Assembly: GCA_902168205.1 (NCBI GenBank)
Contig: CABHOK010000003.1
Location: forward strand, 124,001 to 188,000
DNA length: 64,000 bases
DNA from: an uncultured Chitinophaga sp.
GTDB lineage: Bacteria; Bacteroidota; Bacteroidia; Cytophagales; Cyclobacteriaceae
Direction: 5' to 3'
A model generated the notes under the pieces. That model was not told the origin of the DNA, ran no database searches, and saw nothing but the letters and a program-made list of their open reading frames with translations. Of this stretch, positions 1 through 64,000 are shown piece by piece (the first letter of the stretch is position 1; the number at the start of each line of letters is the position of its first letter). The translations under genes were made by a program, and so were the position numbers.

Positions 1-1
1 C

Positions 2-739
2 GCCAGCGGACTTGTAGGCAACGGAAGAATGGCCGAACCTGAAGAGATTGTAACAGCGCTTGAAAATCATTTTACGTCTGAACAAAAACTCAGCGGTAAA
101 AAAGTACTGGTAACAGCCGGTCCTACCTACGAAGCGATCGACCCGGTTCGCTTCATTGGCAATCACTCAACCGGTAAAATGGGATTCTCTATAGCAGAGG
201 AGTTCGCCAGACAAGGTGCTGTAGTAAATTTAGTGACGGGACCAACACAACAACATATCAATCATCCTCGCGTCAACGTTATTCCGGTAACATCGGCAGA
301 GCAAATGTATACATCCTGTGCATCGCTTTTTCCTTCTACAGATATAGCGGTACTGGCTGCAGCCGTGGCAGACTATCGCCCGGTGGAGGTGGCATCACAA
401 AAGATAAAGAAGAAGGAAGCAAACCTCACCATTGAACTTACCAAGACGCACGATATAGCGGCATCGCTGGGTAAGCTGAAACACAACGGCCAGGTAATGG
501 TTGGTTTTGCACTTGAAACGGAAAATGAGCAGGCTAACGCTCAAACCAAACTCGAAAAAAAGAATTTTGATCTGATCGTATTAAATTCACTCAACGATAA
601 AGGTGCCGGCTTCGGTCATGACACGAATAAAATCACCATTCTGGATCGCGAGCAGCATGTGAAGTCGTTCGAGTTGAAAAATAAAAAGGAAGTAGCGAAA
701 GATATTGTTAAGGCTATTATTGAAAAACTGCATGATTAA
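2..739 (+). CDS. coaBC: Bifunctional phosphopantothenoylcysteine decarboxylase/phosphopantothenate-cysteine ligase, 3' part
   Basis: The frame is open from base 2, so the gene begins before the window. The first visible residues, ASGLVGNGRMAEPEEI, are the end of the CoaC (decarboxylase) half. The rest is the CoaB ligase half, which joins cysteine to 4'-phosphopantothenate in coenzyme A synthesis. Visible family motifs are VLVTAGPTYEAIDPVRFIGN, the nucleotide-binding start of CoaB, with HSTGKMG after it, then AAAVADYRP, and the KIKK stretch used by the ligase. The internal ATG at 29 is not the real start. The stop overlaps the start of the next gene, so the two are translationally linked. Confidence 0.95.
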   Translation, partial: ASGLVGNGRMAEPEEIVTALENHFTSEQKLSGKKVLVTAGPTYEAIDPVRFIGNHSTGKMGFSIAEEFARQGAVVNLVTGPTQQHINHPRVNVIPVTSAEQMYTSCASLFPSTDIAVLAAAVADYRPVEVASQKIKKKEANLTIELTKTHDIAASLGKLKHNGQVMVGFALETENEQANAQTKLEKKNFDLIVLNSLNDKGAGFGHDTNKITILDREQHVKSFELKNKKEVAKDIVKAIIEKLHD

Positions 740-1631
740 GCGAGTACTTCTGATCGGTTTTCTTTTTGCATCGCTTGCGTCACAGGCGCAAGAGTTGAAC
801 TGCACGGTTTCCATTAACGCAACGCAGATACAGACTACGGAACGTACTGTTTTTCGTGATATGAAAACAGCGATCGAACAGTTTATGAATTCACGCAAGT
901 GGACGAACGATTCGTACAAGAATTATGAGAAGATCAACTGCAACATGCTGATCACCATAACGCGTATGCCCTCCGTTGGCAACTTTGCCGCCTCGGTGCA
1001 AATACAGTCTGCGCGCCCGGTATATAACACCAACTACTCAACACTGGTATTTAACTTTGCCGATCGCGATTGGGAGTTTGAATATGTAGAGTCGTTGCCG
1101 TTGGAGTATAACGACAATACCTATACTACCAATCTCACGTCAATGCTCGCGCTATATGCCTATATGATTATAGGTGTTGATTATGATACCTTCAGTGAAC
1201 TGGGAGGTTCACCCTATTTCCAACGTGCATTGCAGGTGGTAAACAACGCGCAGCAATCCAACCGCCCGGGATGGCAGTCGATGCAAAATAACCGGAGCCG
1301 TTACTGGATCGTAGAGAATTTTAATAATCCGCAGATGACCGATCTGCGCAAGGCACTATATTCCTATCACCGCCTTGGTTTGGATACATTTGATAAAGAT
1401 CCAGACAAAAGCCGCGAAGTAATTCTGAAAGGCCTCAAAGACATTAAGAAAGTACGCGATGTCAACCCGACAGCCGTTATTATAGTAAGTTTCTTCGATG
1501 CCAAAGGAAAAGAGCTTGCCAATATATTCTCATCCGGCAACATACAGGTAAGGCGCGAAGCGTATGACGTTATCAAGGCTATAGATCCATCCTCCAACCG
1601 CGCCAACTACGAGAAGATCATTCAGAATTAA
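732..1631 (+). CDS. porD: PorD-like protein, DUF4835 family (type IX secretion associated)
   Basis: A 299-residue secreted protein. The ATG at 732 lies inside the last codons of coaBC. It gives a clean signal peptide (MIKRVLLIGFLFASLASQAQ) with cleavage after AQA, whereas an ATG at 705 would put extra residues before the signal. The mature part starts ELNCTVSINATQIQ and contains the DUF4835 features: paired beta strands, a YAYMIIGVDYDTFSELGG segment, and a SSNRANYEKI end. DUF4835 members are annotated as type IX secretion protein PorD in Bacteroidota. The gene order coaBC-DUF4835-recN is also typical of the phylum. Its molecular role is not defined by the sequence. Confidence 0.8.
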   Translation: MIKRVLLIGFLFASLASQAQELNCTVSINATQIQTTERTVFRDMKTAIEQFMNSRKWTNDSYKNYEKINCNMLITITRMPSVGNFAASVQIQSARPVYNTNYSTLVFNFADRDWEFEYVESLPLEYNDNTYTTNLTSMLALYAYMIIGVDYDTFSELGGSPYFQRALQVVNNAQQSNRPGWQSMQNNRSRYWIVENFNNPQMTDLRKALYSYHRLGLDTFDKDPDKSREVILKGLKDIKKVRDVNPTAVIIVSFFDAKGKELANIFSSGNIQVRREAYDVIKAIDPSSNRANYEKIIQN

Positions 1632-1744
1632 TCGTTAACCGTTAATGGTTTAATCGTTATGCGGAATAAAACCAGATACGATTCGTGATTAACGTGTAAC
1701 CCATAACGATTCACGGATAACCAATAAGGATTAACTTTACCTCC

Positions 1745-1969
1745 ATGGGTACACGACAACTTCGTCTGAATGATTCAGCACTGATCAAAGAACGCATGCA
1801 TGAGTTCGTTGGGAAAACTATTAACGTGGTGTTAACCGACCAGACGACCATGGTAGGCGTGCTGATGAAAGCAGATGATTCAAAAATCATTTTAAAGAAT
1901 ATGCGGATGAAGGATGTTTCGTGCACATTTGATAAAATTGCTGAAGTTTATTTTGACACGAACGCCTGA
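1745..1969 (+). CDS. Small Sm/Lsm-like protein of unknown function
   Basis: A 74-residue protein with no signal peptide. Residues 22-52 follow the Sm1 pattern of Lsm/Hfq proteins: a Gly before a beta strand (G23), alternating hydrophobic residues, D32, a Gly in the third strand (G38) and an acidic pair (D44, D45) before IILKN. A short second motif (FDKIAEVYF, 62-70) fits the Sm2 position. I infer an Sm-like fold; no function can be named. The stop codon overlaps the recN start (TGATG), so it is translated with recN. A repeat-rich spacer separates it from porD. Confidence 0.65.
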   Translation: MGTRQLRLNDSALIKERMHEFVGKTINVVLTDQTTMVGVLMKADDSKIILKNMRMKDVSCTFDKIAEVYFDTNA

Positions 1970-3621
1970 TGTTAAAGCATCTTACCATAAAAAATTATGC
2001 ATTGATCCGCCACCTCGAGCTGGAGCCATCGGCACACCTCAACGTGGTTACCGGCGAAACCGGGGCGGGTAAATCCATTATGCTCGGAGCCATTGGTTTG
2101 TTGATGGGAAACCGTGCCGAGACGAAAGTACTGTGGGACGAAAACGAGAAATGTGTTACCGAAGGAGTCTTCAATATCAAAGACTATAAACTCAAATCGT
2201 TTTTCAAATCCGAAGATCTTGATTATGATGACAACACCGTAATTCGCAGAGAGATTAGTCCGGGAGGGAAATCGCGCGCCTTTATTAATGATACCCCCGT
2301 TACACTCGAAGTAATGAAGCGTGTAGGCAGTCTGTTGATGGATATACATTCACAACACGAAACATTGCTGTTGGGCAACCAATCGTTTCAATTGAAGTTG
2401 ATTGATGCCTACTCAGAAAATCAATTACTGCTCGAGCAGTATGCCGAAGTATGGAGTGAATATCTCAAGGCAAAAAAAGAATATGAGACACTTACCTCCG
2501 AAGCAGAAACACTGCGGCAGGAAGCAGACTATATTCGTTTTCAACTGGATGAACTGACAAAAGCGAACTTCGAGGAAAATGAACAGTCAACGCTCGAGTC
2601 GGAAATAAAAATCATGGAGCATGCGGAAGAAATTAAAAATCGCTTCCAGACGGTGCTTGAATTATTGTCGCGCTCAGAGTATGCATCGCGCAGCAGTCTG
2701 AGTGAAGCGCGCAGTCATTTGCAAAGTGTCTCATCGTACGCTGATAAATATAGCGGTCTCTTTCAGCGTCTCGATAGTGTGTTGATTGAGCTTGATGATT
2801 TGCTGGGCGAGATAGAAAATGAGGAGGAACGAATCGAGTTTGATCCGGAACGTTCCGAGTTTGTAAAAGAACGTCTCAGCGTATTATATCGCCTGCTGAA
2901 AAAACATCGTGCAGCAGATTTGAAAGAGTTACTGGTAATCCAGGAAAACCTGCGCGAAAAGGATAGTATAACTTCGAATGTAGACGAAGCATTGAGCAAA
3001 GCAAAAAATGCTTTTGATACTGCCGACAAAAAAGTAAGAACATTAGCGGCCAAGATCAGCGATACTCGCAAGAAGACCTTAAAGCCCCTGAGCAATCAAC
3101 TGGTAAAGTTATTGCAGGAGGTAGGTATACTCAATGCTACCTTGCAGATTGATGTACAGCCGACAGAGCCGACATCAACCGGTATCGATAAAATAGATAT
3201 ACTCTTCAGTGCCAACAAAGGTATAGCACCGCGACCGCTGGCACAGGTAGCATCGGGTGGTGAATTTTCGCGACTCATGTTTTGCATCAAATATGTAATG
3301 GCCGAAAAGACCGCGATGCCTACATTAATCCTCGATGAAATTGACAGCGGTATATCCGGAGAGGTAGCCATTAAACTTGGAAACCTCATGAAGTCCATGT
3401 CGAAGACACACCAGTTAATTACCATCAGTCACTTGCCACAGGTAGCAGCCAAAGGCGATGCACATTACTTCGTATATAAGGATAACTCCGCAGCGAAGAC
3501 AATGAGTAACATCCGCGAGTTAAAGAAAGAAGAGCGCATACAGGAAATTGCCAAAATGATAGGAGGCGAAAACCCATCCAAAATAGCGCTTCAAAACGCG
3601 CAGGAGCTACTAACTGTATAA
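1969..3621 (+). CDS. recN: DNA repair protein RecN
   Basis: A 550-residue SMC-like ATPase for double-strand break repair. The Walker A motif GETGAGKS is at residues 29-36. A long coiled coil (about 150-380, rich in Glu/Lys/Leu) is followed by the ABC signature ASGGEFSRLM and Walker B LILDEIDSGISG. ITISHLPQVAAKGDAHY is the conserved switch-His region. The length matches the usual 550-570 residues. The start overlaps the stop of the Sm-like gene by one base. A rho-independent terminator follows, so this is the last gene of the coaBC operon. Confidence 0.96.
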   Translation: MLKHLTIKNYALIRHLELEPSAHLNVVTGETGAGKSIMLGAIGLLMGNRAETKVLWDENEKCVTEGVFNIKDYKLKSFFKSEDLDYDDNTVIRREISPGGKSRAFINDTPVTLEVMKRVGSLLMDIHSQHETLLLGNQSFQLKLIDAYSENQLLLEQYAEVWSEYLKAKKEYETLTSEAETLRQEADYIRFQLDELTKANFEENEQSTLESEIKIMEHAEEIKNRFQTVLELLSRSEYASRSSLSEARSHLQSVSSYADKYSGLFQRLDSVLIELDDLLGEIENEEERIEFDPERSEFVKERLSVLYRLLKKHRAADLKELLVIQENLREKDSITSNVDEALSKAKNAFDTADKKVRTLAAKISDTRKKTLKPLSNQLVKLLQEVGILNATLQIDVQPTEPTSTGIDKIDILFSANKGIAPRPLAQVASGGEFSRLMFCIKYVMAEKTAMPTLILDEIDSGISGEVAIKLGNLMKSMSKTHQLITISHLPQVAAKGDAHYFVYKDNSAAKTMSNIRELKKEERIQEIAKMIGGENPSKIALQNAQELLTV

Positions 3622-3632
3622 ATTCTATTTTC

Positions 3633-3810
3633 CGCAGAGGACACAGATTTACGTACACTATTTTACTGAAAGGAATGTTATACCGAGCATTCCTTTTTTT
3701 GTTTGTTGTAAACTCTCTGTGAGATATGATTTTATCAGTTGTTTGTGAAAGAAACAACGCCGTGGGTATATGCCAGTGCATTTTATCTGCATATATCTGT
3801 GTCCTCTGCG
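3633..3810. repeat. Inverted pair of a dispersed CGCAGAGGACACAGAT repeat
   Basis: CGCAGAGGACACAGAT occurs at 3633-3648 and its exact reverse complement at 3795-3810. The two arms enclose the recN terminator. A related copy with two mismatches (CGCAGAAGACGCAGAT) lies at 10388-10403, also just after a gene end. All three are preceded by TTTTC or (C)CC on the arm side. This looks like a small non-coding repeat family that settles downstream of genes. Confidence 0.7.
3669..3701 (+). terminator. Rho-independent terminator after recN
   Basis: The stem is AAAGGAATG/CATTCCTTT with a ten-base loop, followed by a run of T. It lies 48 bases after the recN stop. Confidence 0.85.
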
Positions 3811-3904
3811 GGAAATACTTCCTGCGCCAGTTCTGTCGTCAAATTCGTTACCCCGGCAGTATCAATTGTCACTTTTTTTTGCTATCTATGATTACCCAAA
3901 CCCT

Positions 3905-4453
3905 GTGCGAAGAGCTGCCGCCATATTGCTCCTGCTCGTCTTTACATTTAATGTAATAGGCTATTATGGTATATATTGGTATGCCCGAAACCACTACGAG
4001 TCCATTATGCTCCAGAAACTGGATGCTGATAATTATACTTCATACGAATCCATTACCCTTAAAATCCCGCTTTCACTTCCGTACCAGCTAAATTCAGGTA
4101 ATGCCGATTTCGAGCGCATCAACGGATCGTTTCAATACAAGGGAGAATTCTACAAGCTTGTGAAACAGAAGATGAAGGCGGATACCCTCTACGTTGTGTG
4201 TATTAAAGATCACCAGGAAAAACATCTTCAGACAACCATGTCTGACTTCATGAAGATTTCGAATGATACACCTTCAGCCGGAAACATAAAAGTACTGGGT
4301 GGTTTTGTTAAAGACTTCGAAGAAATTGCGTTCGTTGAAATTACCACCGACCGCAATCCTATTTCTTATAAAGTATACATCTCGTATACCGATAGCCTGC
4401 TGAATTTGTCACGGGCTGTTCTTTCTCCACCACCGAAATTTTTCCAAGGCTAA
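3905..4453 (+). CDS. Hypothetical protein with one N-terminal membrane segment
   Basis: An unrecognised protein of about 182 residues. One strong hydrophobic helix (AAAILLLLVFTFNVIGYYGIYW) lies near the N-terminus, followed by a soluble domain of mixed alpha/beta character, probably periplasmic. The start is uncertain. In-frame ATG 3770 would translate through a dispersed repeat arm and give an unlikely N-terminus, so I prefer GTG at 3905. An ATG at 3888 lies in a different frame, just upstream, so a frameshift near the start is possible. A hairpin terminator follows. Confidence 0.5.
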   Translation: MRRAAAILLLLVFTFNVIGYYGIYWYARNHYESIMLQKLDADNYTSYESITLKIPLSLPYQLNSGNADFERINGSFQYKGEFYKLVKQKMKADTLYVVCIKDHQEKHLQTTMSDFMKISNDTPSAGNIKVLGGFVKDFEEIAFVEITTDRNPISYKVYISYTDSLLNLSRAVLSPPPKFFQG

Positions 4454-4516
4454 TCTTCATCAATCATCAATACGATATATAGTATACATCTGTATGCTAT
4501 AGCCTGTATTTTTTAT

Positions 4517-4543
4517 AATCACCAGCAGCGATGGTGATTTTTC
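4517..4543 (+). terminator. Probable rho-independent terminator
   Basis: The stem is AATCACC/GGTGATT with a nine-base loop and a short T run. It lies 64 bases after the upstream hypothetical gene and before the next operon. Confidence 0.65.
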
Positions 4544-4629
4544 GGTACCTCCTTTTTTAATCAATGTAGTAAGACGTTCTGTGCTTGTTGTGCGGTAACA
4601 TCTGCTGCTATATATAACCCAAAATACAA

Positions 4630-5193
4630 ATGCCATACATTCCAGTAGAGGAGCATTTGCCGGGCATTACCGGCTTGCTCGAGTATCGTAAAGATTCCGC
4701 TGAACCTATTCGTAACCTTACACAGGTTTTACTCCGCGGACCATCAACCCTGACCGAAGGCGAACGGGAGCTTATTGCCACCATCGTTTCGCATAACAAC
4801 AATTGTCGTTTCTGTACATCGGCACATACAGCAGCAGCCGACCTGTTGTACGAAGACGCTTCTGTTGCTGAACAGGTTAAGCTAGATATAGAATCAGCAC
4901 CTGTTAGTGAAAAGATGAAAGCATTGCTGACAATTGCCAAGCAAGTACAGCAAAGCGGCAAGAACGTTACGGCCCAGGCGGTAGACAGAGCAAAAGGTGC
5001 AGGGGCAACTGACATCGAAATTCACGATACCGTTCTGATTGCGGCTCTCTTCTGTCTCTATAATCGCTATGTAGACGGTCTTGCAACGGTAACCCCACAC
5101 GCTCCCGAGTTTTATGAAGGGCTTGCCGAGCGCATCGTGAACCATGGCTATACCCGCCTGCCACAAGGGTACGATCATCTGAAAAAGAAATAG
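4630..5193 (+). CDS. AhpD/carboxymuconolactone decarboxylase-like protein (peroxidase-related), copy 1
   Basis: A 187-residue all-helical protein of the AhpD-like superfamily. E47, C59, C62 and H66 have exactly the spacing of the AhpD proton-relay and redox residues (E-x11-C-x2-C-x3-H). Their context is LIATIVSHNNNCRFCTSAH. A thiol-dependent peroxidase or disulfide-reductase activity is therefore likely; the substrate is unknown. No signal peptide is visible, so it should be cytoplasmic. It opens an operon with a TonB-dependent receptor, an MFS transporter and two further paralogs, with 32 bases to the next gene. Confidence 0.85.
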   Translation: MPYIPVEEHLPGITGLLEYRKDSAEPIRNLTQVLLRGPSTLTEGERELIATIVSHNNNCRFCTSAHTAAADLLYEDASVAEQVKLDIESAPVSEKMKALLTIAKQVQQSGKNVTAQAVDRAKGAGATDIEIHDTVLIAALFCLYNRYVDGLATVTPHAPEFYEGLAERIVNHGYTRLPQGYDHLKKK

Positions 5194-5225
5194 TTAAAAT
5201 CCTGAAATCCTCGACCTGACTCCCT

Positions 5226-7997
5226 ATGAAAAAAATAATACTCTATATAAATATACTCCTGTTGTGGAGTGCTGCTGTGTATGCGCAGACTTCAAAGATC
5301 ACGGGTACTGTTACTGATCCGGAAACCAATGAACCTGTACCCGGAGCTACCATCGTTATTAAAGGTAAACTTACCGGAACCATGAGTGATGCTCAAGGAA
5401 ATTTTGAATTGACCACCGGTGTCAAACCTCCCTTTACATTATCGATCTCTAGTATAGGATATGAAAACCAGGAGGTACAGGTTTCATCTGAAGAGAAGAT
5501 TGCGATAAGACTTCTTCCGAAGAGTGAACTGATGAATGAAGTAGTATTTTCCGCTTCGCGCGTGGAGGAAAATATACTGCAGTCGCCTGTGAGTATAGAG
5601 AAGCTTGATTTGAAAGCTGTGCGTGAGACGCCTTCCATCAGTTTTTACGATGGTCTTCAGAATCTGAAAGGCGTTGAAATGGTAACGAGCGGACTTACCT
5701 ATAAACAAATCAACACGCGCGGCTTCAATAGCACGGGTAATGCACGCTTTCTTCAATTGGTAGATGGTGTAGATAACCAGACCCCCGGATTGAACTTTGC
5801 CGTTGGTAATCTTTTTGGTTCGTCTGACCTCGATCTGGAGAGTGTAGAACTGATACCAGGATCTGCATCAGCACTCTATGGGCCGGTAGCGTTTAACGGT
5901 GTGTTGATGATGCGCACCAAAGATCCATTTCTGTATCAGGGTATAAGTGCACAGGTAAAGACCGGTGTCAATCACATCAACGAAGAGTATGCAGATCCGC
6001 ATGCACTCTATGATTTTTCGTTACGCTATGCCAAAGCAATCAGCAATCGTTTTGCATTCAAGATCAATGCTTCTTATTTCAGTGGACTCGACTGGTATGC
6101 TACCAATTATACCGATGTAGATCCGCAGACCTCACCGGAACAACGAGGTGCCAACAACCCTTCGCGAAATGCCTTGAATATATATGGTGATGAAGTGGTA
6201 CGAACCATCAATGGTATAGGACGTGTATCGCGTACAGGTTATGAAGAAAAAGAACTGATGGACTATGATGTGAACAGCCTTAAGCTGAATGCATCGCTTC
6301 ATTACCGTATTCACGATAACATGGAAGTGTTATACCAGTACAATATCGGCCGTGGTAAAGCATCGTATACCGGCAGCAACCGCTTTTCGCTGAATAACTT
6401 CGTGCTGCAGCAACATCGCGTGGAGTTACGGGGTAAACAATATTTTCTGCGCGCCTATAGTGTGATTGAAAACTCACACGACTCGTACAACGCAAGAGCT
6501 TTAGGGCAACAGATAAATCGCACGTGGGTGCGCGATCTCAACGGAAATATAGTATCGCCAGACCAGGCCGATGCTATGTGGTTCACGCGCTATACCGCAG
6601 CGTTTAACGGTAATGTTAACGGTGTTACAGCCGGAAACCACGGTGCGGCCAGAACTTTTGCCGATGAAGGAAGATATATACCCGGCTCCGCTGCTTTTGA
6701 AACTGAAAAAGAACGACTGGTAAATATCGATGGACTCAACGGTGCCGGTGTTTTCAGTAATAGCAAATTCTACCATGCCGAAGGTCAGTATGATTTCAGT
6801 AGTCTTATAAAAATATTCGAAGTGCAGGTTGGTGGTAACTTCAGACGGTACGATATGTTTACCAATGGAACCTTGTTCGATGATAAAGACCAGGAGATTA
6901 CCATTAATGAAGGCGGAGCCTTTGTACAAGTCAGTAAGAAGTTGCTAAATGATAATCTGAAACTGACGGTCTCAAATCGCTACGATAAGAACCAGAACTT
7001 TAAAGGAAGAATGACACCGCGTGCATCCGTAGTTGCTACCGTTGCCAAGAGCCATAACTTCAGAACATCATTCCAGACAGGGTTCAGAAATCCTACTCCG
7101 GTAGATCAGTATATAAAACTCAATGCAGGCCCGATAACCATTTTAGGAGGCGTGCCGGATAACAGCACCGGTATGAATGTATATGAGAACTCCTTTACGT
7201 CTGCATCGGTAAGTGCTTTCGGTGCTGCGTTTGGTGCAGCCGTTGCCAGCGGAACGCCACCGCAGGAAGCTGTTATGCAGCATAAGGATAAACTCGTTAA
7301 ATCAAATGTGGCGTATATAAAGCCGGAGCGCATCAAGACATTCGAGATTGGCTATAAAAGTTTGATAGGCGAAAAAGTATTGATCGATGCAAACTACTAC
7401 TATAGCAGCTATACTGATTTTATATTGAATACAGTGGTTATCCGTCCGCAATCAGATGTTATGGGAGGGGATGGTACTGTAAATCCTGCTGCTGCACAGG
7501 ATATACTGAATAGCAACGCACATGCATTCCAGTTATATACCAATGCTTCCGATAAAGTATCTGCACAAGGTGCTACACTCGGTATTACTTATATGCTGCC
7601 AAAAGGGTATACGGTAGCTGCAAACGGTACGTGGGCATCGTTCGATATTAAGGATGCGAACCCCAACAATGTACCGGCCTTCAATACGCCTAAGTACCGA
7701 ACAACCGTAACGGTAGGTAACAGCGAAGTATTTAAAAATATAGGATTCAACCTCGCATGGCGCTGGCAGCATTCATTTGACTGGTATGGATCATTTAATG
7801 AAATGCGTCTAGGTCGTATCAAAGCATACTCACTGGTAGATGCACAGGTAAGTTATAAAGTGCCATCACTGAAAAGTATTGTGAAAGTTGGTGCTAACAA
7901 TCTGTTCAACTATCATATATACCAGGCTTATGGTTCGCCTACGATTGGTGGAATTTATTATGTAAGTGTAACCTTCGATGAACTGTTTCATCCATGA
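5226..7997 (+). CDS. TonB-dependent outer-membrane receptor
   Basis: A 923-residue outer-membrane importer. It has a signal peptide ending AVYAQ (about 1-21) and a carboxypeptidase-regulatory-like beta-sandwich (about 24-105, with ITGTVTD and PGATIVIKG). A plug domain follows (about 115-235, containing RGFNSTGNARFLQLVDGVD and SASALYGPVAFNGV). The rest is the beta barrel, ending in an amphipathic strand. It resembles classic siderophore or vitamin receptors more than SusC and has no SusD partner. Its stop overlaps the start of the MFS gene by four bases (ATGA), so the imported compound may pass from this receptor to that permease. The substrate is unknown. Confidence 0.9.
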   Translation: MKKIILYINILLLWSAAVYAQTSKITGTVTDPETNEPVPGATIVIKGKLTGTMSDAQGNFELTTGVKPPFTLSISSIGYENQEVQVSSEEKIAIRLLPKSELMNEVVFSASRVEENILQSPVSIEKLDLKAVRETPSISFYDGLQNLKGVEMVTSGLTYKQINTRGFNSTGNARFLQLVDGVDNQTPGLNFAVGNLFGSSDLDLESVELIPGSASALYGPVAFNGVLMMRTKDPFLYQGISAQVKTGVNHINEEYADPHALYDFSLRYAKAISNRFAFKINASYFSGLDWYATNYTDVDPQTSPEQRGANNPSRNALNIYGDEVVRTINGIGRVSRTGYEEKELMDYDVNSLKLNASLHYRIHDNMEVLYQYNIGRGKASYTGSNRFSLNNFVLQQHRVELRGKQYFLRAYSVIENSHDSYNARALGQQINRTWVRDLNGNIVSPDQADAMWFTRYTAAFNGNVNGVTAGNHGAARTFADEGRYIPGSAAFETEKERLVNIDGLNGAGVFSNSKFYHAEGQYDFSSLIKIFEVQVGGNFRRYDMFTNGTLFDDKDQEITINEGGAFVQVSKKLLNDNLKLTVSNRYDKNQNFKGRMTPRASVVATVAKSHNFRTSFQTGFRNPTPVDQYIKLNAGPITILGGVPDNSTGMNVYENSFTSASVSAFGAAFGAAVASGTPPQEAVMQHKDKLVKSNVAYIKPERIKTFEIGYKSLIGEKVLIDANYYYSSYTDFILNTVVIRPQSDVMGGDGTVNPAAAQDILNSNAHAFQLYTNASDKVSAQGATLGITYMLPKGYTVAANGTWASFDIKDANPNNVPAFNTPKYRTTVTVGNSEVFKNIGFNLAWRWQHSFDWYGSFNEMRLGRIKAYSLVDAQVSYKVPSLKSIVKVGANNLFNYHIYQAYGSPTIGGIYYVSVTFDELFHP

Positions 7998-9259
7998 GCA
8001 ATAATCTTGAATTTACAACCATTACACCCGCGGTGCCGCAGCGCATTGCTGTGTACTGCTGGTTAACATTTGCGGTGTGCCTACTGAGTAATATACTCGG
8101 GGGCACCGTATCAACGTTGATGTCTGTTTACCTGCCAACGGTGGTTAAGTCGTTCGCGCTTACCAACGATGACCAGCAACTCAATCATATAAGTGCCTAT
8201 ATTAACGCCCTATATATAGTAGGCTGGGCGTTTGGTGGTATAACCTGGGGTATCATCAGTGATAAAATCGGTCGGTCGCGATCGCTCGTGTTATCCGTAG
8301 GCTGCTTCGGGCTTTTTACCTTACTGATTTCATTCGCGCCTTCGTGGGAGTTTGTAGTAGCCTGCAGACTTCTATCGGGTTTTGGTGTAGGTGGTGTACT
8401 CGTTATCTCAACAACGCTACTCTCTGAAATATGGCCACAACGTTCGCGCGCTATCGTGATCGGAATTGTCTCAATTGGTTTTCCTATAGGTGTTTTTTCT
8501 GCCGGCCTGGTAAATTATATAGTTTCCGACTGGCGATCAGGGTTCCGAATGGGCATACTGCCACTGGTACTTGCGGTAGTGGCGTTTATAATCGTAAAAG
8601 AATCGGAGTTATGGAGGAATGCACGTAATGAATCATCTGTTAAAAGTATAGTTTCACTGCAGCGCGATCATCGCAGCAACTTGTGGAAAGGCTCGGTTAT
8701 TTTTGGTTCCATGCTCATCGGACTTTGGGCTATATTTTCATGGCTGCCTACCTGGGTGCAAAGTTTACTCACCAACAGTGATGGTCAAACTGAACGCGGA
8801 CTCACCATGATGTTGCTCGGAGCCGGTGGACTTACCGGTGGCTTTTTCTCTGGGTGGATATCCAACGCACTGGGTGTACGCAAAGCGATGATTCTGTGTT
8901 TTGGCGGATGTATGATTATGTCGGTATTGCTGTTCAAGTTTAATACTACCTTTTCATCTATAGTATATATTGAAACTGCCGGGCTAGCCTTGTTCTTTGG
9001 TATCAGCCAGGGATTGCTGTCTAATTATATACCGCAGCTCTTCCCTACGGCCGTGCGTGCGACAGCAACCGGTTTTTGTTTTAATATCGGGAGGCTCGTA
9101 ACAGCAGCCGCTGTATTCTTTGTCGGTACGCTTGTTACTACACTTCATGGATATGGTAATGCGATCTTTACCTTCTCCATTGTCTTTTTGATAGGCTTTC
9201 TTACACTGGTCTTTACCAGCGACCGATCACTTCAACATGAATCACAATTACAATCTTAA
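7994..9259 (+). CDS. MFS transporter
   Basis: A 421-residue inner-membrane permease with about 12 hydrophobic segments. The loop 2-3 motif is present as GIISDKIGRSRS, and GRLVTAAAVF lies late in the protein, as in the organic-acid/sugar-porter branch of the major facilitator superfamily. The first helix follows a short hydrophilic N-terminus. Its start overlaps the TonB receptor stop, and 15 bases separate it from the next AhpD-like gene. The context suggests uptake of whatever the receptor brings into the periplasm, but the specificity cannot be read from the sequence. Confidence 0.88.
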   Translation: MSNNLEFTTITPAVPQRIAVYCWLTFAVCLLSNILGGTVSTLMSVYLPTVVKSFALTNDDQQLNHISAYINALYIVGWAFGGITWGIISDKIGRSRSLVLSVGCFGLFTLLISFAPSWEFVVACRLLSGFGVGGVLVISTTLLSEIWPQRSRAIVIGIVSIGFPIGVFSAGLVNYIVSDWRSGFRMGILPLVLAVVAFIIVKESELWRNARNESSVKSIVSLQRDHRSNLWKGSVIFGSMLIGLWAIFSWLPTWVQSLLTNSDGQTERGLTMMLLGAGGLTGGFFSGWISNALGVRKAMILCFGGCMIMSVLLFKFNTTFSSIVYIETAGLALFFGISQGLLSNYIPQLFPTAVRATATGFCFNIGRLVTAAAVFFVGTLVTTLHGYGNAIFTFSIVFLIGFLTLVFTSDRSLQHESQLQS

Positions 9260-9274
9260 AAAAGTAAAATTACA

Positions 9275-9826
9275 ATGGCATATATAACAGTACCAGAAGG
9301 TGTCCCCGGCATTCGCAGCCTGGTCATGTTTCGTCCGGAGACAGGAAAATATTTGTATGAGTTGGCGCAGGTTCTGTTGAGAGGGGATTCACCGCTCTCG
9401 CAGGCCGATCGCGAATTAATAGCTACACATGTATCATCGCGTAACAATTGTATGTTCTGTATGAGCAGTCATGCTGCTGCAGCACGCGAACTATATGGCG
9501 AAGGGCGAGATGTTGTGGACTGCGTGATTCAGGAAGTTGACGCAGCTCCTGTTAGTGAAAAACTAAAAGCATTACTCAACATTGCCGGCAAAGTACAGCA
9601 AAGCGGTAAAGCCGTAACCGAAGCAGATATAGCAGCAGCGCGTGAACAAGGCGCTACCGATCGTGATATACATGATACGGTGCTGATTGCTGCAACGTTC
9701 TCGATGTTCAATCGCTATGTAGATGGATTGAATAGTTATACACCTGTCGATCCGGCTGCATACGCAGAGATGGGCAAGCGCATGACAACCCTGGGATATG
9801 TATTACCTCAACCTGCGAAAGCATAA
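9275..9826 (+). CDS. AhpD/carboxymuconolactone decarboxylase-like protein, copy 2
   Basis: A 183-residue paralog of the copy at 4630. It keeps E47, C59, C62 and H66 at the same positions (NNCMFCMSSH) and the C-terminal IHDTVLIAA and NRYVDGLN motifs. It starts MAYITVPEGVPGI, almost the same as copy 3. Its stop overlaps the start of copy 3 by one base (TAATG). A thiol redox role is likely from the CxxC, but the substrate is unknown. Confidence 0.85.
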   Translation: MAYITVPEGVPGIRSLVMFRPETGKYLYELAQVLLRGDSPLSQADRELIATHVSSRNNCMFCMSSHAAAARELYGEGRDVVDCVIQEVDAAPVSEKLKALLNIAGKVQQSGKAVTEADIAAAREQGATDRDIHDTVLIAATFSMFNRYVDGLNSYTPVDPAAYAEMGKRMTTLGYVLPQPAKA

Positions 9827-10374
9827 TGGCCTATATAGCATTACCCGATGAACTTCCCGGCATCCGTGGCCCGATGGCATTTCGTCCGGAGACAGCCAAA
9901 CCGTTGAATGATCTTGCTGAAGTGCTGCTGCGAAGTGATAATACACTGTCGCGTGGTGATCGCGAGTTGATTGCAACGTATGTGTCCTATCTCAACGATT
10001 GTTTCTTTTGTCAGAATGCGCATGGTGGCCTGGCTCAACACTATATGCAGTGCGATATGAACTATATAGATGGAATTAAGAAAGATTATTTAGCGTCTGA
10101 TCTGTCTGACAAATTGAAAGCTTTACTGGCAATAGCGGCCAGCGTTCAGAAAGGAGGGAAGCATGTTACCAGCGAGCAGGTTGAGAAGGCGAGACAACTC
10201 GGAGCAGCCGATCGGGAGATTCACGATACGGTATTAATTGCAGCATCATTCTGCATGTTCAATCGTTACGTTGACGGTCTCAATACCTGGGCGCCCCGCG
10301 ATCGTAACTTCTATATAGAACGCGCTCCGCGCAGAGCTGTGGAGGGTTATGCTAACTACGATCCGCATAGCTGA
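9826..10374 (+). CDS. AhpD/carboxymuconolactone decarboxylase-like protein, copy 3
   Basis: A 182-residue third paralog and the last gene of the operon. E47, C59, C62 and H66 are all present (NDCFFCQNAH), so none of the three copies has lost the active site. Differences are concentrated after the CxxC (GGLAQHYMQCDMNYIDGI), which suggests specialised partners or substrates rather than redundancy. A strong terminator follows. Confidence 0.85.
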   Translation: MAYIALPDELPGIRGPMAFRPETAKPLNDLAEVLLRSDNTLSRGDRELIATYVSYLNDCFFCQNAHGGLAQHYMQCDMNYIDGIKKDYLASDLSDKLKALLAIAASVQKGGKHVTSEQVEKARQLGAADREIHDTVLIAASFCMFNRYVDGLNTWAPRDRNFYIERAPRRAVEGYANYDPHS

Positions 10375-10387
10375 AAAAATGTTTTCC

Positions 10388-10403
10388 CGCAGAAGACGCA
10401 GAT
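10388..10403 (+). repeat. Dispersed CGCAGA-type repeat, single copy
   Basis: CGCAGAAGACGCAGAT differs in two positions from the inverted pair near 3.6-3.8 kb. It lies 14 bases after a stop codon and shares the flanking TTTTCC and CTACG/TTACG bases. Confidence 0.55.
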
Positions 10404-10428
10404 CTACGAAGACTAAATACAGAAAAAT

Positions 10429-10460
10429 AAAATGCCGGATATATATACCGGCATTTTTTC
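10429..10460 (+). terminator. Rho-independent terminator of the AhpD-like/TonB/MFS operon
   Basis: The stem is AAAATGCCGG/CCGGCATTTT with an AT-only loop and a T run. The 5' A run means it could also stop transcription coming from the minus-strand response regulator. Confidence 0.88.
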
Positions 10461-10462
10461 TG

Positions 10463-10480
10463 TCCCGATAACTATCGGGA
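10463..10480. repeat. Perfect palindrome TCCCGATAACTATCGGGA
   Basis: Eight-base arms with a two-base centre lie between the convergent terminator and the stop of the response regulator gene at 10490. It could be part of a bidirectional terminator or a separate intergenic palindrome. Confidence 0.5.
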
Positions 10481-10489
10481 GGCAATAAT

Positions 10490-11218
10490 CTACAGCATTT
10501 GGTTTTTGTCAGTGAAATCCTTGAAGGCTTTTCTATAGGTATCGCTTACCGGAATGTTAACGGTACCAATCTGAACCTCGCCTTTGTGAATTACATCGAT
10601 CGCATCTACGGCTACAATATAGGAGTGATGAATGCGAATGAATTTATCCGGTGGTAATTGCTCCTCCAGCGATTTGAGACGTTGCAGCGTAACAATTTTT
10701 TGAGTGCGGGTATGGATCGTTACATAATCTTTCAATCCCTCTACATATAGTATATCATCCCAGCGAAGCTTTACCAGCTTGGTTCCATCTTTTACAAATA
10801 CAAAAGGTTGGACATTCGCATCCGGTAAACTTTTAGGTGCTGCAGGTGACAGTGTCGGGGCCGTTAACCGTTGATTTACTTTTTCAACAGCGCGAAGAAA
10901 ACGCTCGAACGTAATCGGCTTCAGCAGGTAGTCGATCACATCGAGCTCATATCCTTCCAGCGCATACTCCGAGTAAGCTGTAGTTAATATTACCAGCGGC
11001 TTTTTCTGTAACGCTTTTAGTAAAGATATACCGGTGATCTCCGGCATTTGTATATCGAGGAAGAGTAAATCTACCGGGGTGTTTCGCAGAATCTCGATGG
11101 CTGCCAGGGGATTCGAAGTAGCGTCCAGTAAATTCAGGTATGGCACTTTTTTTACATAGTCTGTCAGGAGACTGCGTGCCAGGGGTTCGTCATCAACAAT
11201 TAAACACGAGATGCTCAC
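10490..11218 (-). CDS. LytTR-family response regulator
   Basis: A 242-residue transcription regulator. The receiver domain (1-120) has the acidic pair D9-D10, phospho-acceptor D55 in LLFLDIQMPE, and the KP motif in DYLLKPI. After a linker, a LytTR DNA-binding domain (about 140-240) contains FVKDGTKLVKLRWDDILYVE and FIRIHHSYIVAV. The start overlaps the kinase stop by four bases, making it the partner of the LytS-type kinase. LytTR proteins bind pairs of direct repeats. The target is not evident, but the beta-barrel gene starting at 12536 is divergent to the pair. Confidence 0.93.
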   Translation of the reverse strand: MSISCLIVDDEPLARSLLTDYVKKVPYLNLLDATSNPLAAIEILRNTPVDLLFLDIQMPEITGISLLKALQKKPLVILTTAYSEYALEGYELDVIDYLLKPITFERFLRAVEKVNQRLTAPTLSPAAPKSLPDANVQPFVFVKDGTKLVKLRWDDILYVEGLKDYVTIHTRTQKIVTLQRLKSLEEQLPPDKFIRIHHSYIVAVDAIDVIHKGEVQIGTVNIPVSDTYRKAFKDFTDKNQML

Positions 11219-12267
11219 GATAAAACAAGTTTCAGTTCCACTGAGTAGCGCTCCGGAGTTTCCTGTATAGTCAGTGTGTGGCGCTCCGGATAACTTAAAG
11301 CTAATCTACGCTGAACATTTTGCAATCCAATACCCGACTTCCCCGCAGCATCGGTTTTAACGGTGTTGTGCTTACTGTTCTCAACTTTATAGGTGCAGGT
11401 ATTGCCTTGTATAACAATATTCGCTTTTACCCATGCTTCGGTATTGTTACCACTCACCCCATGCTTAAAGGCATTCTCGAGAAAGGTGATAAAGATGAGC
11501 GGTGTAATGCGTATATCCTGTACGTTGCCTTGTATGGTAAATTCAATTGGTATCTGGTTGCTGAGTCGTAAGCGTTCCAGGCTGATATAGTTCTGCATAT
11601 ACTCAATCTCTTTACTAAGCAACACTTTCGGGTGGTTGGTATCGTATATCATATACCGCATCATCTGCGAAAGCTTTGCTATCACTTCGGTAGTGTTGGG
11701 CGATTGTGAATACGCCAGGTAGTATAGATTGTTGAGTGTATTAAAAAGAAAGTGTGGATTGATTTGCGCTTTCAGAAAATTGAGCTCTGCCTGTAGTCTT
11801 TCGTTTTCTACTTCTTTTTTCTTCGCTTCAAATTCAAACCACTCTTTGGCAAACCGCAGCATGGCAACAAAAATTACAATGAACAAACTGGTAGCCGCTG
11901 CCTGCACTATAAATGTAGTAGTATAAAAGAAGTGCACCTGGTGCGTATAACCATCAATCACATAACGTTGCAGGTGAACACGAAAGAACATCAGAATGGC
12001 AAAGGGAATGGAGAACTCCAGCAGGTATTGTCCAATCTTTTTCTTTTCCAGGAATCGCGGCAAAAAAATGAAGTAGTTCATATAGGCCACGATCATGTTG
12101 AAAACCCCGTTCATCGTGGCATGCAGCACCACTTCGGTTATGTCGATTTCGCGCTTACGGTAAGATGTGATCTGGTACACGAAAAAGGACAGGTAAACAC
12201 ACCAGAAGGAAATGTGGAGTAGTAATACCCTGTTACGTTGAATGAAGGTCTGCATGATAAACGGCAA
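11215..12267 (-). CDS. LytS-type sensor histidine kinase
   Basis: A 350-residue membrane kinase. Four hydrophobic segments lie between residues 12 and 138, then a short coiled coil (140-165). The His_kinase motif QINPHFLFNTLNNL follows, with phospho-acceptor H172, and a HATPase domain whose N-box is ITFLENAFKHG and G-box GKSGIGLQNVQRRL. There is no large periplasmic domain, so sensing is probably in the membrane. ATG 12255 (fifth codon) is an alternative start. It forms a two-gene operon with the LytTR regulator. Confidence 0.92.
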   Translation of the reverse strand: MPFIMQTFIQRNRVLLLHISFWCVYLSFFVYQITSYRKREIDITEVVLHATMNGVFNMIVAYMNYFIFLPRFLEKKKIGQYLLEFSIPFAILMFFRVHLQRYVIDGYTHQVHFFYTTTFIVQAAATSLFIVIFVAMLRFAKEWFEFEAKKKEVENERLQAELNFLKAQINPHFLFNTLNNLYYLAYSQSPNTTEVIAKLSQMMRYMIYDTNHPKVLLSKEIEYMQNYISLERLRLSNQIPIEFTIQGNVQDIRITPLIFITFLENAFKHGVSGNNTEAWVKANIVIQGNTCTYKVENSKHNTVKTDAAGKSGIGLQNVQRRLALSYPERHTLTIQETPERYSVELKLVLS

Positions 12268-12341
12268 TACCGGTAAATTTAATTTTTAGTGCGCAGGGGA
12301 AGCGCTATTCTCACTGATTTTCTACCGTTAGCGGAATTTTA

Positions 12342-12384
12342 TCGACCGATCCGCGGGGTTGTCCGTACCTTTCGGCACGGTCGA
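12342..12384. promoter_or_regulatory. Inverted repeat in the divergent kinase/beta-barrel spacer
   Basis: The arms TCGACCG/CGGTCGA are separated by 29 bases that contain a smaller CCGT/ACGG pair. It lies in the 268-base spacer between the LytS-type kinase and the receptor gene, where a regulatory site is expected. No known operator was recognised. Confidence 0.3.
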
Positions 12385-12535
12385 AAATGTGGCCGGAATG
12401 TCGAACCTAAATGCCTGATTGTATAAAAAGCATCATCTGTCGTCAACAATGAATTTTCTTTGCCGTTGACTTTACCCATAAGCAGGCGTTAAACCCTTTT
12501 TTTCAGGAAAACTTATTACTCTTCTTAAATATACT

Positions 12536-15529
12536 ATGAGAAAACTATTATCTCTTTTGGTTTTTGTTACGGGCAGTGTTGCGGGCTTTGCGCAAGGACA
12601 AAGCGGAGGGAGTGCCGGTGCCAATTCGCCCGCAGCGAAGGATGCCGGCAGCAGCAAGATCACCGGGGTGGTGTTGGATGCAGAAACTCAAAAGCCGGTA
12701 GAATTTGCAACCGTAGCGCTTACACCTGTTGATTCTGAAAAACCGCTCGATGGTACCGTGTGTGACGACAAAGGTAAATTTACCATCACCAAAGTAGCAG
12801 CCGGTACATACAACCTGGTGATTTCGTTCATCGGGTATGAGACACAGACTATAAAAAGTATTTCCGTTCCGGATAAAAAGGACGAAGTAAATGTTGGTAT
12901 CGTGAAGCTCAGCACCGGTGCCAAAGTGCTGAACGAAGTTGTTGTGGAAGGCCAGAAGGCATTGATTGAAGAACGTGTGGATCGCACGGTATATAATGCC
13001 GAGAACGATCAGACGGCACGCGGTGGTGATGCTACCGATGTATTGAAAAGAGTACCGATGCTTTCGGTTGACCTGGATGGTAACGTATCCATGCGCGGAA
13101 GTCAGAACGTACGCGTGCTCATCAATAATAAACCGTCAACCATTATGGCATCCAGTATAGCGGATGCATTAAAGCAGATTCCGGCCGACCAGATTAAATC
13201 AGTGGAAGTGATCACATCGCCTTCCGCTAAATATGATGCAGAAGGATCAGCCGGTATCATCAACATCGTTACCAAAAAGAATACACTCGAAGGACTTACG
13301 CTGAACATCGATGCTGGTGTCGGCTTGCGCGGATCGAACCTTGGTTTGAACGGTAACTACAGAAGAGGCAAGATGGGCTTCTCGCTTGGCGGATGGGGTC
13401 GTGCAAACTATAATGTAACGGGTAAATTCTCCAGTGATCAGTATACCAAGTCATCTCTGAACGATACAGAGCCTACCTATAACATGCAACGTGCTGATAC
13501 ACGTAACAGCGGTCTATTCGGTAACTATAATTTTGGTTGGGATTACGACATCAACGATAAAAACTATATGGCGGCTTCGGTTCGTTTCGGAGCACGCAAT
13601 GGTAAAAATCGCCAGAATGATTTGTACACCATGATCGATACACTCATCAACGATCCGGATAACGCTGTGGAGAGCAGTCTCCGAAATACGTTATCGGAAG
13701 ATCTTTCCAACAACGTAGATGTAAACCTGAGCTTCACGCACCTTTATGAAAAGCCACAACGTGAATTGAGTTTCCTCGGAAGCTATAGCCGCAACAACCG
13801 TGAGAATAATTTTGAAAACCTGATCCGTCAGGTAAATGGTGTGGACGCATTCAGCGGTATACGAAACGACAACGACAGCTATAACCAGGAAATGACATTC
13901 CAGGTTGATTACCAGACCCCGATCGGAACAAACCAGATGCTCGAGTTCGGTGCAAAAGATATTATGCGTAAAGTGTTCAGTGAGTATACATACTTTACCG
14001 ATGAAGATGGCGATGGTAATTATGTGCCTTCCACCAGTTCATCATTGTCCAATAACCTGAACTATAATCAGAATGTTGTAGGCGGTTACTTATCGTATAC
14101 CTATACTACCAAAACAAACTATAGCATTAAAGCCGGTACACGCTATGAGTATACCACCATTGATGCCTATACACAGACAGAGGATAATATAGAGATACCT
14201 TCCTACGGTGCGTTGGTGCCAAGTGTAAATATATCGAAGAAGCTTGCGAACGGTAAGACGATCAAGGCAGCCTATAACCGCAGAATTCAGCGTCCGTCCA
14301 TACGATACCTGAACCCGAACATCCAGGCACAAAACCCGTACGATGTTTCCATTGGTAATCCATCACTCGATCCGGAATATACCAACAACTACGAAGTAGG
14401 GTATAGTACCTTTATTAAAGGTACATCGTTGAACTTCGCTGCCTTCTGGCGCAATACCAATAATGCGATACAGGATGTGCGTACGGTAGAAGAAACTTCA
14501 AGTGGCTTACAGCGTGTTGTTACTACCTATGACAACATAGGACAGGAAGACGCAGTAGGTGTGAATATATTTGCCAACGTAAGCCTGGGTAAACTTTCCC
14601 TGAACGGTGGTACCGATCTATACTACTCGATGCTTGATAACAACATTCCGGTTGATCCGAATAATCCGGATGATCCGAATCGTCAGTATCGCGCAAGCAA
14701 TGAAGGATGGGTTGCTTCCTACAGAATGTTTGGAAGTTATAACCTGAACAAAGGCTGGGGCTTTCAATTCTTCGGATTTTATCGTGGTCGTCAAGTGCAG
14801 CTACAGGGTACACAAGGAGGATTCGGTATATATAGTCTTGGTTTGAAGAAAGACCTGAACAATAAAAAAGGAAGCATTGGCTTTGGTGCTGAGAACTTCT
14901 TTACAACAGCATTCAAGATCAAAGGTGAACTGAACTCGCCACTGGTGCAACGTAACACGTTAACGGAACTTCACAACATGAGCTTCCGTGTTAACTTCAG
15001 CTACCGTATTGGTAAGATGAGCATGGACGCTAAACCGAAACGTAGAAAATCAATCAGCAACGATGACCTGAAAGAAGGTGATGGTGGCGGAGGCGGTGGT
15101 GCTGACGCTGGTGGTGGACAAGCTGCCGGTGGCGGTGGTGGTAACTTCCGTCAGGGTGGTGCAGGACAAGGCGCAGTAAGCAAACCTGTAAATACACCTC
15201 CGGCTGATCCTGCTGCCGTAGTAAATGCAACCGGTAAATGGGACTATACAATCGAGTCGCCACAAGGCGGAGCTGGTTCACTTAACATTACAAAAGAAGG
15301 TGATGTATATGGAGGTACCATTAAGAATAACCGCTTCAACAGCGAGAATAAACTTTCGGATGTTAAACTGAATGGTAATGAATTAACCTTCAGCTACGAA
15401 GTAAATATGGGCGGCAACCAGATGCTGATCAGCGTAAAAGCAATCATCACAGGCGATGCCCTCACCGGTAATATGACCGTAGGTCAGTTCGGTACGTTCC
15501 CGATCAACGCCAAACGCGCAGCGCAGTAG
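12536..15529 (+). CDS. Outer-membrane beta-barrel (TonB-receptor-like) protein with Gly-rich linker and lipocalin-like C-terminal domain
   Basis: A 997-residue protein. The signal peptide ends GFAQ (1-20). A carboxypeptidase-regulatory-like domain follows (about 42-125, SKITGVVLDAETQKPVEFA), then a plug (about 140-235, with RGGDATDVLKRVP and PSAKYDAEGSAGIINIVTKK) and a barrel of the outer-membrane beta-barrel family 3 type ending near SFRVNFSYRIGKM. After NDDLKEG there is a linker extremely rich in Gly (848-896). A separate beta-rich domain of about 100 residues follows (897-997, NATGKWDYTIESP to GQFGTFPINA). That last domain resembles the TGxW lipocalin-like modules found attached to other Bacteroidota proteins. 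A periplasmic or surface position after the barrel is inferred. The gene is monocistronic with a strong terminator. Confidence 0.9.
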   Translation: MRKLLSLLVFVTGSVAGFAQGQSGGSAGANSPAAKDAGSSKITGVVLDAETQKPVEFATVALTPVDSEKPLDGTVCDDKGKFTITKVAAGTYNLVISFIGYETQTIKSISVPDKKDEVNVGIVKLSTGAKVLNEVVVEGQKALIEERVDRTVYNAENDQTARGGDATDVLKRVPMLSVDLDGNVSMRGSQNVRVLINNKPSTIMASSIADALKQIPADQIKSVEVITSPSAKYDAEGSAGIINIVTKKNTLEGLTLNIDAGVGLRGSNLGLNGNYRRGKMGFSLGGWGRANYNVTGKFSSDQYTKSSLNDTEPTYNMQRADTRNSGLFGNYNFGWDYDINDKNYMAASVRFGARNGKNRQNDLYTMIDTLINDPDNAVESSLRNTLSEDLSNNVDVNLSFTHLYEKPQRELSFLGSYSRNNRENNFENLIRQVNGVDAFSGIRNDNDSYNQEMTFQVDYQTPIGTNQMLEFGAKDIMRKVFSEYTYFTDEDGDGNYVPSTSSSLSNNLNYNQNVVGGYLSYTYTTKTNYSIKAGTRYEYTTIDAYTQTEDNIEIPSYGALVPSVNISKKLANGKTIKAAYNRRIQRPSIRYLNPNIQAQNPYDVSIGNPSLDPEYTNNYEVGYSTFIKGTSLNFAAFWRNTNNAIQDVRTVEETSSGLQRVVTTYDNIGQEDAVGVNIFANVSLGKLSLNGGTDLYYSMLDNNIPVDPNNPDDPNRQYRASNEGWVASYRMFGSYNLNKGWGFQFFGFYRGRQVQLQGTQGGFGIYSLGLKKDLNNKKGSIGFGAENFFTTAFKIKGELNSPLVQRNTLTELHNMSFRVNFSYRIGKMSMDAKPKRRKSISNDDLKEGDGGGGGGADAGGGQAAGGGGGNFRQGGAGQGAVSKPVNTPPADPAAVVNATGKWDYTIESPQGGAGSLNITKEGDVYGGTIKNNRFNSENKLSDVKLNGNELTFSYEVNMGGNQMLISVKAIITGDALTGNMTVGQFGTFPINAKRAAQ

Positions 15530-15556
15530 TTGCATCGATCGCTATATATAGTATAA

Positions 15557-15587
15557 TAAAAAAGAGAGGCAGTGCCTCTCTTTTTTA
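15557..15587 (+). terminator. Rho-independent terminator after the beta-barrel gene
   Basis: The stem AAAGAGAGGC/GCCTCTCTTT with a three-base loop is flanked by A and T runs. It probably works in both directions. The remaining spacer up to the cutC stop holds only degenerate TTAACGG-type repeats. Confidence 0.88.
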
Positions 15588-15761
15588 TTACCAGGGGGGA
15601 GTGTTGTTATCCGTTAATGGTGAATCATTATCCGTACCAAAATCCCCTTTGTGTCCGCTGAGTCTCCTTTGCGATCTCTGTGCAATTGGATTTTATAAAA
15701 CGCTATAGTGTATAAAATCGTAGTAGTTCACCGTAATCTATATATCAGTTACGATTGACGG

Positions 15762-16508
15762 TTAACGCGTCACCGCTTCTGCGAGCGACCGCATCTTCCG
15801 CACACGCTCCGGATCCACCGTGCGCAGCTTGAACTCAGCACCTTCATCCGAGCCCATACCCGCTATCTTTTCATTCCGGTATACCATCGCACTGTTATCG
15901 AAAGCTGTTGCTGAGAAATGTATTTCTTTCGCGCCTGTCTTCGATACAATTTCTTCTACAGTATTCTCATTTACACCAGAGCCCGGCATAATAGCAATTC
16001 TTCCATTAGCACGCTTGATCAGTTCAGCAATCAGGTCAACACCTTTTACGGCATGTGTCTGGTGGCCTGAGGTAAGGATGCGATCGAAGCCCACTTCAAT
16101 ACAATCTTCGAGTGCTTCGAACGGATCGCGCGTCATATCAAATGCACGATGGCAGGTAACTTTCAACGGACGTGCTTTTTCGATCAGTTCCTTGCAACGC
16201 TTCTTATCCAGTGTCCCATCCGGGTTAAGTATACCGAGCACAACACCATCCACACTTAACTTCTGACACATCGATATATCACGCTTCATCGCATGAAACT
16301 CATAGCTGTCGTAATGAAAGTCACCACCCCGCGGGCGGATCATCACAAATACATCCATGGTCACGTGTTGACGCACGGTTTCAATAACACCATACGAAGG
16401 CGTTGTTCCTCCTTCACCGGGGTTATCACAAAGTTCAATACGATCTGCTCCACCTTCCTGCGCCTTGCGTGCAGACGTGATGTTGTAAACGACAATCTCG
16501 ATAGTCAT
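15762..16508 (-). CDS. cutC: Copper homeostasis protein CutC family
   Basis: A 248-residue TIM-barrel protein of standard CutC length. Visible family motifs are GGADRIELCDNPGEGGTTPS near the N-terminus, FVMIRPRGGDFHYD, CHRAFDMTRDP and IMPGSGVNENTV. CutC was first linked to copper tolerance in E. coli, but its direct role in copper handling is disputed. It is transcribed alone, divergently from the DinB gene. The efflux operon that starts 11 kb away shares a metal theme but no visible operon link. Confidence 0.93.
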   Translation of the reverse strand: MTIEIVVYNITSARKAQEGGADRIELCDNPGEGGTTPSYGVIETVRQHVTMDVFVMIRPRGGDFHYDSYEFHAMKRDISMCQKLSVDGVVLGILNPDGTLDKKRCKELIEKARPLKVTCHRAFDMTRDPFEALEDCIEVGFDRILTSGHQTHAVKGVDLIAELIKRANGRIAIMPGSGVNENTVEEIVSKTGAKEIHFSATAFDNSAMVYRNEKIAGMGSDEGAEFKLRTVDPERVRKMRSLAEAVTR

Positions 16509-16727
16509 AGAGTAAATGTTATAACGTCAAATATCTGATAATTCAAGCGAAACAATATAATCTGTACGCACTTTCAAAGAATTATTAAAAGTGTGTCTGT
16601 GTGCCTCCGTATATACCGTTTGTTTTATAGCGCTTGCAGAAAATATAGTGATAAATTTAATGTGCTGACATAAGGCTGTCACGTATGTGTAGTTACTTAG
16701 AGTCATCAAACCCCAAACACCTCAACA

Positions 16728-17258
16728 ATGATACAAACAGCAGAAAAATCAACTACCGCCCTGGAAGGTCTCATGAAGAACTTTGCGAAATACAACGCAT
16801 GGGCTAACAGAACCCTGGTGAACTGGCTCAAGACAAAGCCTGCTGACGTAATGGACCAGGAAGTTGCTTCCAGCTTTCCAAGTATACAGCAAACCCTCGT
16901 GCATATATGGGACACCGAGCGCTTCTGGTCATCGGTTCTGCAACAGCAACCGGCACCGGTATCATTCCGGATGGAAGGTTTTCATGGAACGCTGGAAGAA
17001 GTATTGGAGGGAATCGTGCAGCAATCGGAGATACTTGCCAATTATATATATACTTTGTCTGATGAAGCGATCCAGGAAGAAGTTGAATTTAACAGTCCGT
17101 GGGTATCAGGAAAAGCCGCGCGTGCAGAATACCTGATACAGGTATTAAACCACAGTACCTATCACCGCGGGCAGGTTGTTACTATTGGCAGACATGTAGG
17201 GCTGACGGATGCACCGATGACCGACTATAATTTTTACCTGCTCTATGGAAAACAATAA
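16728..17258 (+). CDS. DinB-family protein
   Basis: A 176-residue four-helix-bundle protein. The metal-binding triad of the DinB/YfiT fold is present: H59 (TLVHIWDTERFW), H142 and H146 (NHSTYHRGQVV). Members act as metal-dependent thiol transferases or have unknown roles. No reaction can be assigned here. The stop shares a base with the start of the AlkZ-like gene (TAATG), so the two form an operon. Confidence 0.88.
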   Translation: MIQTAEKSTTALEGLMKNFAKYNAWANRTLVNWLKTKPADVMDQEVASSFPSIQQTLVHIWDTERFWSSVLQQQPAPVSFRMEGFHGTLEEVLEGIVQQSEILANYIYTLSDEAIQEEVEFNSPWVSGKAARAEYLIQVLNHSTYHRGQVVTIGRHVGLTDAPMTDYNFYLLYGKQ

Positions 17259-18373
17259 TGGTTCGCCTCACTAAAAAATATAACCCTATCGATACCGGCA
17301 TGACACTCTCATCCATTGCACATCAACGTCTTCAACAACAACATATAGCGCAGGCAGATTTTGAAAAGCCCGAAGATGTTGTGTCGTGGATGGGAGCTAT
17401 GCAGGCGCAGGATTACCTGGGCGCATTGTGGGCAGTTGGTTTACGAATGCAGGATGTCAGCCAAGTTGATATTGAAGATGCACTGGCCAACCGGACGATC
17501 ATCCGCACGTGGCCGATGCGCGGCACACTACATTTTGTAGTGCCTTCCGATGTACGCTGGATGCTAAAGACATTTACTCCGCGCGTGATCGCTAAATCTG
17601 CAGGTATATATCGCCAGGTTGAACTCGATAAGAAGATATTTACCAAGAGTGCAAAATTACTCGTGGCTGCATTGGAAGGTGGTAATCAACTTACACGCAA
17701 AGAAACATACGAAGTATTGGAGCGTGGTAAAGTGACTTCTATTGAGAAACGTGGCCTTCATATACTAGGACATCTGGCACAGGAAGGATTGATCTGCTTC
17801 GGACCACGCAACGGAAAGCAACCGACTTTTACATTGCTGGATGAATGGATACCTCCTGTAAAAGCAAAAGCAGCAGATGAAGCCATGGCTGCATTTACCT
17901 TGCGTTACTTTACAAGTCATGGCCCGGCAACCATCCAGGACTATGCCTGGTGGACAGGCCTCACAGCAACGGAAGCAAAAGCAGCGCACGAGCTGATAAA
18001 GTCTTCGCTCGTATCAGAAACCATACAAGGTATAACGTATTGGATGTCGAACAGTGCTTCAGTAAAGGCTAAATCTCCAGGAGTATATTTACTCCCCGGC
18101 TTTGATGAATACCTGATGGGCTATACCAACCGCACACCGGCTATTGACACAACCCGCTTTAAAAAAATAGCAGGCACCGGCAATGGTATATTAAGCTCCA
18201 CCATCGTAATAAATAGCCAGGTAGCAGGCACCTGGAAACGCACCATCCAAAAAGACAAAGTAACAATTGAGACAACTCCCTTCGAGTCATTCAACAAAAC
18301 GCAGAAGACTGCGATAGCGGGAGTAGCGAAACGCTATGGCAAATTCCTTGGAACTGAGGTGTTAATTTGTTAA
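17258..18373 (+). CDS. AlkZ-like winged-helix DNA-binding protein (HTH_42 family)
   Basis: A 371-residue protein built of tandem winged helices. The signature GAMQAQDYLGALWAVGLRM includes Q49-A-Q51, the QxQ motif that carries catalysis in AlkZ-type DNA glycosylases for bulky or crosslinked bases. TIIRTWPMRGTLHFV and LLPGFDEYLMGY are further family motifs. DNA repair is therefore likely, although many family members are untested. The start overlaps the DinB stop; a later ATG at 17300 (MTLSSIAHQRL) aligns better with the family N-terminus and is an alternative. A minisatellite begins just after the stop. Confidence 0.85.
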   Translation: MVRLTKKYNPIDTGMTLSSIAHQRLQQQHIAQADFEKPEDVVSWMGAMQAQDYLGALWAVGLRMQDVSQVDIEDALANRTIIRTWPMRGTLHFVVPSDVRWMLKTFTPRVIAKSAGIYRQVELDKKIFTKSAKLLVAALEGGNQLTRKETYEVLERGKVTSIEKRGLHILGHLAQEGLICFGPRNGKQPTFTLLDEWIPPVKAKAADEAMAAFTLRYFTSHGPATIQDYAWWTGLTATEAKAAHELIKSSLVSETIQGITYWMSNSASVKAKSPGVYLLPGFDEYLMGYTNRTPAIDTTRFKKIAGTGNGILSSTIVINSQVAGTWKRTIQKDKVTIETTPFESFNKTQKTAIAGVAKRYGKFLGTEVLIC

Positions 18374-18377
18374 TGTG

Positions 18378-18456
18378 TTGATGTATTGATGTATTGATGT
18401 ATTGATGTATTGATGTATTGATGTATTGATGTATTGATGTATTGATGTATTGATGT
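18378..18456. repeat. 8-bp tandem repeat (TTGATGTA)n
   Basis: There are nine perfect head-to-tail copies of TTGATGTA plus a partial tenth, directly after the AlkZ-like stop. There are no spacers, so it is not a CRISPR array. A related, looser run of ACATCAACACA words lies at 27914-27950, again next to a stop codon. The copy number is likely to vary by slippage. Confidence 0.92.
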
Positions 18457-18539
18457 TAAATGCACTCCAACATAAACACCTAAACACGTCTTTCGGGAAT
18501 GATTTTTTCTCCTCTATTCGTACAAAATGATTTACGAAT

Positions 18540-18980
18540 ATGAAGTTAAAAATCAACACTTTGATAATGAGCCTGGTCATGGTTTTCGTTGCAACGGGCT
18601 CATTTGCGCAACAGGCCTCCCAGACGGGGCAGAAAGTCATCGATCTGATGGTTGGCACTTGGCAGATCAGTAAAGTTTTTGATGGGAAGAAGGAGTTGAA
18701 GAGTGATGCCGATTCAACCATACAAACCATGGAGTTTACACGCGAGGCAAAGTATATATCGCGTACCAATCAGCAGAAAGTTGATTCGGGATTATTCCGG
18801 GTAAATGAAAATCACAAAATCCTTTACCTGGAAAGTGCCGGTGATGCTGATGCGCCTCCGGTAGAATGGGCCATAACCATTAAGGATAACATCCTTACGC
18901 TGGCCGGCAGGGGAACACCGCATGCTGCTCGCTTTAAATACCAGTATATCCGCAAGGGTGGAACGAAGAGCAGAAAATAA
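18540..18980 (+). CDS. Secreted lipocalin-like protein
   Basis: A 146-residue protein with a signal peptide (about 1-24, ending TGSFAQ). The mature domain starts with VIDLMVGTWQISKVFDG, the GTW motif of the lipocalin-like family common in Bacteroidota, followed by alternating beta strands and a basic tail. Its ligand is unknown. It stands alone between the minisatellite and a strong terminator. Confidence 0.75.
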   Translation: MKLKINTLIMSLVMVFVATGSFAQQASQTGQKVIDLMVGTWQISKVFDGKKELKSDADSTIQTMEFTREAKYISRTNQQKVDSGLFRVNENHKILYLESAGDADAPPVEWAITIKDNILTLAGRGTPHAARFKYQYIRKGGTKSRK

Positions 18981-19016
18981 CAAACAACTAAATATAGTAT
19001 ATATAATTTTGAAATG

Positions 19017-19058
19017 AATGCCTGCATGAACATTGAATCATGCAGGCATTTGTGTTTT
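19017..19058 (+). terminator. Rho-independent terminator between convergent genes
   Basis: The 13-base stem AATGCCTGCATGA/TCATGCAGGCATT has an eight-base loop and a T-rich tail. It serves the lipocalin-like gene and perhaps, in reverse, the efflux operon ending at 19058. Confidence 0.85.
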
Positions 19059-19528
19059 TATTGAATGGTTTCTTTTACAGAACCACAGTGTAACATCGCA
19101 TCGCCGAAATACGGATTCATGATCTTCTTTTCGTTGGAGAGCCAGTAAGCGCCTGTGTTGTTGTTCGCCATAGGACAGTATTCCAGGTATAGCGATCCGG
19201 AAGATACATTACCCGTTACCAGTGTTTTCATTTCGTTGCTTAACGATGAAAATGCTTTGCGTTGTGCAGCCAGGTCAGCCGATGTTGCAATAGCAGCGGC
19301 TTGTTCAGACGCCTTCTTTCCGTTCTGTATATCGGCCAGTGATTTTTGCAGGGCCGTTGCAGCCTGCTTGGCATCGCTTGCTTTCGAAGCCACTAACGCA
19401 TCTTTCAGTGTTATATACTGTGTGTAGGCTGTATTGAGTTTCGCATCTTTAAACGATGGAGCAGGTGTTTGGGCGTGCATACCGGTACTGGCCAGTAGCA
19501 CCATGCAGAATACGATTATATTTTTCAT
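19058..19528 (-). CDS. DUF3347 protein, last gene of the metal-efflux operon
   Basis: A 156-residue secreted protein with a signal peptide ending MHAQT. The DUF3347 features are present: helical repeats with LKDALVASKAS, a YLEYCPMANNNTGAYWLSNE segment, and the C-terminal NPYFGDAMLHCGSVKE. DUF3347 domains occur next to, or fused to, CusB-type adaptors and are thought to bind metal through the Cys and Met residues of CPM and CG. The role in copper handling is inferred from context. Confidence 0.85.
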   Translation of the reverse strand: MKNIIVFCMVLLASTGMHAQTPAPSFKDAKLNTAYTQYITLKDALVASKASDAKQAATALQKSLADIQNGKKASEQAAAIATSADLAAQRKAFSSLSNEMKTLVTGNVSSGSLYLEYCPMANNNTGAYWLSNEKKIMNPYFGDAMLHCGSVKETIQ

Positions 19529-19547
19529 AGCTATATATAGTTTGGTG

Positions 19548-20174
19548 TTATTGCAGTTTTTCTTTTACAACACCACACGTTAGCATTTGATCGCCAAAGT
19601 ATGGATTACGGATTTTTTCCTGATCGCTTAACCAGTAAGCACCTTCATCGTTAAACGCCATCGGACAGAACTCATAGTAAGCCGTTGTGCCGTCCAGTCC
19701 AAAAGCCTTTATGCTCTTGTACAGGTTGTCCGAAAGTTTGCTGAATGCCTTGCGCTGTACCTCGATATCTTTATTGGTCTGAATCTCTTTCAATGATGAT
19801 TCAAGTCCTTCGAGGTAATGCATCCAGTCATTATGGGCAGCACCGGAAAGTAATTTCATATCTGCTTTGGAGAGCTGATTTTGAACAGAGGTTGCTTCGG
19901 TTCTTACTTTGTCATCATCCGATGAGACAAACGCTTCCTTCAATGAAATATAAGAGTTGAAAACAGCAGCAAGTTGTTGCTGAAATGTTTTGTCAACTTC
20001 AAACTGTGGTTTACCGGCTTCAGGAGTCGTTGTCGAATCTGCCGTTGTTGCTGTTTCTGTAGCTGCATGATCATGATCGTGGTCATGCTCATGTTCTTTT
20101 TTACCGGAACAATTCGTAAGTACCAACAGCGATGCTGCGAATAACAATGTGTAAAAGGTTGACGTGGTTTTCAT
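19548..20174 (-). CDS. DUF3347 lipoprotein with His-rich metal-binding segment
   Basis: A 208-residue lipoprotein. The lipobox is at LLVLTNC, so Cys22 becomes the N-terminus. Right after it lies a His/Asp/Glu run (EHEHDHDHDHA) typical of metal-buffering proteins. The DUF3347 domain ends NPYFGDQMLTCGVVKEKL. It is a paralog of the gene at 19058, which lacks the His run. Together with the adaptors it probably captures Cu(I)/Ag(I) in the periplasm. Confidence 0.87.
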   Translation of the reverse strand: MKTTSTFYTLLFAASLLVLTNCSGKKEHEHDHDHDHAATETATTADSTTTPEAGKPQFEVDKTFQQQLAAVFNSYISLKEAFVSSDDDKVRTEATSVQNQLSKADMKLLSGAAHNDWMHYLEGLESSLKEIQTNKDIEVQRKAFSKLSDNLYKSIKAFGLDGTTAYYEFCPMAFNDEGAYWLSDQEKIRNPYFGDQMLTCGVVKEKLQ

Positions 20175-20214
20175 ACGTATATGTAATTATAGTTTTGTTT
20201 AAATACAATAGTTG

Positions 20215-21435
20215 TTAGTGTGCGTGTTGATGGCCGGCCATCGGATCGGTTCCGTTCTTGAGTATCATTTCTGAATATAGCAGGTAAGCACCGGTAACCG
20301 CTACGGTATCGCCCGCCTGCAATCCCTCCGTAATTTCAACCATGCTGAAATCTTCAAGACCGGTTTTAACCATGCGCGGCTCAAATGTATTACGTCCTTT
20401 CTGGATATATACATGTGTTCCTTTTTCAGTGCGGATAACGGCATCTGCCGGAATAGCCAGCGATTGTCTGGATGAATGATGAAGCATAACCTGTGCCTGT
20501 AAGCCTGGCGTATAGCGGTGTTGCGTGTTGTCAAGTATCGCCCGCACGATTGTTACCTGCGTATTACCTTTATACTCCGGACTTAAAAACGTTACGGTTG
20601 CTTCTGCCGGCTCTGTCTCAAAACCGCTGATGCGTAAATTTACTTTGTCACCGGTGTTAATATAGGCTGTTTCATCCGGGTATAGCTCTGCCTCAACCCA
20701 CAGCTTGTCTATATTCTCGATGCGGTAGAGCATAGATCCTTCCGCTATATATTGGCCTTCTGTTGCCTGTATCTCTGTAACAATGCCCGATGCCGGGGCT
20801 ACAAACGTAACGCGCGGTTGAAGTGAGTTAGAGTTTAACTGATCAATCTGTTGCTGTGTCAATCCATAGAGCAATAGCTTTCGCTCCGATGCTTTGAAAA
20901 AGGATTCGTAGCGCGGCTCCTGTTTGCCCAATGTCTCAAATTGCTCTTTGGCAAGTAAATACTCGCGTTGTAACGTGAGCAGGTTCTCGCTATAAAGTTC
21001 GTATAGTGGTTCACCTTGTTTTACAGAGCGACCGGTTTCCTTGATGAACAAGCGTTCAATTCGCCCGGCAGCGCGACTGCTGATGATCTCGGTTTTCTCT
21101 TCGTTCGCAACCAGCCGTGCATTTACAATGGAGGTTTCACCCACAGGGCGTATGCCCGCTTTTTGCGTGGTAATGTTCGCGAGCCTGATCTGACTGTTGC
21201 TTAACATGATGCTGTTAGAAGAGGCCTGTGCTGAAGTAACAGGCACGAGGTCCATGCCGCATATCGGACAAGTACCCGGAGCATCTTTAATAACCTGTGG
21301 GTGCATCGGACAGGTATATTTAGCCACTGTTGATTTTGCAGCAGCATGATCATGCTCATGATTATCCGTTGCTTCGTTCTTGCTGCATGCAGATATGAGC
21401 AAGGTTATAAGTGCTATATATAGGAACGCTTTCAT
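20215..21435 (-). CDS. CusB-type RND efflux adaptor with heavy-metal-binding domain, second copy
   Basis: A lipoprotein of 406 residues (start at 21435, MKAFLYIALITLLISAC; the longer frame from 21465 has no signal at its start). After a His-rich stretch comes a metal-binding domain with YTCPMHP and PGTCPICGMDL (Cys and Met ligands). A coiled-coil hairpin, lipoyl-like and beta-barrel domains follow, as in periplasmic membrane-fusion proteins, and the protein ends in GHQHAH. It would connect the RND pump with TolC. Two bases separate its start from the stop of the first adaptor. Confidence 0.9.
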   Translation of the reverse strand: MKAFLYIALITLLISACSKNEATDNHEHDHAAAKSTVAKYTCPMHPQVIKDAPGTCPICGMDLVPVTSAQASSNSIMLSNSQIRLANITTQKAGIRPVGETSIVNARLVANEEKTEIISSRAAGRIERLFIKETGRSVKQGEPLYELYSENLLTLQREYLLAKEQFETLGKQEPRYESFFKASERKLLLYGLTQQQIDQLNSNSLQPRVTFVAPASGIVTEIQATEGQYIAEGSMLYRIENIDKLWVEAELYPDETAYINTGDKVNLRISGFETEPAEATVTFLSPEYKGNTQVTIVRAILDNTQHRYTPGLQAQVMLHHSSRQSLAIPADAVIRTEKGTHVYIQKGRNTFEPRMVKTGLEDFSMVEITEGLQAGDTVAVTGAYLLYSEMILKNGTDPMAGHQHAH

Positions 21436-21436
21436 A

Positions 21437-22717
21437 TCAGTCTTTCGTTTTAACAAAGCTTTCACTGTCTACCAGGTATTGGGCGTTGGCGGCAACCTCG
21501 TCTGCAGATGAAATGCCTTTTACCATGATGAAATTATTAGCGGTAATACCGGCAGTAACTTGTTGAGGTTTAAATACACCACGCTTTTTTATAAAAACAA
21601 TTTTTTGCAAGCCGAGGTCTTGTACAGATTCTTGGGGCAACCAGAGTGCTTCTTTCGCTTCTACAAACACAGTTGCGTTCACCAGTTTTCCAACGGGCAG
21701 GCTCGTATTCTTCAGATATACTCTTACTTTCAGAAAGTTGTCCTGTTGGTTAAAGAAGGGTTGTATAAAATCGATCGTTGCTTTTTGTTTGCCTGTGTTG
21801 CCAAGATCTAGTTCTATAGCATCGCCTTTTTTGATCAGGTCAGTATCCTGAATGGGTAAATCGAGTTCAATGCGCAGGGCCGATGTATTTACTACTTTGA
21901 ACAACGTTGCTCCGGTAGAAACATACGTGCCTTCGCGCAGGATCGTTGAGTTTGTTGTACTTGGTGCTGTCGTATTGCTGCTACTCGAATTTGATGCACT
22001 TCCCATCGCATCGCCCATACCACCCGCAGCTGCTCCCGGAGTTGTAGCGGAAGAAATAGCAGGCGCATTACTCTCACTAACAACATAACCATTGTACGGA
22101 CTATAAATCGTAAATGTATTGGACAACTTCTGCTGCCGGACCAGGTTATCTACCTGCTGCTGCGATGCACCTAATAAATATAGTTTGCTTTTGGCGCTTT
22201 CGATGAGGGACGTATTAGCAGCATCGTGCTGTACCAGGTATAGTAATTCGCGTTGCGCGGTTAGTAATTCCGGGCTATAGATCTCCGCGATCTTCTGCCC
22301 CTTGCGCACAGGTTGATAGGCATATTTGATATATACTTTCTCCAGGCGTCCGCCAACACGGGCCGGTATAGTATAGCTGTTGCGTGTATCGTAGGTAACA
22401 ATACCTTGCACGGTTAATGCTACCGGCAATGCCCTGTGCTCTGCCTTAACTGTTTTAATCGATGCTATAACAACTTCGTTGGGCGACTTGGTGCGTTGCA
22501 CAAGATCTTCTGTGATCTTTACCTCTTCACCTTCACGTGCCTTGCGCACCAGGTCCATGCCGCACACCGGACATGTGCCCGGTTTGTCGGATACGACTGT
22601 AGGGTGCATGGGGCACGTATAGGTGTCGTGCTGCGCAGTTTCTTTTGTATTGCATGCGAATACCAACACCATCAACAGCAATGTAACACTATAGGCGAGC
22701 CATGCAATTGTTCTCAT
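21437..22717 (-). CDS. CusB-type RND efflux adaptor with heavy-metal-binding domain, first copy
   Basis: A lipoprotein of 426 residues. I chose the start at 22717, giving MRTIAWLAYSVTLLLMVLVF with the lipobox Cys directly after it, although 22750 is possible. The metal-binding domain has YTCPMHP and PGTCPVCGMDL. A low-complexity Ala/Gly/Ser/Thr insert (about residues 210-250) sits in the middle of the fusion-protein domains. It overlaps neither neighbour. Together with the second copy it may build a mixed hexamer, or the two adaptors may serve different metals. Confidence 0.9.
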   Translation of the reverse strand: MRTIAWLAYSVTLLLMVLVFACNTKETAQHDTYTCPMHPTVVSDKPGTCPVCGMDLVRKAREGEEVKITEDLVQRTKSPNEVVIASIKTVKAEHRALPVALTVQGIVTYDTRNSYTIPARVGGRLEKVYIKYAYQPVRKGQKIAEIYSPELLTAQRELLYLVQHDAANTSLIESAKSKLYLLGASQQQVDNLVRQQKLSNTFTIYSPYNGYVVSESNAPAISSATTPGAAAGGMGDAMGSASNSSSSNTTAPSTTNSTILREGTYVSTGATLFKVVNTSALRIELDLPIQDTDLIKKGDAIELDLGNTGKQKATIDFIQPFFNQQDNFLKVRVYLKNTSLPVGKLVNATVFVEAKEALWLPQESVQDLGLQKIVFIKKRGVFKPQQVTAGITANNFIMVKGISSADEVAANAQYLVDSESFVKTKD

Positions 22718-22727
22718 ATTCGCAGAT

Positions 22728-23987
22728 TTACTTTTCAAGTTCTTTTTCATAGCGAACAATCATGATATAATACTCTTCCATCTTTTCAAGATATTCCATC
22801 TGTGCCATGTTCATGGCTTCCCATCCATCAATAACTATCGGCAATTGCTCGCGGTTCTCTTCATACGCCAGCATAACGGTTTCATAGTTCTTTCGGAGGG
22901 CGGGTATAATCCTGGTTTCGTAATTGTTCAATTGTTGCTTCATGCGCGTAAGTTGTGTTGCCATGCCTGCGAGCATACCCCGTGCTTCGTTGAGAATAGC
23001 TTCGCGATTTTTCTTCATGGCTTCTATATCATACCGCATGCCTTTCACTTCGGCTCTATACATGCGTGACGACCACGGGGCTATCGGTATAGATACCATC
23101 GCCATAGCCGTAAATTGAGACGGCATCATGCTACCGATCGGTTCCATGTGCTCAAACCGCAATTTGAAATCTGGTTTAGCCTGGTATTGTTGCAGTTGCT
23201 GGTTGAGCCGCATCACTTCAATAGTCTGATCGATCTGTTTAATATCACTGCGGTTCGCACGAAGCGCGGCTGTATCATATATACTCTGGTTAGACTGAAA
23301 ATCAACAACCGTAGCCGTATCAATCATGATCGAATCTGTAGCCGGTATATTCATCAGGGTTTTTAACCGGTAACTTTTTTCTTCGATGGTCGCCTGCGTC
23401 ATTAGCAGCATATTCTGAACTTCACTCAGGCGGCCTTCTACTTTATATATATTCCCGAGACTTCCCTGGTTATAAGGGTATCGTATTTTGGCGAGTTTCA
23501 GCATGAGGTCTGCAATGCGTTCATTCTCGTGTAACACGTTTACCTTTTGTGCTGCCACCAGCCATTGATAGTATAGTGTCTTGGCTTCTGCACGTAATGC
23601 GTTGTATTGAAATGCGCGCGCCTGCTGCTCAACACCGGCCTTTGATTGCAGGTAATTTTTATTGGCACTGAGCTTGGCCGGGTTCGGTATTTCCTGTTCG
23701 AAGGAAAACATCACATAACCGCGATCACGTTCTTCCATAACCTTCTTGCCGGGATAAGGCGTCATAAAGGTTCCCGCACCTACCATCGGGGCCATCCAGC
23801 TGCGTGCACCTTCGGTATAGGCATTCAATGCTTTTACTTTTGCATCATACTCTTGTAGCATCGGGTTTTGCTTGTCGATGCGGTGCAGCACCGTGTCCAG
23901 GGTTACCACCTGGGCATATACCGGTGCTGTTACGAATAGCAACAGGATCGCTATACTATATATCGAACGATCAATGCTTAATTTCAT
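22728..23987 (-). CDS. TolC-family outer-membrane efflux protein
   Basis: A protein of about 419 residues. The start at 23987 (MKLSIDRSIYSIAILLLF, signal ending VYAQ) is preferred over 24005. The mature part is two long helical repeats of the outer-membrane-efflux-protein type, rich in Gln, Glu and Leu, without CxxC motifs. It supplies the exit duct for the RND pump. Its start lies inside the 3' end of the cusA gene, so translation is coupled. Confidence 0.9.
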   Translation of the reverse strand: MKLSIDRSIYSIAILLLFVTAPVYAQVVTLDTVLHRIDKQNPMLQEYDAKVKALNAYTEGARSWMAPMVGAGTFMTPYPGKKVMEERDRGYVMFSFEQEIPNPAKLSANKNYLQSKAGVEQQARAFQYNALRAEAKTLYYQWLVAAQKVNVLHENERIADLMLKLAKIRYPYNQGSLGNIYKVEGRLSEVQNMLLMTQATIEEKSYRLKTLMNIPATDSIMIDTATVVDFQSNQSIYDTAALRANRSDIKQIDQTIEVMRLNQQLQQYQAKPDFKLRFEHMEPIGSMMPSQFTAMAMVSIPIAPWSSRMYRAEVKGMRYDIEAMKKNREAILNEARGMLAGMATQLTRMKQQLNNYETRIIPALRKNYETVMLAYEENREQLPIVIDGWEAMNMAQMEYLEKMEEYYIMIVRYEKELEK

Positions 23988-25902
23988 ATACTTCCATTTT
24001 ACCAAACTTTCTCAATTCGTATTCTTTCGTCATCAGGAAGATGAGCGGTGTTACCAGCAGAATGTGGGTAGACGATGTTATCACACCTCCGATCATCGGT
24101 AACACAATGGGTAGCATGACATCACTGCCGACTCCGGTTGACCACAGCACTGGTATCAATCCAAACAATGCCACCGATACCGTCATGATCTTCGGACGCA
24201 AGCGTTTGGCGGCACCATTTATAACAAACTCTTTCAGCTCAGCAAAAGATATAGTCTCGCGCGAGTTGCCGCGAGCCTTTACCAGTTGCTGCATGGCATC
24301 GTTGAGGTAGATCACCATCACCACACCGGTTTCTACTGCTATACCAAACAACGCTATAAAACCAACGGCAACAGCTACCGATAAATTTACTCCGTAGAAG
24401 TATACCATGTAGGCACCACCAATCAAAGCAAACGGAATGGTGATAAGACTCAGAAATGCTTCGCGGATGGATTTAAACGCCAGGTATAGCGAAATAAAAA
24501 TAATGATCAGCACGACTGGTAAAATGACCATAAGCGTTTCTCGACTGCGGATCAGGTTTTCATATTGTCCGCTCCACTCCAGGTAGTAGCCATTCGGTAG
24601 TGTACCCATACCGTTGTTAAGTACTTCCATCGCTTCTTTTACGGTGCTTCCCAAATCGCGGTCGCGAACGTTAAAGAGTACCGCTCCGCGCAGCAAGGCA
24701 TTTTCGGATACGATCATCGGCGGGCCATCTTCAAATTTTATATCAGCAACAGAAGAGAGCGGTATGGTACCCAGCGCTGGTGTTTTTACCGGTATACGTT
24801 TCAATTGCGATATACTGTTGCGATAGTCTTGCGCCAGGCGTACGCTGATGGTAAACCGCTGGCGTCCTTCAATCGTCTGTCCAATGGGTGTACCTCCGAT
24901 CGCTGACTCTACAATCATGTTCACATCATTTATAGTCAAACCATAGCGGCCGAGTGCTTCACGGTTTATATCGATCGTGAGATATTTACCTCCGGTGATC
25001 GGGTCAACATATAAATCTTTTACACCCGGTACATTTGCTAATGTCTTCTTGACACGCTCGGATACAGCTTGTATACTGTCCAGGTTTTGTCCGTATACTT
25101 TTACACCTACATCGGTGCGTATACCGGTAGCCAGCATGTTGATGCGGTTGATGATGGGTTGTGTCCAGCCATTCACCACGCCCGGTATCTGCATCTTGGC
25201 ATCGAGTTCGTTAATGATATCTTTCTTCGTTATACCTTCCCGCCATTCTGATTTTGGTTTCAGCATAATGATGGTCTCAATCATGCTGATCGGGGAGTTG
25301 TCGGTAGCGGTACTTGCGCGGCCTGCTTTACCCAACACCTTGTCTACTTCCGGAACCGATTTAATGATTTTGTCCTGTACCTGCAGTATGCGCTTGGCCT
25401 CTTCGTTGGATACATCCGGTAATGTTACCGGCATAAATAAAATAGATTGTTCATCCAGGGGGGGCATAAACTCACTTCCCAGGCTAAACAGTAATGGTAT
25501 ACTGATGGCAAGTGCCAGTATATTTATACCGATGGTTGTTTTACGCCAGTGGAGACACGTGCGTATCACCGGGGTATAGATGCGTTCGAGAAAACGATTG
25601 ACGGGGTTGTGTTTTTCGTCACGGAATTTACCTTTCATGAAGAATGATATAATAACCGGGGCCAATGTTACCACCAGTATAGCATCCACCAGCATAATAA
25701 AGGTTTTGGTATAGGCTAGCGGATGAAATAATTTTCCTTCCTGCCCGGTAAGCATAAACACGGGGAGGAAAGATGTGATGATGATGATGGTTGAATAGAA
25801 CACTCCGCGCGATACCTGTTTGGACGATCGTTCAATGATCGCCAGGCGTTCGGCTTCATCAATCTTTGTATAAGACTTTCGTGAAAATATCTTGTTGATC
25901 AT
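23971..25902 (-). CDS. cusA: CusA-type heavy-metal RND pump, C-terminal part (split by in-frame stop)
   Basis: These 643 residues carry the pump from the fifth transmembrane helix to the end. The three Met that carry Cu(I)/Ag(I) in E. coli CusA (M573, M623, M672) match M157 (LFMPVTLPD), M207 (ISMIETIIMLKP) and M256 (INMLATG). The proton-relay Glu (GIAVETGVV) and Lys (RLRPKIMTV) are also kept. So the segment looks functional and copper/silver-like, not CzcA-like. The ATG at 25902 follows the preceding TAA by two codons in the same frame. A possible ribosome site (AAAGG) sits just before it. Confidence 0.9.
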   Translation of the reverse strand: MINKIFSRKSYTKIDEAERLAIIERSSKQVSRGVFYSTIIIITSFLPVFMLTGQEGKLFHPLAYTKTFIMLVDAILVVTLAPVIISFFMKGKFRDEKHNPVNRFLERIYTPVIRTCLHWRKTTIGINILALAISIPLLFSLGSEFMPPLDEQSILFMPVTLPDVSNEEAKRILQVQDKIIKSVPEVDKVLGKAGRASTATDNSPISMIETIIMLKPKSEWREGITKKDIINELDAKMQIPGVVNGWTQPIINRINMLATGIRTDVGVKVYGQNLDSIQAVSERVKKTLANVPGVKDLYVDPITGGKYLTIDINREALGRYGLTINDVNMIVESAIGGTPIGQTIEGRQRFTISVRLAQDYRNSISQLKRIPVKTPALGTIPLSSVADIKFEDGPPMIVSENALLRGAVLFNVRDRDLGSTVKEAMEVLNNGMGTLPNGYYLEWSGQYENLIRSRETLMVILPVVLIIIFISLYLAFKSIREAFLSLITIPFALIGGAYMVYFYGVNLSVAVAVGFIALFGIAVETGVVMVIYLNDAMQQLVKARGNSRETISFAELKEFVINGAAKRLRPKIMTVSVALFGLIPVLWSTGVGSDVMLPIVLPMIGGVITSSTHILLVTPLIFLMTKEYELRKFGKMEVYEIKH

Positions 25903-25908
25903 ACGCCT

Positions 25909-27195
25909 TTACTTTTCGGTTTCAGGGTTCAGTTCGCTGTAGCGATGTGATAAATTCTTGTAAGCATTCTCTGACATGATAATGCCGTTGTCTACAATAA
26001 CACCAATGGCCAGAGCAATGCCGGTTAGCGACATGATGTTGGATGTTATCCCAAAGGCATTGAGCAGTATAAAGCTTGTAGCGAGCGTAATGGGTATTTG
26101 TATAATGATGCTGATCGCGCTGCGCCAGTGCAGCAGAAAGATGAAGACCACCAGCGATACCACGATCATCTCTTCGATAAGTGTTGTCTTTACAGAAGAC
26201 ACAGACTCTTCGATGAGATGGCTGCGATCGTATACTATATTAAACTTTACACCCTGCGGAAAACCCTTCGCTACATCTTCCATTTTTTTCTTCACCTGGC
26301 GAATTACTTCATCAGCATTTTCACCATAGCGCATCACTACAATACCACCTACTGCTTCACCTTCTCCGTTTACATCAAATATACCGAGGCGGGTTTCTCC
26401 GGTCATTTGTACAGTGGCTACATCGCGGACTTTTACGGGTATGGTATTGATGGTTTTTACCGGTATATTTTCAATCGCCTCGATGGATTGCAAGTAGCCT
26501 GTGGTTTTAATAATATACCCGATATCGCTCATCTCAAATTTATGTCCACCGGCCTCGTTGTTATTGGCTCGTACAGATTGAATTACTTCTTGTGTAGAAA
26601 GTCCATAGTACGTGAGACGATTCGGATTAACCGTTATCTGGTATTGTTTCTGAAAACCACCGAAGGATGCGATCTCGCTTATACCCTGTACATTCTGCAA
26701 TGCAAACTTTATATACCAGTCTTGCATGGCACGCTGTTCCCCCAGGTCCATACCCGGAGCATCCAGGGTATACCATAGAATATGTCCCACACCCGTACCA
26801 TCTGGCCCGAGTGTTGGCGATACACCCTCCGGTAATAATCGCGATGCATAATTGAGGCGCTCGAGTACACGTTCGCGGGCCCAGTATATATCCGTAGCAT
26901 CCTGAAAGATGACGTACACGAAGCTCATGCCGAACATAGAAGCACCGCGAACATATTTTACCTGTGGAAGCCCTTGCAGGTTGGTAACAAGCGGGTAGGT
27001 CACCTGGTCTTCAATGATCTGCGGGCTGCGTCCCATCCATTCGGTAAAGACGATCACCTGGTTTTCGGAAAGATCCGGTATAGCGTCAATCTTGTTGATG
27101 CGTACCGAATATATACCCCAGGCAAACAATGCCGCAGCAATGAGTAACACCAGGAACCTGTTCCGTAACGACAGGGATATTAAATTTTCAATCAT
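25909..27195 (-). CDS. cusA: CusA-type heavy-metal RND pump, N-terminal part (split by in-frame stop)
   Basis: These 428 residues cover helices 1-4 and the first porter domains of CusA (start MIENLISLSLRNRFLVLLIA, then IPDLSENQVIVFTEWMGRSP). The proton-relay Asp is D402 in the fourth helix (VIVDNGIIMSENA). The frame ends at TAA in the cytoplasmic loop after helix 4. Removing that one codon would join it to the next ORF without a shift, giving about 1,073 residues, close to E. coli CusA (1,047). Either this is a nonsense mutation or sequence error, or the pump is made as two chains. Confidence 0.9.
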   Translation of the reverse strand: MIENLISLSLRNRFLVLLIAAALFAWGIYSVRINKIDAIPDLSENQVIVFTEWMGRSPQIIEDQVTYPLVTNLQGLPQVKYVRGASMFGMSFVYVIFQDATDIYWARERVLERLNYASRLLPEGVSPTLGPDGTGVGHILWYTLDAPGMDLGEQRAMQDWYIKFALQNVQGISEIASFGGFQKQYQITVNPNRLTYYGLSTQEVIQSVRANNNEAGGHKFEMSDIGYIIKTTGYLQSIEAIENIPVKTINTIPVKVRDVATVQMTGETRLGIFDVNGEGEAVGGIVVMRYGENADEVIRQVKKKMEDVAKGFPQGVKFNIVYDRSHLIEESVSSVKTTLIEEMIVVSLVVFIFLLHWRSAISIIIQIPITLATSFILLNAFGITSNIMSLTGIALAIGVIVDNGIIMSENAYKNLSHRYSELNPETEK

Positions 27196-27302
27196 GGCAG
27201 TAAACCGTGAAGAATAAAAAAAGAAAATGATTAAAGAGAATCGCTATAGTATAGATAAAGCGATACGAGTGAACCGGATCGGCTCAGAGAAGGTTAAGAA
27301 AA

Positions 27303-27710
27303 TCAGATCAGGAAAATACTATGCGTTACGATGCGGTCTTCGGATCGTAAAGGAGGATCGTAGTTATAATAACGGGTTTGTGCCTGTTCGGATGCCGGGA
27401 TGATCTCCGCTAACAATACAGGAGTTTGCGCTATATCTGTAACCGGTGAAGCAGCAATGGTGATGTCTGAAGAGGGGGTCTGGAAGCTTTGTCCTTCATG
27501 TACAATCGTCTCGTCTTCGCAGCAGGGCGCGGCTTTATGACGATGGCACGGAGGTAATTTCATTTCGCGTTCACAACTCTCCGCCTTTGTAAAGAAGGCC
27601 AGGTTCTTTACTTTACCCTGGCAGAAATGAATGCCGATCGTAAGGCTGCTTGCTGAAAATAACGTCAGCAACGCGAGCACAATGGATACTATCGGACGGA
27701 TTCGTTTCAT
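27303..27710 (-). CDS. HYC_CC_PP-type small secreted protein
   Basis: A protein of 135 residues (start 27710, MKRIRPIVSIVLALL; 27722 is the longer alternative). After a signal-like helix it has the three marks of the HYC_CC_PP family: IGIHFCQGKV near the N-terminus (Phe replacing Tyr), a paired Cys motif APCCEDE and a late YDPPLRSE. The family occurs at the head of heavy-metal efflux operons in Bacteroidota and has no proven function. With its Cys, His and Met residues it could bind metal. It is the first gene of the operon, followed by cusA after about 107 bases. Confidence 0.75.
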   Translation of the reverse strand: MKRIRPIVSIVLALLTLFSASSLTIGIHFCQGKVKNLAFFTKAESCEREMKLPPCHRHKAAPCCEDETIVHEGQSFQTPSSDITIAASPVTDIAQTPVLLAEIIPASEQAQTRYYNYDPPLRSEDRIVTHSIFLI

Positions 27711-27719
27711 ATACTGCCT

Positions 27720-27727
27720 CAAATATA
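27720..27727 (-). promoter_or_regulatory. Possible -7 promoter element of the efflux operon
   Basis: On the minus strand the word TATATTTG matches the Bacteroidota -7 consensus TAnnTTTG. It lies so close to the ATG at 27710 that the transcript would be almost leaderless. No clear -33 TTTG was seen. Confidence 0.3.
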
Positions 27728-27867
27728 CGGATTTTACCGGAAGAAGGATTTACATTTTAGCGTTGGAGATTTTCATAATTTCTTCGATAGTGGTAAAGAT
27801 GTTGAGTGTCTTTCGGCCCGTGTTGAAGTGTTGGTTTGTTGATGCTGGGGGTCGGGGCTCGAATTGC

Positions 27868-27906
27868 GTCAAAAACAACAATAGCGGCCGAAAGCCGCTA
27901 TTGTTT
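27868..27906 (-). terminator. Rho-independent terminator of the trehalose gene
   Basis: The 11-base stem ACAATAGCGGC/GCCGCTATTGT has a five-base loop. Read on the minus strand it is followed by TTGTTTTTG. It lies just after the otsAB stop. Between them are short ACATCAACACA repeats. Confidence 0.85.
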
Positions 27907-27942
27907 TGTATTTTACATCAACACATGAAACACCTCAACACA

Positions 27943-30153
27943 TCAACACAATTCATGAAGCAGTCGGATGACATCTCGTTGTGAGGCAATCGAATACTGA
28001 GCCGCTGAATGTCCGGGGCCTACTTTAATCGTGATGGCGCGGTCGGCCAGTGTCCGGAACATGTCTTCATCGGTTTTGTCATCGCCAATGGCCAGGATAA
28101 AATCAGGATTTATCTCATCAACCAGTTTGCGCGCAGCAACACCTTTGTCAACACCGGAAAGCCGGACTTCAATAACTTTGTTACCGTCCATGATCTGCAA
28201 CTGTCCGTTGCGCACCAGGTGAAAGAGTGTATCGAGTAATTCGCGCGAACGTATAAAACCAAGTTCCGGTTCTACTGTGCGATAGTGCCACGCCAGGGTA
28301 TGGTTCTTCTCTTCAATGAACGAACCCGGAGATCGTTTGGTAAACATTTCAAGTGTAGGACGGATGACCGCTTTCCAGCTCTGATCAATTTCTTTTTCCT
28401 GGCTCCACACATGATCGATTCTGCGTATAGCCGCCCCGTGTTCTGCCACCAGCGTTGCTGGTATATCATGAAACCAGTTTTCAAGTATACCTGAATCGCG
28501 ACCGCTGATAATGGTGAGATTGGTTTTCGGATCAGTACCCAGGCGCGCCAGCAGTTGTAAAAGGTTCCGGTCGGGTACCGCTTCACGCGGATGCTTTGCG
28601 AACGCTACCAAAGTGCCGTCATAGTCAAGGAGTAAATTTCGTTTATGGGCATCGTGAAATGACTGAATGATCTCTCTGCGGATAGACGGAGTAACAAATT
28701 TCTGCTCTTCTGCTTTTTGTTGCTGTTTGATGTCGTTGAGCTGTAACATAAAATCATTTACCCAGCTGTGTACATCGTAGTCGATCAGCCGCTTTTGCAT
28801 CAGCGAAAGTTTTCGTTGCTGCTCTTCCACGGGCATCGTTAGTGCCTGTTGTATAGCCTGCGATATTTCATCCGCATCCAGCGGATTTACCTGCAGCGCT
28901 TCACTCAGTTCATTGGCAGCTCCGGCAAGTTCACTTAATATCAGTACACCTTGTTGTTCTGAACAGCACGCTACATATTCTTTTGCCACTAGGTTCATGC
29001 CATCGCGCAGCGGAGTGATCAGTGCTACATCGGCTACATGATATAGTGCACACAGTTCTTCGAATCCCAAGTGATTATAGCGGTATATAACCGGCTGCCA
29101 CGAGAGTGTTGAATATTTACCGTTGATGCGCCCTACATTTTCTTCAATGAGCATGCGCCTTTCATTATACTTGGAGATGATCTGCCGCGAAGGTACCACC
29201 ACCATCACGAAAACAACTTTCTCGATCCACTCCGGGTGTGTCTTCAATAAACGTTCAAAGCCCAGTAACCTGTGTGTTACACCCTTGGTATAGTCGAGCC
29301 TGTCGACTGAGAATATAATTTTCTTGTCAGGGAAATTTCTGGTGATCGCTTCCATTTGCTGTGTTACTTCCGGCTGCGTGGAGGCGGTACTGAACTTTTC
29401 ATAGTCAATACCCAACGGAAACATTTCGATCTTAACAAGTCTGTCTTGCATGGCAATGGTGCGGTAATGATGATCATATCCCAGCACCATGCGCACTGTT
29501 TTTAAAAAGTGCTGTACATACTCATGCGTGTGAAAACCGATGAGGTCTGCCCCGAGCAGGCCGCGAATAATTTTTTCTTTCCACGGGCGGTGCAGTAATC
29601 GAAACACTTCGTAGGAAGGAAAAGGTATATGCAGGAAAAATCCGATGGAAGCTTCCGGCATTTTCTCCCGTATCAACTGTGGTAATAAAAAGAGTTGGTA
29701 ATCATGAACCCATATCGTGTCACCAGGTTTAATAACTTTTAAAAGTTCATCCGCAAAGATCTTGTTTACCTCTTCGTACTTCTCGAAGAACTCCTGGTCG
29801 TATACTACATACGAAGGAAAGTAATGGAACAGTGGCCATAGCGTTGCGTTGCAAAAACCATTGTAGTATTTGTTGTAAACTTTTGTCTCGATGAACAAAG
29901 GCTCTACCGTGAAGTCGTCTGGAACAGAAGATTGTTTCTTGAATTTATTCCAGCGCTTCTCCGGGAAGTCGGCAGCACCAAACCATTTCTTGTGTTTAAA
30001 AACATCGCGGTTTGATTCTGCGTTGAAATAACTTTTAAGAGCAGTCACCAATCCGCCATCGCTCTGTTTCAGTAGCAGCTTGCCGTCCTGTTCCAGTAAC
30101 TGGAATGGTAAGCGGTTAGAAACAAGTATCAGACTTTTGTCAGAATTTTCCAT
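27943..30153 (-). CDS. otsAB: Bifunctional trehalose-6-phosphate synthase/phosphatase
   Basis: A 736-residue fusion that makes trehalose from UDP-glucose and glucose-6-phosphate. Residues 1-475 are the GT20 synthase: VSNRLPF, DGGLVTALKS, IWVHDYQLFLLP (145-158), VDRLDYTKG (283-291) and TPLRDGMNLVAKEY. After a short linker, residues 500-736 are a HAD-type phosphatase with nucleophile D510 and D512 in LLLDYDGTL and a late GDDKTDEDMF motif. Both active sites look intact. Trehalose serves as osmolyte and stress protectant. It is a single gene, divergent from the CHASE3 kinase. Confidence 0.95.
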   Translation of the reverse strand: MENSDKSLILVSNRLPFQLLEQDGKLLLKQSDGGLVTALKSYFNAESNRDVFKHKKWFGAADFPEKRWNKFKKQSSVPDDFTVEPLFIETKVYNKYYNGFCNATLWPLFHYFPSYVVYDQEFFEKYEEVNKIFADELLKVIKPGDTIWVHDYQLFLLPQLIREKMPEASIGFFLHIPFPSYEVFRLLHRPWKEKIIRGLLGADLIGFHTHEYVQHFLKTVRMVLGYDHHYRTIAMQDRLVKIEMFPLGIDYEKFSTASTQPEVTQQMEAITRNFPDKKIIFSVDRLDYTKGVTHRLLGFERLLKTHPEWIEKVVFVMVVVPSRQIISKYNERRMLIEENVGRINGKYSTLSWQPVIYRYNHLGFEELCALYHVADVALITPLRDGMNLVAKEYVACCSEQQGVLILSELAGAANELSEALQVNPLDADEISQAIQQALTMPVEEQQRKLSLMQKRLIDYDVHSWVNDFMLQLNDIKQQQKAEEQKFVTPSIRREIIQSFHDAHKRNLLLDYDGTLVAFAKHPREAVPDRNLLQLLARLGTDPKTNLTIISGRDSGILENWFHDIPATLVAEHGAAIRRIDHVWSQEKEIDQSWKAVIRPTLEMFTKRSPGSFIEEKNHTLAWHYRTVEPELGFIRSRELLDTLFHLVRNGQLQIMDGNKVIEVRLSGVDKGVAARKLVDEINPDFILAIGDDKTDEDMFRTLADRAITIKVGPGHSAAQYSIASQRDVIRLLHELC

Positions 30154-30205
30154 CTTAACGGTTATTTAAAATGATACACCTTCCGATAAAAGAATTGAAG
30201 AAGGC

Positions 30206-30249
30206 TATTCCATATACCATGATGAAAATCATGCCAGCCCTATGGAATA
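30206..30249. repeat. Nested inverted repeats in the otsAB/kinase spacer
   Basis: Outer arms TATTCCATA/TATGGAATA enclose inner arms ATGAT/ATCAT with loop GAAA. This could be a structured leader of otsAB or an operator. The 361-base spacer also holds the element at 30381 and otherwise nothing recognisable. Confidence 0.4.
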
Positions 30250-30380
30250 TAAAAAGCGCACTTGCGGAACTCCCGCAGATCATACAAATATACCTTTGCG
30301 AAGCCTGAATTGAAAACCGGTTGTGTAATCAAAACAATTAAATTGATAGCTATAGCATCTGCAACAGGCCTTTTATAAAT

Positions 30381-30401
30381 CATGATAAGACATTTATCAT
30401 G
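30381..30401. promoter_or_regulatory. Palindromic site CATGATAA-N5-TTATCATG
   Basis: Perfect eight-base arms lie 114 bases before the CHASE3 kinase start. The symmetry and spacing suit a dimeric regulator; the protein is unknown. Confidence 0.4.
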
Positions 30402-30514
30402 AAAGTGCTTGGTATTTAAACCCGAAGCGTTTAAACTTTGTACTTTCTGTTAACATACAGCTATACCTGCCGCAGGTATTTGTACTACTTCCTGTAAATG
30501 AAAATAAGAGCAAC

Positions 30515-31999
30515 ATGAAGATTTCGTACGCTATTCTTTTTGGTTTCCTGATGATACTCTTGCTCTTCGCTGCAACCACCTATATAAATTACAAGCAATC
30601 GGAGAAGATAAATGAGAATCATGAGTTGCTCGCGCGATCATCAGTTATTCTCAAACAAAGTAATCGCTTTCAACGCAACGTTCTGAACATGGTGAGCGGG
30701 TTGAGAGGTTATCTGCTTACTAACGAAGCGTTCTTTATACAGTCGTACGATTCAGCCATGATCGAGAACGATGAGATACTCAATGAGCTCTCGATGTTGA
30801 TTGCAGACAGCGTGCAACAAAAAAATCTGCTGGAAGATATTCTGGAGTTGAATGAATACTGGATCAATGAGTTTGCTCTTCCGCTGATTGAGGCCCGAAG
30901 AAATGCATCACTCTCCGATAGTAGTATGGCTGCTTTCAATAAGCTCTATCGCGCTAAACTTGTAACCGGTCTTGAAAAAGATATCAACCGAAGTCTTCAG
31001 AAGAAATTTAAAGAGTTCAGTAATCATGAATATGCTGTACGCGAACAACAGAAAGTAGCGCTGTCCAAATTTATTCAGCAGACCAAAAATATTTCATTCT
31101 CGCTGATGGCGTTCTCGTTTGTAGCGGGTATGGGTATTGCGATTTTCATTGCTTCCTATATCTCTTCGGGTATTGTGAAAATGGTGCAGATGGCCGAGAG
31201 TATTTCGAAGGGTGAGTACGGTGTGTATATGAAGGCGGACGGTAAAGATGAGTTGAGCAAGCTCGGGCGCTCATTGAACAATATGGCGAAGATACTCGCT
31301 GAAAATATTTCACTGCTGAAAAGAAAGAATGAAGAACTCGATCAGTTTGCCTATATCGTTTCGCACGATCTGAAAGCTCCGCTGCGCGGTATCGACAATG
31401 TTATAACGTGGATACAGGAAGATCATTTACCAGAGCTTTCACCAAAGGTAGTCGAGTACCTCGAAGTGATTAAAGGTCGCATTGTACGTGCAGAGAATCT
31501 GTTGAACGGTATATTGTCGTATTCGCGTGTAGGCCGGGAGTTGCAACCCAACGAAGTGGTGGATGTAAAGGATTTGATAGAGGAAATACACGGATATTTG
31601 CCTAAGAAGACTGGTATAACATTGCATGTGGAAGAAAATATGCCGAGGCTGTTTACAGAAAAACTGCCGCTGCTGCAGGTATTTACAAACCTGTTGGTGA
31701 ATGCCTACCGGTATCATGATAAGCCTGATGGTTATGTGAAGGTATATCATAAAACGCTGGCCGGGTATTACGAATTTTATGTAGAAGATAACGGTCCTGG
31801 TATATCGAAGGACTATCATAAAAAAATATTTGTGATCTTTCAGACCCTCGAAAACAGAGATGCATTTGAGAGCACTGGTGTGGGACTGGCGATCGTGAAA
31901 AAAATACTCGATGATCGTAAGTTATCGATACGGTTAATATCAGAACCTGGTAGGGGTTCTGTGTTTATCTTTACATGGCCTTTAAATGAAATAGTATGA
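30515..31999 (+). CDS. CHASE3-domain sensor histidine kinase
   Basis: A 494-residue membrane kinase. Helix 1 is at about 5-24, an extracytoplasmic helical CHASE3 sensor at 32-190, helix 2 at 193-215 and HAMP at 215-268. HisKA carries phospho-acceptor H284 (AYIVSHDLKAPLRG). The HATPase has N-box LLVNAYRYHDKP and G boxes DNGPGIS and STGVGLAIVKK. This architecture matches kinases that pair with Rcp1-like single-domain regulators, and such a gene overlaps its stop by four bases. The stimulus is unknown. Confidence 0.93.
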   Translation: MKISYAILFGFLMILLLFAATTYINYKQSEKINENHELLARSSVILKQSNRFQRNVLNMVSGLRGYLLTNEAFFIQSYDSAMIENDEILNELSMLIADSVQQKNLLEDILELNEYWINEFALPLIEARRNASLSDSSMAAFNKLYRAKLVTGLEKDINRSLQKKFKEFSNHEYAVREQQKVALSKFIQQTKNISFSLMAFSFVAGMGIAIFIASYISSGIVKMVQMAESISKGEYGVYMKADGKDELSKLGRSLNNMAKILAENISLLKRKNEELDQFAYIVSHDLKAPLRGIDNVITWIQEDHLPELSPKVVEYLEVIKGRIVRAENLLNGILSYSRVGRELQPNEVVDVKDLIEEIHGYLPKKTGITLHVEENMPRLFTEKLPLLQVFTNLLVNAYRYHDKPDGYVKVYHKTLAGYYEFYVEDNGPGISKDYHKKIFVIFQTLENRDAFESTGVGLAIVKKILDDRKLSIRLISEPGRGSVFIFTWPLNEIV

Positions 32000-32418
32000 T
32001 GCGTGTAGTAAATATTCTGCTGGTGGAAGACGATAGTCTGGATGTTATTGATGTGAAGCGAACGCTGGATAAGCTGGCAATTGTTTACAATATGAAGGTG
32101 GCCCGTAATGGCGAAGAAGCCATTCGCCTGTTGCATGATAAAAGAAGTGATTCCTTTACGGTAAAGCCTGATTTTATTATCCTGGATCTGAACATGCCGA
32201 AGATGAACGGCCTGGAATTATTGCAGATACTGCGCGGCAGCGAAGACTGGAAAGACATCAAGATATTTATACTCACTACATCCGAAGACAGTGGTGATAA
32301 GCGAGCAGCTCAGCAATATGGTATATCTGGCTATATTGTTAAGCCGCTCAAATTCAATAGTACCGGATCGATGGATGCGTTTAACCTGATGATCGATTTG
32401 ATGAACATGCAGAATTAG
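31996..32418 (+). CDS. Rcp1-like single-domain response regulator
   Basis: A 140-residue receiver without an output domain. The acidic pair is E11-D12-D13, phospho-acceptor D64 (IILDLNMPKMNGLELL) and the switch KPLKF. It overlaps the kinase gene (ATGA), so the two form a system. Rcp1-type regulators act by protein contact, for example on other kinases or enzymes. Start codon 31999 (second Met) is equally possible. Confidence 0.92.
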   Translation: MMRVVNILLVEDDSLDVIDVKRTLDKLAIVYNMKVARNGEEAIRLLHDKRSDSFTVKPDFIILDLNMPKMNGLELLQILRGSEDWKDIKIFILTTSEDSGDKRAAQQYGISGYIVKPLKFNSTGSMDAFNLMIDLMNMQN

Positions 32419-32441
32419 CGTACAGCCTGTCCGTTGTAACG

Positions 32442-32870
32442 CTATACGTATTGGTTCGGGTAGGCGCTTCCTGAACCCGACTCGCAATATCGCTTGAGAC
32501 TTCGCAGGTATAGTGCCCAGTTAAAACTCCATTCAGCAAACTTGCGCGAGGAGTCCTGCCAGTTACTGTGAATAAATTCAACGATGGTAACTTCCGGATG
32601 TGATTCGAGAATGAAGTCTACCTGTGTATTAACCCATTCATACTCACCACCGGTGCATTGCCACTGCACCCACAAGCCTGAGTCCAGCTTGGTAACTTTC
32701 AGGTCCACGGTTTCTCCGCCGAACGCAAGATTAAAAGTACTGTTAAGATAAGGTTGCCCCTGTACGGCTGGCGTGAGCCACGCTTCAAGGTCTTGTTTGG
32801 CTGTTAAGGCTTCATAAACTTTTTGTCCGGAAGGATCAATGATACCGAGCAAGTGACGAATTTCAGGCAT
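32442..32870 (-). CDS. SRPBCC (START-like) domain protein
   Basis: A 142-residue protein of the AHSA1/START-like type. It starts MPEIRHLLGIIDPSGQKVYEALT and has the family pattern AKQDLEAWLTP, a central beta sheet and a C-terminal helix around FNWALYLRSLKRYCE. It would bind a small hydrophobic molecule or a protein partner; nothing more specific is visible. It is convergent with the Rcp1-like gene and alone in its unit. Confidence 0.82.
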   Translation of the reverse strand: MPEIRHLLGIIDPSGQKVYEALTAKQDLEAWLTPAVQGQPYLNSTFNLAFGGETVDLKVTKLDSGLWVQWQCTGGEYEWVNTQVDFILESHPEVTIVEFIHSNWQDSSRKFAEWSFNWALYLRSLKRYCESGSGSAYPNQYV

Positions 32871-32927
32871 GATGTTGAGGGGGTTATAATAGCGTTTAAA
32901 AATTAAAAACAGGGTTTGTTATATATA

Positions 32928-32966
32928 GTTAATCGTTAGCCGTTAATCGTTAGCCGTTAATCGTTA
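32928..32966. repeat. Tandem GTTAATCGTTAGCC repeat in a repeat-rich spacer
   Basis: There are two full 14-base copies and a partial third. Degenerate relatives (TAACGATTCAC, GTTAACGG) fill 33131-33195 and also occur at 1632-1740 and 15724-15768. TAACGATTCAC is identical at about 1705 and 33146. These words may be remains of a dispersed intergenic element. Confidence 0.6.
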
Positions 32967-33307
32967 TATATAGCATACAATGACGAAAGAAAATTAAGCA
33001 TACAAAATCAATTTACCCAAAACCGTTGCATGCGCTTCGCAAGCCGATAAAATTATACCGTAACCGTCAACGCTATATCCTATACCTTAAAAATCCGGTA
33101 TTGCTTCAGGTGTTATCCCTACACGATTGATTTTTTACAATTAACGATTCACAAATAACTGATAACGATTACTGTTAACGGATAAGATTAACGCGTATTG
33201 CAGACAATTTGCATCAAACATAGTATAAACAGGCAGCCAAATACCCGCTTTAGCATCTTAATACAGAAATTGATCGATTAATTTGGGGAATTTCGTGGAC
33301 ATTTCTA

Positions 33308-33315
33308 TACATTTG
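33308..33315 (+). promoter_or_regulatory. Bacteroidota-type promoter, -7 element
   Basis: TACATTTG matches TAnnTTTG. A TTTG at 33282-33285 lies 22 bases upstream, close to the usual -33 spacing. It would start the short transcript that ends in the hairpin at 33350-33389. Confidence 0.45.
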
Positions 33316-33320
33316 TATCT

Positions 33321-33389
33321 CTTACCTGAGACACAGGTAGGTTAGGTTAAAAGCAGGCCATATCAGACGGATATAACCTGCTTTTTTTA
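33321..33389 (+). ncRNA. Putative small RNA or attenuated leader before the DUF2716 gene
   Basis: Downstream of the promoter-like element lie two hairpins. The first is TACCTG/CAGGTA with a five-base loop. The second is AAAGCAGG-CC-ATATC/GATAT-AA-CCTGCTTT (33350-33384), followed by seven T, a classic terminator. AGGTTA at 33344-33349 can instead pair with TAACCT at 33374-33379, which would break the terminator. So this may be a short RNA, or a leader that controls the gene 64 bases later. It matches no RNA family I can name. Confidence 0.45.
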
Positions 33390-33453
33390 TTCCCGGCACA
33401 GAAACCAATAAGTAAGTTACTATTACACTTCTGGAGTGATTCAGGAATTATAT

Positions 33454-33906
33454 ATGAAAATCTGGGCTGCATTAAGCGAAGAGGAATGCAATGACGTATG
33501 GGAAAAGCTGCATCTGCACTACAACTTCCCCGCGATCAACACCGACAAACCTATTCTCACCTTCTCCATTCAGGATGTATGGGAGAATGATTACTTCCGC
33601 GAAGACCTCGAACGAAAAGCACTGGATATACTGATCTCTATTACCCGGCCGGGCGAAAAACTGCTGGCGCTCGATTGGGAGCATACCTGTTATCGTGTTG
33701 ATCTGCGACTGCACAAAGAAAATCCGCACGCTGAAAACATCTTTCACATTCCGTTTATACCGGATGGCGATTACTATATATTCGTAACAGAAGATTTTGA
33801 GAATGTATGGTTCGGTCATCCGTGGAAAGAGACCATAACCGTCATTGGTGAAAAACTGGCTGCTGCTGTAAACAAGAATTTACCGGAGGTCTTTAAACAA
33901 TTCTGA
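33454..33906 (+). CDS. DUF2716 family protein
   Basis: A 150-residue cytoplasmic protein. It shows the DUF2716 signature: an N-terminal W...WEKL pattern, LLALDWEHTCYRVD in the middle, then PDGDYYIFVTEDFENVWFGH with PWKETITVIGEKL at the end. The function is unknown; in other bacteria members occur near toxin-immunity loci, which I cannot see here. ATG 33454 is preferred over GTG 33436. A terminator-like hairpin lies before the gene. Confidence 0.78.
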   Translation: MKIWAALSEEECNDVWEKLHLHYNFPAINTDKPILTFSIQDVWENDYFREDLERKALDILISITRPGEKLLALDWEHTCYRVDLRLHKENPHAENIFHIPFIPDGDYYIFVTEDFENVWFGHPWKETITVIGEKLAAAVNKNLPEVFKQF

Positions 33907-33942
33907 TCAACGGTATACCTGCAAAAAAACAGGAGAACTTCA

Positions 33943-34362
33943 TTACTGATGTTTGGCCAGATCCGAGAGTGAGTTGCCGGAAAGTATCTTTAACGTTTCG
34001 TCACGCACTTGCCCGAAGAGGCGATTGATAGAGCATTCATGCTCATTAGTACACATGCCGCACGACTCGTAAAAGTTTAACGAAACACAGGGCAGCATCG
34101 CCACGGCACCATCAATGATGCGGATGATTTCGATGATGCGGATGCTGTCGGCACTGCGCTTCAGGTAGTAGCCACCACCTTTGCCTTTTTTGCTTCCCAG
34201 TACACCCGCATTTTTAAGATCAAGGAGTATAACCTCGAGAAATTTTTTCGGGATGCGTTTGGTCTCCGCGATCTCGCTAATGGTAACAGAATCTTTCTGT
34301 TGATCTTTATCTGCTAAATACAGTAATGCGTGTAACGCGTATTGACATTTTTTCGACAGCAT
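33943..34362 (-). CDS. Rrf2-family transcriptional regulator
   Basis: A 139-residue winged-helix regulator starting MLSKKCQYALHALLYLA, as is typical for Rrf2. The wing and dimer helix follow (KGKGGGYYLKRSADSIRIIEIIRIIDG). Four Cys (92, 101, 104, 110 in LPCVSLNFYES to CSINRLF) could hold an iron-sulfur cluster, as in IscR or NsrR, so redox or NO/iron sensing is plausible. It is single and next to a universal stress gene, which could be a target. Confidence 0.9.
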   Translation of the reverse strand: MLSKKCQYALHALLYLADKDQQKDSVTISEIAETKRIPKKFLEVILLDLKNAGVLGSKKGKGGGYYLKRSADSIRIIEIIRIIDGAVAMLPCVSLNFYESCGMCTNEHECSINRLFGQVRDETLKILSGNSLSDLAKHQ

Positions 34363-34425
34363 AGTAGCGTTCTTTTGAACAAGCAGGTTGCTGGCTTCTT
34401 ACGGCCGGCAGATTAGTATATTCTG

Positions 34426-34433
34426 CAAAGGTA
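34426..34433 (-). promoter_or_regulatory. Promoter -7 element of the Rrf2 gene
   Basis: Read on the minus strand, TACCTTTG followed by C is a perfect TAnnTTTGC. It lies about 64 bases before the start codon. Confidence 0.5.
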
Positions 34434-34470
34434 TTGATTTCAATTCATAACGCTATACCTTTTGCCACAA

Positions 34471-34499
34471 GCAAAAAGGCTTCCCGTGGGGAAGCCTTT
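34471..34499 (-). terminator. Rho-independent terminator of the universal stress gene
   Basis: The 11-base perfect stem AAAGGCTTCCC/GGGAAGCCTTT has a GTG loop. On the minus strand it is followed by TTTTTGC. Confidence 0.88.
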
Positions 34500-34528
34500 A
34501 GCGGAGCACAGGAAAACGCTCCGAAACG

Positions 34529-35371
34529 TTACGATGGCTTTAGTATATAGGTCCATATCGGACAGCTAACATGGTTTACCAGATCTTCGGCAATGCTGCC
34601 CGCAAAGAAATGGGCAAGGCCTTTGCGACCGTGCGTTGCCATGGCAATCATGTCGGCATTAATGTCGTTGGTAAAGCGCATAATGCCGTTCTCTTCTGTA
34701 GTATCGTTTATGATGTTGAGGGTATAATCGGTAAGACCGTAATACTGGATATAGTCGTTGAGCGATGCCTTTACCTTGCGTTCATCAGCTGCGTGAATAG
34801 TGGTGTTTACGTGCAATACATGCAGGTGAGCACCCATAAAATTCTGAAGTTCCTTGATCCGGTCTATAAAATCCTGCTGGTGCAGATCCGGATCTACCGG
34901 AAATACAATGTTTTTAATGGACTTCAGGTTTACCGGGGATTTAACCGACAGCACAGGCACATGTGAGGAACGCACTATTTTTTCGGTGGTGGAGCCTATA
35001 AAGAATTCTTTTAAGCCACTCGCACCGTGTGTACCCATTACCACCAGGTCTATATTATGATCGTCTATAAACTGTCTAATAGTGTCTGTTACCGGGCCGT
35101 GGTCAGTGTAAAAACCAACGGTTAATTCGTCCAGGTTATGCGCGTGTATCATTTCATCAAAGCTCTTACGGGCATCGTTCTCCAGTTCTTCTATAACCGT
35201 GGAGTTAAACGCATAAGGCTGTGCTACAAAAGATGTTTCGTAGGCCGGAACAAACTCGATCGCGTGTAATACCATTACTTCACCTTGATGGATGGCGGCA
35301 ATTTCGGCCGCTAACTCAAATGCCTGAACGGCTGTAGAGGAGAAGTCGCAGGGAACAAGAATTTTTTTCAT
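34529..35371 (-). CDS. Tandem universal stress protein
   Basis: A 280-residue protein with two UspA folds. The first (1-143) starts KKILVPCDFSSTAVQAFELA and ends in the nucleotide-binding pattern VVMGTHGASGLKEFFIGSTT. The second (about 147-280) ends IAMATHGRKGLAHFFAGSIA. Both GxxG-S/T loops are kept, so ATP binding is likely. Tandem USPs are common stress proteins in Bacteroidota. A palindrome GATCTA-TTGC-TAGATC (35435-35450) upstream could be its operator. Confidence 0.92.
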   Translation of the reverse strand: MKKILVPCDFSSTAVQAFELAAEIAAIHQGEVMVLHAIEFVPAYETSFVAQPYAFNSTVIEELENDARKSFDEMIHAHNLDELTVGFYTDHGPVTDTIRQFIDDHNIDLVVMGTHGASGLKEFFIGSTTEKIVRSSHVPVLSVKSPVNLKSIKNIVFPVDPDLHQQDFIDRIKELQNFMGAHLHVLHVNTTIHAADERKVKASLNDYIQYYGLTDYTLNIINDTTEENGIMRFTNDINADMIAMATHGRKGLAHFFAGSIAEDLVNHVSCPIWTYILKPS

Positions 35372-35434
35372 GGGGTTTGAAGGTTGCTGTTGATGAGAAC
35401 TGCAAAATTCAGAATTACCTATTCAGGCATGCTT

Positions 35435-35450
35435 GATCTATTGCTAGATC
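35435..35450. promoter_or_regulatory. Palindrome upstream of the universal stress gene
   Basis: GATCTA-TTGC-TAGATC is a perfect inverted repeat 64 bases before the start codon. A bound regulator is possible but not identified. Confidence 0.35.
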
Positions 35451-35590
35451 CTACTGTGCAAGGCATAAAAATGTATATATCTGAAAAAGATATGCCGCCC
35501 ACTTTTTCACACAACAAAATTTAGGGATTTGTTGTTCGTATACACCGGTAAATGTTGCAGCATGCATTTGCGAAATTATAGTGCATCTAT

Positions 35591-35620
35591 AAAAAAACGG
35601 CTGATCGAATCGACCAGCCG
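35591..35620 (-). terminator. Rho-independent terminator of the SusCD-GH88 locus
   Basis: The stem CGGCTG/CAGCCG is extended by GATCG/CGA(C) pairs. On the minus strand it is followed by seven T. It lies 50 bases after the GH88 stop. Confidence 0.82.
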
Positions 35621-35669
35621 TAGAAACCATATAACCCAAAATCTATTTCGTCTTCCTATTTTTCTTTTC

Positions 35670-36860
35670 TTACTTCTTCTTTGGTTTTGCTTTCATCCGG
35701 TCGTAGCGCAACAAACCTTCTATATAGTAGTAATCAGCATATACAAGCGGCACATCTATTTCTGACTTGGCAGGTTTGTGCCCTACACTGTGCATCAGCA
35801 CAAAGTAATTATTGGCTCCCGGCTTGGCGAGGTATTTTGGTGAACTGAGGCTCGCCAGCATCTGCTCGGCTGCGGCTATATATGCTTTACCATTTTTTGT
35901 ATAGCCACTCAATTCCAGCAAGGCAGATGCAGCTACTGCACCGGCCGAAGCATCGCGCTCTTCATTTGGTATACCCGGTGCGTTAAAATCCCAGTACGGA
36001 ATTTTATCCGCTGGCAGATTCGGATGATTCAAATAGAAGTCTGCAATCTTAACAGCCTGCTCCAGGTACTTTTTGTCTTTTGTTTCGCGATACATTACTG
36101 TATAGCCATAGAGCCCCCACGCTTGTCCGCGGGCCCAGGCCGACTCATCCGCAAAGCCCTGGTGTGTTACACGCGCCAGTACGTTGCCGGTAAGCGTATC
36201 ATAGTCTATAACGTGATAGCTACTGTTATCAGTTCTGAAATGATTCTTCAGTGTAGTGTTGGCATGCGTAACAGCGATCATGTAAAAACTTGAATCGCCT
36301 GATACACGTGTGGCCCAAAACAGAAGCTCCAGGTTCATCATATTATCGATAATTACCGGGAACTGCCATTTGCCATGATCCCACGAACGGATACACCCGG
36401 TCTTCTCGTTGAAGCGCGTGCAGAGCGAACGTGCACCCTGCAAGAGTATATCTTTATAGGCAGGATCATTCGTAAGTCTGTATCCGTTGCCGAACGAACA
36501 GTATAGCATAAAGCCAAGATCGTGCGTGCGCGTGTTCAGCTTTTCTTTTTCAAGTCCGGCTGTCCAGCGCCTTGCAGCAGTCTCCCATTTTTTATCCCCG
36601 GTATATTCATACATATACCACAGACTTCCGGGGTAGAACCCGCTGGTCCAGTTGGAAGAACCCGTGCCGTTAAAACTACCATCGGGTTTAGTACTTCGCG
36701 GAAACGCCAGCGGATCTTTATAGGAATCAAGACTCAGGCTGAGTTGTTCTTTCGCTTTATCAAGATTACTTCGTGCATCCAGCTTGGTCTTTACCACGAA
36801 CGCGCACAATGCCAGCGTGGCTATACCTATATATACTATATTTCTGATCCTTCTTATCAT
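35670..36860 (-). CDS. Glycoside hydrolase family 88 (unsaturated glucuronyl hydrolase)
   Basis: A 396-residue alpha/alpha-barrel enzyme with an N-terminal signal or anchor helix (about 8-24). GH88 enzymes remove the unsaturated uronic acid that polysaccharide lyases leave at chain ends. The two catalytic Asp of the family are visible: D114 (RTHDLGFMLYC) and D172 (PVIIDNMMNLELL). ESAWARGQAWGLYGY is a further family motif. It is the third gene of a SusC-SusD locus (12 bases from susD). No lyase is in the window, so the polymer (pectin, glycosaminoglycan, ulvan or other) is unknown. Confidence 0.93.
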   Translation of the reverse strand: MIRRIRNIVYIGIATLALCAFVVKTKLDARSNLDKAKEQLSLSLDSYKDPLAFPRSTKPDGSFNGTGSSNWTSGFYPGSLWYMYEYTGDKKWETAARRWTAGLEKEKLNTRTHDLGFMLYCSFGNGYRLTNDPAYKDILLQGARSLCTRFNEKTGCIRSWDHGKWQFPVIIDNMMNLELLFWATRVSGDSSFYMIAVTHANTTLKNHFRTDNSSYHVIDYDTLTGNVLARVTHQGFADESAWARGQAWGLYGYTVMYRETKDKKYLEQAVKIADFYLNHPNLPADKIPYWDFNAPGIPNEERDASAGAVAASALLELSGYTKNGKAYIAAAEQMLASLSSPKYLAKPGANNYFVLMHSVGHKPAKSEIDVPLVYADYYYIEGLLRYDRMKAKPKKK

Positions 36861-36871
36861 ACCCGTTTTTG

Positions 36872-38272
36872 CTATTGAGGATAACCGTCATTTTGTGGTT
36901 TAAGACTTTGATTCAGATCGATTTCAATTTGTGGTACCGGAAATACATTGTGATACTCTTGTGTATTGGGAATACCTTTCGCATGCATGGTGGCTACCAG
37001 TCGGCCGGTGCGTACCAGGTCATACCAGCGATGTCCTTCGAAGCACAGTTCAAGGCGTCTTTCCTGCAACACCGCGTCTCTGAATTCATCTTTTGTCAGA
37101 CCGTCAAGATCGGCCAGTCCGGCACGCTCGCGAATCGAGTTAATAGCATCGTATGCTTCCTGCGTTGGTGTATCGCTCACTTCATTGGAAGCTTCCGCAA
37201 AGATCAACACAACTTCAGCAAAGCGCATGTGCGGAAAATTATTGTCGGACTGATTTGCTGTTGTTGCATCGGAGTCAATCCATTTGTTGCAATAATATTT
37301 GCCATCGGTACCTTTCGTAAAGAATACAGGCAAACGTTTATCGGTCGGGTCAAAAGCATTATATATATCGGTGGTGGGTTGAAACGAACCGAAGCCACGG
37401 CCTGCTACACTATTGTTCTCTTGTGCCCAGAAGGCGATCAGGTTGCTGCCTTGTCCGGTCGGACCGCTGATAAACTGTGCATCGAAGATGGCTTCTTTAC
37501 CAAACTCATTCGGTATAGCAAATACATCTGTATAGTTTGCCCACAGTCCATAACCAAATTCTGGCGCCATCACTTCTTTTGCTTTCTCGGCAGCTTTGGC
37601 GTAATCTTTCATGGTGAGATATACCAGGGAGAGATAAGCTTTGGCAGCACCTTTTGTAGCACGACCGCGATCTGCACCGGTATAGGACACAGGAAGTACT
37701 CCTTCGGCAGCCTGGAAATCCTGGATGATCTGTGTATATACGGCACTTACTTCTGCGCGTGAAGGATATACAATGTTGGAGAGTGATTCGGTAACTTCAG
37801 TAACCAATGGAACTTTACCAAACAGCCTTACCAAGTGAAAATAATAGAAGCCGCGCAGGAAGTATGCTTCCGCTACAAGTCTTGTGCGCAGTGTTTCATT
37901 CATCTGAATTTCAGGTACACGTTTTATTACTTCATTGCATCGTGTAATGCCGAGGTAAAAATTCTGCCACGATTCACGGAGAATTGAATTTTGTGGTGTA
38001 TGCGTATACTGATCGAGTTGCACACGGTCGTTGTTGTTTTGCAGGGGCGATACATCATCGGTGGTTACGTCACCCAGAATGTTGAAGTTCCGGTTTGTGT
38101 CACCGTTTGTTTTATTGGCCGTATAGGCACCGGTTACAGCTGTAATAGCATCGCTTTCTGTTTTATAGAATTTATCGTATGCTATAAAAGATTGAGGATC
38201 TTCTTCCAGAACGTTGCAGGCTGACAGCACAAGCGCAGCTGCGAACATGTATATATACTTTGAATTTTTCAT
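36872..38272 (-). CDS. susD: SusD/RagB-family glycan-binding lipoprotein
   Basis: A 466-residue outer-membrane surface lipoprotein with the signal MKNSKYIYMFAAALVLSAC. The N-terminal SusD-like domain has the helical pairs RCNEVIKRVPEI and AEAYFLRGFYYFHLVRLFG. The C-terminal part has MRFAEVVLIFAEASNE and LQERRLELCFEGHRWYDLVR, as in all SusD proteins. It caps the SusC barrel and delivers oligosaccharides to it. Its start is 25 bases after the susC stop. Confidence 0.95.
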   Translation of the reverse strand: MKNSKYIYMFAAALVLSACNVLEEDPQSFIAYDKFYKTESDAITAVTGAYTANKTNGDTNRNFNILGDVTTDDVSPLQNNNDRVQLDQYTHTPQNSILRESWQNFYLGITRCNEVIKRVPEIQMNETLRTRLVAEAYFLRGFYYFHLVRLFGKVPLVTEVTESLSNIVYPSRAEVSAVYTQIIQDFQAAEGVLPVSYTGADRGRATKGAAKAYLSLVYLTMKDYAKAAEKAKEVMAPEFGYGLWANYTDVFAIPNEFGKEAIFDAQFISGPTGQGSNLIAFWAQENNSVAGRGFGSFQPTTDIYNAFDPTDKRLPVFFTKGTDGKYYCNKWIDSDATTANQSDNNFPHMRFAEVVLIFAEASNEVSDTPTQEAYDAINSIRERAGLADLDGLTKDEFRDAVLQERRLELCFEGHRWYDLVRTGRLVATMHAKGIPNTQEYHNVFPVPQIEIDLNQSLKPQNDGYPQ

Positions 38273-38297
38273 GGTTGAATCTGTTTTCTGTTATACA

Positions 38298-41200
38298 CTA
38301 AAAACCGATGTTAATACCTACGAGATACATTTTGGCTGTAGGGTAGCTTCCGTAATCTATACCCTGGCTCAGGTTGTCCTGACCAAAGCGGCTTACTTCC
38401 GGATCATATCCTGAGTAATCCGTTATTGTTAGCAGGTTCTGGCCGCTGATATATACTTTGGCACTAGAAAGCTTGACCCGTTCCACCAGCGCTGTCGGGA
38501 ATGTATAGCCTAACTGTATATTTCGCAGACGTATATAGGAACCATCTTCAACCTGCCGGCTTGTTACCTGGTACGGTACACCGGTAGATAGTGCGCGTGG
38601 AATTTCGTTGCTTGGGTTTGTTGGTGTCCAGCGATCCAGTGTGGCAGCAGATTGATTACTTACACCTGTGAGCGACTCCAGTTCATAGCGGTTGATATTA
38701 TACACGCTGTTGCCTTGTGAGCCCATGAAGAAAATGCTCAAGTCAAAACCTTTATAGGAAAAGTTGTTGGTGAAACCAAAAATGAAATCCGGTTGTACAT
38801 AGCCGAGAATCGTGCGGTCTGCAGAATTGATAGCACCATCAGGATTCAGATCTTTATACCGGCGGTCGCCAGGCTTGGCCGTTTTCTGCGCTGATGCATT
38901 GATCTCTTCCTGGTTCTGGAAAATTCCATCCGTTACCAATCCGTAGAACACCCCTATCGGTTCCCCTATACGCAGAATACCCGAGTTGGCAAGTTGCAAG
39001 TGTCCACTCGCACTACCAGCAGGTATATCTCCGCTAACATTGCCGAGGTCCAGTATCTTGCCGCGGTTTGCCGAGATGTTGAAGTTGGTTGTCCAGCGTA
39101 ACGCACGGTCTACGTTTACAGTGCTGATGCTAAATTCTATACCCTTGTTTTCAACCTTACCTATATTTTGAAGCGAAGTAGAGTAACCAGTAGTGATAGG
39201 CAACGGAACACTATAGAGGAGGTCACGTGTCTTCTTGTAATACCAGTCTGTTGTGATGATTACGCGATCATTGAAAAGTCCGAGATCAAGACCTATATCT
39301 AACTGTGCTGTAGTTTCCCATTTCAGATTCGGATTTGAAATGCGGTTTGGAGCATAACCAATGGTAAATGTATTTCCATAGTTATAGTTCTGCGTACCCA
39401 TAGAACCTATCGATTGATAATTACCAATCTCCTGGTTACCGGTTAATCCGTAGCTGGCGCGCAACTTCAAATCACTCACTTGTCTGATGTTTGACATGAA
39501 CGATTCATTTACAATCCTCCACGCCACGGAACCAGATGGGAAGAAACCATTTTTATTTCCTTTACCGAATTTGGATGAACCATCAATACGGGTGGTTAAC
39601 GTCACCAGGTATTTACCATCCATGTCGTAGTTAACACGACCGATGTAAGAGCGCAGTCCCCAGTCGTATGTGTTGGATGTACTGGTGTTGGTTTGTTGTC
39701 CTGTACCGAGGTTGTGATACTCTAATATATCATTCGGAAAATTCTGTGCACTGGCGCGATACTCTTCCACATGTGCTGCCTGCAAAGTATATCCCAGCAG
39801 AAAATTGAGTTTGTGGCGTTCGTTCAACGTTGTCTGGTAGTTTAGCGTATTTTCATTTAGCCACTCGGTGTGTTGCGAAGAGTTTATATAGGCAGAACCT
39901 TTCGTTCCAACACCGGCATATACCGTACGCGGTTGATAGAAATTTGTTTTGTTGTTGATCAGGTTGGCACCCAGTAATACTTTAAAGGTAAGGCCTTTTG
40001 CCAATGTATACTCTCCGGATATATTTCCGAGCATACGGGTTATCGTATTGGCGTTGGTAGTTTCGTTGGCAAGCGCTACCGGGTTGCTGATCTTGATACC
40101 ACCTATACGGTTATCAATAGTGTAGGAACCGTCTGCATTATATACCGGTACGGTAGGTGAGAAATTCAGCGCAGCATATACTACCCCCGCACTTCCACCG
40201 CCATCGGTATCAGTAGCTACCGAGTTGTTAACGGCTCTGGATATAGTCAGGCTATTGCTGAGCTTTAACCGGTCATTTACCTTTCGGTCGAGGTTTACAC
40301 GGAAGGAAGTTCGTTTGTAGTTGGAGTTAATTACAATACCATCCTGATCATATATATTTCCGGAAATGGAATACTGTGTCTTGTCATCTCCACCGGATAC
40401 CGTCAATTGATAATTTTGTACAGGAGCTGAACGGAAAATTTCGTCCTGCCAGTTTGTGCCCGTGCCTAACCCGGCAATCTGCTCATCGGTAAAGGCAGGA
40501 GGATTAGCAGGGTTTGCATTGGATATACCTTCATTAACAAGCTGTGCCAGTTGTGTAGCATTCAGCATGTCTAATTTCTTGCGCACTTCCTGTACACCGT
40601 AATAACTTTCAAAGAGTATACTGGGTTTGCCGGCTTTACCTCTGCGGGTTGTAATGATCACCACACCGTTGGCACCACGTGATCCATAGATAGCCGTGGC
40701 CGAAGCATCTTTTAAGATCTCGATCGACTCAATATCATTCGGACTGATGGTAGGACCGTTCTCATTATATACCGGGAAGCCGTCAATTACATACAATGGT
40801 TCATTACCACCTTGAATGGAATTACCACCGCGTATACGAATCGATACACCGCCACCAGGGGCATTGGAAGTTTGAGACACCTGCACGCCTGCAGCACGAC
40901 CTTGCAACGCCTGCGATAAAGAAGCAACCGGAACCGTCTTTATATCTTTGGAGGTTACGGATGATACAGAACCCGTGAGATCACTTTTCTTTTGTGTACC
41001 ATAACCAACCACTACCACTTCATCGAGTTGAGATACATCAGCATCCATCGTCATGTTAACAACGGATTGGTTATTGATATTTACTTCCAGTGTTTTCATA
41101 CCAATGAAGGAGAATACCAGCGTGCCGGCAGGAGGCGCATCGAGACTATATTTACCTTCGGCATCTGTAACGGTACCGGTACTGGTTCCTTTCACCAATA

Positions 41201-41351
41201 CATTTACTCCGGGAAGTGGAGAGTTGTCTGAGGATGTTACCGTTCCGGTAACTAAAACATTCTGTGCCTGTATATATAAAGGCACGATCATCGCTACAAA
41301 GGTGAGACCTAGCAGCCACACTCTTCGGCAGTACAGTAAAGTTCTAATCAT
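38298..41351 (-). CDS. susC: SusC/RagA-family TonB-linked outer-membrane transporter
   Basis: A 1,017-residue transporter. I take the start at 41351 (MIRTLLYCRRVWLLGLTF, signal ending YIQAQ) instead of 41462. A carboxypeptidase-regulatory-like domain (VLVTGTVTSSDNSPLPGVNV) is followed by the SusC linker QLDEVVVVGYGTQKKSDLTG. The plug contains GGNEPLYVIDGFP and GSRGANGVVIITTRRGK, then the barrel ends YLVGINIGF. It imports oligosaccharides with the SusD partner for GH88 processing. No sensor gene lies next to it. Confidence 0.96.
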   Translation of the reverse strand: MIRTLLYCRRVWLLGLTFVAMIVPLYIQAQNVLVTGTVTSSDNSPLPGVNVLVKGTSTGTVTDAEGKYSLDAPPAGTLVFSFIGMKTLEVNINNQSVVNMTMDADVSQLDEVVVVGYGTQKKSDLTGSVSSVTSKDIKTVPVASLSQALQGRAAGVQVSQTSNAPGGGVSIRIRGGNSIQGGNEPLYVIDGFPVYNENGPTISPNDIESIEILKDASATAIYGSRGANGVVIITTRRGKAGKPSILFESYYGVQEVRKKLDMLNATQLAQLVNEGISNANPANPPAFTDEQIAGLGTGTNWQDEIFRSAPVQNYQLTVSGGDDKTQYSISGNIYDQDGIVINSNYKRTSFRVNLDRKVNDRLKLSNSLTISRAVNNSVATDTDGGGSAGVVYAALNFSPTVPVYNADGSYTIDNRIGGIKISNPVALANETTNANTITRMLGNISGEYTLAKGLTFKVLLGANLINNKTNFYQPRTVYAGVGTKGSAYINSSQHTEWLNENTLNYQTTLNERHKLNFLLGYTLQAAHVEEYRASAQNFPNDILEYHNLGTGQQTNTSTSNTYDWGLRSYIGRVNYDMDGKYLVTLTTRIDGSSKFGKGNKNGFFPSGSVAWRIVNESFMSNIRQVSDLKLRASYGLTGNQEIGNYQSIGSMGTQNYNYGNTFTIGYAPNRISNPNLKWETTAQLDIGLDLGLFNDRVIITTDWYYKKTRDLLYSVPLPITTGYSTSLQNIGKVENKGIEFSISTVNVDRALRWTTNFNISANRGKILDLGNVSGDIPAGSASGHLQLANSGILRIGEPIGVFYGLVTDGIFQNQEEINASAQKTAKPGDRRYKDLNPDGAINSADRTILGYVQPDFIFGFTNNFSYKGFDLSIFFMGSQGNSVYNINRYELESLTGVSNQSAATLDRWTPTNPSNEIPRALSTGVPYQVTSRQVEDGSYIRLRNIQLGYTFPTALVERVKLSSAKVYISGQNLLTITDYSGYDPEVSRFGQDNLSQGIDYGSYPTAKMYLVGINIGF

Positions 41352-41544
41352 AAATAATTGAGGTTTGGGTAAATTAATTGTGTTAATCAATCGCTTACAT
41401 AAATAGGAGTTATAAGGGTTGCACGATAAACATAACAGCCGCGGCATGCTCCGGGCATTCATAGGTTATGACGTACTTCACACGATTGTTCCCTGACGAT
41501 GGGCATAGAAAAAAATCTACAGTGCAAGAAAACGATGTCATGAT

Positions 41545-41560
41545 ATACGTTGTCACGTAT
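41545..41560. promoter_or_regulatory. Probable PadR operator ATACGT-TGTC-ACGTAT
   Basis: A perfect inverted repeat with six-base arms lies 51 bases before the PadR gene, in the spacer divergent to susC. PadR regulators bind such AT-flanked palindromes and often regulate themselves. Confidence 0.45.
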
Positions 41561-41610
41561 TTGCTCTTTTCGAAAATCTTTGTTTTATTTACTTAACAAA
41601 ATATAAGGAA

Positions 41611-41943
41611 ATGGGCAAGGAATATCTTGGTGAGTTTGAAGAGCTGATCTTAACGATGGTGGGTGCGCTGCAGGAAGATGCCTACGGTGCGGCCATAACG
41701 GAAGAGATTGAAACGCGATTGAAACGCGAAGTAAATCTGAGTGCCGTACACGTTACGCTCTATCGCCTGGAAGACAAAGGGTATATCAAATCGAAAGTAG
41801 GCGGTGCAACAAATGAGCGGGGCGGAAGACGCAAACGAATATATACTATTACCAGTGGTGGCCTGGCTATGTTACGCAATATGAAAGAGGCCCGCCTGGA
41901 GCTATGGAAAATGATTCCGCAACTGAAAATGTCAGGACAATGA
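41611..41943 (+). CDS. PadR-family transcriptional regulator
   Basis: A 110-residue winged-helix repressor: ELILTMVGALQEDAYGAAI (helix 1), a recognition region around LSAVHVTLYRLEDKGYIKSK, the wing GGRRKRIYTIT and a short dimer helix. In Bacteroidota such genes precede MacB/FtsX-type permeases. Here the next gene overlaps the stop by four bases. It probably represses this pair in answer to membrane stress or a drug; the ligand is unknown. Confidence 0.92.
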   Translation: MGKEYLGEFEELILTMVGALQEDAYGAAITEEIETRLKREVNLSAVHVTLYRLEDKGYIKSKVGGATNERGGRRKRIYTITSGGLAMLRNMKEARLELWKMIPQLKMSGQ

Positions 41944-44540
41944 AAGACGCCAGACCTGCGTGGGCATGGCGCCTGCTAAGTATACTTTGTCCGGATTACC
42001 TGCTGGAGGAAATTGAAGGTGATCTGTTGCAACGCTTTCATAAAGATGCACGGTTACTGGGTGAACGAAGCGCGAGAAGGAGGTTGGTGTGGAATATACT
42101 TCGTTATTGCAGACCCGGTATTCTGTTTCGACATAGATTCTCGCTTGATCTAATCCCCATCTATATGCTTGCCAATTATTTTAAAGTTGCTTCGCGCGTC
42201 ATGGTGCGTAATAAAAGTTTTTCTGTCATTAATATACTGGGCCTTACCATGGGGCTAACCGGTGCCTTGTTGTTGTTTCTTTGGATCGGCAAAGAGTTTA
42301 CATACGATGAATTTCACGCAAACAAAGACAACATCTATAAAGCGTGGAACCGTGCGCGTGTAGACGGTGCGTTGCAATGCTGGGACCGCACACCGCGCGT
42401 GCTGGCACCTACGGTGACGCAAGAGTTCGCTGCGGTTGAACGTGCCGTGAGCTACGCCGATTATAACACCGCGTTCCTGTTTACAAAAGGTGATGTGCGC
42501 ATCATGAAGAACAGTGGTGCATTTACCGATCCGCAGTTTCTTACCATGTTTTCATTTCCATTGGTGAAAGGTGATCCGTTAAAAGCTTTAGGTAATCCGA
42601 ATTCCATTGTGCTCACGGAAGATTTTGCCCGCGAGCTGTTTGGAGGCAAGGAAGCGTTTGGAGAAGTTATTACGATATGGGAAGAGAATAACAGCTTTGA
42701 TTTTACCATCACCGGTATTGTGAAAGAGTTACCGGCCAATACATCATTCAGTTTTCAATACCTGATTCCGTTTCAATTCCTGGAGAGTATAGGAGAGAAA
42801 GATACCTATTGGGGCAATAATTCGGTTGATACCTATGTGCAGTTAAAACCTGGCACCGATGCTAACCGGTTTAACGAAGAGATCAAAGACATTACGCGCA
42901 AACATACTTCCGGTGAAAACATCACAGAAATATTTTTATATCCGCTCACCAAGATGCGCCTATACTCGCGGTTTGATAATGGTGTGCCGGCCGGTGGTCG
43001 TATTGAAGTTGTGCGGCTGCTGGGTATCCTGGGTATATGTCTCATTGTTATAGCCTGCATCAATTTTATAAACCTGAGCACTGCGCGGGCACAAAAACGT
43101 TCGCGCGAAGTTGGTGTTCGTAAAGTTACCGGTGCGCATCGCTATTCGCTGGTGGTTCAGTTTCTGTGCGAGTCCATACTCATAACAGCATTGGCGGGTA
43201 TACTGGCCGTTGTATTCGTTATGCTTCTTCTGCCAGCCTTCGGTGCACTGGTAGAACAGAAGCTTACATTAGACTATACCAACGTAGCGGTATGGGGAGC
43301 TATCGGTATCGGCATTCTAACGATAGGTATACTGGCAGGAGGTTATCCGGCTTTTTACTTGTCATCATTTAACCCGGTGCGCGTGCTGAAAGGTTCTCCA
43401 TCAACAGGTACCAGTCGTAATTTCTTTCGCAAGGTGCTGGTGGTATTTCAGTTTTCGTTTGCCATGACGCTCATCATCGCTACACTTGTAGTGCAAGAGC
43501 AGATCGAATATGCGCAGCAGCGTGATGCCGGCTATGCGCGCGAGAATATGATATACCAGTATATAACCGGTGACCTGGAGAAAAATTATGAGGCTTATAA
43601 AAATGAATTGCTGCAATCGGGTATAGCGGTGTCTGTAACCAAAACAAGTTCTCCCATTACCGAGGTGTGGAGTAACTCGTGGGAGTTTGGATGGAATGGA
43701 AAAGATCCGCAAAGTAAAATTGCAGTCGATCGTTTTTATACCGATGAAGATATAGTTTCCACAGCAGGATTAACGCTGGTTGCCGGGAGAGATATGGATC
43801 TGGATAAATACCCTACTGACTCAACAGCGTTGTTGTTAAATGAAGCAGCCGTAAAAGCAATGGGTTTTGATAATCCGATCGGAGAACTTATTACCGATAG
43901 CGGTACCGAGTGGCACGTGGTAGGTGTAGTAAAAGATTTCTTACTGCGTTCTCCGTTTCAAAAAGTAAAGCCTATGGTGTTGCAGGGAAGCAAAGGTTGG
44001 TTTACAGTAATCCACATGCGATTGAATCATAACCGTCCGTTGCAGGAGAACCTGGCGACTTTGGAGAAGTTATATAATAAGTATAACCCGGTATATCCGT
44101 TTGATTACAACTTTGTAGATGATGTATATAAAAACAAGTTTATTGACCAGGAGAAAACGCAAACCATCACTACCATTTTTACTTCGCTCGCTATTTTTAT
44201 TTCATGCCTAGGTCTGCTGGGATTATCAACCTATATTATTGAATCGCGTGTTAAAGAAATCGGGATCCGAAAAATACTCGGAGCTTCCATTGCCAATATA
44301 GCGCAGCTGTTGTCGAAGGACTCCATGCGAACGATCATCGTTGGTATATTGTTGGGATGTCCTTCCGCCTGGTGGGGACTTAATCAATGGCTGATGTCAT
44401 TTGAATATCGCACTACGTTTGAACCGTGGATATTCCTGGTGGCTGCCGCTGCTATCATCATCATAGCCGGTCTCACCATTGTTGTACAGATCGTACGCGC
44501 TGCGCGTACCAATCCGGTTTCCAGTTTAAAGCAGGAGTAG
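41940..44540 (+). CDS. MacB/FtsX-type ABC transporter permease with permease-prefix domain
   Basis: An 866-residue membrane protein (start 41940 in ATGA overlap; 41904 is in frame but lies inside padR). The N-terminal cytoplasmic prefix domain (WRLLSILCPDYLLEEIEGDLLQ) is followed by helix 1 and a MacB-type periplasmic domain. FtsX helices come next (GVRKVTGAHRYSLVVQFLCE), then a second periplasmic domain and FtsX unit (KEIGIRKILGASIANIAQLL). There is no ATPase domain, and no ABC ATPase gene is adjacent, so the partner must be elsewhere. It is likely a mechanotransmission-type exporter. Confidence 0.92.
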   Translation: MKDARPAWAWRLLSILCPDYLLEEIEGDLLQRFHKDARLLGERSARRRLVWNILRYCRPGILFRHRFSLDLIPIYMLANYFKVASRVMVRNKSFSVINILGLTMGLTGALLLFLWIGKEFTYDEFHANKDNIYKAWNRARVDGALQCWDRTPRVLAPTVTQEFAAVERAVSYADYNTAFLFTKGDVRIMKNSGAFTDPQFLTMFSFPLVKGDPLKALGNPNSIVLTEDFARELFGGKEAFGEVITIWEENNSFDFTITGIVKELPANTSFSFQYLIPFQFLESIGEKDTYWGNNSVDTYVQLKPGTDANRFNEEIKDITRKHTSGENITEIFLYPLTKMRLYSRFDNGVPAGGRIEVVRLLGILGICLIVIACINFINLSTARAQKRSREVGVRKVTGAHRYSLVVQFLCESILITALAGILAVVFVMLLLPAFGALVEQKLTLDYTNVAVWGAIGIGILTIGILAGGYPAFYLSSFNPVRVLKGSPSTGTSRNFFRKVLVVFQFSFAMTLIIATLVVQEQIEYAQQRDAGYARENMIYQYITGDLEKNYEAYKNELLQSGIAVSVTKTSSPITEVWSNSWEFGWNGKDPQSKIAVDRFYTDEDIVSTAGLTLVAGRDMDLDKYPTDSTALLLNEAAVKAMGFDNPIGELITDSGTEWHVVGVVKDFLLRSPFQKVKPMVLQGSKGWFTVIHMRLNHNRPLQENLATLEKLYNKYNPVYPFDYNFVDDVYKNKFIDQEKTQTITTIFTSLAIFISCLGLLGLSTYIIESRVKEIGIRKILGASIANIAQLLSKDSMRTIIVGILLGCPSAWWGLNQWLMSFEYRTTFEPWIFLVAAAAIIIIAGLTIVVQIVRAARTNPVSSLKQE

Positions 44541-44584
44541 CGTCTGCTATAATTAGCACCTGGAATACTATAATTAGTACATAG

Positions 44585-44619
44585 AAAGAGCACATTCATA
44601 GACGGATGCGCTCTTTTTT
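44585..44619 (+). terminator. Rho-independent terminator after the permease
   Basis: The stem AAAGAGC/GCTCTTT is extended by CAT/ATG pairs, with a T run. Just before it CTATAATTAG occurs twice. The spacer up to 44851 also holds the hairpin at 44791. Confidence 0.8.
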
Positions 44620-44790
44620 ATTGCTTCTTTTTGCCAGAATATCAAAACGTTATATATACTTAATATTTCTAATGCGAAATTAATGTCGTTCCGGGATACC
44701 AATGCCTGCTGTTCCTGCGTTTAAATTGTAACAGTCTTGTGACTTTCTTCTTTTACATCCATCCAACGGATGCACGGTGGAAATATTCCA

Positions 44791-44809
44791 GGGGCTATAT
44801 GTAAGCCCC
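44791..44809. repeat. Short GC-rich hairpin before the SDR gene
   Basis: GGGGCT/AGCCCC with a seven-base loop stands out in an AT-rich spacer 43 bases before the next start. There is no T run directly after it. The role is unknown. Confidence 0.35.
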
Positions 44810-44851
44810 GAACACCAGTATGGAGGTATGTTTTTTTAACAGCGGCATAAT

Positions 44852-45886
44852 ATGTCATTGATTCAGAAACTAACATCCCTAAATCGTGGTTTGCTGTATG
44901 GTGCAGCAGGCGTAACGGTACTGCTGGCTGCCCGTGCATTGTATAAAGAAGCTACTAAATATAGCTTGAAAGACAAAGTTGTGCTGATCACCGGTGGTTC
45001 GCGAGGATTGGGCCTGGTGATGGCGCGTATGCTGGCAGCGAAAGGTGCACGACTTGCTATATGCGGTCGCCATGCAGAGTCGCTGGAAAAAGCCAAGGAA
45101 GAGCTTGAAGCAACCGGTGCCGAAGTTATAGCGATTACAGCAGATGTAACGCGGGTAACGGAAGTAAACCGGATGATCGCAAAAATAATTCGTCACTATG
45201 GTGTGCTGGATGTACTGATCAACAATGCCGGTATAATTCAGGTTGCACCATACGAGGCAACGGAAGTGAAAGACTATAAAGAGGCTATGCAAACAAATTT
45301 CTGGGGACCTCTTTACACTATATTTTCTGTTCTTCCACACATGCGTAACCAGGGTGGTGGCAGAATTGTAAATATAACTTCTATAGGAGGTAAAGTAGCG
45401 GTGCCACATTTACTTCCCTATACCGCTAGTAAATTTGCTTTGGTGGGCCTATCGGAAGGATTGCACGCAAGCCTGAAAGAAAATAATATACTTGTTACAA
45501 CGGTAGTGCCTACGCTGATGCGCACCGGTAGTCCCGGAAACATTACGATAAAGGGCGATCATGCAAAAGAATATGCATGGTTTAAAGTATCATCATCGTC
45601 TGCATTGCTCTCGGTGAAAGCAGAAACGGCTGCTTCAAGTATAATTAAGTCCATCGAGTATGGACGATCAGAAGCCACAATTGGTTTAACAGCCAAACTC
45701 GCTACGGTTATGCAGGGAATTGCTCCCGGTTTGGTAAGTGAAGCGATGGCAATGGTTGAGCGTTTATTACCACAACCTGGTGAAAATTATACCGAGGCAA
45801 AAACAGGCTATGAGAGTGAATCAGCTCTGTCTGCCGCACTTGGTAAGCGCACTGCGGCGGCTGCCCTGAAAAACAATGAAACTTAG
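44852..45886 (+). CDS. Short-chain dehydrogenase/reductase with N-terminal membrane helix
   Basis: A 344-residue SDR. A hydrophobic helix (LLYGAAGVTVLLAARALY, about 14-31) anchors it or acts as an uncleaved signal. The Rossmann fold follows with TGGSRGLG (cofactor), NNAG and active-site Ser-Tyr-Lys (NITSIGG, YTASK). The C-terminal 70 residues are an extra helical part. The substrate is unknown. It lies before a small unknown gene on the same strand. Confidence 0.88.
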   Translation: MSLIQKLTSLNRGLLYGAAGVTVLLAARALYKEATKYSLKDKVVLITGGSRGLGLVMARMLAAKGARLAICGRHAESLEKAKEELEATGAEVIAITADVTRVTEVNRMIAKIIRHYGVLDVLINNAGIIQVAPYEATEVKDYKEAMQTNFWGPLYTIFSVLPHMRNQGGGRIVNITSIGGKVAVPHLLPYTASKFALVGLSEGLHASLKENNILVTTVVPTLMRTGSPGNITIKGDHAKEYAWFKVSSSSALLSVKAETAASSIIKSIEYGRSEATIGLTAKLATVMQGIAPGLVSEAMAMVERLLPQPGENYTEAKTGYESESALSAALGKRTAAAALKNNET

Positions 45887-45939
45887 TCTGTATTGGCATG
45901 ATAATTTAATTACTATTCAATCCATTAAAATTTATAACC

Positions 45940-46224
45940 ATGCTTACATTTGAACCGGAACAGGGGTATACCGAGGTGTTTGAGCCCAATTACAACACCA
46001 TGTCGTTAATGGTAGAAGCGAAGACAGCGTGTAACGAGGTTTATCTGAAGACTGGCGCCAATGCGAATCGTACGTATAATATGCGATTCTGCCGGGCGGC
46101 TACTACAGAGGAAGTTGAAAGATATACTGCGCTGAAATATAGCTCACCATATTATCCATATAGCAGCTACCAACAAAAAATTGCTGTACCTGAAAAACCA
46201 AAATTCAAACATATATATGCCTGA
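45940..46224 (+). CDS. Small protein of unknown function
   Basis: A 94-residue soluble protein with no recognised domain. It is rich in Tyr towards the end (SSPYYPYSSYQQK) and has two Cys. Its spacing (53 bases after the SDR) suits an operon. The ORF is open and has ordinary codon use, so it is probably real, but I know no family. Confidence 0.5.
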   Translation: MLTFEPEQGYTEVFEPNYNTMSLMVEAKTACNEVYLKTGANANRTYNMRFCRAATTEEVERYTALKYSSPYYPYSSYQQKIAVPEKPKFKHIYA

Positions 46225-46269
46225 TCGCAGGCCGCGCTCCGCGCGAGATTAATTGTCACAGCATTTCCT

Positions 46270-46297
46270 GGAGAAATACAATAAACGTAATTTCTCC
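46270..46297. terminator. Hairpin between convergent genes
   Basis: GGAGAAAT/ATTTCTCC with a 12-base loop is followed by GGGTATTTTG, a weak T tail. It is the only structure in the 269-base spacer, and could end the small-protein transcript. Confidence 0.4.
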
Positions 46298-46493
46298 GGG
46301 TATTTTGCTGCCGATAGTCCATCAAATTTCTCTGCATAGTTTCCACTCATTCGCATAGCCATCAAACTCTTGTCACGTACCAGTTTTGATAATTTTTTCA
46401 ATCTCCTCATTCGGAAAAAACTTACGGGAATTCATAGCTGTAGTACTATAGTTTATGTTTATACTCGCGGCACAAAAAGCTCACAGCTCGAAG

Positions 46494-47435
46494 CTAAATA
46501 TACTTCGCACTCGAGCCGGAAGATGACGATGTTGTTGAGTAGTCTCCGCTTTCACCACCGGTGGTCTGGTTGATGTGCTCGCGTGCAGCACGTGAAGGAG
46601 CATGATCCGATCGCACGCGACCTTTTGGTTCGATCTCATCGCTCGGTTCCATAACATTTCTGCTGCTGGCAGCATTACTTTCGTCAGACATCAGTTTCGA
46701 CTTGAATACATTCATCTTCGTCCTTGTTCCGGATATCACACTGCTCTCACCACTCATCATTGCCTCATAACCATCTTTGGCCACATCTTCAGCAGGCGCA
46801 AGTTTTTGCTCTTTATAGGTCACTGTATTTTCGGCATGTGCTTTATGAAAGAAATCAGTATCACTCGCGCCTGGTAACAACACGGTTATGGTTATGTTCG
46901 TATCCTGCAACTCGTTGGCCAATGCTTCTCCAAATGAAACTACAAATGCCTTGGTGGCTGCATATATAGATAAAAGCGGCATAGGCATTTTGCCCGCTTC
47001 TGATCCTAACTGTAAAATTCTTCCACGATTATTTGCTATCATGTCATTCAGGAAATATTTAGTCAGGGATACCAGTGAGATAATGTTGAGTTGTATAATG
47101 TCCAGACTGCGCTTCAATTCGATATCCGTAAATTTACCCCACTCACCCTGACCGGCATCGTTTACCAGAAACTCTACCTCAATTCCTTTTTCTTTAACCG
47201 TATTATATATTTCGCTTGCAGCATTTGAATTGAACAAGTCTTTCGCAAGGGGTATAATATCTACAGTACTATGTTGTCCTAATTCATCAGCAACTTGCTG
47301 AAGTCTTTCTCCACTTCTCGAAACAAGCACAAGGTTATAGCCATCGCTGGCAAATAATTTTGCAAGTTCATAACCTATACCGCTCGAAGCACCTGTAATC
47401 AGAGCGTAGGTTGATTTGTTATTTTCTGCTTTCAT
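46494..47435 (-). CDS. Short-chain dehydrogenase/reductase with low-complexity tail
   Basis: A 313-residue SDR. The cofactor motif TGASSGIG is near the N-terminus; the usual NNAG is NDAG here (LVNDAGQGEWG), and the active-site YAATK is present. Residues about 250-313 form a charged, then Ser/Thr/Gly-rich tail (STTSSSSGSSAK), unlike the family. Start 47435 (MKAENNKSTYALITG) is preferred to 47444. The substrate is unknown. Confidence 0.88.
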   Translation of the reverse strand: MKAENNKSTYALITGASSGIGYELAKLFASDGYNLVLVSRSGERLQQVADELGQHSTVDIIPLAKDLFNSNAASEIYNTVKEKGIEVEFLVNDAGQGEWGKFTDIELKRSLDIIQLNIISLVSLTKYFLNDMIANNRGRILQLGSEAGKMPMPLLSIYAATKAFVVSFGEALANELQDTNITITVLLPGASDTDFFHKAHAENTVTYKEQKLAPAEDVAKDGYEAMMSGESSVISGTRTKMNVFKSKLMSDESNAASSRNVMEPSDEIEPKGRVRSDHAPSRAAREHINQTTGGESGDYSTTSSSSGSSAKYI

Positions 47436-47634
47436 ACTATTCAATTTTTAGATGAATAAAATAAAATAGTGCCCGTGAGTATTGTGACTTTTTATCGATG
47501 TGGAATAGTATTTGATTTTCAGAACTATAGAAATAGAATAAGAATATTGGCAACGCGTATTTCTGTGGCTGATCTCATAGAAATGGTTGCCGGCAGATTA
47601 GTAATTATAGATCTGGAATTGAAGTATAAATTGA

Positions 47635-47910
47635 ATGAATACGAGTCATCCTACACAACAATTTTATGAAGCATTTACTGGCGAAGAAGCTGCTTTAATC
47701 GAACTTACACTTGATGCGTTGGGTATTTCATACACACGTATCGATAATCACATGGATACTGCGCAGAAGTCCGTTCGATTTTACGTAACGGACAAGCGTC
47801 ATTATTTTGAAGATATGAAAGTAAATGTTGTAGATAGATGTCTCAAGAATAAAGATCTGAATTCGAAGTTTGAATCGCTGCTGACAGATTACCAGAAAGT
47901 TTTGTTGTGA
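47635..47910 (+). CDS. Small protein of unknown function
   Basis: A 91-residue protein without signal peptide, predicted mixed helix and strand. No motif is recognised. The open frame and its composition suggest a real gene, but support is only moderate. It stands alone. The spacer to 48153 shows no further structure. Confidence 0.45.
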   Translation: MNTSHPTQQFYEAFTGEEAALIELTLDALGISYTRIDNHMDTAQKSVRFYVTDKRHYFEDMKVNVVDRCLKNKDLNSKFESLLTDYQKVLL

Positions 47911-48153
47911 AGGATGGTAAGCGTGGCGTGCTATAGATGAAGTCTGCTGACTAGTGTAGAAAACGCTTGAAGTTATGCAACGGTATAGGCAACGGCCTGC
48001 CAGACAATGTAGATAAGCATCTGGGAGGGAATAGTTTTTACACTGGTTTGGATAAGATAAAGTGCATGTAAAAACATTGGCCGCACCACTGGCAATGGTG
48101 TTAGACGTGTACAACATTATGATAATCGTAAAACGCTATAACTATATATAACT

Positions 48154-48960
48154 ATGCTCGATCAAAATTCAGACGAACTGAATTCAGTTCAGCTTCCCCC
48201 GGCTACCGGGTCAAGCGTTATTAATATAGGCATGGGCGAGCGTATAGCTTCCGTATTAGGCGGGCTTGCGTTGGCATCATTAGCACTGCGCGATATCAAG
48301 CGTCCTAAGAATATAGCGATGCTGTTGAGTGGCGGCTACCTGGTGGTGCGCGGTGCAACCGGCTATTGTACTTTAAACACAAAGCTGCAACGAAACACGG
48401 TCAATAAGCGTGCATCGGCTATTCAGATTTCGAATGTGCTGACGATTAACAAGCCGCGTGCTGAAGTATATGCTTTCTGGCGCAAGCTTGAAAACCTTCC
48501 GCGATTTATGAAGCACCTGGCTGATGTAACGCAGATTGACGAGACGCGTTCGCATTGGACAGCTGCAATGCCACATGGCCTCGGAAGAATTTCGTGGGAA
48601 GCCGAAATTACAGACGATCGCACGAATGAGTATATAGCGTGGCAATCGCTGCCGGGAAGTCTCATTGATAATGCGGGCTCCGTTGTGTTTCGGGATGCGG
48701 CTGGTATAGATGGCACTGAAGTGAAAGCCGTTATATCGTACAGGCTACCCGCTGGCGATGCAGGAGCACTGGCTGCAAAGTTGATCAACCCGGTTGCCGA
48801 GCAGATCATCCGCAAAGACTTACTTCGTTTCAAAACATTTTTGGAAACTGGTAAAGTGCCCGAAGAAGATCAGAATTCCGGACGCTTTAAAGATAAGATA
48901 CGCGCCAAAATATCACGGATGAAACGTCACGAAGATGCTATTTTGAAGAGAAGTCAATAA
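48154..48960 (+). CDS. DUF2892-SRPBCC fusion protein
   Basis: A 268-residue protein. Residues about 20-75 are a two-helix membrane module of the DUF2892/YgaP type (NIGMGERIASVLGGLALASLA). Residues about 95-235 form an SRPBCC (cyclase/dehydrase) domain with RAEVYAFWRKLENLPRFMKHL and the PGSLIDNAGSVVF strand. The tail is strongly basic. Such fusions are widespread stress-associated proteins with no known ligand. A terminator follows. Confidence 0.85.
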   Translation: MLDQNSDELNSVQLPPATGSSVINIGMGERIASVLGGLALASLALRDIKRPKNIAMLLSGGYLVVRGATGYCTLNTKLQRNTVNKRASAIQISNVLTINKPRAEVYAFWRKLENLPRFMKHLADVTQIDETRSHWTAAMPHGLGRISWEAEITDDRTNEYIAWQSLPGSLIDNAGSVVFRDAAGIDGTEVKAVISYRLPAGDAGALAAKLINPVAEQIIRKDLLRFKTFLETGKVPEEDQNSGRFKDKIRAKISRMKRHEDAILKRSQ

Positions 48961-49006
48961 GTATATATAAGGTATATATGCTTTACGTTACACAATATAG
49001 CTATGC

Positions 49007-49055
49007 CGCTATAGAGCCAGATTTGTTTGGTAAGTCTTCTCTATAGCGTTTTTTT
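49007..49055 (+). terminator. Rho-independent terminator after the DUF2892-SRPBCC gene
   Basis: The nine-base stem CGCTATAGA/TCTATAGCG has a 24-base loop and seven T. The remaining spacer up to 49341 shows no recognisable element. Confidence 0.72.
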
Positions 49056-49341
49056 AGAATTTAGCATACAGGGCTTGAATTTTTTTGAGCAGCCTCGTCA
49101 ATACCAATATCTAATCTTTGACGTTACGTGGTGGTGTAAATGTTTTTATGCCGGAGTCCTTTACGTGGTAAAAGCAATAGTATCAGCAACCGCTTGTCTC
49201 ATAACACGATTTGAATTTAGCAGGATATTGCTATTTTTAATAGCTGTGTGATGACGATGTTGAGATTGCACAGCCGAAAACAACCAGCCCTTTATGCCCA
49301 CGTCACAACGCTACCACTATGCTCATCGGGTAATCTTCCGG

Positions 49342-51507
49342 ATGAGACAATCGCGCTTCATCTTGTACTTTTTTATCACTATACTTCTGGCAGCCTGTTC
49401 AAAGCCGGATGCAAAATATAGTCGCTGGGAAGTTACCGGGGGAACGCGTGAAGGCATCCGGTATTCGTCACTTACGCAAATTGATACCACCAATGTCCAA
49501 CAATTGCAGGTTGCATGGACTTATCGTACAGGAGATGCCGATACGGTAAATCACTCGCAGATACAATGCAACCCGATCATTATTGATGATATACTCTATG
49601 CGACTACGCCTCAATTAAAACTGATCGCGCTGCACGCTGCTACCGGTAAAACGAAGTGGGTATTCGATCCGCGACAGCCGACATCGGATAACCGCGTGCT
49701 GGATTTTATACTTAACAACAATCGCGGTGTTACCTATTGGACAGATGGAAGTGCAGCTACTATATTTTATGTAGCCGGTTCAACGCTATATGCCGTAGAA
49801 GCAGCGACCGGAAAATTGAGTGAACCATTTGGTACAGGAGGTAAGATTGATTTGCATGATGGACTTGGTGAAGATGTTCACGATCTTTTTGTAACCGCTA
49901 CATCGCCCGGTGTCATTTATAAAGATCTGTTTATTATAGGATCACGCGTGTCGGAAGGACCTGATGCTGCTCCCGGGCACATTCGCGCCTATGATGTACG
50001 CACGGGTAAACAGAAGTGGACCTTTCATACCATTCCGCAGCCCGGTGAATATGGTTATGATACCTGGGAGAACCCCGATGCCTGGAAATTTACAGGTGGT
50101 GCCAATGCATGGGCAGGGTTCACATTGGATGAACAACGCGGTATACTCTTTGCGCCTACAGGCTCTGCATCTTTTGATTTTTACGGAGGCAATCGCAAAG
50201 GCAATAATCTGTTTGCAAATTGCATACTCGCACTCGATGCGGCTACCGGTAAACGCATCTGGCATTTTCAATATCTGCATCATGATATATGGGATCGCGA
50301 TATACCTACGCCACCGGCATTGGTAACAGTAATGCATGAAGGTAAAAAGATCGATGCAGTAGCACAGCCTACGAAGACCGGGTTCATCTATATATTCGAG
50401 CGGGAGACCGGAAAACCTTTGTTTGACATCAGGGAAGAACCTGTGCCACCTTCAACTATACCCGGAGAGAAGATATCGCCAACGCAACCCCTACCCGCCA
50501 AACCGGAGCCTTTTATGCGGCAATCCTTTACGGAAGCTGATCTGAATGATTTGTTGCCGGCAGCATCATTTGATACGATCCGCAAGCAGTTTCACGCCTA
50601 TCAAAAAGGACATATGTTTACTCCGCCTTCGCGGGAAGGAAGTATATTTTTCCCGGGCCTGGATGGTGGCGCAGAGTGGGGCGGACCTTCTGTTGATCCC
50701 GCTACCGGTATACTCTATGTGAACGCTAACGAAATTCCGTGGGTAATAACAATTGCCGATGTTGAAAAGAGTAATGCAACAAAAGAAACGTATGCTATTG
50801 CAGGCAAACGGCTATATTTGAATCACTGCAGCAGTTGCCACGGTGTTAATCGCGAAGGCGGTGGTAATTACCCGGCCCTCACCGGTATAAAAAGTAAGTA
50901 TACCACACCGCAGTTTACTGATTTGGTCGCTACGGGCAGACGGATGATGCCCGCCTTCAAACATTTATCGGAGCAGGAGCGAGAGGCTATAGCATCCTTT
51001 GTGCTGAATATAGAAATGCTTCAGAAGAAAGAATTTATACCGCAGGATTCATCGGTTGATCTGCGCGCGATACCATATCGTATTACCGGCTATAACAAAT
51101 TTGTGAGTAAAGAAGGATACCCCGCCATTAAACCACCGTGGGGAACATTGAATGCTGTTGATCTTAACTCCGGCAATATTGTGTGGCGTATTCCATTCGG
51201 GGAGCACCCGGAGTTTCCGCAGGCAACAGCGCCTACCGGAACAGAAAATTATGGTGGTCCTGTGGTAACAGCGGGAGGAGTTTTATTTATAGCAGCTACG
51301 CAGGATGGAAAATTCAGAGCTTTCAACAAACGTACCGGTAAGCTTTTGTGGGAGACAAGATTGCCTGTTCCCGGTTTTGCAACGCCTGCGGTATACGCTG
51401 TAAAGGGTAAGCAGTACGTGGTGATAGCCTGTGGCGGTGGAAAGCTGAAAACAAAGTCAGGCGATACATATATAGCTTTTGCCTTGCCGGAAGATCTTGC
51501 AAAATAG
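49342..51507 (+). CDS. PQQ-dependent dehydrogenase lipoprotein with cytochrome c domain
   Basis: A 721-residue quinoprotein. The start at 49342 (MRQSRFILYFFITILLAAC) makes a lipoprotein; 49294 only adds unlikely residues. The PQQ beta-propeller repeats (such as LIALHAATGKTKWVFDP and ILALDAATGKRIWHFQ) are interrupted near residue 505 by a cytochrome c domain with one heme site (HCSSCHGVN; Met ligand in RRMMPAFK). After that the propeller closes (LNSGNIVWRIPFGEHPE). It resembles membrane glucose-type dehydrogenases and would pass electrons to the respiratory chain. No PQQ synthesis genes are in the window. Confidence 0.9.
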   Translation: MRQSRFILYFFITILLAACSKPDAKYSRWEVTGGTREGIRYSSLTQIDTTNVQQLQVAWTYRTGDADTVNHSQIQCNPIIIDDILYATTPQLKLIALHAATGKTKWVFDPRQPTSDNRVLDFILNNNRGVTYWTDGSAATIFYVAGSTLYAVEAATGKLSEPFGTGGKIDLHDGLGEDVHDLFVTATSPGVIYKDLFIIGSRVSEGPDAAPGHIRAYDVRTGKQKWTFHTIPQPGEYGYDTWENPDAWKFTGGANAWAGFTLDEQRGILFAPTGSASFDFYGGNRKGNNLFANCILALDAATGKRIWHFQYLHHDIWDRDIPTPPALVTVMHEGKKIDAVAQPTKTGFIYIFERETGKPLFDIREEPVPPSTIPGEKISPTQPLPAKPEPFMRQSFTEADLNDLLPAASFDTIRKQFHAYQKGHMFTPPSREGSIFFPGLDGGAEWGGPSVDPATGILYVNANEIPWVITIADVEKSNATKETYAIAGKRLYLNHCSSCHGVNREGGGNYPALTGIKSKYTTPQFTDLVATGRRMMPAFKHLSEQEREAIASFVLNIEMLQKKEFIPQDSSVDLRAIPYRITGYNKFVSKEGYPAIKPPWGTLNAVDLNSGNIVWRIPFGEHPEFPQATAPTGTENYGGPVVTAGGVLFIAATQDGKFRAFNKRTGKLLWETRLPVPGFATPAVYAVKGKQYVVIACGGGKLKTKSGDTYIAFALPEDLAK

Positions 51508-51559
51508 TATCCATTGATACCTATACCTGTTATAAATCGTACCGGAAAAATATTTTACC

Positions 51560-51571
51560 TGATTTTTGTCA
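51560..51571 (+). promoter_or_regulatory. FNR/CRP-type box 1 (TGATTTTTGTCA), before the GAF/PAS gene
   Basis: The word sits in ACCTGATTTTTGTCATGT. It keeps TGA-N6-TCA, the core spacing of CRP/FNR operators, 128 bases before the start codon. It is one of four identical copies in the last 13 kb. Confidence 0.6.
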
Positions 51572-51699
51572 TGTTTTACAGGAGATAAGATTCCCACCTT
51601 GGCTTTCGAAAAAGGCTGTTGGAAATCCTGAACAACCCCACTGTGTAGAGACGGCCTGTTATTGTTGAATAACTATTCTCAATTCAGACTATATATACT

Positions 51700-53211
51700 A
51701 TGGAATCTTTTTCGAATACGTATAGTGGTACGTATAACTTTCTGTCACTCAATAATCATACGTTCAAATATCGAATGGCTTATCTCGGTGCATTTCTCGG
51801 GGTAACGCTTATCATCATCGCGATGGTGGTAGATCTGTTTGCCAAAGACCTGCCGTTTACTTTTGAAAGCGTAGATATTTTGTACACATCCAATCCCACG
51901 CACTGGATCATTCTCACATCTCCTTTTTTTCTTACCACACTGTTCTACGCCATGGGCAGAATGATAGGAGAACAGGAGTATAAAATCGAGCAGCAACTTC
52001 AGCGCGAGAAGGATCAGTTTAGTATGCTCGAGCAATTTATAGCTGAACTCGAAAATGGAAATTATACAGCTTCGGTGTCGCAGGAATTTGAAAACGCAAC
52101 GGTAGCAGGACAGCTCGAACACTTCCGTGACAAACTGTTGGAAGGAAAAAGTGCCGAAGAAAGAAGAGCCTGGGAGAACCAGGGGCTCGCTTCTTTCGGA
52201 GGTTTACTTCGCTCCGTCAGTGATATAGATAAATTATCGGATGACGCGATCCGGTATATCGTAAAATATTTATCCTGCAACCAGGGATCGGTCTATATCC
52301 TGAACGAGCATGATGCCGATACGCTGGATATGAAAGCCTGCTACGCATTTGATCGCAAGAAATTTGGTTCACAAACGATAGGTGTAGGACAGGGGCTTGT
52401 AGGGCAATGCTTCCTGGAGAAAGAGCCGGTTATACTATATGATGTCCCCAGGAACTATATTAAGATTACTTCCGGACTGGGCATGGCTACTCCGAGTTGT
52501 GTGGTTATTGTTCCGTTAAAGCATAACAACGAAGTAGCGGGTGTTATTGAAGTGGCATCATTTCACCGATTGGAGGAATACCACATTAAGTTTCTTGAAA
52601 AGGTGGCGGAAGCTTTCGCGTCTGTAGTACTGTCGGCACGCAGCAACCAGGATATAAAACGTCTGCTGGAAGAATCGCAGGTACACATGGAAGAACTGCG
52701 CTCACAGGAAGAAGAGATGCGTCAGAGTCTGGAAGAGTTGCAATCCGTACAAGAGCAAATGGTGCGACAACTGAGCGAAAACGTAAATATGAAAAACCAA
52801 TTGGAGGCTCGCGAAAAAGTACTTGGTCTTACGACAATATTATCGGAGTCTGATCTGTACGGCACTATCACGTTTGTGAACGACAGATTCTGCGAAGTGT
52901 CTCAATATAGTGCAGACGAGCTGATCGGGCAAGGGCATAACTTTGTGCGCCACCCGGATATGCCTGCTGAAATTTTCGCGCGCATGTGGAAGTTGCTTAA
53001 AAGAGGACAGCCGTTTCAGGGTATCATTAAAAACAGGAAGAAAGACGGGACACATTATTGGGTAGATGCTACCATTATGCCGGTAATTGAAAATGGAAAG
53101 ATTGTGAAATATATAGGGGCACGCTATCACATTAAAGATGATACGCATGCACAGCGATTATTTCTCCGTCAATTGAATACATTGGGGTTGCTTAGCCCAG
53201 CCGTTGTGTAA
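51700..53211 (+). CDS. Membrane GAF-PAS signalling protein without output domain
   Basis: A 503-residue protein. Two transmembrane helices (about 27-48 and 70-88) are followed by a coiled coil and a GAF domain (about 165-315, with SVYILNEHDAD and EVASFHRLEEYHI). Next is a long Glu/Gln coiled coil (about 318-375) and a PAS domain (about 378-490) close to the Aer/PAS_3 type (VNDRFCEVSQYSADELIGQ, RHPDMPAEIF). No kinase, cyclase or methyl-accepting output was found. It may transmit a signal to a partner protein. Confidence 0.88.
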   Translation: MESFSNTYSGTYNFLSLNNHTFKYRMAYLGAFLGVTLIIIAMVVDLFAKDLPFTFESVDILYTSNPTHWIILTSPFFLTTLFYAMGRMIGEQEYKIEQQLQREKDQFSMLEQFIAELENGNYTASVSQEFENATVAGQLEHFRDKLLEGKSAEERRAWENQGLASFGGLLRSVSDIDKLSDDAIRYIVKYLSCNQGSVYILNEHDADTLDMKACYAFDRKKFGSQTIGVGQGLVGQCFLEKEPVILYDVPRNYIKITSGLGMATPSCVVIVPLKHNNEVAGVIEVASFHRLEEYHIKFLEKVAEAFASVVLSARSNQDIKRLLEESQVHMEELRSQEEEMRQSLEELQSVQEQMVRQLSENVNMKNQLEAREKVLGLTTILSESDLYGTITFVNDRFCEVSQYSADELIGQGHNFVRHPDMPAEIFARMWKLLKRGQPFQGIIKNRKKDGTHYWVDATIMPVIENGKIVKYIGARYHIKDDTHAQRLFLRQLNTLGLLSPAVV

Positions 53212-53238
53212 CCGATAAAAAGCAGAATAAATAACAAT

Positions 53239-53270
53239 AAAGGGATATGCTTCGGTATATCCTTTTTTTG
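53239..53270 (+). terminator. Rho-independent terminator after the GAF/PAS gene
   Basis: The stem AAGGGATATGC/GTATATCCTTT has a TTCG tetraloop and a T run. Confidence 0.85.
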
Positions 53271-53346
53271 TTTAGAACCTGTTGAAATGAAATGTGGCGG
53301 TAGAGTTAAGAGCGTAAAAGAGGGGATGGGCGGGAGCTATGGTACT

Positions 53347-53748
53347 TTAAGGTATAACGAGTGTAGGCACGTGCACATGTTCCATTAACTCTTCAAATGT
53401 TTCTTTGGAGTTCGTGCTTACATTTTTATCAATCACCAGGAAATTAAGATTGTTCTTTTTTGCATGATCTTCAATACGATCTGAAACAAAGCCCACCTCC
53501 GTTCGGAAGTCATAACTTATTCCTTTGCCAATCAGCAAATCTTTTTCAATATCCTGAAATTGTTTGCTGGCTTCCTGTTCAATTCGTTTCTTGAGCTGCA
53601 CAATTTCACCGGATTGCGACTGGATGAGCCGGTAAGTATATAATATCGTAAGGTGTGCATCGAGCTGCTGCGCCATGGTTACAGCCCATTGCACCGCCTG
53701 CTTGGACGATTCCGGTAAATTAATAGTACACAGTATTGTTTTTGCCAT
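53347..53748 (-). CDS. Single-domain universal stress protein
   Basis: About 133 residues, starting MAKTILCTINLPESSKQAVQWA (53748); ATG 53760 is an alternative, while 53823 is unlikely. One USP fold is present with the usual strand-helix order, but the nucleotide loop GxxG is not clear (LNFLVIDKNVSTNSKETFEE), so ATP binding may be lost. It is divergent from the PAS kinase with an FNR-type box in between. A link to low-oxygen physiology is inferred. Confidence 0.82.
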   Translation of the reverse strand: MAKTILCTINLPESSKQAVQWAVTMAQQLDAHLTILYTYRLIQSQSGEIVQLKKRIEQEASKQFQDIEKDLLIGKGISYDFRTEVGFVSDRIEDHAKKNNLNFLVIDKNVSTNSKETFEELMEHVHVPTLVIP

Positions 53749-53832
53749 AACATCGGGCATTAAAGTCTCTTTCACGCTACAAACGTATAGGTATTTTAAA
53801 GCCAAAAACGCAATTTTGATCAACGTGAAATA

Positions 53833-53844
53833 TGATTTTTGTCA
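53833..53844 (+). promoter_or_regulatory. FNR/CRP-type box 2 between stress and kinase genes
   Basis: TGATTTTTGTCA in the 126-base divergent spacer. A promoter-like TAACTTTGC follows at 53860-53868. From there the box centre would lie about 35 bases before the start of transcription, a position used by activators of this family. Confidence 0.65.
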
Positions 53845-53859
53845 GGATTTGAACGAATA

Positions 53860-53868
53860 TAACTTTGC
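53860..53868 (+). promoter_or_regulatory. Promoter -7 element of the PAS kinase gene
   Basis: TAACTTTGC is a full match to TAnnTTTGC. It ends only six bases before the ATG, so the transcript would have almost no leader, or translation starts at the later ATG 53938. Confidence 0.45.
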
Positions 53869-53874
53869 AATTTT

Positions 53875-55122
53875 ATGGATGTGAGTGCTCCTTTATCTTT
53901 AGTGACGGACGATGCCTTTCGCGAGATCTTTCAAAGTATGTCGGAAGGTATCCTGATGGTTGATGAATCTGGTAAAATTGTTGTCGCCAATCCGATTGCC
54001 GAGCAGATTTTCGGATATGAAAAAAATGAATTGACCGGAGTTTCGCTTGAAAATTTACTCCCCGAACGATATCGCGGCAGACATATCAATTTCAGAAAAG
54101 GATTCAACGAACATCCCGAGCCTCGAAGAATGGGCTTTGGCCGAGACCTCACGGCACTTCGAAAAGACGGTGTAGAGTTTCCGGTGGAAATCAGTCTCAG
54201 CTATACCAAAGTGAAGGGTAAATTACTGGTGATGTCGTTCATCAGTGATATATCGCAGCGCAAGAAGGCAGAAGAAGCACTCAAGCGAAGTGAAGAGCAG
54301 CTTATTGTATATGCAGCCGAACTGGAAAAGAAAGTACAGTCGCGTACCGAAGCGCTGCACAAAACGATTCAAAAACTTGAGAATGAAATAACAGAACGCA
54401 AGCGTGCCGAAGAAGAAGCGCGAGGTGCCCTGGAGAAAGAACGTGAGCTCAATGAACTCAAAACAAAATTTGTGTCCATCGCTTCGCATGAGTTTCGTAC
54501 ACCGCTCAGTGCTGTGTTGAGTTCTGCTTCGCTCATCAACCAGTATAACGAGCGGGGTGAAAAAGATAAGGTAGATAAACATGTGCAGCGGATAAAGTCT
54601 TCGGTTAACCACCTGACATCTATCCTCAATGATTTTCTTTCACTTGGTAAACTGGAGGAAGGCGTTATTGATATCAATAAAGAACAACTGGTGTTGAAAG
54701 ACTTTATTGATAGTATAAATGAAGAGATGAGTCCGTTGCTGAAACAAGGTCAACGACTGGATATTGAATTTGCACCCGGAACAGAGGTATATGCTGATTC
54801 GCGCATACTCCGGAATATATTGTTCAATCTCATTACGAATGCCAGTAAATATTCGCCCGAGCACGAAACCATTCTGTTGAAATTTGAAAAACAAAATGGT
54901 GAACTTATTTTTAGTGTACAGGACGAAGGTATTGGTATACCCGATGAAGATCAGCGGCATTTATTCGAACGCTTTTTCAGAGCGAGCAATTCCGGAAATA
55001 TACAGGGTACCGGTCTGGGGTTGAATATAGTAAAGCGTTATGCTGAATTGTTGGGAGGTACTATTTCGTTTAAAAGCAGTTATGGAAAGGGTAGTACATT
55101 TACAGTAACGATACCGATATAA
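53875..55122 (+). CDS. Soluble PAS-domain histidine kinase
   Basis: A 415-residue cytoplasmic kinase without membrane helices. The PAS domain (about 12-128) has the FixL-like segment ENLLPERYRGRH to GFGRDLTALRKDGVEFPVEI. At the position of the FixL heme ligand His there is Arg (EPRRMGFGR), so heme binding is doubtful. A coiled coil follows (133-195). HisKA carries H205 (SIASHEFRTPLSAV) and the HATPase has NLITNASKYSP and GTGLGLNIVKRY. The next gene, 17 bases later, encodes its likely partner, the receiver-CRP fusion. Confidence 0.93.
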   Translation: MDVSAPLSLVTDDAFREIFQSMSEGILMVDESGKIVVANPIAEQIFGYEKNELTGVSLENLLPERYRGRHINFRKGFNEHPEPRRMGFGRDLTALRKDGVEFPVEISLSYTKVKGKLLVMSFISDISQRKKAEEALKRSEEQLIVYAAELEKKVQSRTEALHKTIQKLENEITERKRAEEEARGALEKERELNELKTKFVSIASHEFRTPLSAVLSSASLINQYNERGEKDKVDKHVQRIKSSVNHLTSILNDFLSLGKLEEGVIDINKEQLVLKDFIDSINEEMSPLLKQGQRLDIEFAPGTEVYADSRILRNILFNLITNASKYSPEHETILLKFEKQNGELIFSVQDEGIGIPDEDQRHLFERFFRASNSGNIQGTGLGLNIVKRYAELLGGTISFKSSYGKGSTFTVTIPI

Positions 55123-55139
55123 AAAAGTAATTTCAATCT

Positions 55140-56201
55140 ATGAAAAAGATACTCTTGATAGAAGACAACGCTGAGATCCGAGAGAATACCGGTGAGATAT
55201 TAAGCCTGGCCAATTATAGTGTGATTACAGCCGAGAATGGAAAGATTGGTGTTGAATTGGCACAACGCGAGCGCCCCGATCTGATCATCTGCGATATCAT
55301 GATGCCTGAACTGGATGGCTACGGTGTGCTGCATATTCTGAGTAAGAAAGAAGACACGGCCAGTATACCCTTTATATTTCTTACTGCTAAAACTGAAAAG
55401 ACCGATATACGGAAAGGAATGAATCTGGGGGCAGATGATTACCTGACCAAACCATTTGATGACACGGACCTGCTCAACGCTATTGAGACAAGGCTTCGCA
55501 AAAGCGCGATGCAGCAAAAGCATTATGAGTCTACACCGGAAGGTCTTGATAACTTCATTAAGGACGCACAAAAGTTTTTGAACCTGAAGGATCTTGGAAA
55601 AGACAAGAAAGTAAAGCAGTATAAAAAGAAAGCCGAGATATTTTCAGAAGGCGATATGCCTCTGCATGTATACTTTATCAAATCGGGGAATGTAAAAACA
55701 TTCAAGTCGCACCCCGATGGAAAAGAGTTTATAACAAACCTGTATGCAGCCAATGACTTCTTTGGCTTTGAACCGGTATTGGAGAACGAGAACTATAAAG
55801 AGTCTGCCGTAGCATTACAGGATTCTGAGTTGATCTCTGTTCCGCGTCATGATTTTATGTTGATGATTCAAAGTCACCCGGATGTATCCGCGAGCTTTAT
55901 CAATTTACTTTGCAAGAAAGTAGCCGAACGCGAGCGACAGCTTCTGAGTCTCGCCTATAATTCCGTGCGCCAGCGTACAGCCGATGCTTTGCTGAAGTCA
56001 GCTTCATTGAAAGATGATAAAGCTGTTATAGCTATTTCGCGCGAAGACCTCGCCAAGATGGTAGGCACAGCTTCTGAATCAGTGATCCGCGTGCTTTCAG
56101 ATTTTAAAGAAGAAGGAATTATAGAAATAGAAAGTGGCAAGATTAAAATCACACATCCTGCCAAGCTTGAAAAAGTAGTTCGCTGGAATGTAGCAAGGTA
56201 A
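55140..56201 (+). CDS. Response regulator with receiver, cyclic-nucleotide-binding-like and CRP-type HTH domains
   Basis: A 353-residue fusion. Receiver 1-122 has acidic D9, phospho-acceptor D52 (IICDIMMPELDG) and K104 (YLTKPF). A CRP/FNR sensor-like barrel (about 155-245) and a CRP-type helix-turn-helix (about 270-345) follow. The recognition helix TASESVIRVL keeps E313 and R317, the pair that reads the GA of TGA half-sites in CRP and FNR. There are no N-terminal Cys for an FNR-type cluster, so input should come from phosphorylation by the kinase upstream. It is a candidate regulator of the four TGATTTTTGTCA boxes. Confidence 0.92.
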   Translation: MKKILLIEDNAEIRENTGEILSLANYSVITAENGKIGVELAQRERPDLIICDIMMPELDGYGVLHILSKKEDTASIPFIFLTAKTEKTDIRKGMNLGADDYLTKPFDDTDLLNAIETRLRKSAMQQKHYESTPEGLDNFIKDAQKFLNLKDLGKDKKVKQYKKKAEIFSEGDMPLHVYFIKSGNVKTFKSHPDGKEFITNLYAANDFFGFEPVLENENYKESAVALQDSELISVPRHDFMLMIQSHPDVSASFINLLCKKVAERERQLLSLAYNSVRQRTADALLKSASLKDDKAVIAISREDLAKMVGTASESVIRVLSDFKEEGIIEIESGKIKITHPAKLEKVVRWNVAR

Positions 56202-56204
56202 CTG

Positions 56205-56257
56205 GCGCAAGTTTGAAAACTTGTGCCCGTAATATTTCAAGTTTTCAAACTTGAAAT
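56205..56257. repeat. Double palindrome between convergent genes
   Basis: GCGCAAGTTTGAAAACTTGTGC (56205-56226 region) and the 24-base palindrome at 56234-56257 each fold alone. Their cores CAAGTTTGAAAACTTG and CAAGTTTTCAAACTTG are reverse complements, so they can also form one 16-bp stem. It lies between convergent genes and probably ends transcription from both sides. Confidence 0.6.
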
Positions 56258-56288
56258 AACATGAATATTCTTTCTGCCAAAGTTATCG

Positions 56289-56981
56289 TTAACGACAAAT
56301 CGTAATCTCAGTAGCAACATCGTGAGTTGGCACACGATGCGAATCATGATCATGTCCTATAAACACCCGGGCAATCAATAAACATCCGGAAATGAATAGC
56401 ATAGTAGTAGTAACTTTTCGAAAGTTAAGGTTGAATCGCTTCACCATGTACTGAAATAAAGTAGTAAGTCCCAGCATAACCGGCAAAGTTCCTACACCAA
56501 ACAACAACATAAAGTAGAAACTATTGCCGATACTGCCGAGGGTTAAACAATACGTCAGTGCAAGAAAAGTAAGACCGCAGGGGAGAAGTCCATTTAAAGT
56601 CCCCAGTATAAAAATGGATATATAGTTCTTGCGTTGCAAAAATTTTCCAAAAGCTGATTTTAGTATAGTCGTTAGCTTTTGAATAGCGGAGGTCAGCACA
56701 GGAATGTGCACACTGGTTACACCTAACGCTGCGAAGGTCAGTAAAGCTATGCCCAGCACCAGCGTAAGTATATTTTGAAATCCAGAGATTGGTAATGCCC
56801 AGCCGGCACCTCCTACTATAGCGCCCAGTAAGCCATACGTTAATATTCTGCCGAGGTTATAAACCAAACGATTCACTGTTGCTGCGGGACTCAGGTTACT
56901 AACCGTCATGGCCAACGGACTGCACATACCTACGCAATGCATGCTGCCGGCAAACCCCATAACCAATGCAGTAATAATCAT
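56289..56981 (-). CDS. TauE/SafE-like (DsbD_2/UreH-type) membrane protein of the cbb3 cluster
   Basis: A 230-residue protein with about six membrane helices. The first has the HCVGMC motif (SMHCVGMCSPLAM) seen in this family, a possible copper or thiol site. NLGRILTYGLLGAIVGG and GLLPCGLTFLAL are further marks. Members sit at the end of ccoNOQP-ccoG-fixH clusters in Bacteroidota, so a role in copper supply or assembly of cbb3 oxidase is inferred. It ends in a His/Asp segment (GHDHDSHRV). Six bases separate it from fixH. Confidence 0.87.
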   Translation of the reverse strand: MIITALVMGFAGSMHCVGMCSPLAMTVSNLSPAATVNRLVYNLGRILTYGLLGAIVGGAGWALPISGFQNILTLVLGIALLTFAALGVTSVHIPVLTSAIQKLTTILKSAFGKFLQRKNYISIFILGTLNGLLPCGLTFLALTYCLTLGSIGNSFYFMLLFGVGTLPVMLGLTTLFQYMVKRFNLNFRKVTTTMLFISGCLLIARVFIGHDHDSHRVPTHDVATEITICR

Positions 56982-56987
56982 GACTTG

Positions 56988-57416
56988 TTAGATATAGATC
57001 ACTTCTTCCTGGTAAAATTCTTTGCCGTTCATTTTCCAGAACAGCTTGGCGCGATACATACCTTTTTGTAAAGAGTTAATATCAAATGTGCGCGTTGTCT
57101 CATTTGATGTGGTTACGGTAAATATGCGGTCCATCTTTGTATTGGAGGGACAGAATAGTTTCAACTCACCATTTTCAATTTTCTCAGACTGATTGAATTT
57201 TACCTGCAGCGTTTGGTTTACTACTTTAATTACCGGCTTCGCTGCCAGTGATGCAGTATTATTCAAGCGGTGTATCTGTTCCTGGTAGCCCAGTTCTTCT
57301 TTGTAATAGTCTTTAGATACCAGGCTTACATCCTGTCGTACGCAAACCGTAACCAGCGTTGCAATGAAAGTTGCAAACAGTATAAAAGCTACAACGATCC
57401 AATTCCCGAAATTCAT
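56988..57416 (-). CDS. fixH: FixH-family protein (cbb3 oxidase assembly)
   Basis: A 142-residue membrane-anchored protein. One helix (about 5-27) is followed by the family signature LVSKDYYKEELGYQEQIHRL, then a periplasmic beta domain with YRAKLFWKMNGKEFYQEE. FixH/CcoH is needed for a stable cbb3 oxidase in other bacteria. It lies 42 bases after ccoG in the same direction. Confidence 0.9.
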   Translation of the reverse strand: MNFGNWIVVAFILFATFIATLVTVCVRQDVSLVSKDYYKEELGYQEQIHRLNNTASLAAKPVIKVVNQTLQVKFNQSEKIENGELKLFCPSNTKMDRIFTVTTSNETTRTFDINSLQKGMYRAKLFWKMNGKEFYQEEVIYI

Positions 57417-57458
57417 ACGTTTTTAATTATAATTCTTTCTGATATATATAGTGCAGTG

Positions 57459-58946
57459 TTAATTGCGCTTGGCATCGGAGGCCTTGCTTACCGGTCCGAT
57501 GAATTTAGCCTTGACAGTTTCTATCCGGTTGCCATTTTGGTAAATACCCAGCTTTACCACCGTGCGTGCCGTAGTCACTGCTTCCTCCGGTATGCGAATG
57601 AAGTATACTCCTTTGGTAAAACCTTCGGACGGTATCACGATAGCTTTTCCATCTACCTTGTGAATCTGTGCCGATGCCGGTGATTCTACCTTAATCTCAA
57701 GCGTCATTTCATCAAATGTTTTATTTACAAACTCAACATTGTACAGGTTGGTTATAAAACCAGGTTCACGTTGGTATAGAGTGCCAGGGACTTTTAATAT
57801 AGTTGTCTCAACGTCTGACCGCGTAATAAGCGCAGCGCCCAGTATAATTACCAACGTTAAGAGTACGATCGAGTATGCTATAACTTTCCCTGTTATGATT
57901 TTTGAAATGCCATCCTTGATCGAGTTGTAAGACGCATAACGGATCAGTCCTTTCGGTTTGCCGATCTTCAGCATAACATCATCGCAGGCATCGATACAGG
58001 CTGTGCAGTTTACACACTCCATCTGGGTGCCGTTGCGTATGTCGATACCGGTAGGGCACACATGTACACAAAGTTTGCAGTCGATGCAGTCACCGGTGTT
58101 CACGGCAGGTTCAGCATTCTTTTTTAAATGACCGCGTGGTTCACCGCGCAGCCAGTCATACGCCACTACGATTGACTCTCTTGTTAGGAGAACACCTTGC
58201 AATCTTCCGTAAGGACACACCGCTATACATGCCTGTTCACGAAATTTGGCATATATACCATAGAAGATTGCCGTGAAGGCCATCAGACCTATGAACCCTG
58301 CTATATTTTCAGATGGCGATTCGCTTACGATAGCCTGTGTTTGTTCAATGCCAATCATGTACGCCATCACAGTATGCGCAATGAGTAGTGATATAGCCAG
58401 GAAGATAATATGCTTGGATGTCTTCTTGAAAATTTTGGAAGCTGTCCACGGTTCTTTATTTAATCTGCGCTGAGCAGTAGCATCGCCTTCGATCCAGTAT
58501 TCGATCTTGCGAAATACCATTTCCATGAATAACGTCTGCGGGCACATCCATCCGCACCATACACGACCAAACACAACGGTGAATAAAATGACGAATACAA
58601 AAAAGATAATCAGCACAACGGCCAGCAGGAAAAAATCCTGTGGCCAGAAGGCTTGTCCGAGTATAACAAATTTCCGTTCGAATATATTCAGCAGCAGGAA
58701 CGGTTGACCGCTGATCTTCAGGAACGGTCCGCCCAGCAGAATGGTAAGCAACACAACGGTAACGGCTATACGCCAGTTGTGATAGCGCCCCGATGGTTTT
58801 TTGGGATAGAGCCAGATTCGCTTACCTTTCTCATCAACGGTAGCGATGCTGTCGCGAAACTCTTCCTCGGCATCAATATCCTGGCGGGCAGCGGCACTCT
58901 TGGCCAGTCGCTCTTTCCTGATATCGATTTTTATACTCCCTTCCAT
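57459..58946 (-). CDS. ccoG: Cytochrome c oxidase accessory protein CcoG
   Basis: A 495-residue membrane protein with several helices (for example VVLLTILLGGPFLKISGQPF). An iron-sulfur part has CIDCKLCVHVCPTG and CVNCTACIDACD, giving two cubane-type sites. A C-terminal IgG-like periplasmic domain follows. CcoG handles copper, probably reducing Cu(II), for the active site of cbb3 oxidase. GRVWCGWMCPQT is the NapH-like motif. It follows ccoP by 60 bases. Confidence 0.95.
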   Translation of the reverse strand: MEGSIKIDIRKERLAKSAAARQDIDAEEEFRDSIATVDEKGKRIWLYPKKPSGRYHNWRIAVTVVLLTILLGGPFLKISGQPFLLLNIFERKFVILGQAFWPQDFFLLAVVLIIFFVFVILFTVVFGRVWCGWMCPQTLFMEMVFRKIEYWIEGDATAQRRLNKEPWTASKIFKKTSKHIIFLAISLLIAHTVMAYMIGIEQTQAIVSESPSENIAGFIGLMAFTAIFYGIYAKFREQACIAVCPYGRLQGVLLTRESIVVAYDWLRGEPRGHLKKNAEPAVNTGDCIDCKLCVHVCPTGIDIRNGTQMECVNCTACIDACDDVMLKIGKPKGLIRYASYNSIKDGISKIITGKVIAYSIVLLTLVIILGAALITRSDVETTILKVPGTLYQREPGFITNLYNVEFVNKTFDEMTLEIKVESPASAQIHKVDGKAIVIPSEGFTKGVYFIRIPEEAVTTARTVVKLGIYQNGNRIETVKAKFIGPVSKASDAKRN

Positions 58947-59006
58947 ACGCTTCTCAAAAAGAATTTCCTGTATACCTAAATTTCGTTCTGCTTTTGGTCG
59001 CTATAG

Positions 59007-59945
59007 CTATAGCGATGCCTGTGCATTTGTACTGTCAGACGCTGCGGTCGGAGCCGGTGCTGTTGCTTTAAATAATTCCCCCTGCGGAGCTTTGGCGTTG
59101 GCAGGATTGCTTCCCTGTAAGCTCATAATGAAGAAGGCTACATTTCGTACATCCTGCGGACTCATCGATTTTCCCCACGCTGGCATACCCTTTTCCACAA
59201 CGCCATTTTTGATGGTGCTGAAAACTTGTTTAACATCACCGCCATGCAGCCAGTACTCATCCGTAAGGTTCGGGCCGATTGTGTTTCCTCCACCATCGTT
59301 CCTGTGGCAGGCACCGCAGTTGTTACCGTTGAATACCGATTTTCCTTTTTCAATCAATGCCGGGTCGTTGGTAAATGCAAGTGCATTTTCATCGATCTCT
59401 TCCTGTAGTTGCGCTGCTTTCAGCTTCCGTGCCTGCTCTTCAGCCAGTGCCACCTCTTGTTGATACTCTTGATCCTGTAATGGAAGTGTATCGGAGAAGT
59501 GATATATAGCTATATATACCACCGAGAAAGCAATTGTTCCGTAGAAAAGCCACTTCCACCATGGCGGCAAATGGTTGTCGAGTTCTTTTATACCATCGTA
59601 ATCGTGATGAAGCTCGATATCTTTTTCAGCTTCCATTGGAACAGAGGCATTCATCTTCTGTGCAAACCTGTTCCATAGCGATGGCTTTACAACATAGGGT
59701 ATTCCGAGTTTGGCCGCTTTTGCTTTTTCGGTTTCCGTCATCAGCATGTTTACTACTTTTACCAGGTATAGCGCTACAACGCCTACGAGTATAATTACTA
59801 ATAGTATAAATGCTGTTACGAGGTATATCGGAAACATGGGATCGTTAACCGGATCGTCCCAGAAAGTTTTCGCTGCCTGCGCTTCCTGAGCGAAGGCGCT
59901 GGCGGTATAGATCATGAATACAATAAACAACACTGCTTTTCTCAT
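59007..59945 (-). CDS. ccoP: cbb3 oxidase subunit CcoP, mono-heme form
   Basis: A protein of 312 residues (start 59945, MRKAVLFIVFMIYTASAFA). After a signal or anchor helix and a second helix comes the FixP N-terminal module (HDYDGIKELDNHLPPWWKWL) with a third helix, then one cytochrome c domain (NNCGACHRNDGGG, Met ligand in GMPAWG). Proteobacterial CcoP has two hemes; only one CxxCH exists here. The tail is rich in Ala/Pro/Thr. It passes electrons to CcoNO. Confidence 0.92.
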   Translation of the reverse strand: MRKAVLFIVFMIYTASAFAQEAQAAKTFWDDPVNDPMFPIYLVTAFILLVIILVGVVALYLVKVVNMLMTETEKAKAAKLGIPYVVKPSLWNRFAQKMNASVPMEAEKDIELHHDYDGIKELDNHLPPWWKWLFYGTIAFSVVYIAIYHFSDTLPLQDQEYQQEVALAEEQARKLKAAQLQEEIDENALAFTNDPALIEKGKSVFNGNNCGACHRNDGGGNTIGPNLTDEYWLHGGDVKQVFSTIKNGVVEKGMPAWGKSMSPQDVRNVAFFIMSLQGSNPANAKAPQGELFKATAPAPTAASDSTNAQASL

Positions 59946-59949
59946 GGTC

Positions 59950-60144
59950 TTACTGTTTACGGTTTGTGTTTTCATTTTCAGAAGTTGCATCTTCCATGGG
60001 CAATGCCTTCATTTTGTCGATGATCTTTTTATCGGTAGTAAATACCCACAAGAGCAGGCAAAGGAAAAATGCGAAGAATATAACGAAGGAGATTACCGGC
60101 CAGATCGCGATGTTCTCTATACTTTGAAGGACGTTTTTATACAT
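59950..60144 (-). CDS. ccoQ: CcoQ-like small membrane subunit
   Basis: A 64-residue protein with one helix (WPVISFVIFFAFFLCLLLWVF) and a charged cytoplasmic tail, as in CcoQ/FixQ. It sits between ccoNO and ccoP, where this subunit belongs. It helps to stabilise the oxidase complex. Confidence 0.8.
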   Translation of the reverse strand: MYKNVLQSIENIAIWPVISFVIFFAFFLCLLLWVFTTDKKIIDKMKALPMEDATSENENTNRKQ

Positions 60145-60184
60145 GGCTTTACTGTTTTAGGTTGAACTTGTCAGTTCTCAATTT

Positions 60185-62314
60185 TTATTCTGACTGTGCT
60201 GTTTTCTCTGCTTTTATATCCGTACCCAGTCGTTGCAGGTAGGCGATCAGCGCGATGATCTCAGCATCTTCGGCTACTTCTATACCATCTGCTTTCAGTG
60301 TGCCTGCTATTTCACTGGCTTGTTTTTCGAGATCGTTGTTCGCATCGTTCTCATATCCTTCTTCATAAGGAACACCAATGGTACGAAGCGCTGTTATCTT
60401 GCCACGTGTGTCTCCCTTGTTGATCACCTGCTCGAACAACCACGGATACGCTGGCATGATAGAACCTGTTGAGACGGCATCCGGAGCAAGCATGTGATTG
60501 TAGTGCCAGCTGTTGGAATATTTAGCACCTACACGATGCAGATCCGGTCCGGTACGTTTTGATCCCCACAGGAACGGGTGATCGTATACGAATTCTCCTG
60601 CTTTGGAATATTCACCGTAACGTTCAGTTTCTGAGCGGAATGGACGAACCATTTGTGTATGGCAGTTCACGCAACCTTCGCGGATATATATATCACGACC
60701 GTGCAGCTCAAGCGGTGTATACGGTTTTACACTGGTGATGGTCGGTACATTAGACTTTATCAGGAATGTTGGTATCATTTCAATCGCACCACCAATGAGT
60801 ATAGCTACTATGGTTAACACGGTGAACAATACCGGCTTGTGTTCCAGCAGGCGATTGTGCCAGCCTCCGGTTTTCTGTACATATACTTTGGCAAGCGGTG
60901 CGGCTTCGGCATCTTCGTTCGCGAGGAAGCTTCCTGCGAAAGCTGTCTTCACCAGGTTATAGGTCATGATGATGGCACCGGTGAGATATAGGGCACCACC
61001 GATTGCGCGCAGTCCGTGCAGCGGCAGTATCTGTACCGTTGTCTCCAGGAAGTTTTTATATACCAGGAATCCTTCCGGGTTAAATTCTTTCCACATCAAA
61101 CTCTGCACAACACCGGATACATACATCGGCAGGGCATAGAAAATGATACCGAGTGTGCCTAGCCAGAAGTGTACGTTAGCAAGTTTGGTAGAGTATAATT
61201 TTGTGTTCCACATGCGTGGTGTTATCCAGTATAGCATGGCGAAGGTGAGGAAACCATTCCAGCCTAAACCACCTACGTGTACGTGTGCTACAATCCAATC
61301 GGTAAAGTGTGCTATAGCATTAACATTCTTGAGGGATAGCAGCGGACCTTCCAGTGTAGCCATACCATACGCAGTAATAGCGACTACCATGAATTTTAAA
61401 ACAGGATCTTCACGAACACGATCCCACGCACCACGGAGTGTCATCAGACCATTCAGCATACCTCCCCATGATGGGGCGATGAGCATGATGGAGAATACAG
61501 TTCCCAATGATTGTGCCCAGTCAGGCAGTGATGTATATAGTAAGTGGTGCGGACCTGCCCATATATAGATGAAGATCAATGACCAGAAGTGAATGATCGA
61601 CAAACGATAGGAGTATACCGGACGATTTGCGGCCTTCGGTAAGAAGTAATACATGAGACCGAGAAACGGAGTGGTAAGAAAGAATGCAACGGCATTGTGT
61701 CCATACCACCACTGCACCAATGCATCCTGCACACCGGCATACCAAGAGTAACTTTTGAAAAATGTTACCGGCATCTCGAATGAATTTACCACGTGCAGTA
61801 CCGCTACCGTTACAAACGTGGCGATGTAAAACCAGATAGCAACATACATGTGTCGCTCCCTGCGTTTGATGATGGTGCCGATCATGTTCCATCCGAACAC
61901 AACCCAGATGAGTGTGATCGCTATATCAATCGGCCACTCGAGCTCTGCATATTCTTTGGAAGTAGTCATACCCAGCGGCAGTGTGATCGCGGCCGCGAGA
62001 ATGATAAGTTGCCAGCCCCAGAAATGTATCCAGCTCAACTTGTCGCTGAACATGCGTGTCTTCAACAGGCGCTGCATTGAATAGTATACTCCGGCAAACA
62101 TGGCGTTGCCTACAAAGGCAAAGATGATGGCGTTGGTATGCAATGGACGAATGCGCCCGAAAGTTGTGTACTGCGTGTCGAAATTAAAGATCGGGTATAC
62201 CAACTGGATGGCCGCAGTAAGACCAACCAACATACCTACCAATCCAAACACGACCGTAGCGATCATGAACGCTTTTACGATCTTGTTGTCATAACTGAAT
62301 TTTTCTACTTCCAT
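60185..62314 (-). CDS. ccoNO: Fused cbb3 cytochrome oxidase subunits CcoN-CcoO
   Basis: A 709-residue fusion. Residues 1-about 480 are CcoN: heme ligand H59 (RIRPLHTNAIIF), WWYGHNAVAFFL, the copper ligands in WAGPHHLLY, and the two His of VAHVHVGGLGWNG. Residues about 500-709 are CcoO with a membrane helix and one heme c (EGCVNCHTQMVRPF; Met ligand in GSIMPAYPWLF). CcoN reduces oxygen with high affinity. The fusion is common in Bacteroidota. An FNR-type box lies 92 bases upstream, so it is likely induced at low oxygen. Confidence 0.96.
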   Translation of the reverse strand: MEVEKFSYDNKIVKAFMIATVVFGLVGMLVGLTAAIQLVYPIFNFDTQYTTFGRIRPLHTNAIIFAFVGNAMFAGVYYSMQRLLKTRMFSDKLSWIHFWGWQLIILAAAITLPLGMTTSKEYAELEWPIDIAITLIWVVFGWNMIGTIIKRRERHMYVAIWFYIATFVTVAVLHVVNSFEMPVTFFKSYSWYAGVQDALVQWWYGHNAVAFFLTTPFLGLMYYFLPKAANRPVYSYRLSIIHFWSLIFIYIWAGPHHLLYTSLPDWAQSLGTVFSIMLIAPSWGGMLNGLMTLRGAWDRVREDPVLKFMVVAITAYGMATLEGPLLSLKNVNAIAHFTDWIVAHVHVGGLGWNGFLTFAMLYWITPRMWNTKLYSTKLANVHFWLGTLGIIFYALPMYVSGVVQSLMWKEFNPEGFLVYKNFLETTVQILPLHGLRAIGGALYLTGAIIMTYNLVKTAFAGSFLANEDAEAAPLAKVYVQKTGGWHNRLLEHKPVLFTVLTIVAILIGGAIEMIPTFLIKSNVPTITSVKPYTPLELHGRDIYIREGCVNCHTQMVRPFRSETERYGEYSKAGEFVYDHPFLWGSKRTGPDLHRVGAKYSNSWHYNHMLAPDAVSTGSIMPAYPWLFEQVINKGDTRGKITALRTIGVPYEEGYENDANNDLEKQASEIAGTLKADGIEVAEDAEIIALIAYLQRLGTDIKAEKTAQSE

Positions 62315-62405
62315 AAACTTGCTCAGCGTTTTGTATCAAATATTCTTGGCAATAAAAGTAGAGGTGGTATGATGTATGGAAGATGACTGTTGTTATCAGG
62401 ATACC

Positions 62406-62417
62406 TGATTTTTGTCA
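62406..62417 (-). promoter_or_regulatory. FNR/CRP-type box 3 before ccoNO
   Basis: The word lies in CCTGATTTTTGTCAGG, with five-base arms CCTGA/TCAGG, the most symmetric of the four copies. It is placed between the hemN terminator and the ccoNO start. Confidence 0.68.
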
Positions 62418-62442
62418 GGATACACGCTGAAGGGTATATATG

Positions 62443-62472
62443 CAAAAAGACCCTCGCCAAAGAGCAAGGGTC
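62443..62472 (-). terminator. Rho-independent terminator of hemN
   Basis: The stem GACCCT/AGGGTC has a 12-base loop and, on the minus strand, TTTTTGC behind it. It separates hemN from ccoNO, so ccoNO needs its own promoter. Confidence 0.82.
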
Positions 62473-62499
62473 ATGCATTGTTTAGATTACTGAGTTATG

Positions 62500-63873
62500 T
62501 TATATCGCTTTGCTGAATATCACGCGGTTGTTGTCTTCTTCGTTCATCCGCTTGTCGAACACACGGCAGATATTTCGAATGAACGGTTCGCCTGCAGTTG
62601 TCACTTTAAGTCCTCCTTCTTCATAGAGAAAAAGTATTCCTTCTTTTTCCATTTCCGTTAACGTGTTGAGAATGTTGGCATCGACAACCTGCATCATTAA
62701 CTCGCGACTTAATTCACCCTGGCAGCTTATCTGCAGAATGCATTGTTTTACCAGCAGATCTTCATCGCTGTGAATGTGTCCTTTTACAATAGCCGATGCG
62801 TTGTGCTGAATAGCACCGAGGTATTCTTCTACTTTCTTTTCGTTCTGCGCATACGCGTATTTGGCATCACTGATAGCAGAAGCACCAAGACCAATCAGTA
62901 ACTCGGTGTTGGTAGTGGTATAGCCCATAAAATTGCGATGAAGCTTGCCGGAGACATACGCCTTGAAAAGGGAATCATGTCTCAGTGAAAAATGATCCAT
63001 ACCAACATCAGCATAGTCGGCTTTGCGAAGTAAATGTCTTCCTATTTCATACAGGTGTCTCTTCAGCGCGTGTGAAGGTAAATCGGATGTCTCATAATTA
63101 CGTTGTCCCGGTCTTAGCCACGGCACGTGTGCATAGCTATAGAATGAAATACGATCGGGTTTCAGTGTCAATACTTTCTCAATGGTATCGGAAACTGTAA
63201 ATGGAGTTTGAAAGGGAAGACCGTAAATAAGGTCGAAGCTTACGGATTCATAACCGATGACACGAGCCTGTTCGGTTACCTGCTGCAGGTTCTCAAAAGG
63301 TTGTATGCGGTGAATGGTGCGTTGTACTTTCTCATCCAGATCCTGTACACCAAAACTCACGCGGGTTGCACCGAGTTCGTGTAGTGTCTGCAGGTGTTCG
63401 TAGGTAGTGTTGTTCGGATGTCCTTCGAAGCTCATCTCGAAATCATTATGCAGCTCAACATCTTCGAGTAAGTACGAGATCATCCAGCGTAAATTCTGCG
63501 GACTGAAGAATGTAGGCGTTCCTCCGCCCAAATGTAATTCACGCACTACGGGCTTTTCACGAAATATATACTTGTAGTGATCCCACTCCTTCAGCAGTGC
63601 CTGTATATAGGGAATTTCGATCTTGTGATTTTTGGTAATGCGTGTGGAGCAGGCGCAATATGTGCAGAGGCTTTCGCAGAACGGCAAGTGTATATATATA
63701 CTGATTCCTTTTTCGGTATTGGTTTCGTGGAACGTTCTTCGCAGGGCTTTGGTCCATCTTTCGGTAGTGAAAGACTGCGTGTCCCAATAGGGAACGGTCG
63801 GGTAACTGGTATAACGTGGTGTTGGTACGTCATACTTCTTTAATAAGGCAGCTTGTGATGGATATGAAGTCAT
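62500..63873 (-). CDS. hemN: Oxygen-independent coproporphyrinogen III oxidase
   Basis: A 457-residue radical-SAM enzyme that makes protoporphyrinogen without oxygen, for heme supply. The cluster motif is C66-x3-C70-x2-C73 (LPFCESLCTYCACSTRITK). HLGGGTPTFFSP is the SAM-binding GGGTP region, and the C-terminal HemN domain is present (AYVSGKLHRNFMGYTT, as in true HemN, not the HemW type). Its place in the cbb3 cluster fits low-oxygen heme synthesis. A box of the proposed regulon lies 58 bases upstream. Confidence 0.94.
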   Translation of the reverse strand: MTSYPSQAALLKKYDVPTPRYTSYPTVPYWDTQSFTTERWTKALRRTFHETNTEKGISIYIHLPFCESLCTYCACSTRITKNHKIEIPYIQALLKEWDHYKYIFREKPVVRELHLGGGTPTFFSPQNLRWMISYLLEDVELHNDFEMSFEGHPNNTTYEHLQTLHELGATRVSFGVQDLDEKVQRTIHRIQPFENLQQVTEQARVIGYESVSFDLIYGLPFQTPFTVSDTIEKVLTLKPDRISFYSYAHVPWLRPGQRNYETSDLPSHALKRHLYEIGRHLLRKADYADVGMDHFSLRHDSLFKAYVSGKLHRNFMGYTTTNTELLIGLGASAISDAKYAYAQNEKKVEEYLGAIQHNASAIVKGHIHSDEDLLVKQCILQISCQGELSRELMMQVVDANILNTLTEMEKEGILFLYEEGGLKVTTAGEPFIRNICRVFDKRMNEEDNNRVIFSKAI

Positions 63874-63917
63874 GATTCAAAGTAGCTTCATCCATTAATT
63901 TTTATGAATGACCCGAA

Positions 63918-64000
63918 TCAAGCATGAACCTGATTTTTGTCAGTTTTCTCCGGAGAGCTTTTTTCAGGCAGCGCAGGTTTGTCATCAAACAGCATTCTAA
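63918..64000 (-). CDS. ccoS: cbb3 oxidase assembly protein CcoS, 3' end
   Basis: The last 27 codons of a gene entering from the right edge read RMLFDDKPALPEKSSPEKTD and end NQVHA. The R-x-LFDD motif is the typical end of CcoS, a small protein needed to put cofactors into cbb3 oxidase. Gene order (ccoS, hemN, ccoNO) supports it. Too short to be sure. Confidence 0.6.
   Translation of the reverse strand, partial: RMLFDDKPALPEKSSPEKTDKNQVHA
63931..63942 (-). promoter_or_regulatory. FNR/CRP-type box 4 before hemN, inside the ccoS end
   Basis: TGATTTTTGTCA within CCTGATTTTTGTCAG, 58 bases before the hemN start. It lies within the last codons of ccoS (T-D-K-N-Q), so it is partly coding. Confidence 0.55.

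Follow-up and report, generated by a model that had tools for sequence, protein, structure and literature searches.

Repeated 12-base boxes as candidate operators of a low-oxygen regulon beside a receiver–CRP fusion gene in a Bacteroidota genome

FNR class II promoters centre the operator at −41.5, and the class III promoters of CRP (cAMP receptor protein) carry tandem sites; FixJ is a response regulator with a LuxR-type helix–turn–helix (HTH). The FixL–FixJ–FixK cascade of Alphaproteobacteria links the PAS kinase FixL through a receiver to a CRP-type output, whose sites (FixK operator TTGANCNNGATCAA) lie before the cbb3 oxidase, its assembly genes and hemN, with possible autoregulation; in Alphaproteobacteria lacking FixLJ–FixK, sites of this kind are served by FnrN-type proteins (PMC4999443). 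Within the Bacteroidota, CRP/FNR-family regulators include the NO/heme-responsive HcpR and a Crp homologue of Porphyromonas, for which the text consulted mentions no receiver domain (PMC12750200, PMC12040651). In F. psychrophilum, the sigma-A −7 box TAnnTTTG lies at −12 to −5, and the cbb3 oxidase and heme synthesis are up at low oxygen (PMC9723704).

The window analyzed here, a 64,000-nucleotide stretch of a Bacteroidota genome, holds a system that resembles FixLJ–FixK compressed into two proteins but falls outside that family. The shared parts are a kinase with a FixL-like PAS, a receiver and an output of CRP type; candidate sites likewise precede the cbb3 oxidase, assembly genes and hemN, and autoregulation is possible. 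However, in the window the receiver and the CRP part form one protein (here the 55140 protein, after the start of its gene; Table 1), with no separate fixK gene and therefore no separate FixJ DNA-binding step. The box also departs from the FixK operator, reading TGACAAAAATCA, often within CTGA-N6-TCAG; the promoters are of the Bacteroidota TAnnTTTG type, often with tandem boxes 22 bases apart, and universal stress genes are prominent among the predicted targets. FNR, ANR and FnrN share with this system the TGA-N6-TCA operator core, targets in low-oxygen respiration and hemN, and the class II position, but the 55140 protein begins with a receiver and has no FNR-type cysteine N-terminus. With CRP it shares, by sequence, the CRP fold and HTH, and its promoters recall tandem-site promoters in pairing a distal site with one at −41.5; activation would, however, be expected through the receiver, and no evidence for cAMP was found. 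With the Porphyromonas regulators the common ground is membership of the CRP/FNR family within the Bacteroidota.

The window contains just four exact copies of the 12-mer TGATTTTTGTCA, at 51560, 53833, 62406 and 63931, all of them on the + strand (TGACAAAAATCA is the same box read on the − strand). An exact scan thus agreed with the initial annotation, which had also placed these boxes before a GAF/PAS gene, between a stress gene and a PAS kinase gene, before ccoNO and before hemN, and had recognized in them the core spacing of CRP/FNR operators; all four are intergenic, as judged by open reading frames, and carry the TGA-N6-TCA dyad. Its estimate of about 0.008 copies at equal base frequencies recomputes to 0.0076, and dinucleotide shuffles of the window give an expectation of 0.03, with none of 100 shuffles reaching four copies. 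Genome-wide (7.3 Mb), eight exact copies were found against three for the word read backwards, and five of the eight lie inside 16 kb (contig C3, 175560–191533), the fifth just beyond the window. Looser matching is less discriminating: with two mismatches allowed, the window holds 16 matches where 10.5 are expected, weakly above chance, and among 30 genome sites read with their flanks the top six fall between genes and the other 24 mostly within them, so that only near-exact or in-register boxes are informative. A scan of the window for the canonical FNR site TTGATNNNNATCAA, with up to two mismatches allowed, returned 58 hits where 49 are expected and hence no signal.

Table 1. Genes, boxes and candidate promoter elements in the window (window coordinates; positions relative to transcription starts are predicted)
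Feature	Coordinates	Strand	Remarks
Box 1	51560..51571	−	TGACAAAAATCA on − strand; 129 bases from box end to GAF/PAS start codon
GAF + PAS protein	51700..53211	+	PAS matches aerotaxis receptor Aer (8dik, E 1.2e-34)
Universal stress protein (usp)	53347..53760	−	start set at 53760 by inference, because the −7 element falls inside the longer open reading frame
−7 element TACGTTTG of usp promoter	53780..53787	−	45 bases after box 2
Degenerate proximal box TGATCAAAATTG	53811..53822	−	22 bases downstream of box 2, about −41.5
Box 2	53833..53844	−	between the divergent usp and PAS kinase genes; distal for usp, about −63.5
−7-like element TAACTTTG for kinase gene	53860..53867	+	15 bases after box 2; box centre about −33.5
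PAS histidine kinase	53875..55122	+	PAS resembles FixL/DosP heme-PAS
Receiver–CRP fusion response regulator	55140..56201	+	candidate binder of the boxes
DsbD_2-type membrane protein	56289..56981	−	downstream of cco genes
ccoG (fixG)	57459..58946	−	
ccoP	59007..59990	−	cbb3 subunit III-like; FixP_N in Pfam, below NCBIfam cut-off
ccoNO, fused cbb3 subunits I/II	60185..62314	−	
−7-like element TACTTTTA of ccoNO	62353..62360	−	45 bases after box 3
Degenerate proximal box of ccoNO, TAACAACAGTCA	62384..62395	−	
Box 3	62406..62417	−	distal box, 92 bases from ccoNO start; full CCTGATTTTTGTCAGG on + strand
hemN, oxygen-independent coproporphyrinogen III oxidase	62500..63873	−	
−7-like element TACTTTG of hemN	63878..63884	−	46 bases after box 4; lacks one base of TAnnTTTG
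Proximal box of hemN, TGATTCGGGTCA	63909..63920	−	
Box 4	63931..63942	−	distal box, 58 bases from hemN start

The box recurs before orthologous genes. Allowing up to two mismatches, it was recovered upstream of 17 of 20 ccoNO orthologues (reversed control, 2), all 11 usp orthologues (0), 10 of 21 hemN orthologues (0), 5 of 8 ccoI orthologues (0) and 29 of 76 kinase orthologues (1). Across 80 loci containing a fusion gene (1.44 Mb), TGACAAAAATCA is found 26 times and its reversed form not at all (a contig of Ohtaekwangia koreensis is one of the loci retrieved); a count of TGA-N6-TCA against its reversed form was dropped as an unfair control, since the two words differ in kind. In the window's own genome, the box also stands before a second usp (usp2)–ATPase pair just outside the window.

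Position within the promoter is similarly constrained. Measuring the gap from TGACAAAAATCA to the Bacteroidota −7 element TAnnTTTG, we found 44 of 62 matches from the family at 44–46 (6.0 expected; binomial P = 7e-31, a value that overstates independence, as do the other P values, because many matches come from related genomes), with the gap exactly 45 in 32 of the 62. A class-wide sample of 76 shows two preferred registers, with 31 at 44–46 and 30 at 22–24 (7.4 expected in each case); the shorter gap is also seen in 18 of 37 family matches, and 27 of the 31 class-wide rows at 44–46 are outside the family, spread over 21 families. These two registers would put the box centres near −63.5 and −41.5, the latter being, by the published position of TAnnTTTG, the class II position of CRP/FNR; an initial guess of class I at −61.5 was replaced once the gap-23 register was found. 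A second box with at least five of six core letters occurs at +22 in 15 of the 31 class-wide rows at 44–46, and a second TGAN6TCA sits exactly at +22 in 11 of 62 family matches, where every other offset yields at most one. In about half of the far boxes, then, a weaker copy follows 22 bases further on, so that the 12-mer often forms the upstream member of a tandem pair. In the own genome, four of eight sites have a −7-like element at 44–46, a result that none of 20,000 mononucleotide shuffles reached, the element having been defined after inspection of these same sites; no −7 element was found in this register at 51560, L010, L011 or L012.

Three window promoters are readable, those of usp, ccoNO and hemN, and in each the 12-mer is the distal box, with a degenerate proximal box 22 bases downstream as the only occupant of the −41.5 position. 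Between usp and the kinase gene, nine aligned sequences (the window included) were picked for having the main box, so that conservation of the box itself follows from selection, and the flanks and second half-site are the informative parts; the TGA of TGATCAAAATTG, TCA on the + strand, is invariant in all nine. The first box is less easily assigned. It does lie before the GAF/PAS gene, as first described, but a promoter in the expected register did not emerge, with no −7 element at 44–46 on either strand; the target of the 51560 site is therefore uncertain. Three loci (L089–L091) have TGATAAAAATCA in its place.

The likely regulator of the boxes is the adjacent receiver–CRP fusion, together with its PAS kinase. 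Domain matches confirmed the presence of both genes in the stretch, as initially annotated: the 55140 protein carries receiver, cNMP-binding (cNMP_binding) and Crp HTH domains in one chain (HTH_Crp_2, E 6e-16), the receiver in N-terminal place and the start of the CRP part without cysteines, and a HisKA/HATPase kinase gene adjoins its gene, an arrangement typical for two-component systems. Of 80 loci, 78 have a kinase homologue on the stretch that carries the regulator, and 23 have ccoNO there, many of these loci being short. It is from this linkage and from the recognition helix that we infer the 55140 protein as the predicted binder. The kinase sensor is probably a FixL-like heme-PAS: its best PDB match is the histidine kinase 10jx, followed by FixL (E 4e-14) and DosP, and one His and one Arg align with FixL, where they serve as the heme ligand and in oxygen sensing. 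Among 79 aligned kinases the His is present in 73 and the Arg in 38, and some look like a different type.

We therefore propose, with a probability of roughly two in three, that the boxes are putative operators of a CRP/FNR-type activator that would run a low-oxygen (microaerobic) regulon through the kinase and the 55140 protein. The kinase, with a heme-PAS like that of FixL, would sense oxygen and pass a phosphoryl group to the receiver of the 55140 protein, whose CRP part may then bind the strong distal box near −63.5 and, cooperatively, the weak proximal box near −41.5; CRP at the proximal box would contact RNA polymerase in class II fashion. Genes activated in this way could include usp, ccoNO, hemN, the second usp with its ccoI-type ATPase just beyond the window and, less certainly, a cation ATPase. 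At the kinase promoter, a box over the −33 region weakly suggests autorepression. The low-oxygen regulon proposed in the initial annotation gains support from the genome-wide rarity of the word, the orthologue comparison with reversed controls, and a promoter register fixed across 21 other families.

Chance, a repeat element or a common core-promoter element acting without any regulator might also account for four copies, and the run of T in the middle of the box and the location inside genes of most imperfect genome matches examined lend this some color. We regard it as negligible: the copies far exceed the shuffled expectation for the window and are intergenic, and the orthologue and register tests, with reversed controls near zero, argue strongly against it. 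It is also conceivable, though improbable, that the boxes are repressor operators, or mainly upstream class I sites without a working proximal box, since the kinase-promoter box would cover −33 and the proximal box is degenerate, reaching five of six core letters in only 15 of 31 rows. But other promoters have the box itself at gap 22–24, the exact place of the proximal box, and a conserved position at −63.5 is hard to square with simple repression.

A more serious contender, though still an unlikely one, is a site shared by the CRP/FNR family of Bacteroidota and used here mainly by another protein: the stand-alone CRP at C12:95248, the nos-linked CRP at C12:56997, or a second receiver–CRP fusion at C2:468850, the 55140 protein having a minor or different role. 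The own genome encodes seven further proteins with a CRP-type HTH match at E ≤ 0.001; five exceed the Pfam cut-off, and two of them have the GTAxE(S/T)xxR recognition segment seen in the 55140 protein; a nos-like locus has one exact and one near box beside the nos-linked CRP. In genus g82, no receiver–CRP fusion was found at E ≤ 1e-30, and three g82 genomes nevertheless carry the box, in the other orientation and at gap 45, before a ccoI homologue. The box thus also occurs where no fusion was found, and further members of the CRP family may use this candidate site. Against this stand the clustering of boxes around the 55140 gene, the single divergent site (GGTGATTTTCATCACG) in 19 kb around the second fusion, and, in relatives, the location of 19 of 44 sites at gap 44–46 no more than 25 kb from a listed fusion gene, compared with 1 of 18 at other gaps. 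The remaining 25 of the 44 are not close to any listed fusion gene.

Regulation through the kinase and the 55140 protein may itself be one version of a wider arrangement. Five g82 relatives that were examined encode a stand-alone CRP-type protein with conserved cysteines and a near-identical recognition helix, which may be a Bacteroidota analogue of FNR. Tentatively, and at slightly less than even odds, TGACAAAAATCA could be a class-wide Bacteroidota operator code, working singly at −41.5 or, together with a weak proximal box, at −63.5, whose reader has been swapped between lineages (a heme-PAS kinase with a fused FixJ–FixK-like protein, or a stand-alone cysteine-bearing FNR-like protein) while the oxygen-response promoters were kept, in parallel with the FnrN/FixLJ–FixK exchange in Alphaproteobacteria. 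No description of a TGACAAAAATCA operator was found in the searchable literature, and the box words gave no match on bacterial gene regulation, as judged by title and start of abstract. If the proposed low-oxygen regulon is right, the box, its spacing and the −7 element would together serve as a ready rule by which to predict low-oxygen genes across a class of ecological importance, and a three-protein oxygen cascade would be seen cut down to two.

Against the proposed regulon, 28 of 50 register sites examined have no usp or ccoI homologue downstream, and the opposite box orientation also occurs in register, with a gap of 44–46 in 9 of 33 matches where 3.2 are expected. A gene near the C7 site, considered as NrdD-like, is in Pfam a 5-fold beta-flower protein, and the next gene gave no more than a weak hit to Mrr_cat. 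At the C12 site, the neighbouring 597-aa gene matched nothing in Pfam or NCBIfam at the thresholds used. Box flanks are variable, the full CCTGATTTTTGTCAGG being present only at the ccoNO site and at one site outside the window (C3 221845).

The initial annotation proposed that the 12-base box, a word with a TGA-N6-TCA core that reads TGATTTTTGTCA on one strand and TGACAAAAATCA on the other, marks a candidate low-oxygen regulon; comparison of orthologous upstream regions with reversed controls, and of promoter register in other genomes, leaves this sequence-based proposal well supported. The four exact TGATTTTTGTCA words that it reported in the window are exact and have no further copy there, where shuffles lead to an expectation of 0.03. 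Across the 7.3-Mb genome, of which the window covers C3:124001-188000 and whose scan had been proposed as a check, there are eight exact copies compared with three of the reversed control word, all eight intergenic as judged by open reading frames. The 16-mer CCTGATTTTTGTCAGG, with up to three mismatches, has 111 matches in this genome (control 47), and 195 relatives (this genome included) yield 153 matches in 93 genomes at up to one mismatch, compared with 29 controls.

Exact box copies, and -7-like elements found in register with them (window, positions in the 64,000-nt stretch; C3, C7 and C12, contigs of the same genome)
Feature	Position	Setting	Remark
Box 1	window 51560	GAF/PAS gene	
Box 2	window 53833	usp/kinase	
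Box 3	window 62406	ccoNO	
Box 4	window 63931	hemN	
Box copy	C3 191522	between usp2 (then heavy-metal P-type ATPase, ccoI type) and beta-CASP metallo-hydrolase gene	
Box copy	C3 221845	between cation P-type ATPase and PAS protein genes	
Box copy	C7 188524	outside window	
Box copy	C12 59458	nos-like locus	nos names from reading-frame inspection
-7-like element TACGTTTG		usp promoter	45-46 bases after box
-7-like element TACTTTTA		ccoNO promoter	45-46 bases after box
-7-like element TACTTTG		hemN promoter	45-46 bases after box
-7-like element TACTTTTG		usp2 promoter, outside window	gap 45

The ccoI designation of the ATPase after usp2 is based on a PF12156 domain and on its setting; the protein does not reach the NCBIfam copper and heavy-metal subfamily cut-offs. 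At 80 loci with a fusion gene, some from close relatives, upstream regions were searched for a TGAN6TCA box within two mismatches of consensus variants, genes with fewer than 150 upstream bases being left out. A box was found before ccoNO in 17 of 20 cases (reversed control 2), usp in 11 of 11 (0), hemN in 10 of 21 (0), ccoI in 5 of 8 (0), and the kinase gene in 29 of 76 (1).

When the boxes are read as TGACAAAAATCA, a -7-like element lies 45-46 bases downstream of three of the four in the window. Four of the eight genome sites have such an element in register, a count reached in 0 of 20,000 mononucleotide shuffles, with the element defined after those sites were seen. The rule drawn from these sites was then tested on other genomes. 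Among 295 genomes of the family, box-N(30-60)-TAnnTTTG has 62 matches in 51 genomes (two from our own genome, both at gap 45; two pairs, in G361 and G085, share one box), with a gap of 45 in 32 and of 44-46 in 44, where 6.0 are expected. Because the opposite reading, with 33 matches in 32 genomes, has gap 45 in 8 and gap 44-46 in 9 (3.2 expected), orientation is favoured, not absolute. Shorter gaps (5-35) give 37 family matches, 18 of them at 22-24 (3.6 expected). In 345 genomes of the class, searched at gaps of 20-50, the 76 matches include 30 at 22-24 and 31 at 44-46 (7.4 expected each); all 30 of the former, and 27 of the latter, spread over 21 families, come from outside the family. The P values for all of these register counts assume independent matches, and related genomes are not independent. 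The two registers lie about 22 bases apart, the short one spreading over 22 to 24.

A second TGAN6TCA follows the first by exactly 22 bases in 11 of the 62 family rows (any other offset, at most one) and in 11 of the 76 class rows; at one locus (L134:1837-1870), two exact TGACAAAAATCA boxes are directly repeated at a spacing of 22 bases, with TAATTTTG after them. A predicted promoter rule, new to this analysis, consists of two registers about 22 bases apart together with tandem boxes. With the -7 box placed at -12 to -5, as published for Flavobacterium psychrophilum (PMC9723704), the box centres would fall at -63.5 and -41.5. The simplest interpretation takes the -41.5 position as a class II activator site, which would often be weak and would then be supported by a strong box two helical turns further upstream. 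At the kinase gene, the box (window 53833-53844) would be centred near -33.5 relative to a TAnnTTTG element (53860-53867), as if to repress its own regulator operon; this arrangement recurs in three loci (L089-L091), L100 has a near form of it, and it is not evident in the other loci compared for upstream boxes. At window 63873-63884, if the TACTTTG before hemN is its -7 element, transcription would start at the hemN start codon, giving a leaderless message.

Family sites at gap 44-46 number 53 in both orientations, and downstream genes were read for 50 of them, all but two from our own genome and one from G005; a usp or ccoI homologue follows 22 of these 50. Others, by inspection only, precede Rrf2-type regulators, PEP carboxykinase, a PaaE-like reductase, cytochrome c and copper nitrite reductase; many of these others lack an obvious tie to oxygen, and one box is located within a reading frame. 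Across the seven genomes of the genus, a looser box in register has 23 matches compared with 1 control, including sites before acetyl-CoA hydrolase/transferase-like and NnrS-like genes (named by inspection).

The candidate binder, the 55140 protein, combines receiver, cNMP-binding and Crp HTH domains; its closest relatives are from a UBA5867-labelled bacterium (98% identity), an uncultured Bacteroides-labelled bin (91%), Ohtaekwangia koreensis (91%) and, next, a Chryseolinea (82%), so that the window is assigned to an Ohtaekwangia-like bacterium of the order Cytophagales. A kinase homologue shares the stretch with the fusion relative at 78 of 80 loci, and ccoNO at 23 of 80. Among the fusion-type genes listed, second-fusion types included, one lies within 25 kb of 19 of 44 sites at gap 44-46, compared with 1 of 18 at other gaps. 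Also new is that the kinase PAS domain is, by alignment, FixL-like: its best solved relatives are, in order, histidine kinase 10jx, FixL and DosP, and the alignment pairs its His70 and Arg90 with the heme-ligand and oxygen-sensor residues of FixL. Of 79 aligned kinases, some of which look like a different type, 73 have H in the His column and 38 have R in the Arg column. Downstream of box 1, the GAF/PAS protein has an Aer-type PAS; Aer function is linked to redox and oxygen, and this is another such link. A PQQ-type dehydrogenase with a fused cytochrome c domain (window 49294-51507) ends 53 bases before box 1.

A further new suggestion is that the box may be read by CRP-family proteins of more than one kind. 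Besides the 55140 protein, the genome encodes seven further Crp HTH proteins at E<=0.001, five of them above the cut-off, and recognition segments are alike in the fusion (GTASESVIR), a second fusion (GTATESLNR) and a C12 protein (GTAKETLVR). At E<=1e-30, the matches listed include a fusion in 198 genomes, none of them from genus g82. In each of the five g82 genomes examined, a stand-alone protein carries GTATESVIR together with several conserved cysteines; three of the five place the box, in TGATTTTTGTCA orientation and at gap 45, upstream of a ccoI homologue. This makes the box look like a shared code, not one protein's mark. The g82 proteins (loci L229-L233) contain CxxC and further conserved cysteines, and this stand-alone type is a possible Bacteroidota FNR analogue. 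The FnrN/FixLJ-FixK exchange in Alphaproteobacteria, as described in PMC4999443, is paralleled by the fusion and the g82 protein at the same box.

The C12 nos-like locus (G000:C12:45000-64000, L220; names by inspection) has its own CRP-type gene, with a near box immediately upstream, and a DUF542/hemerythrin protein (Pfam); its exact box lies upstream of a 597-aa gene for which neither Pfam nor NCBIfam gave a match. The second receiver-CRP fusion (G000:C2:455000-474000, L218) is 50% identical to the window's and belongs to an island that also holds several universal-stress-like genes, one Hsp20-like and one sugar-kinase-like gene (named by inspection), together with one divergent site, GGTGATTTTCATCACG.
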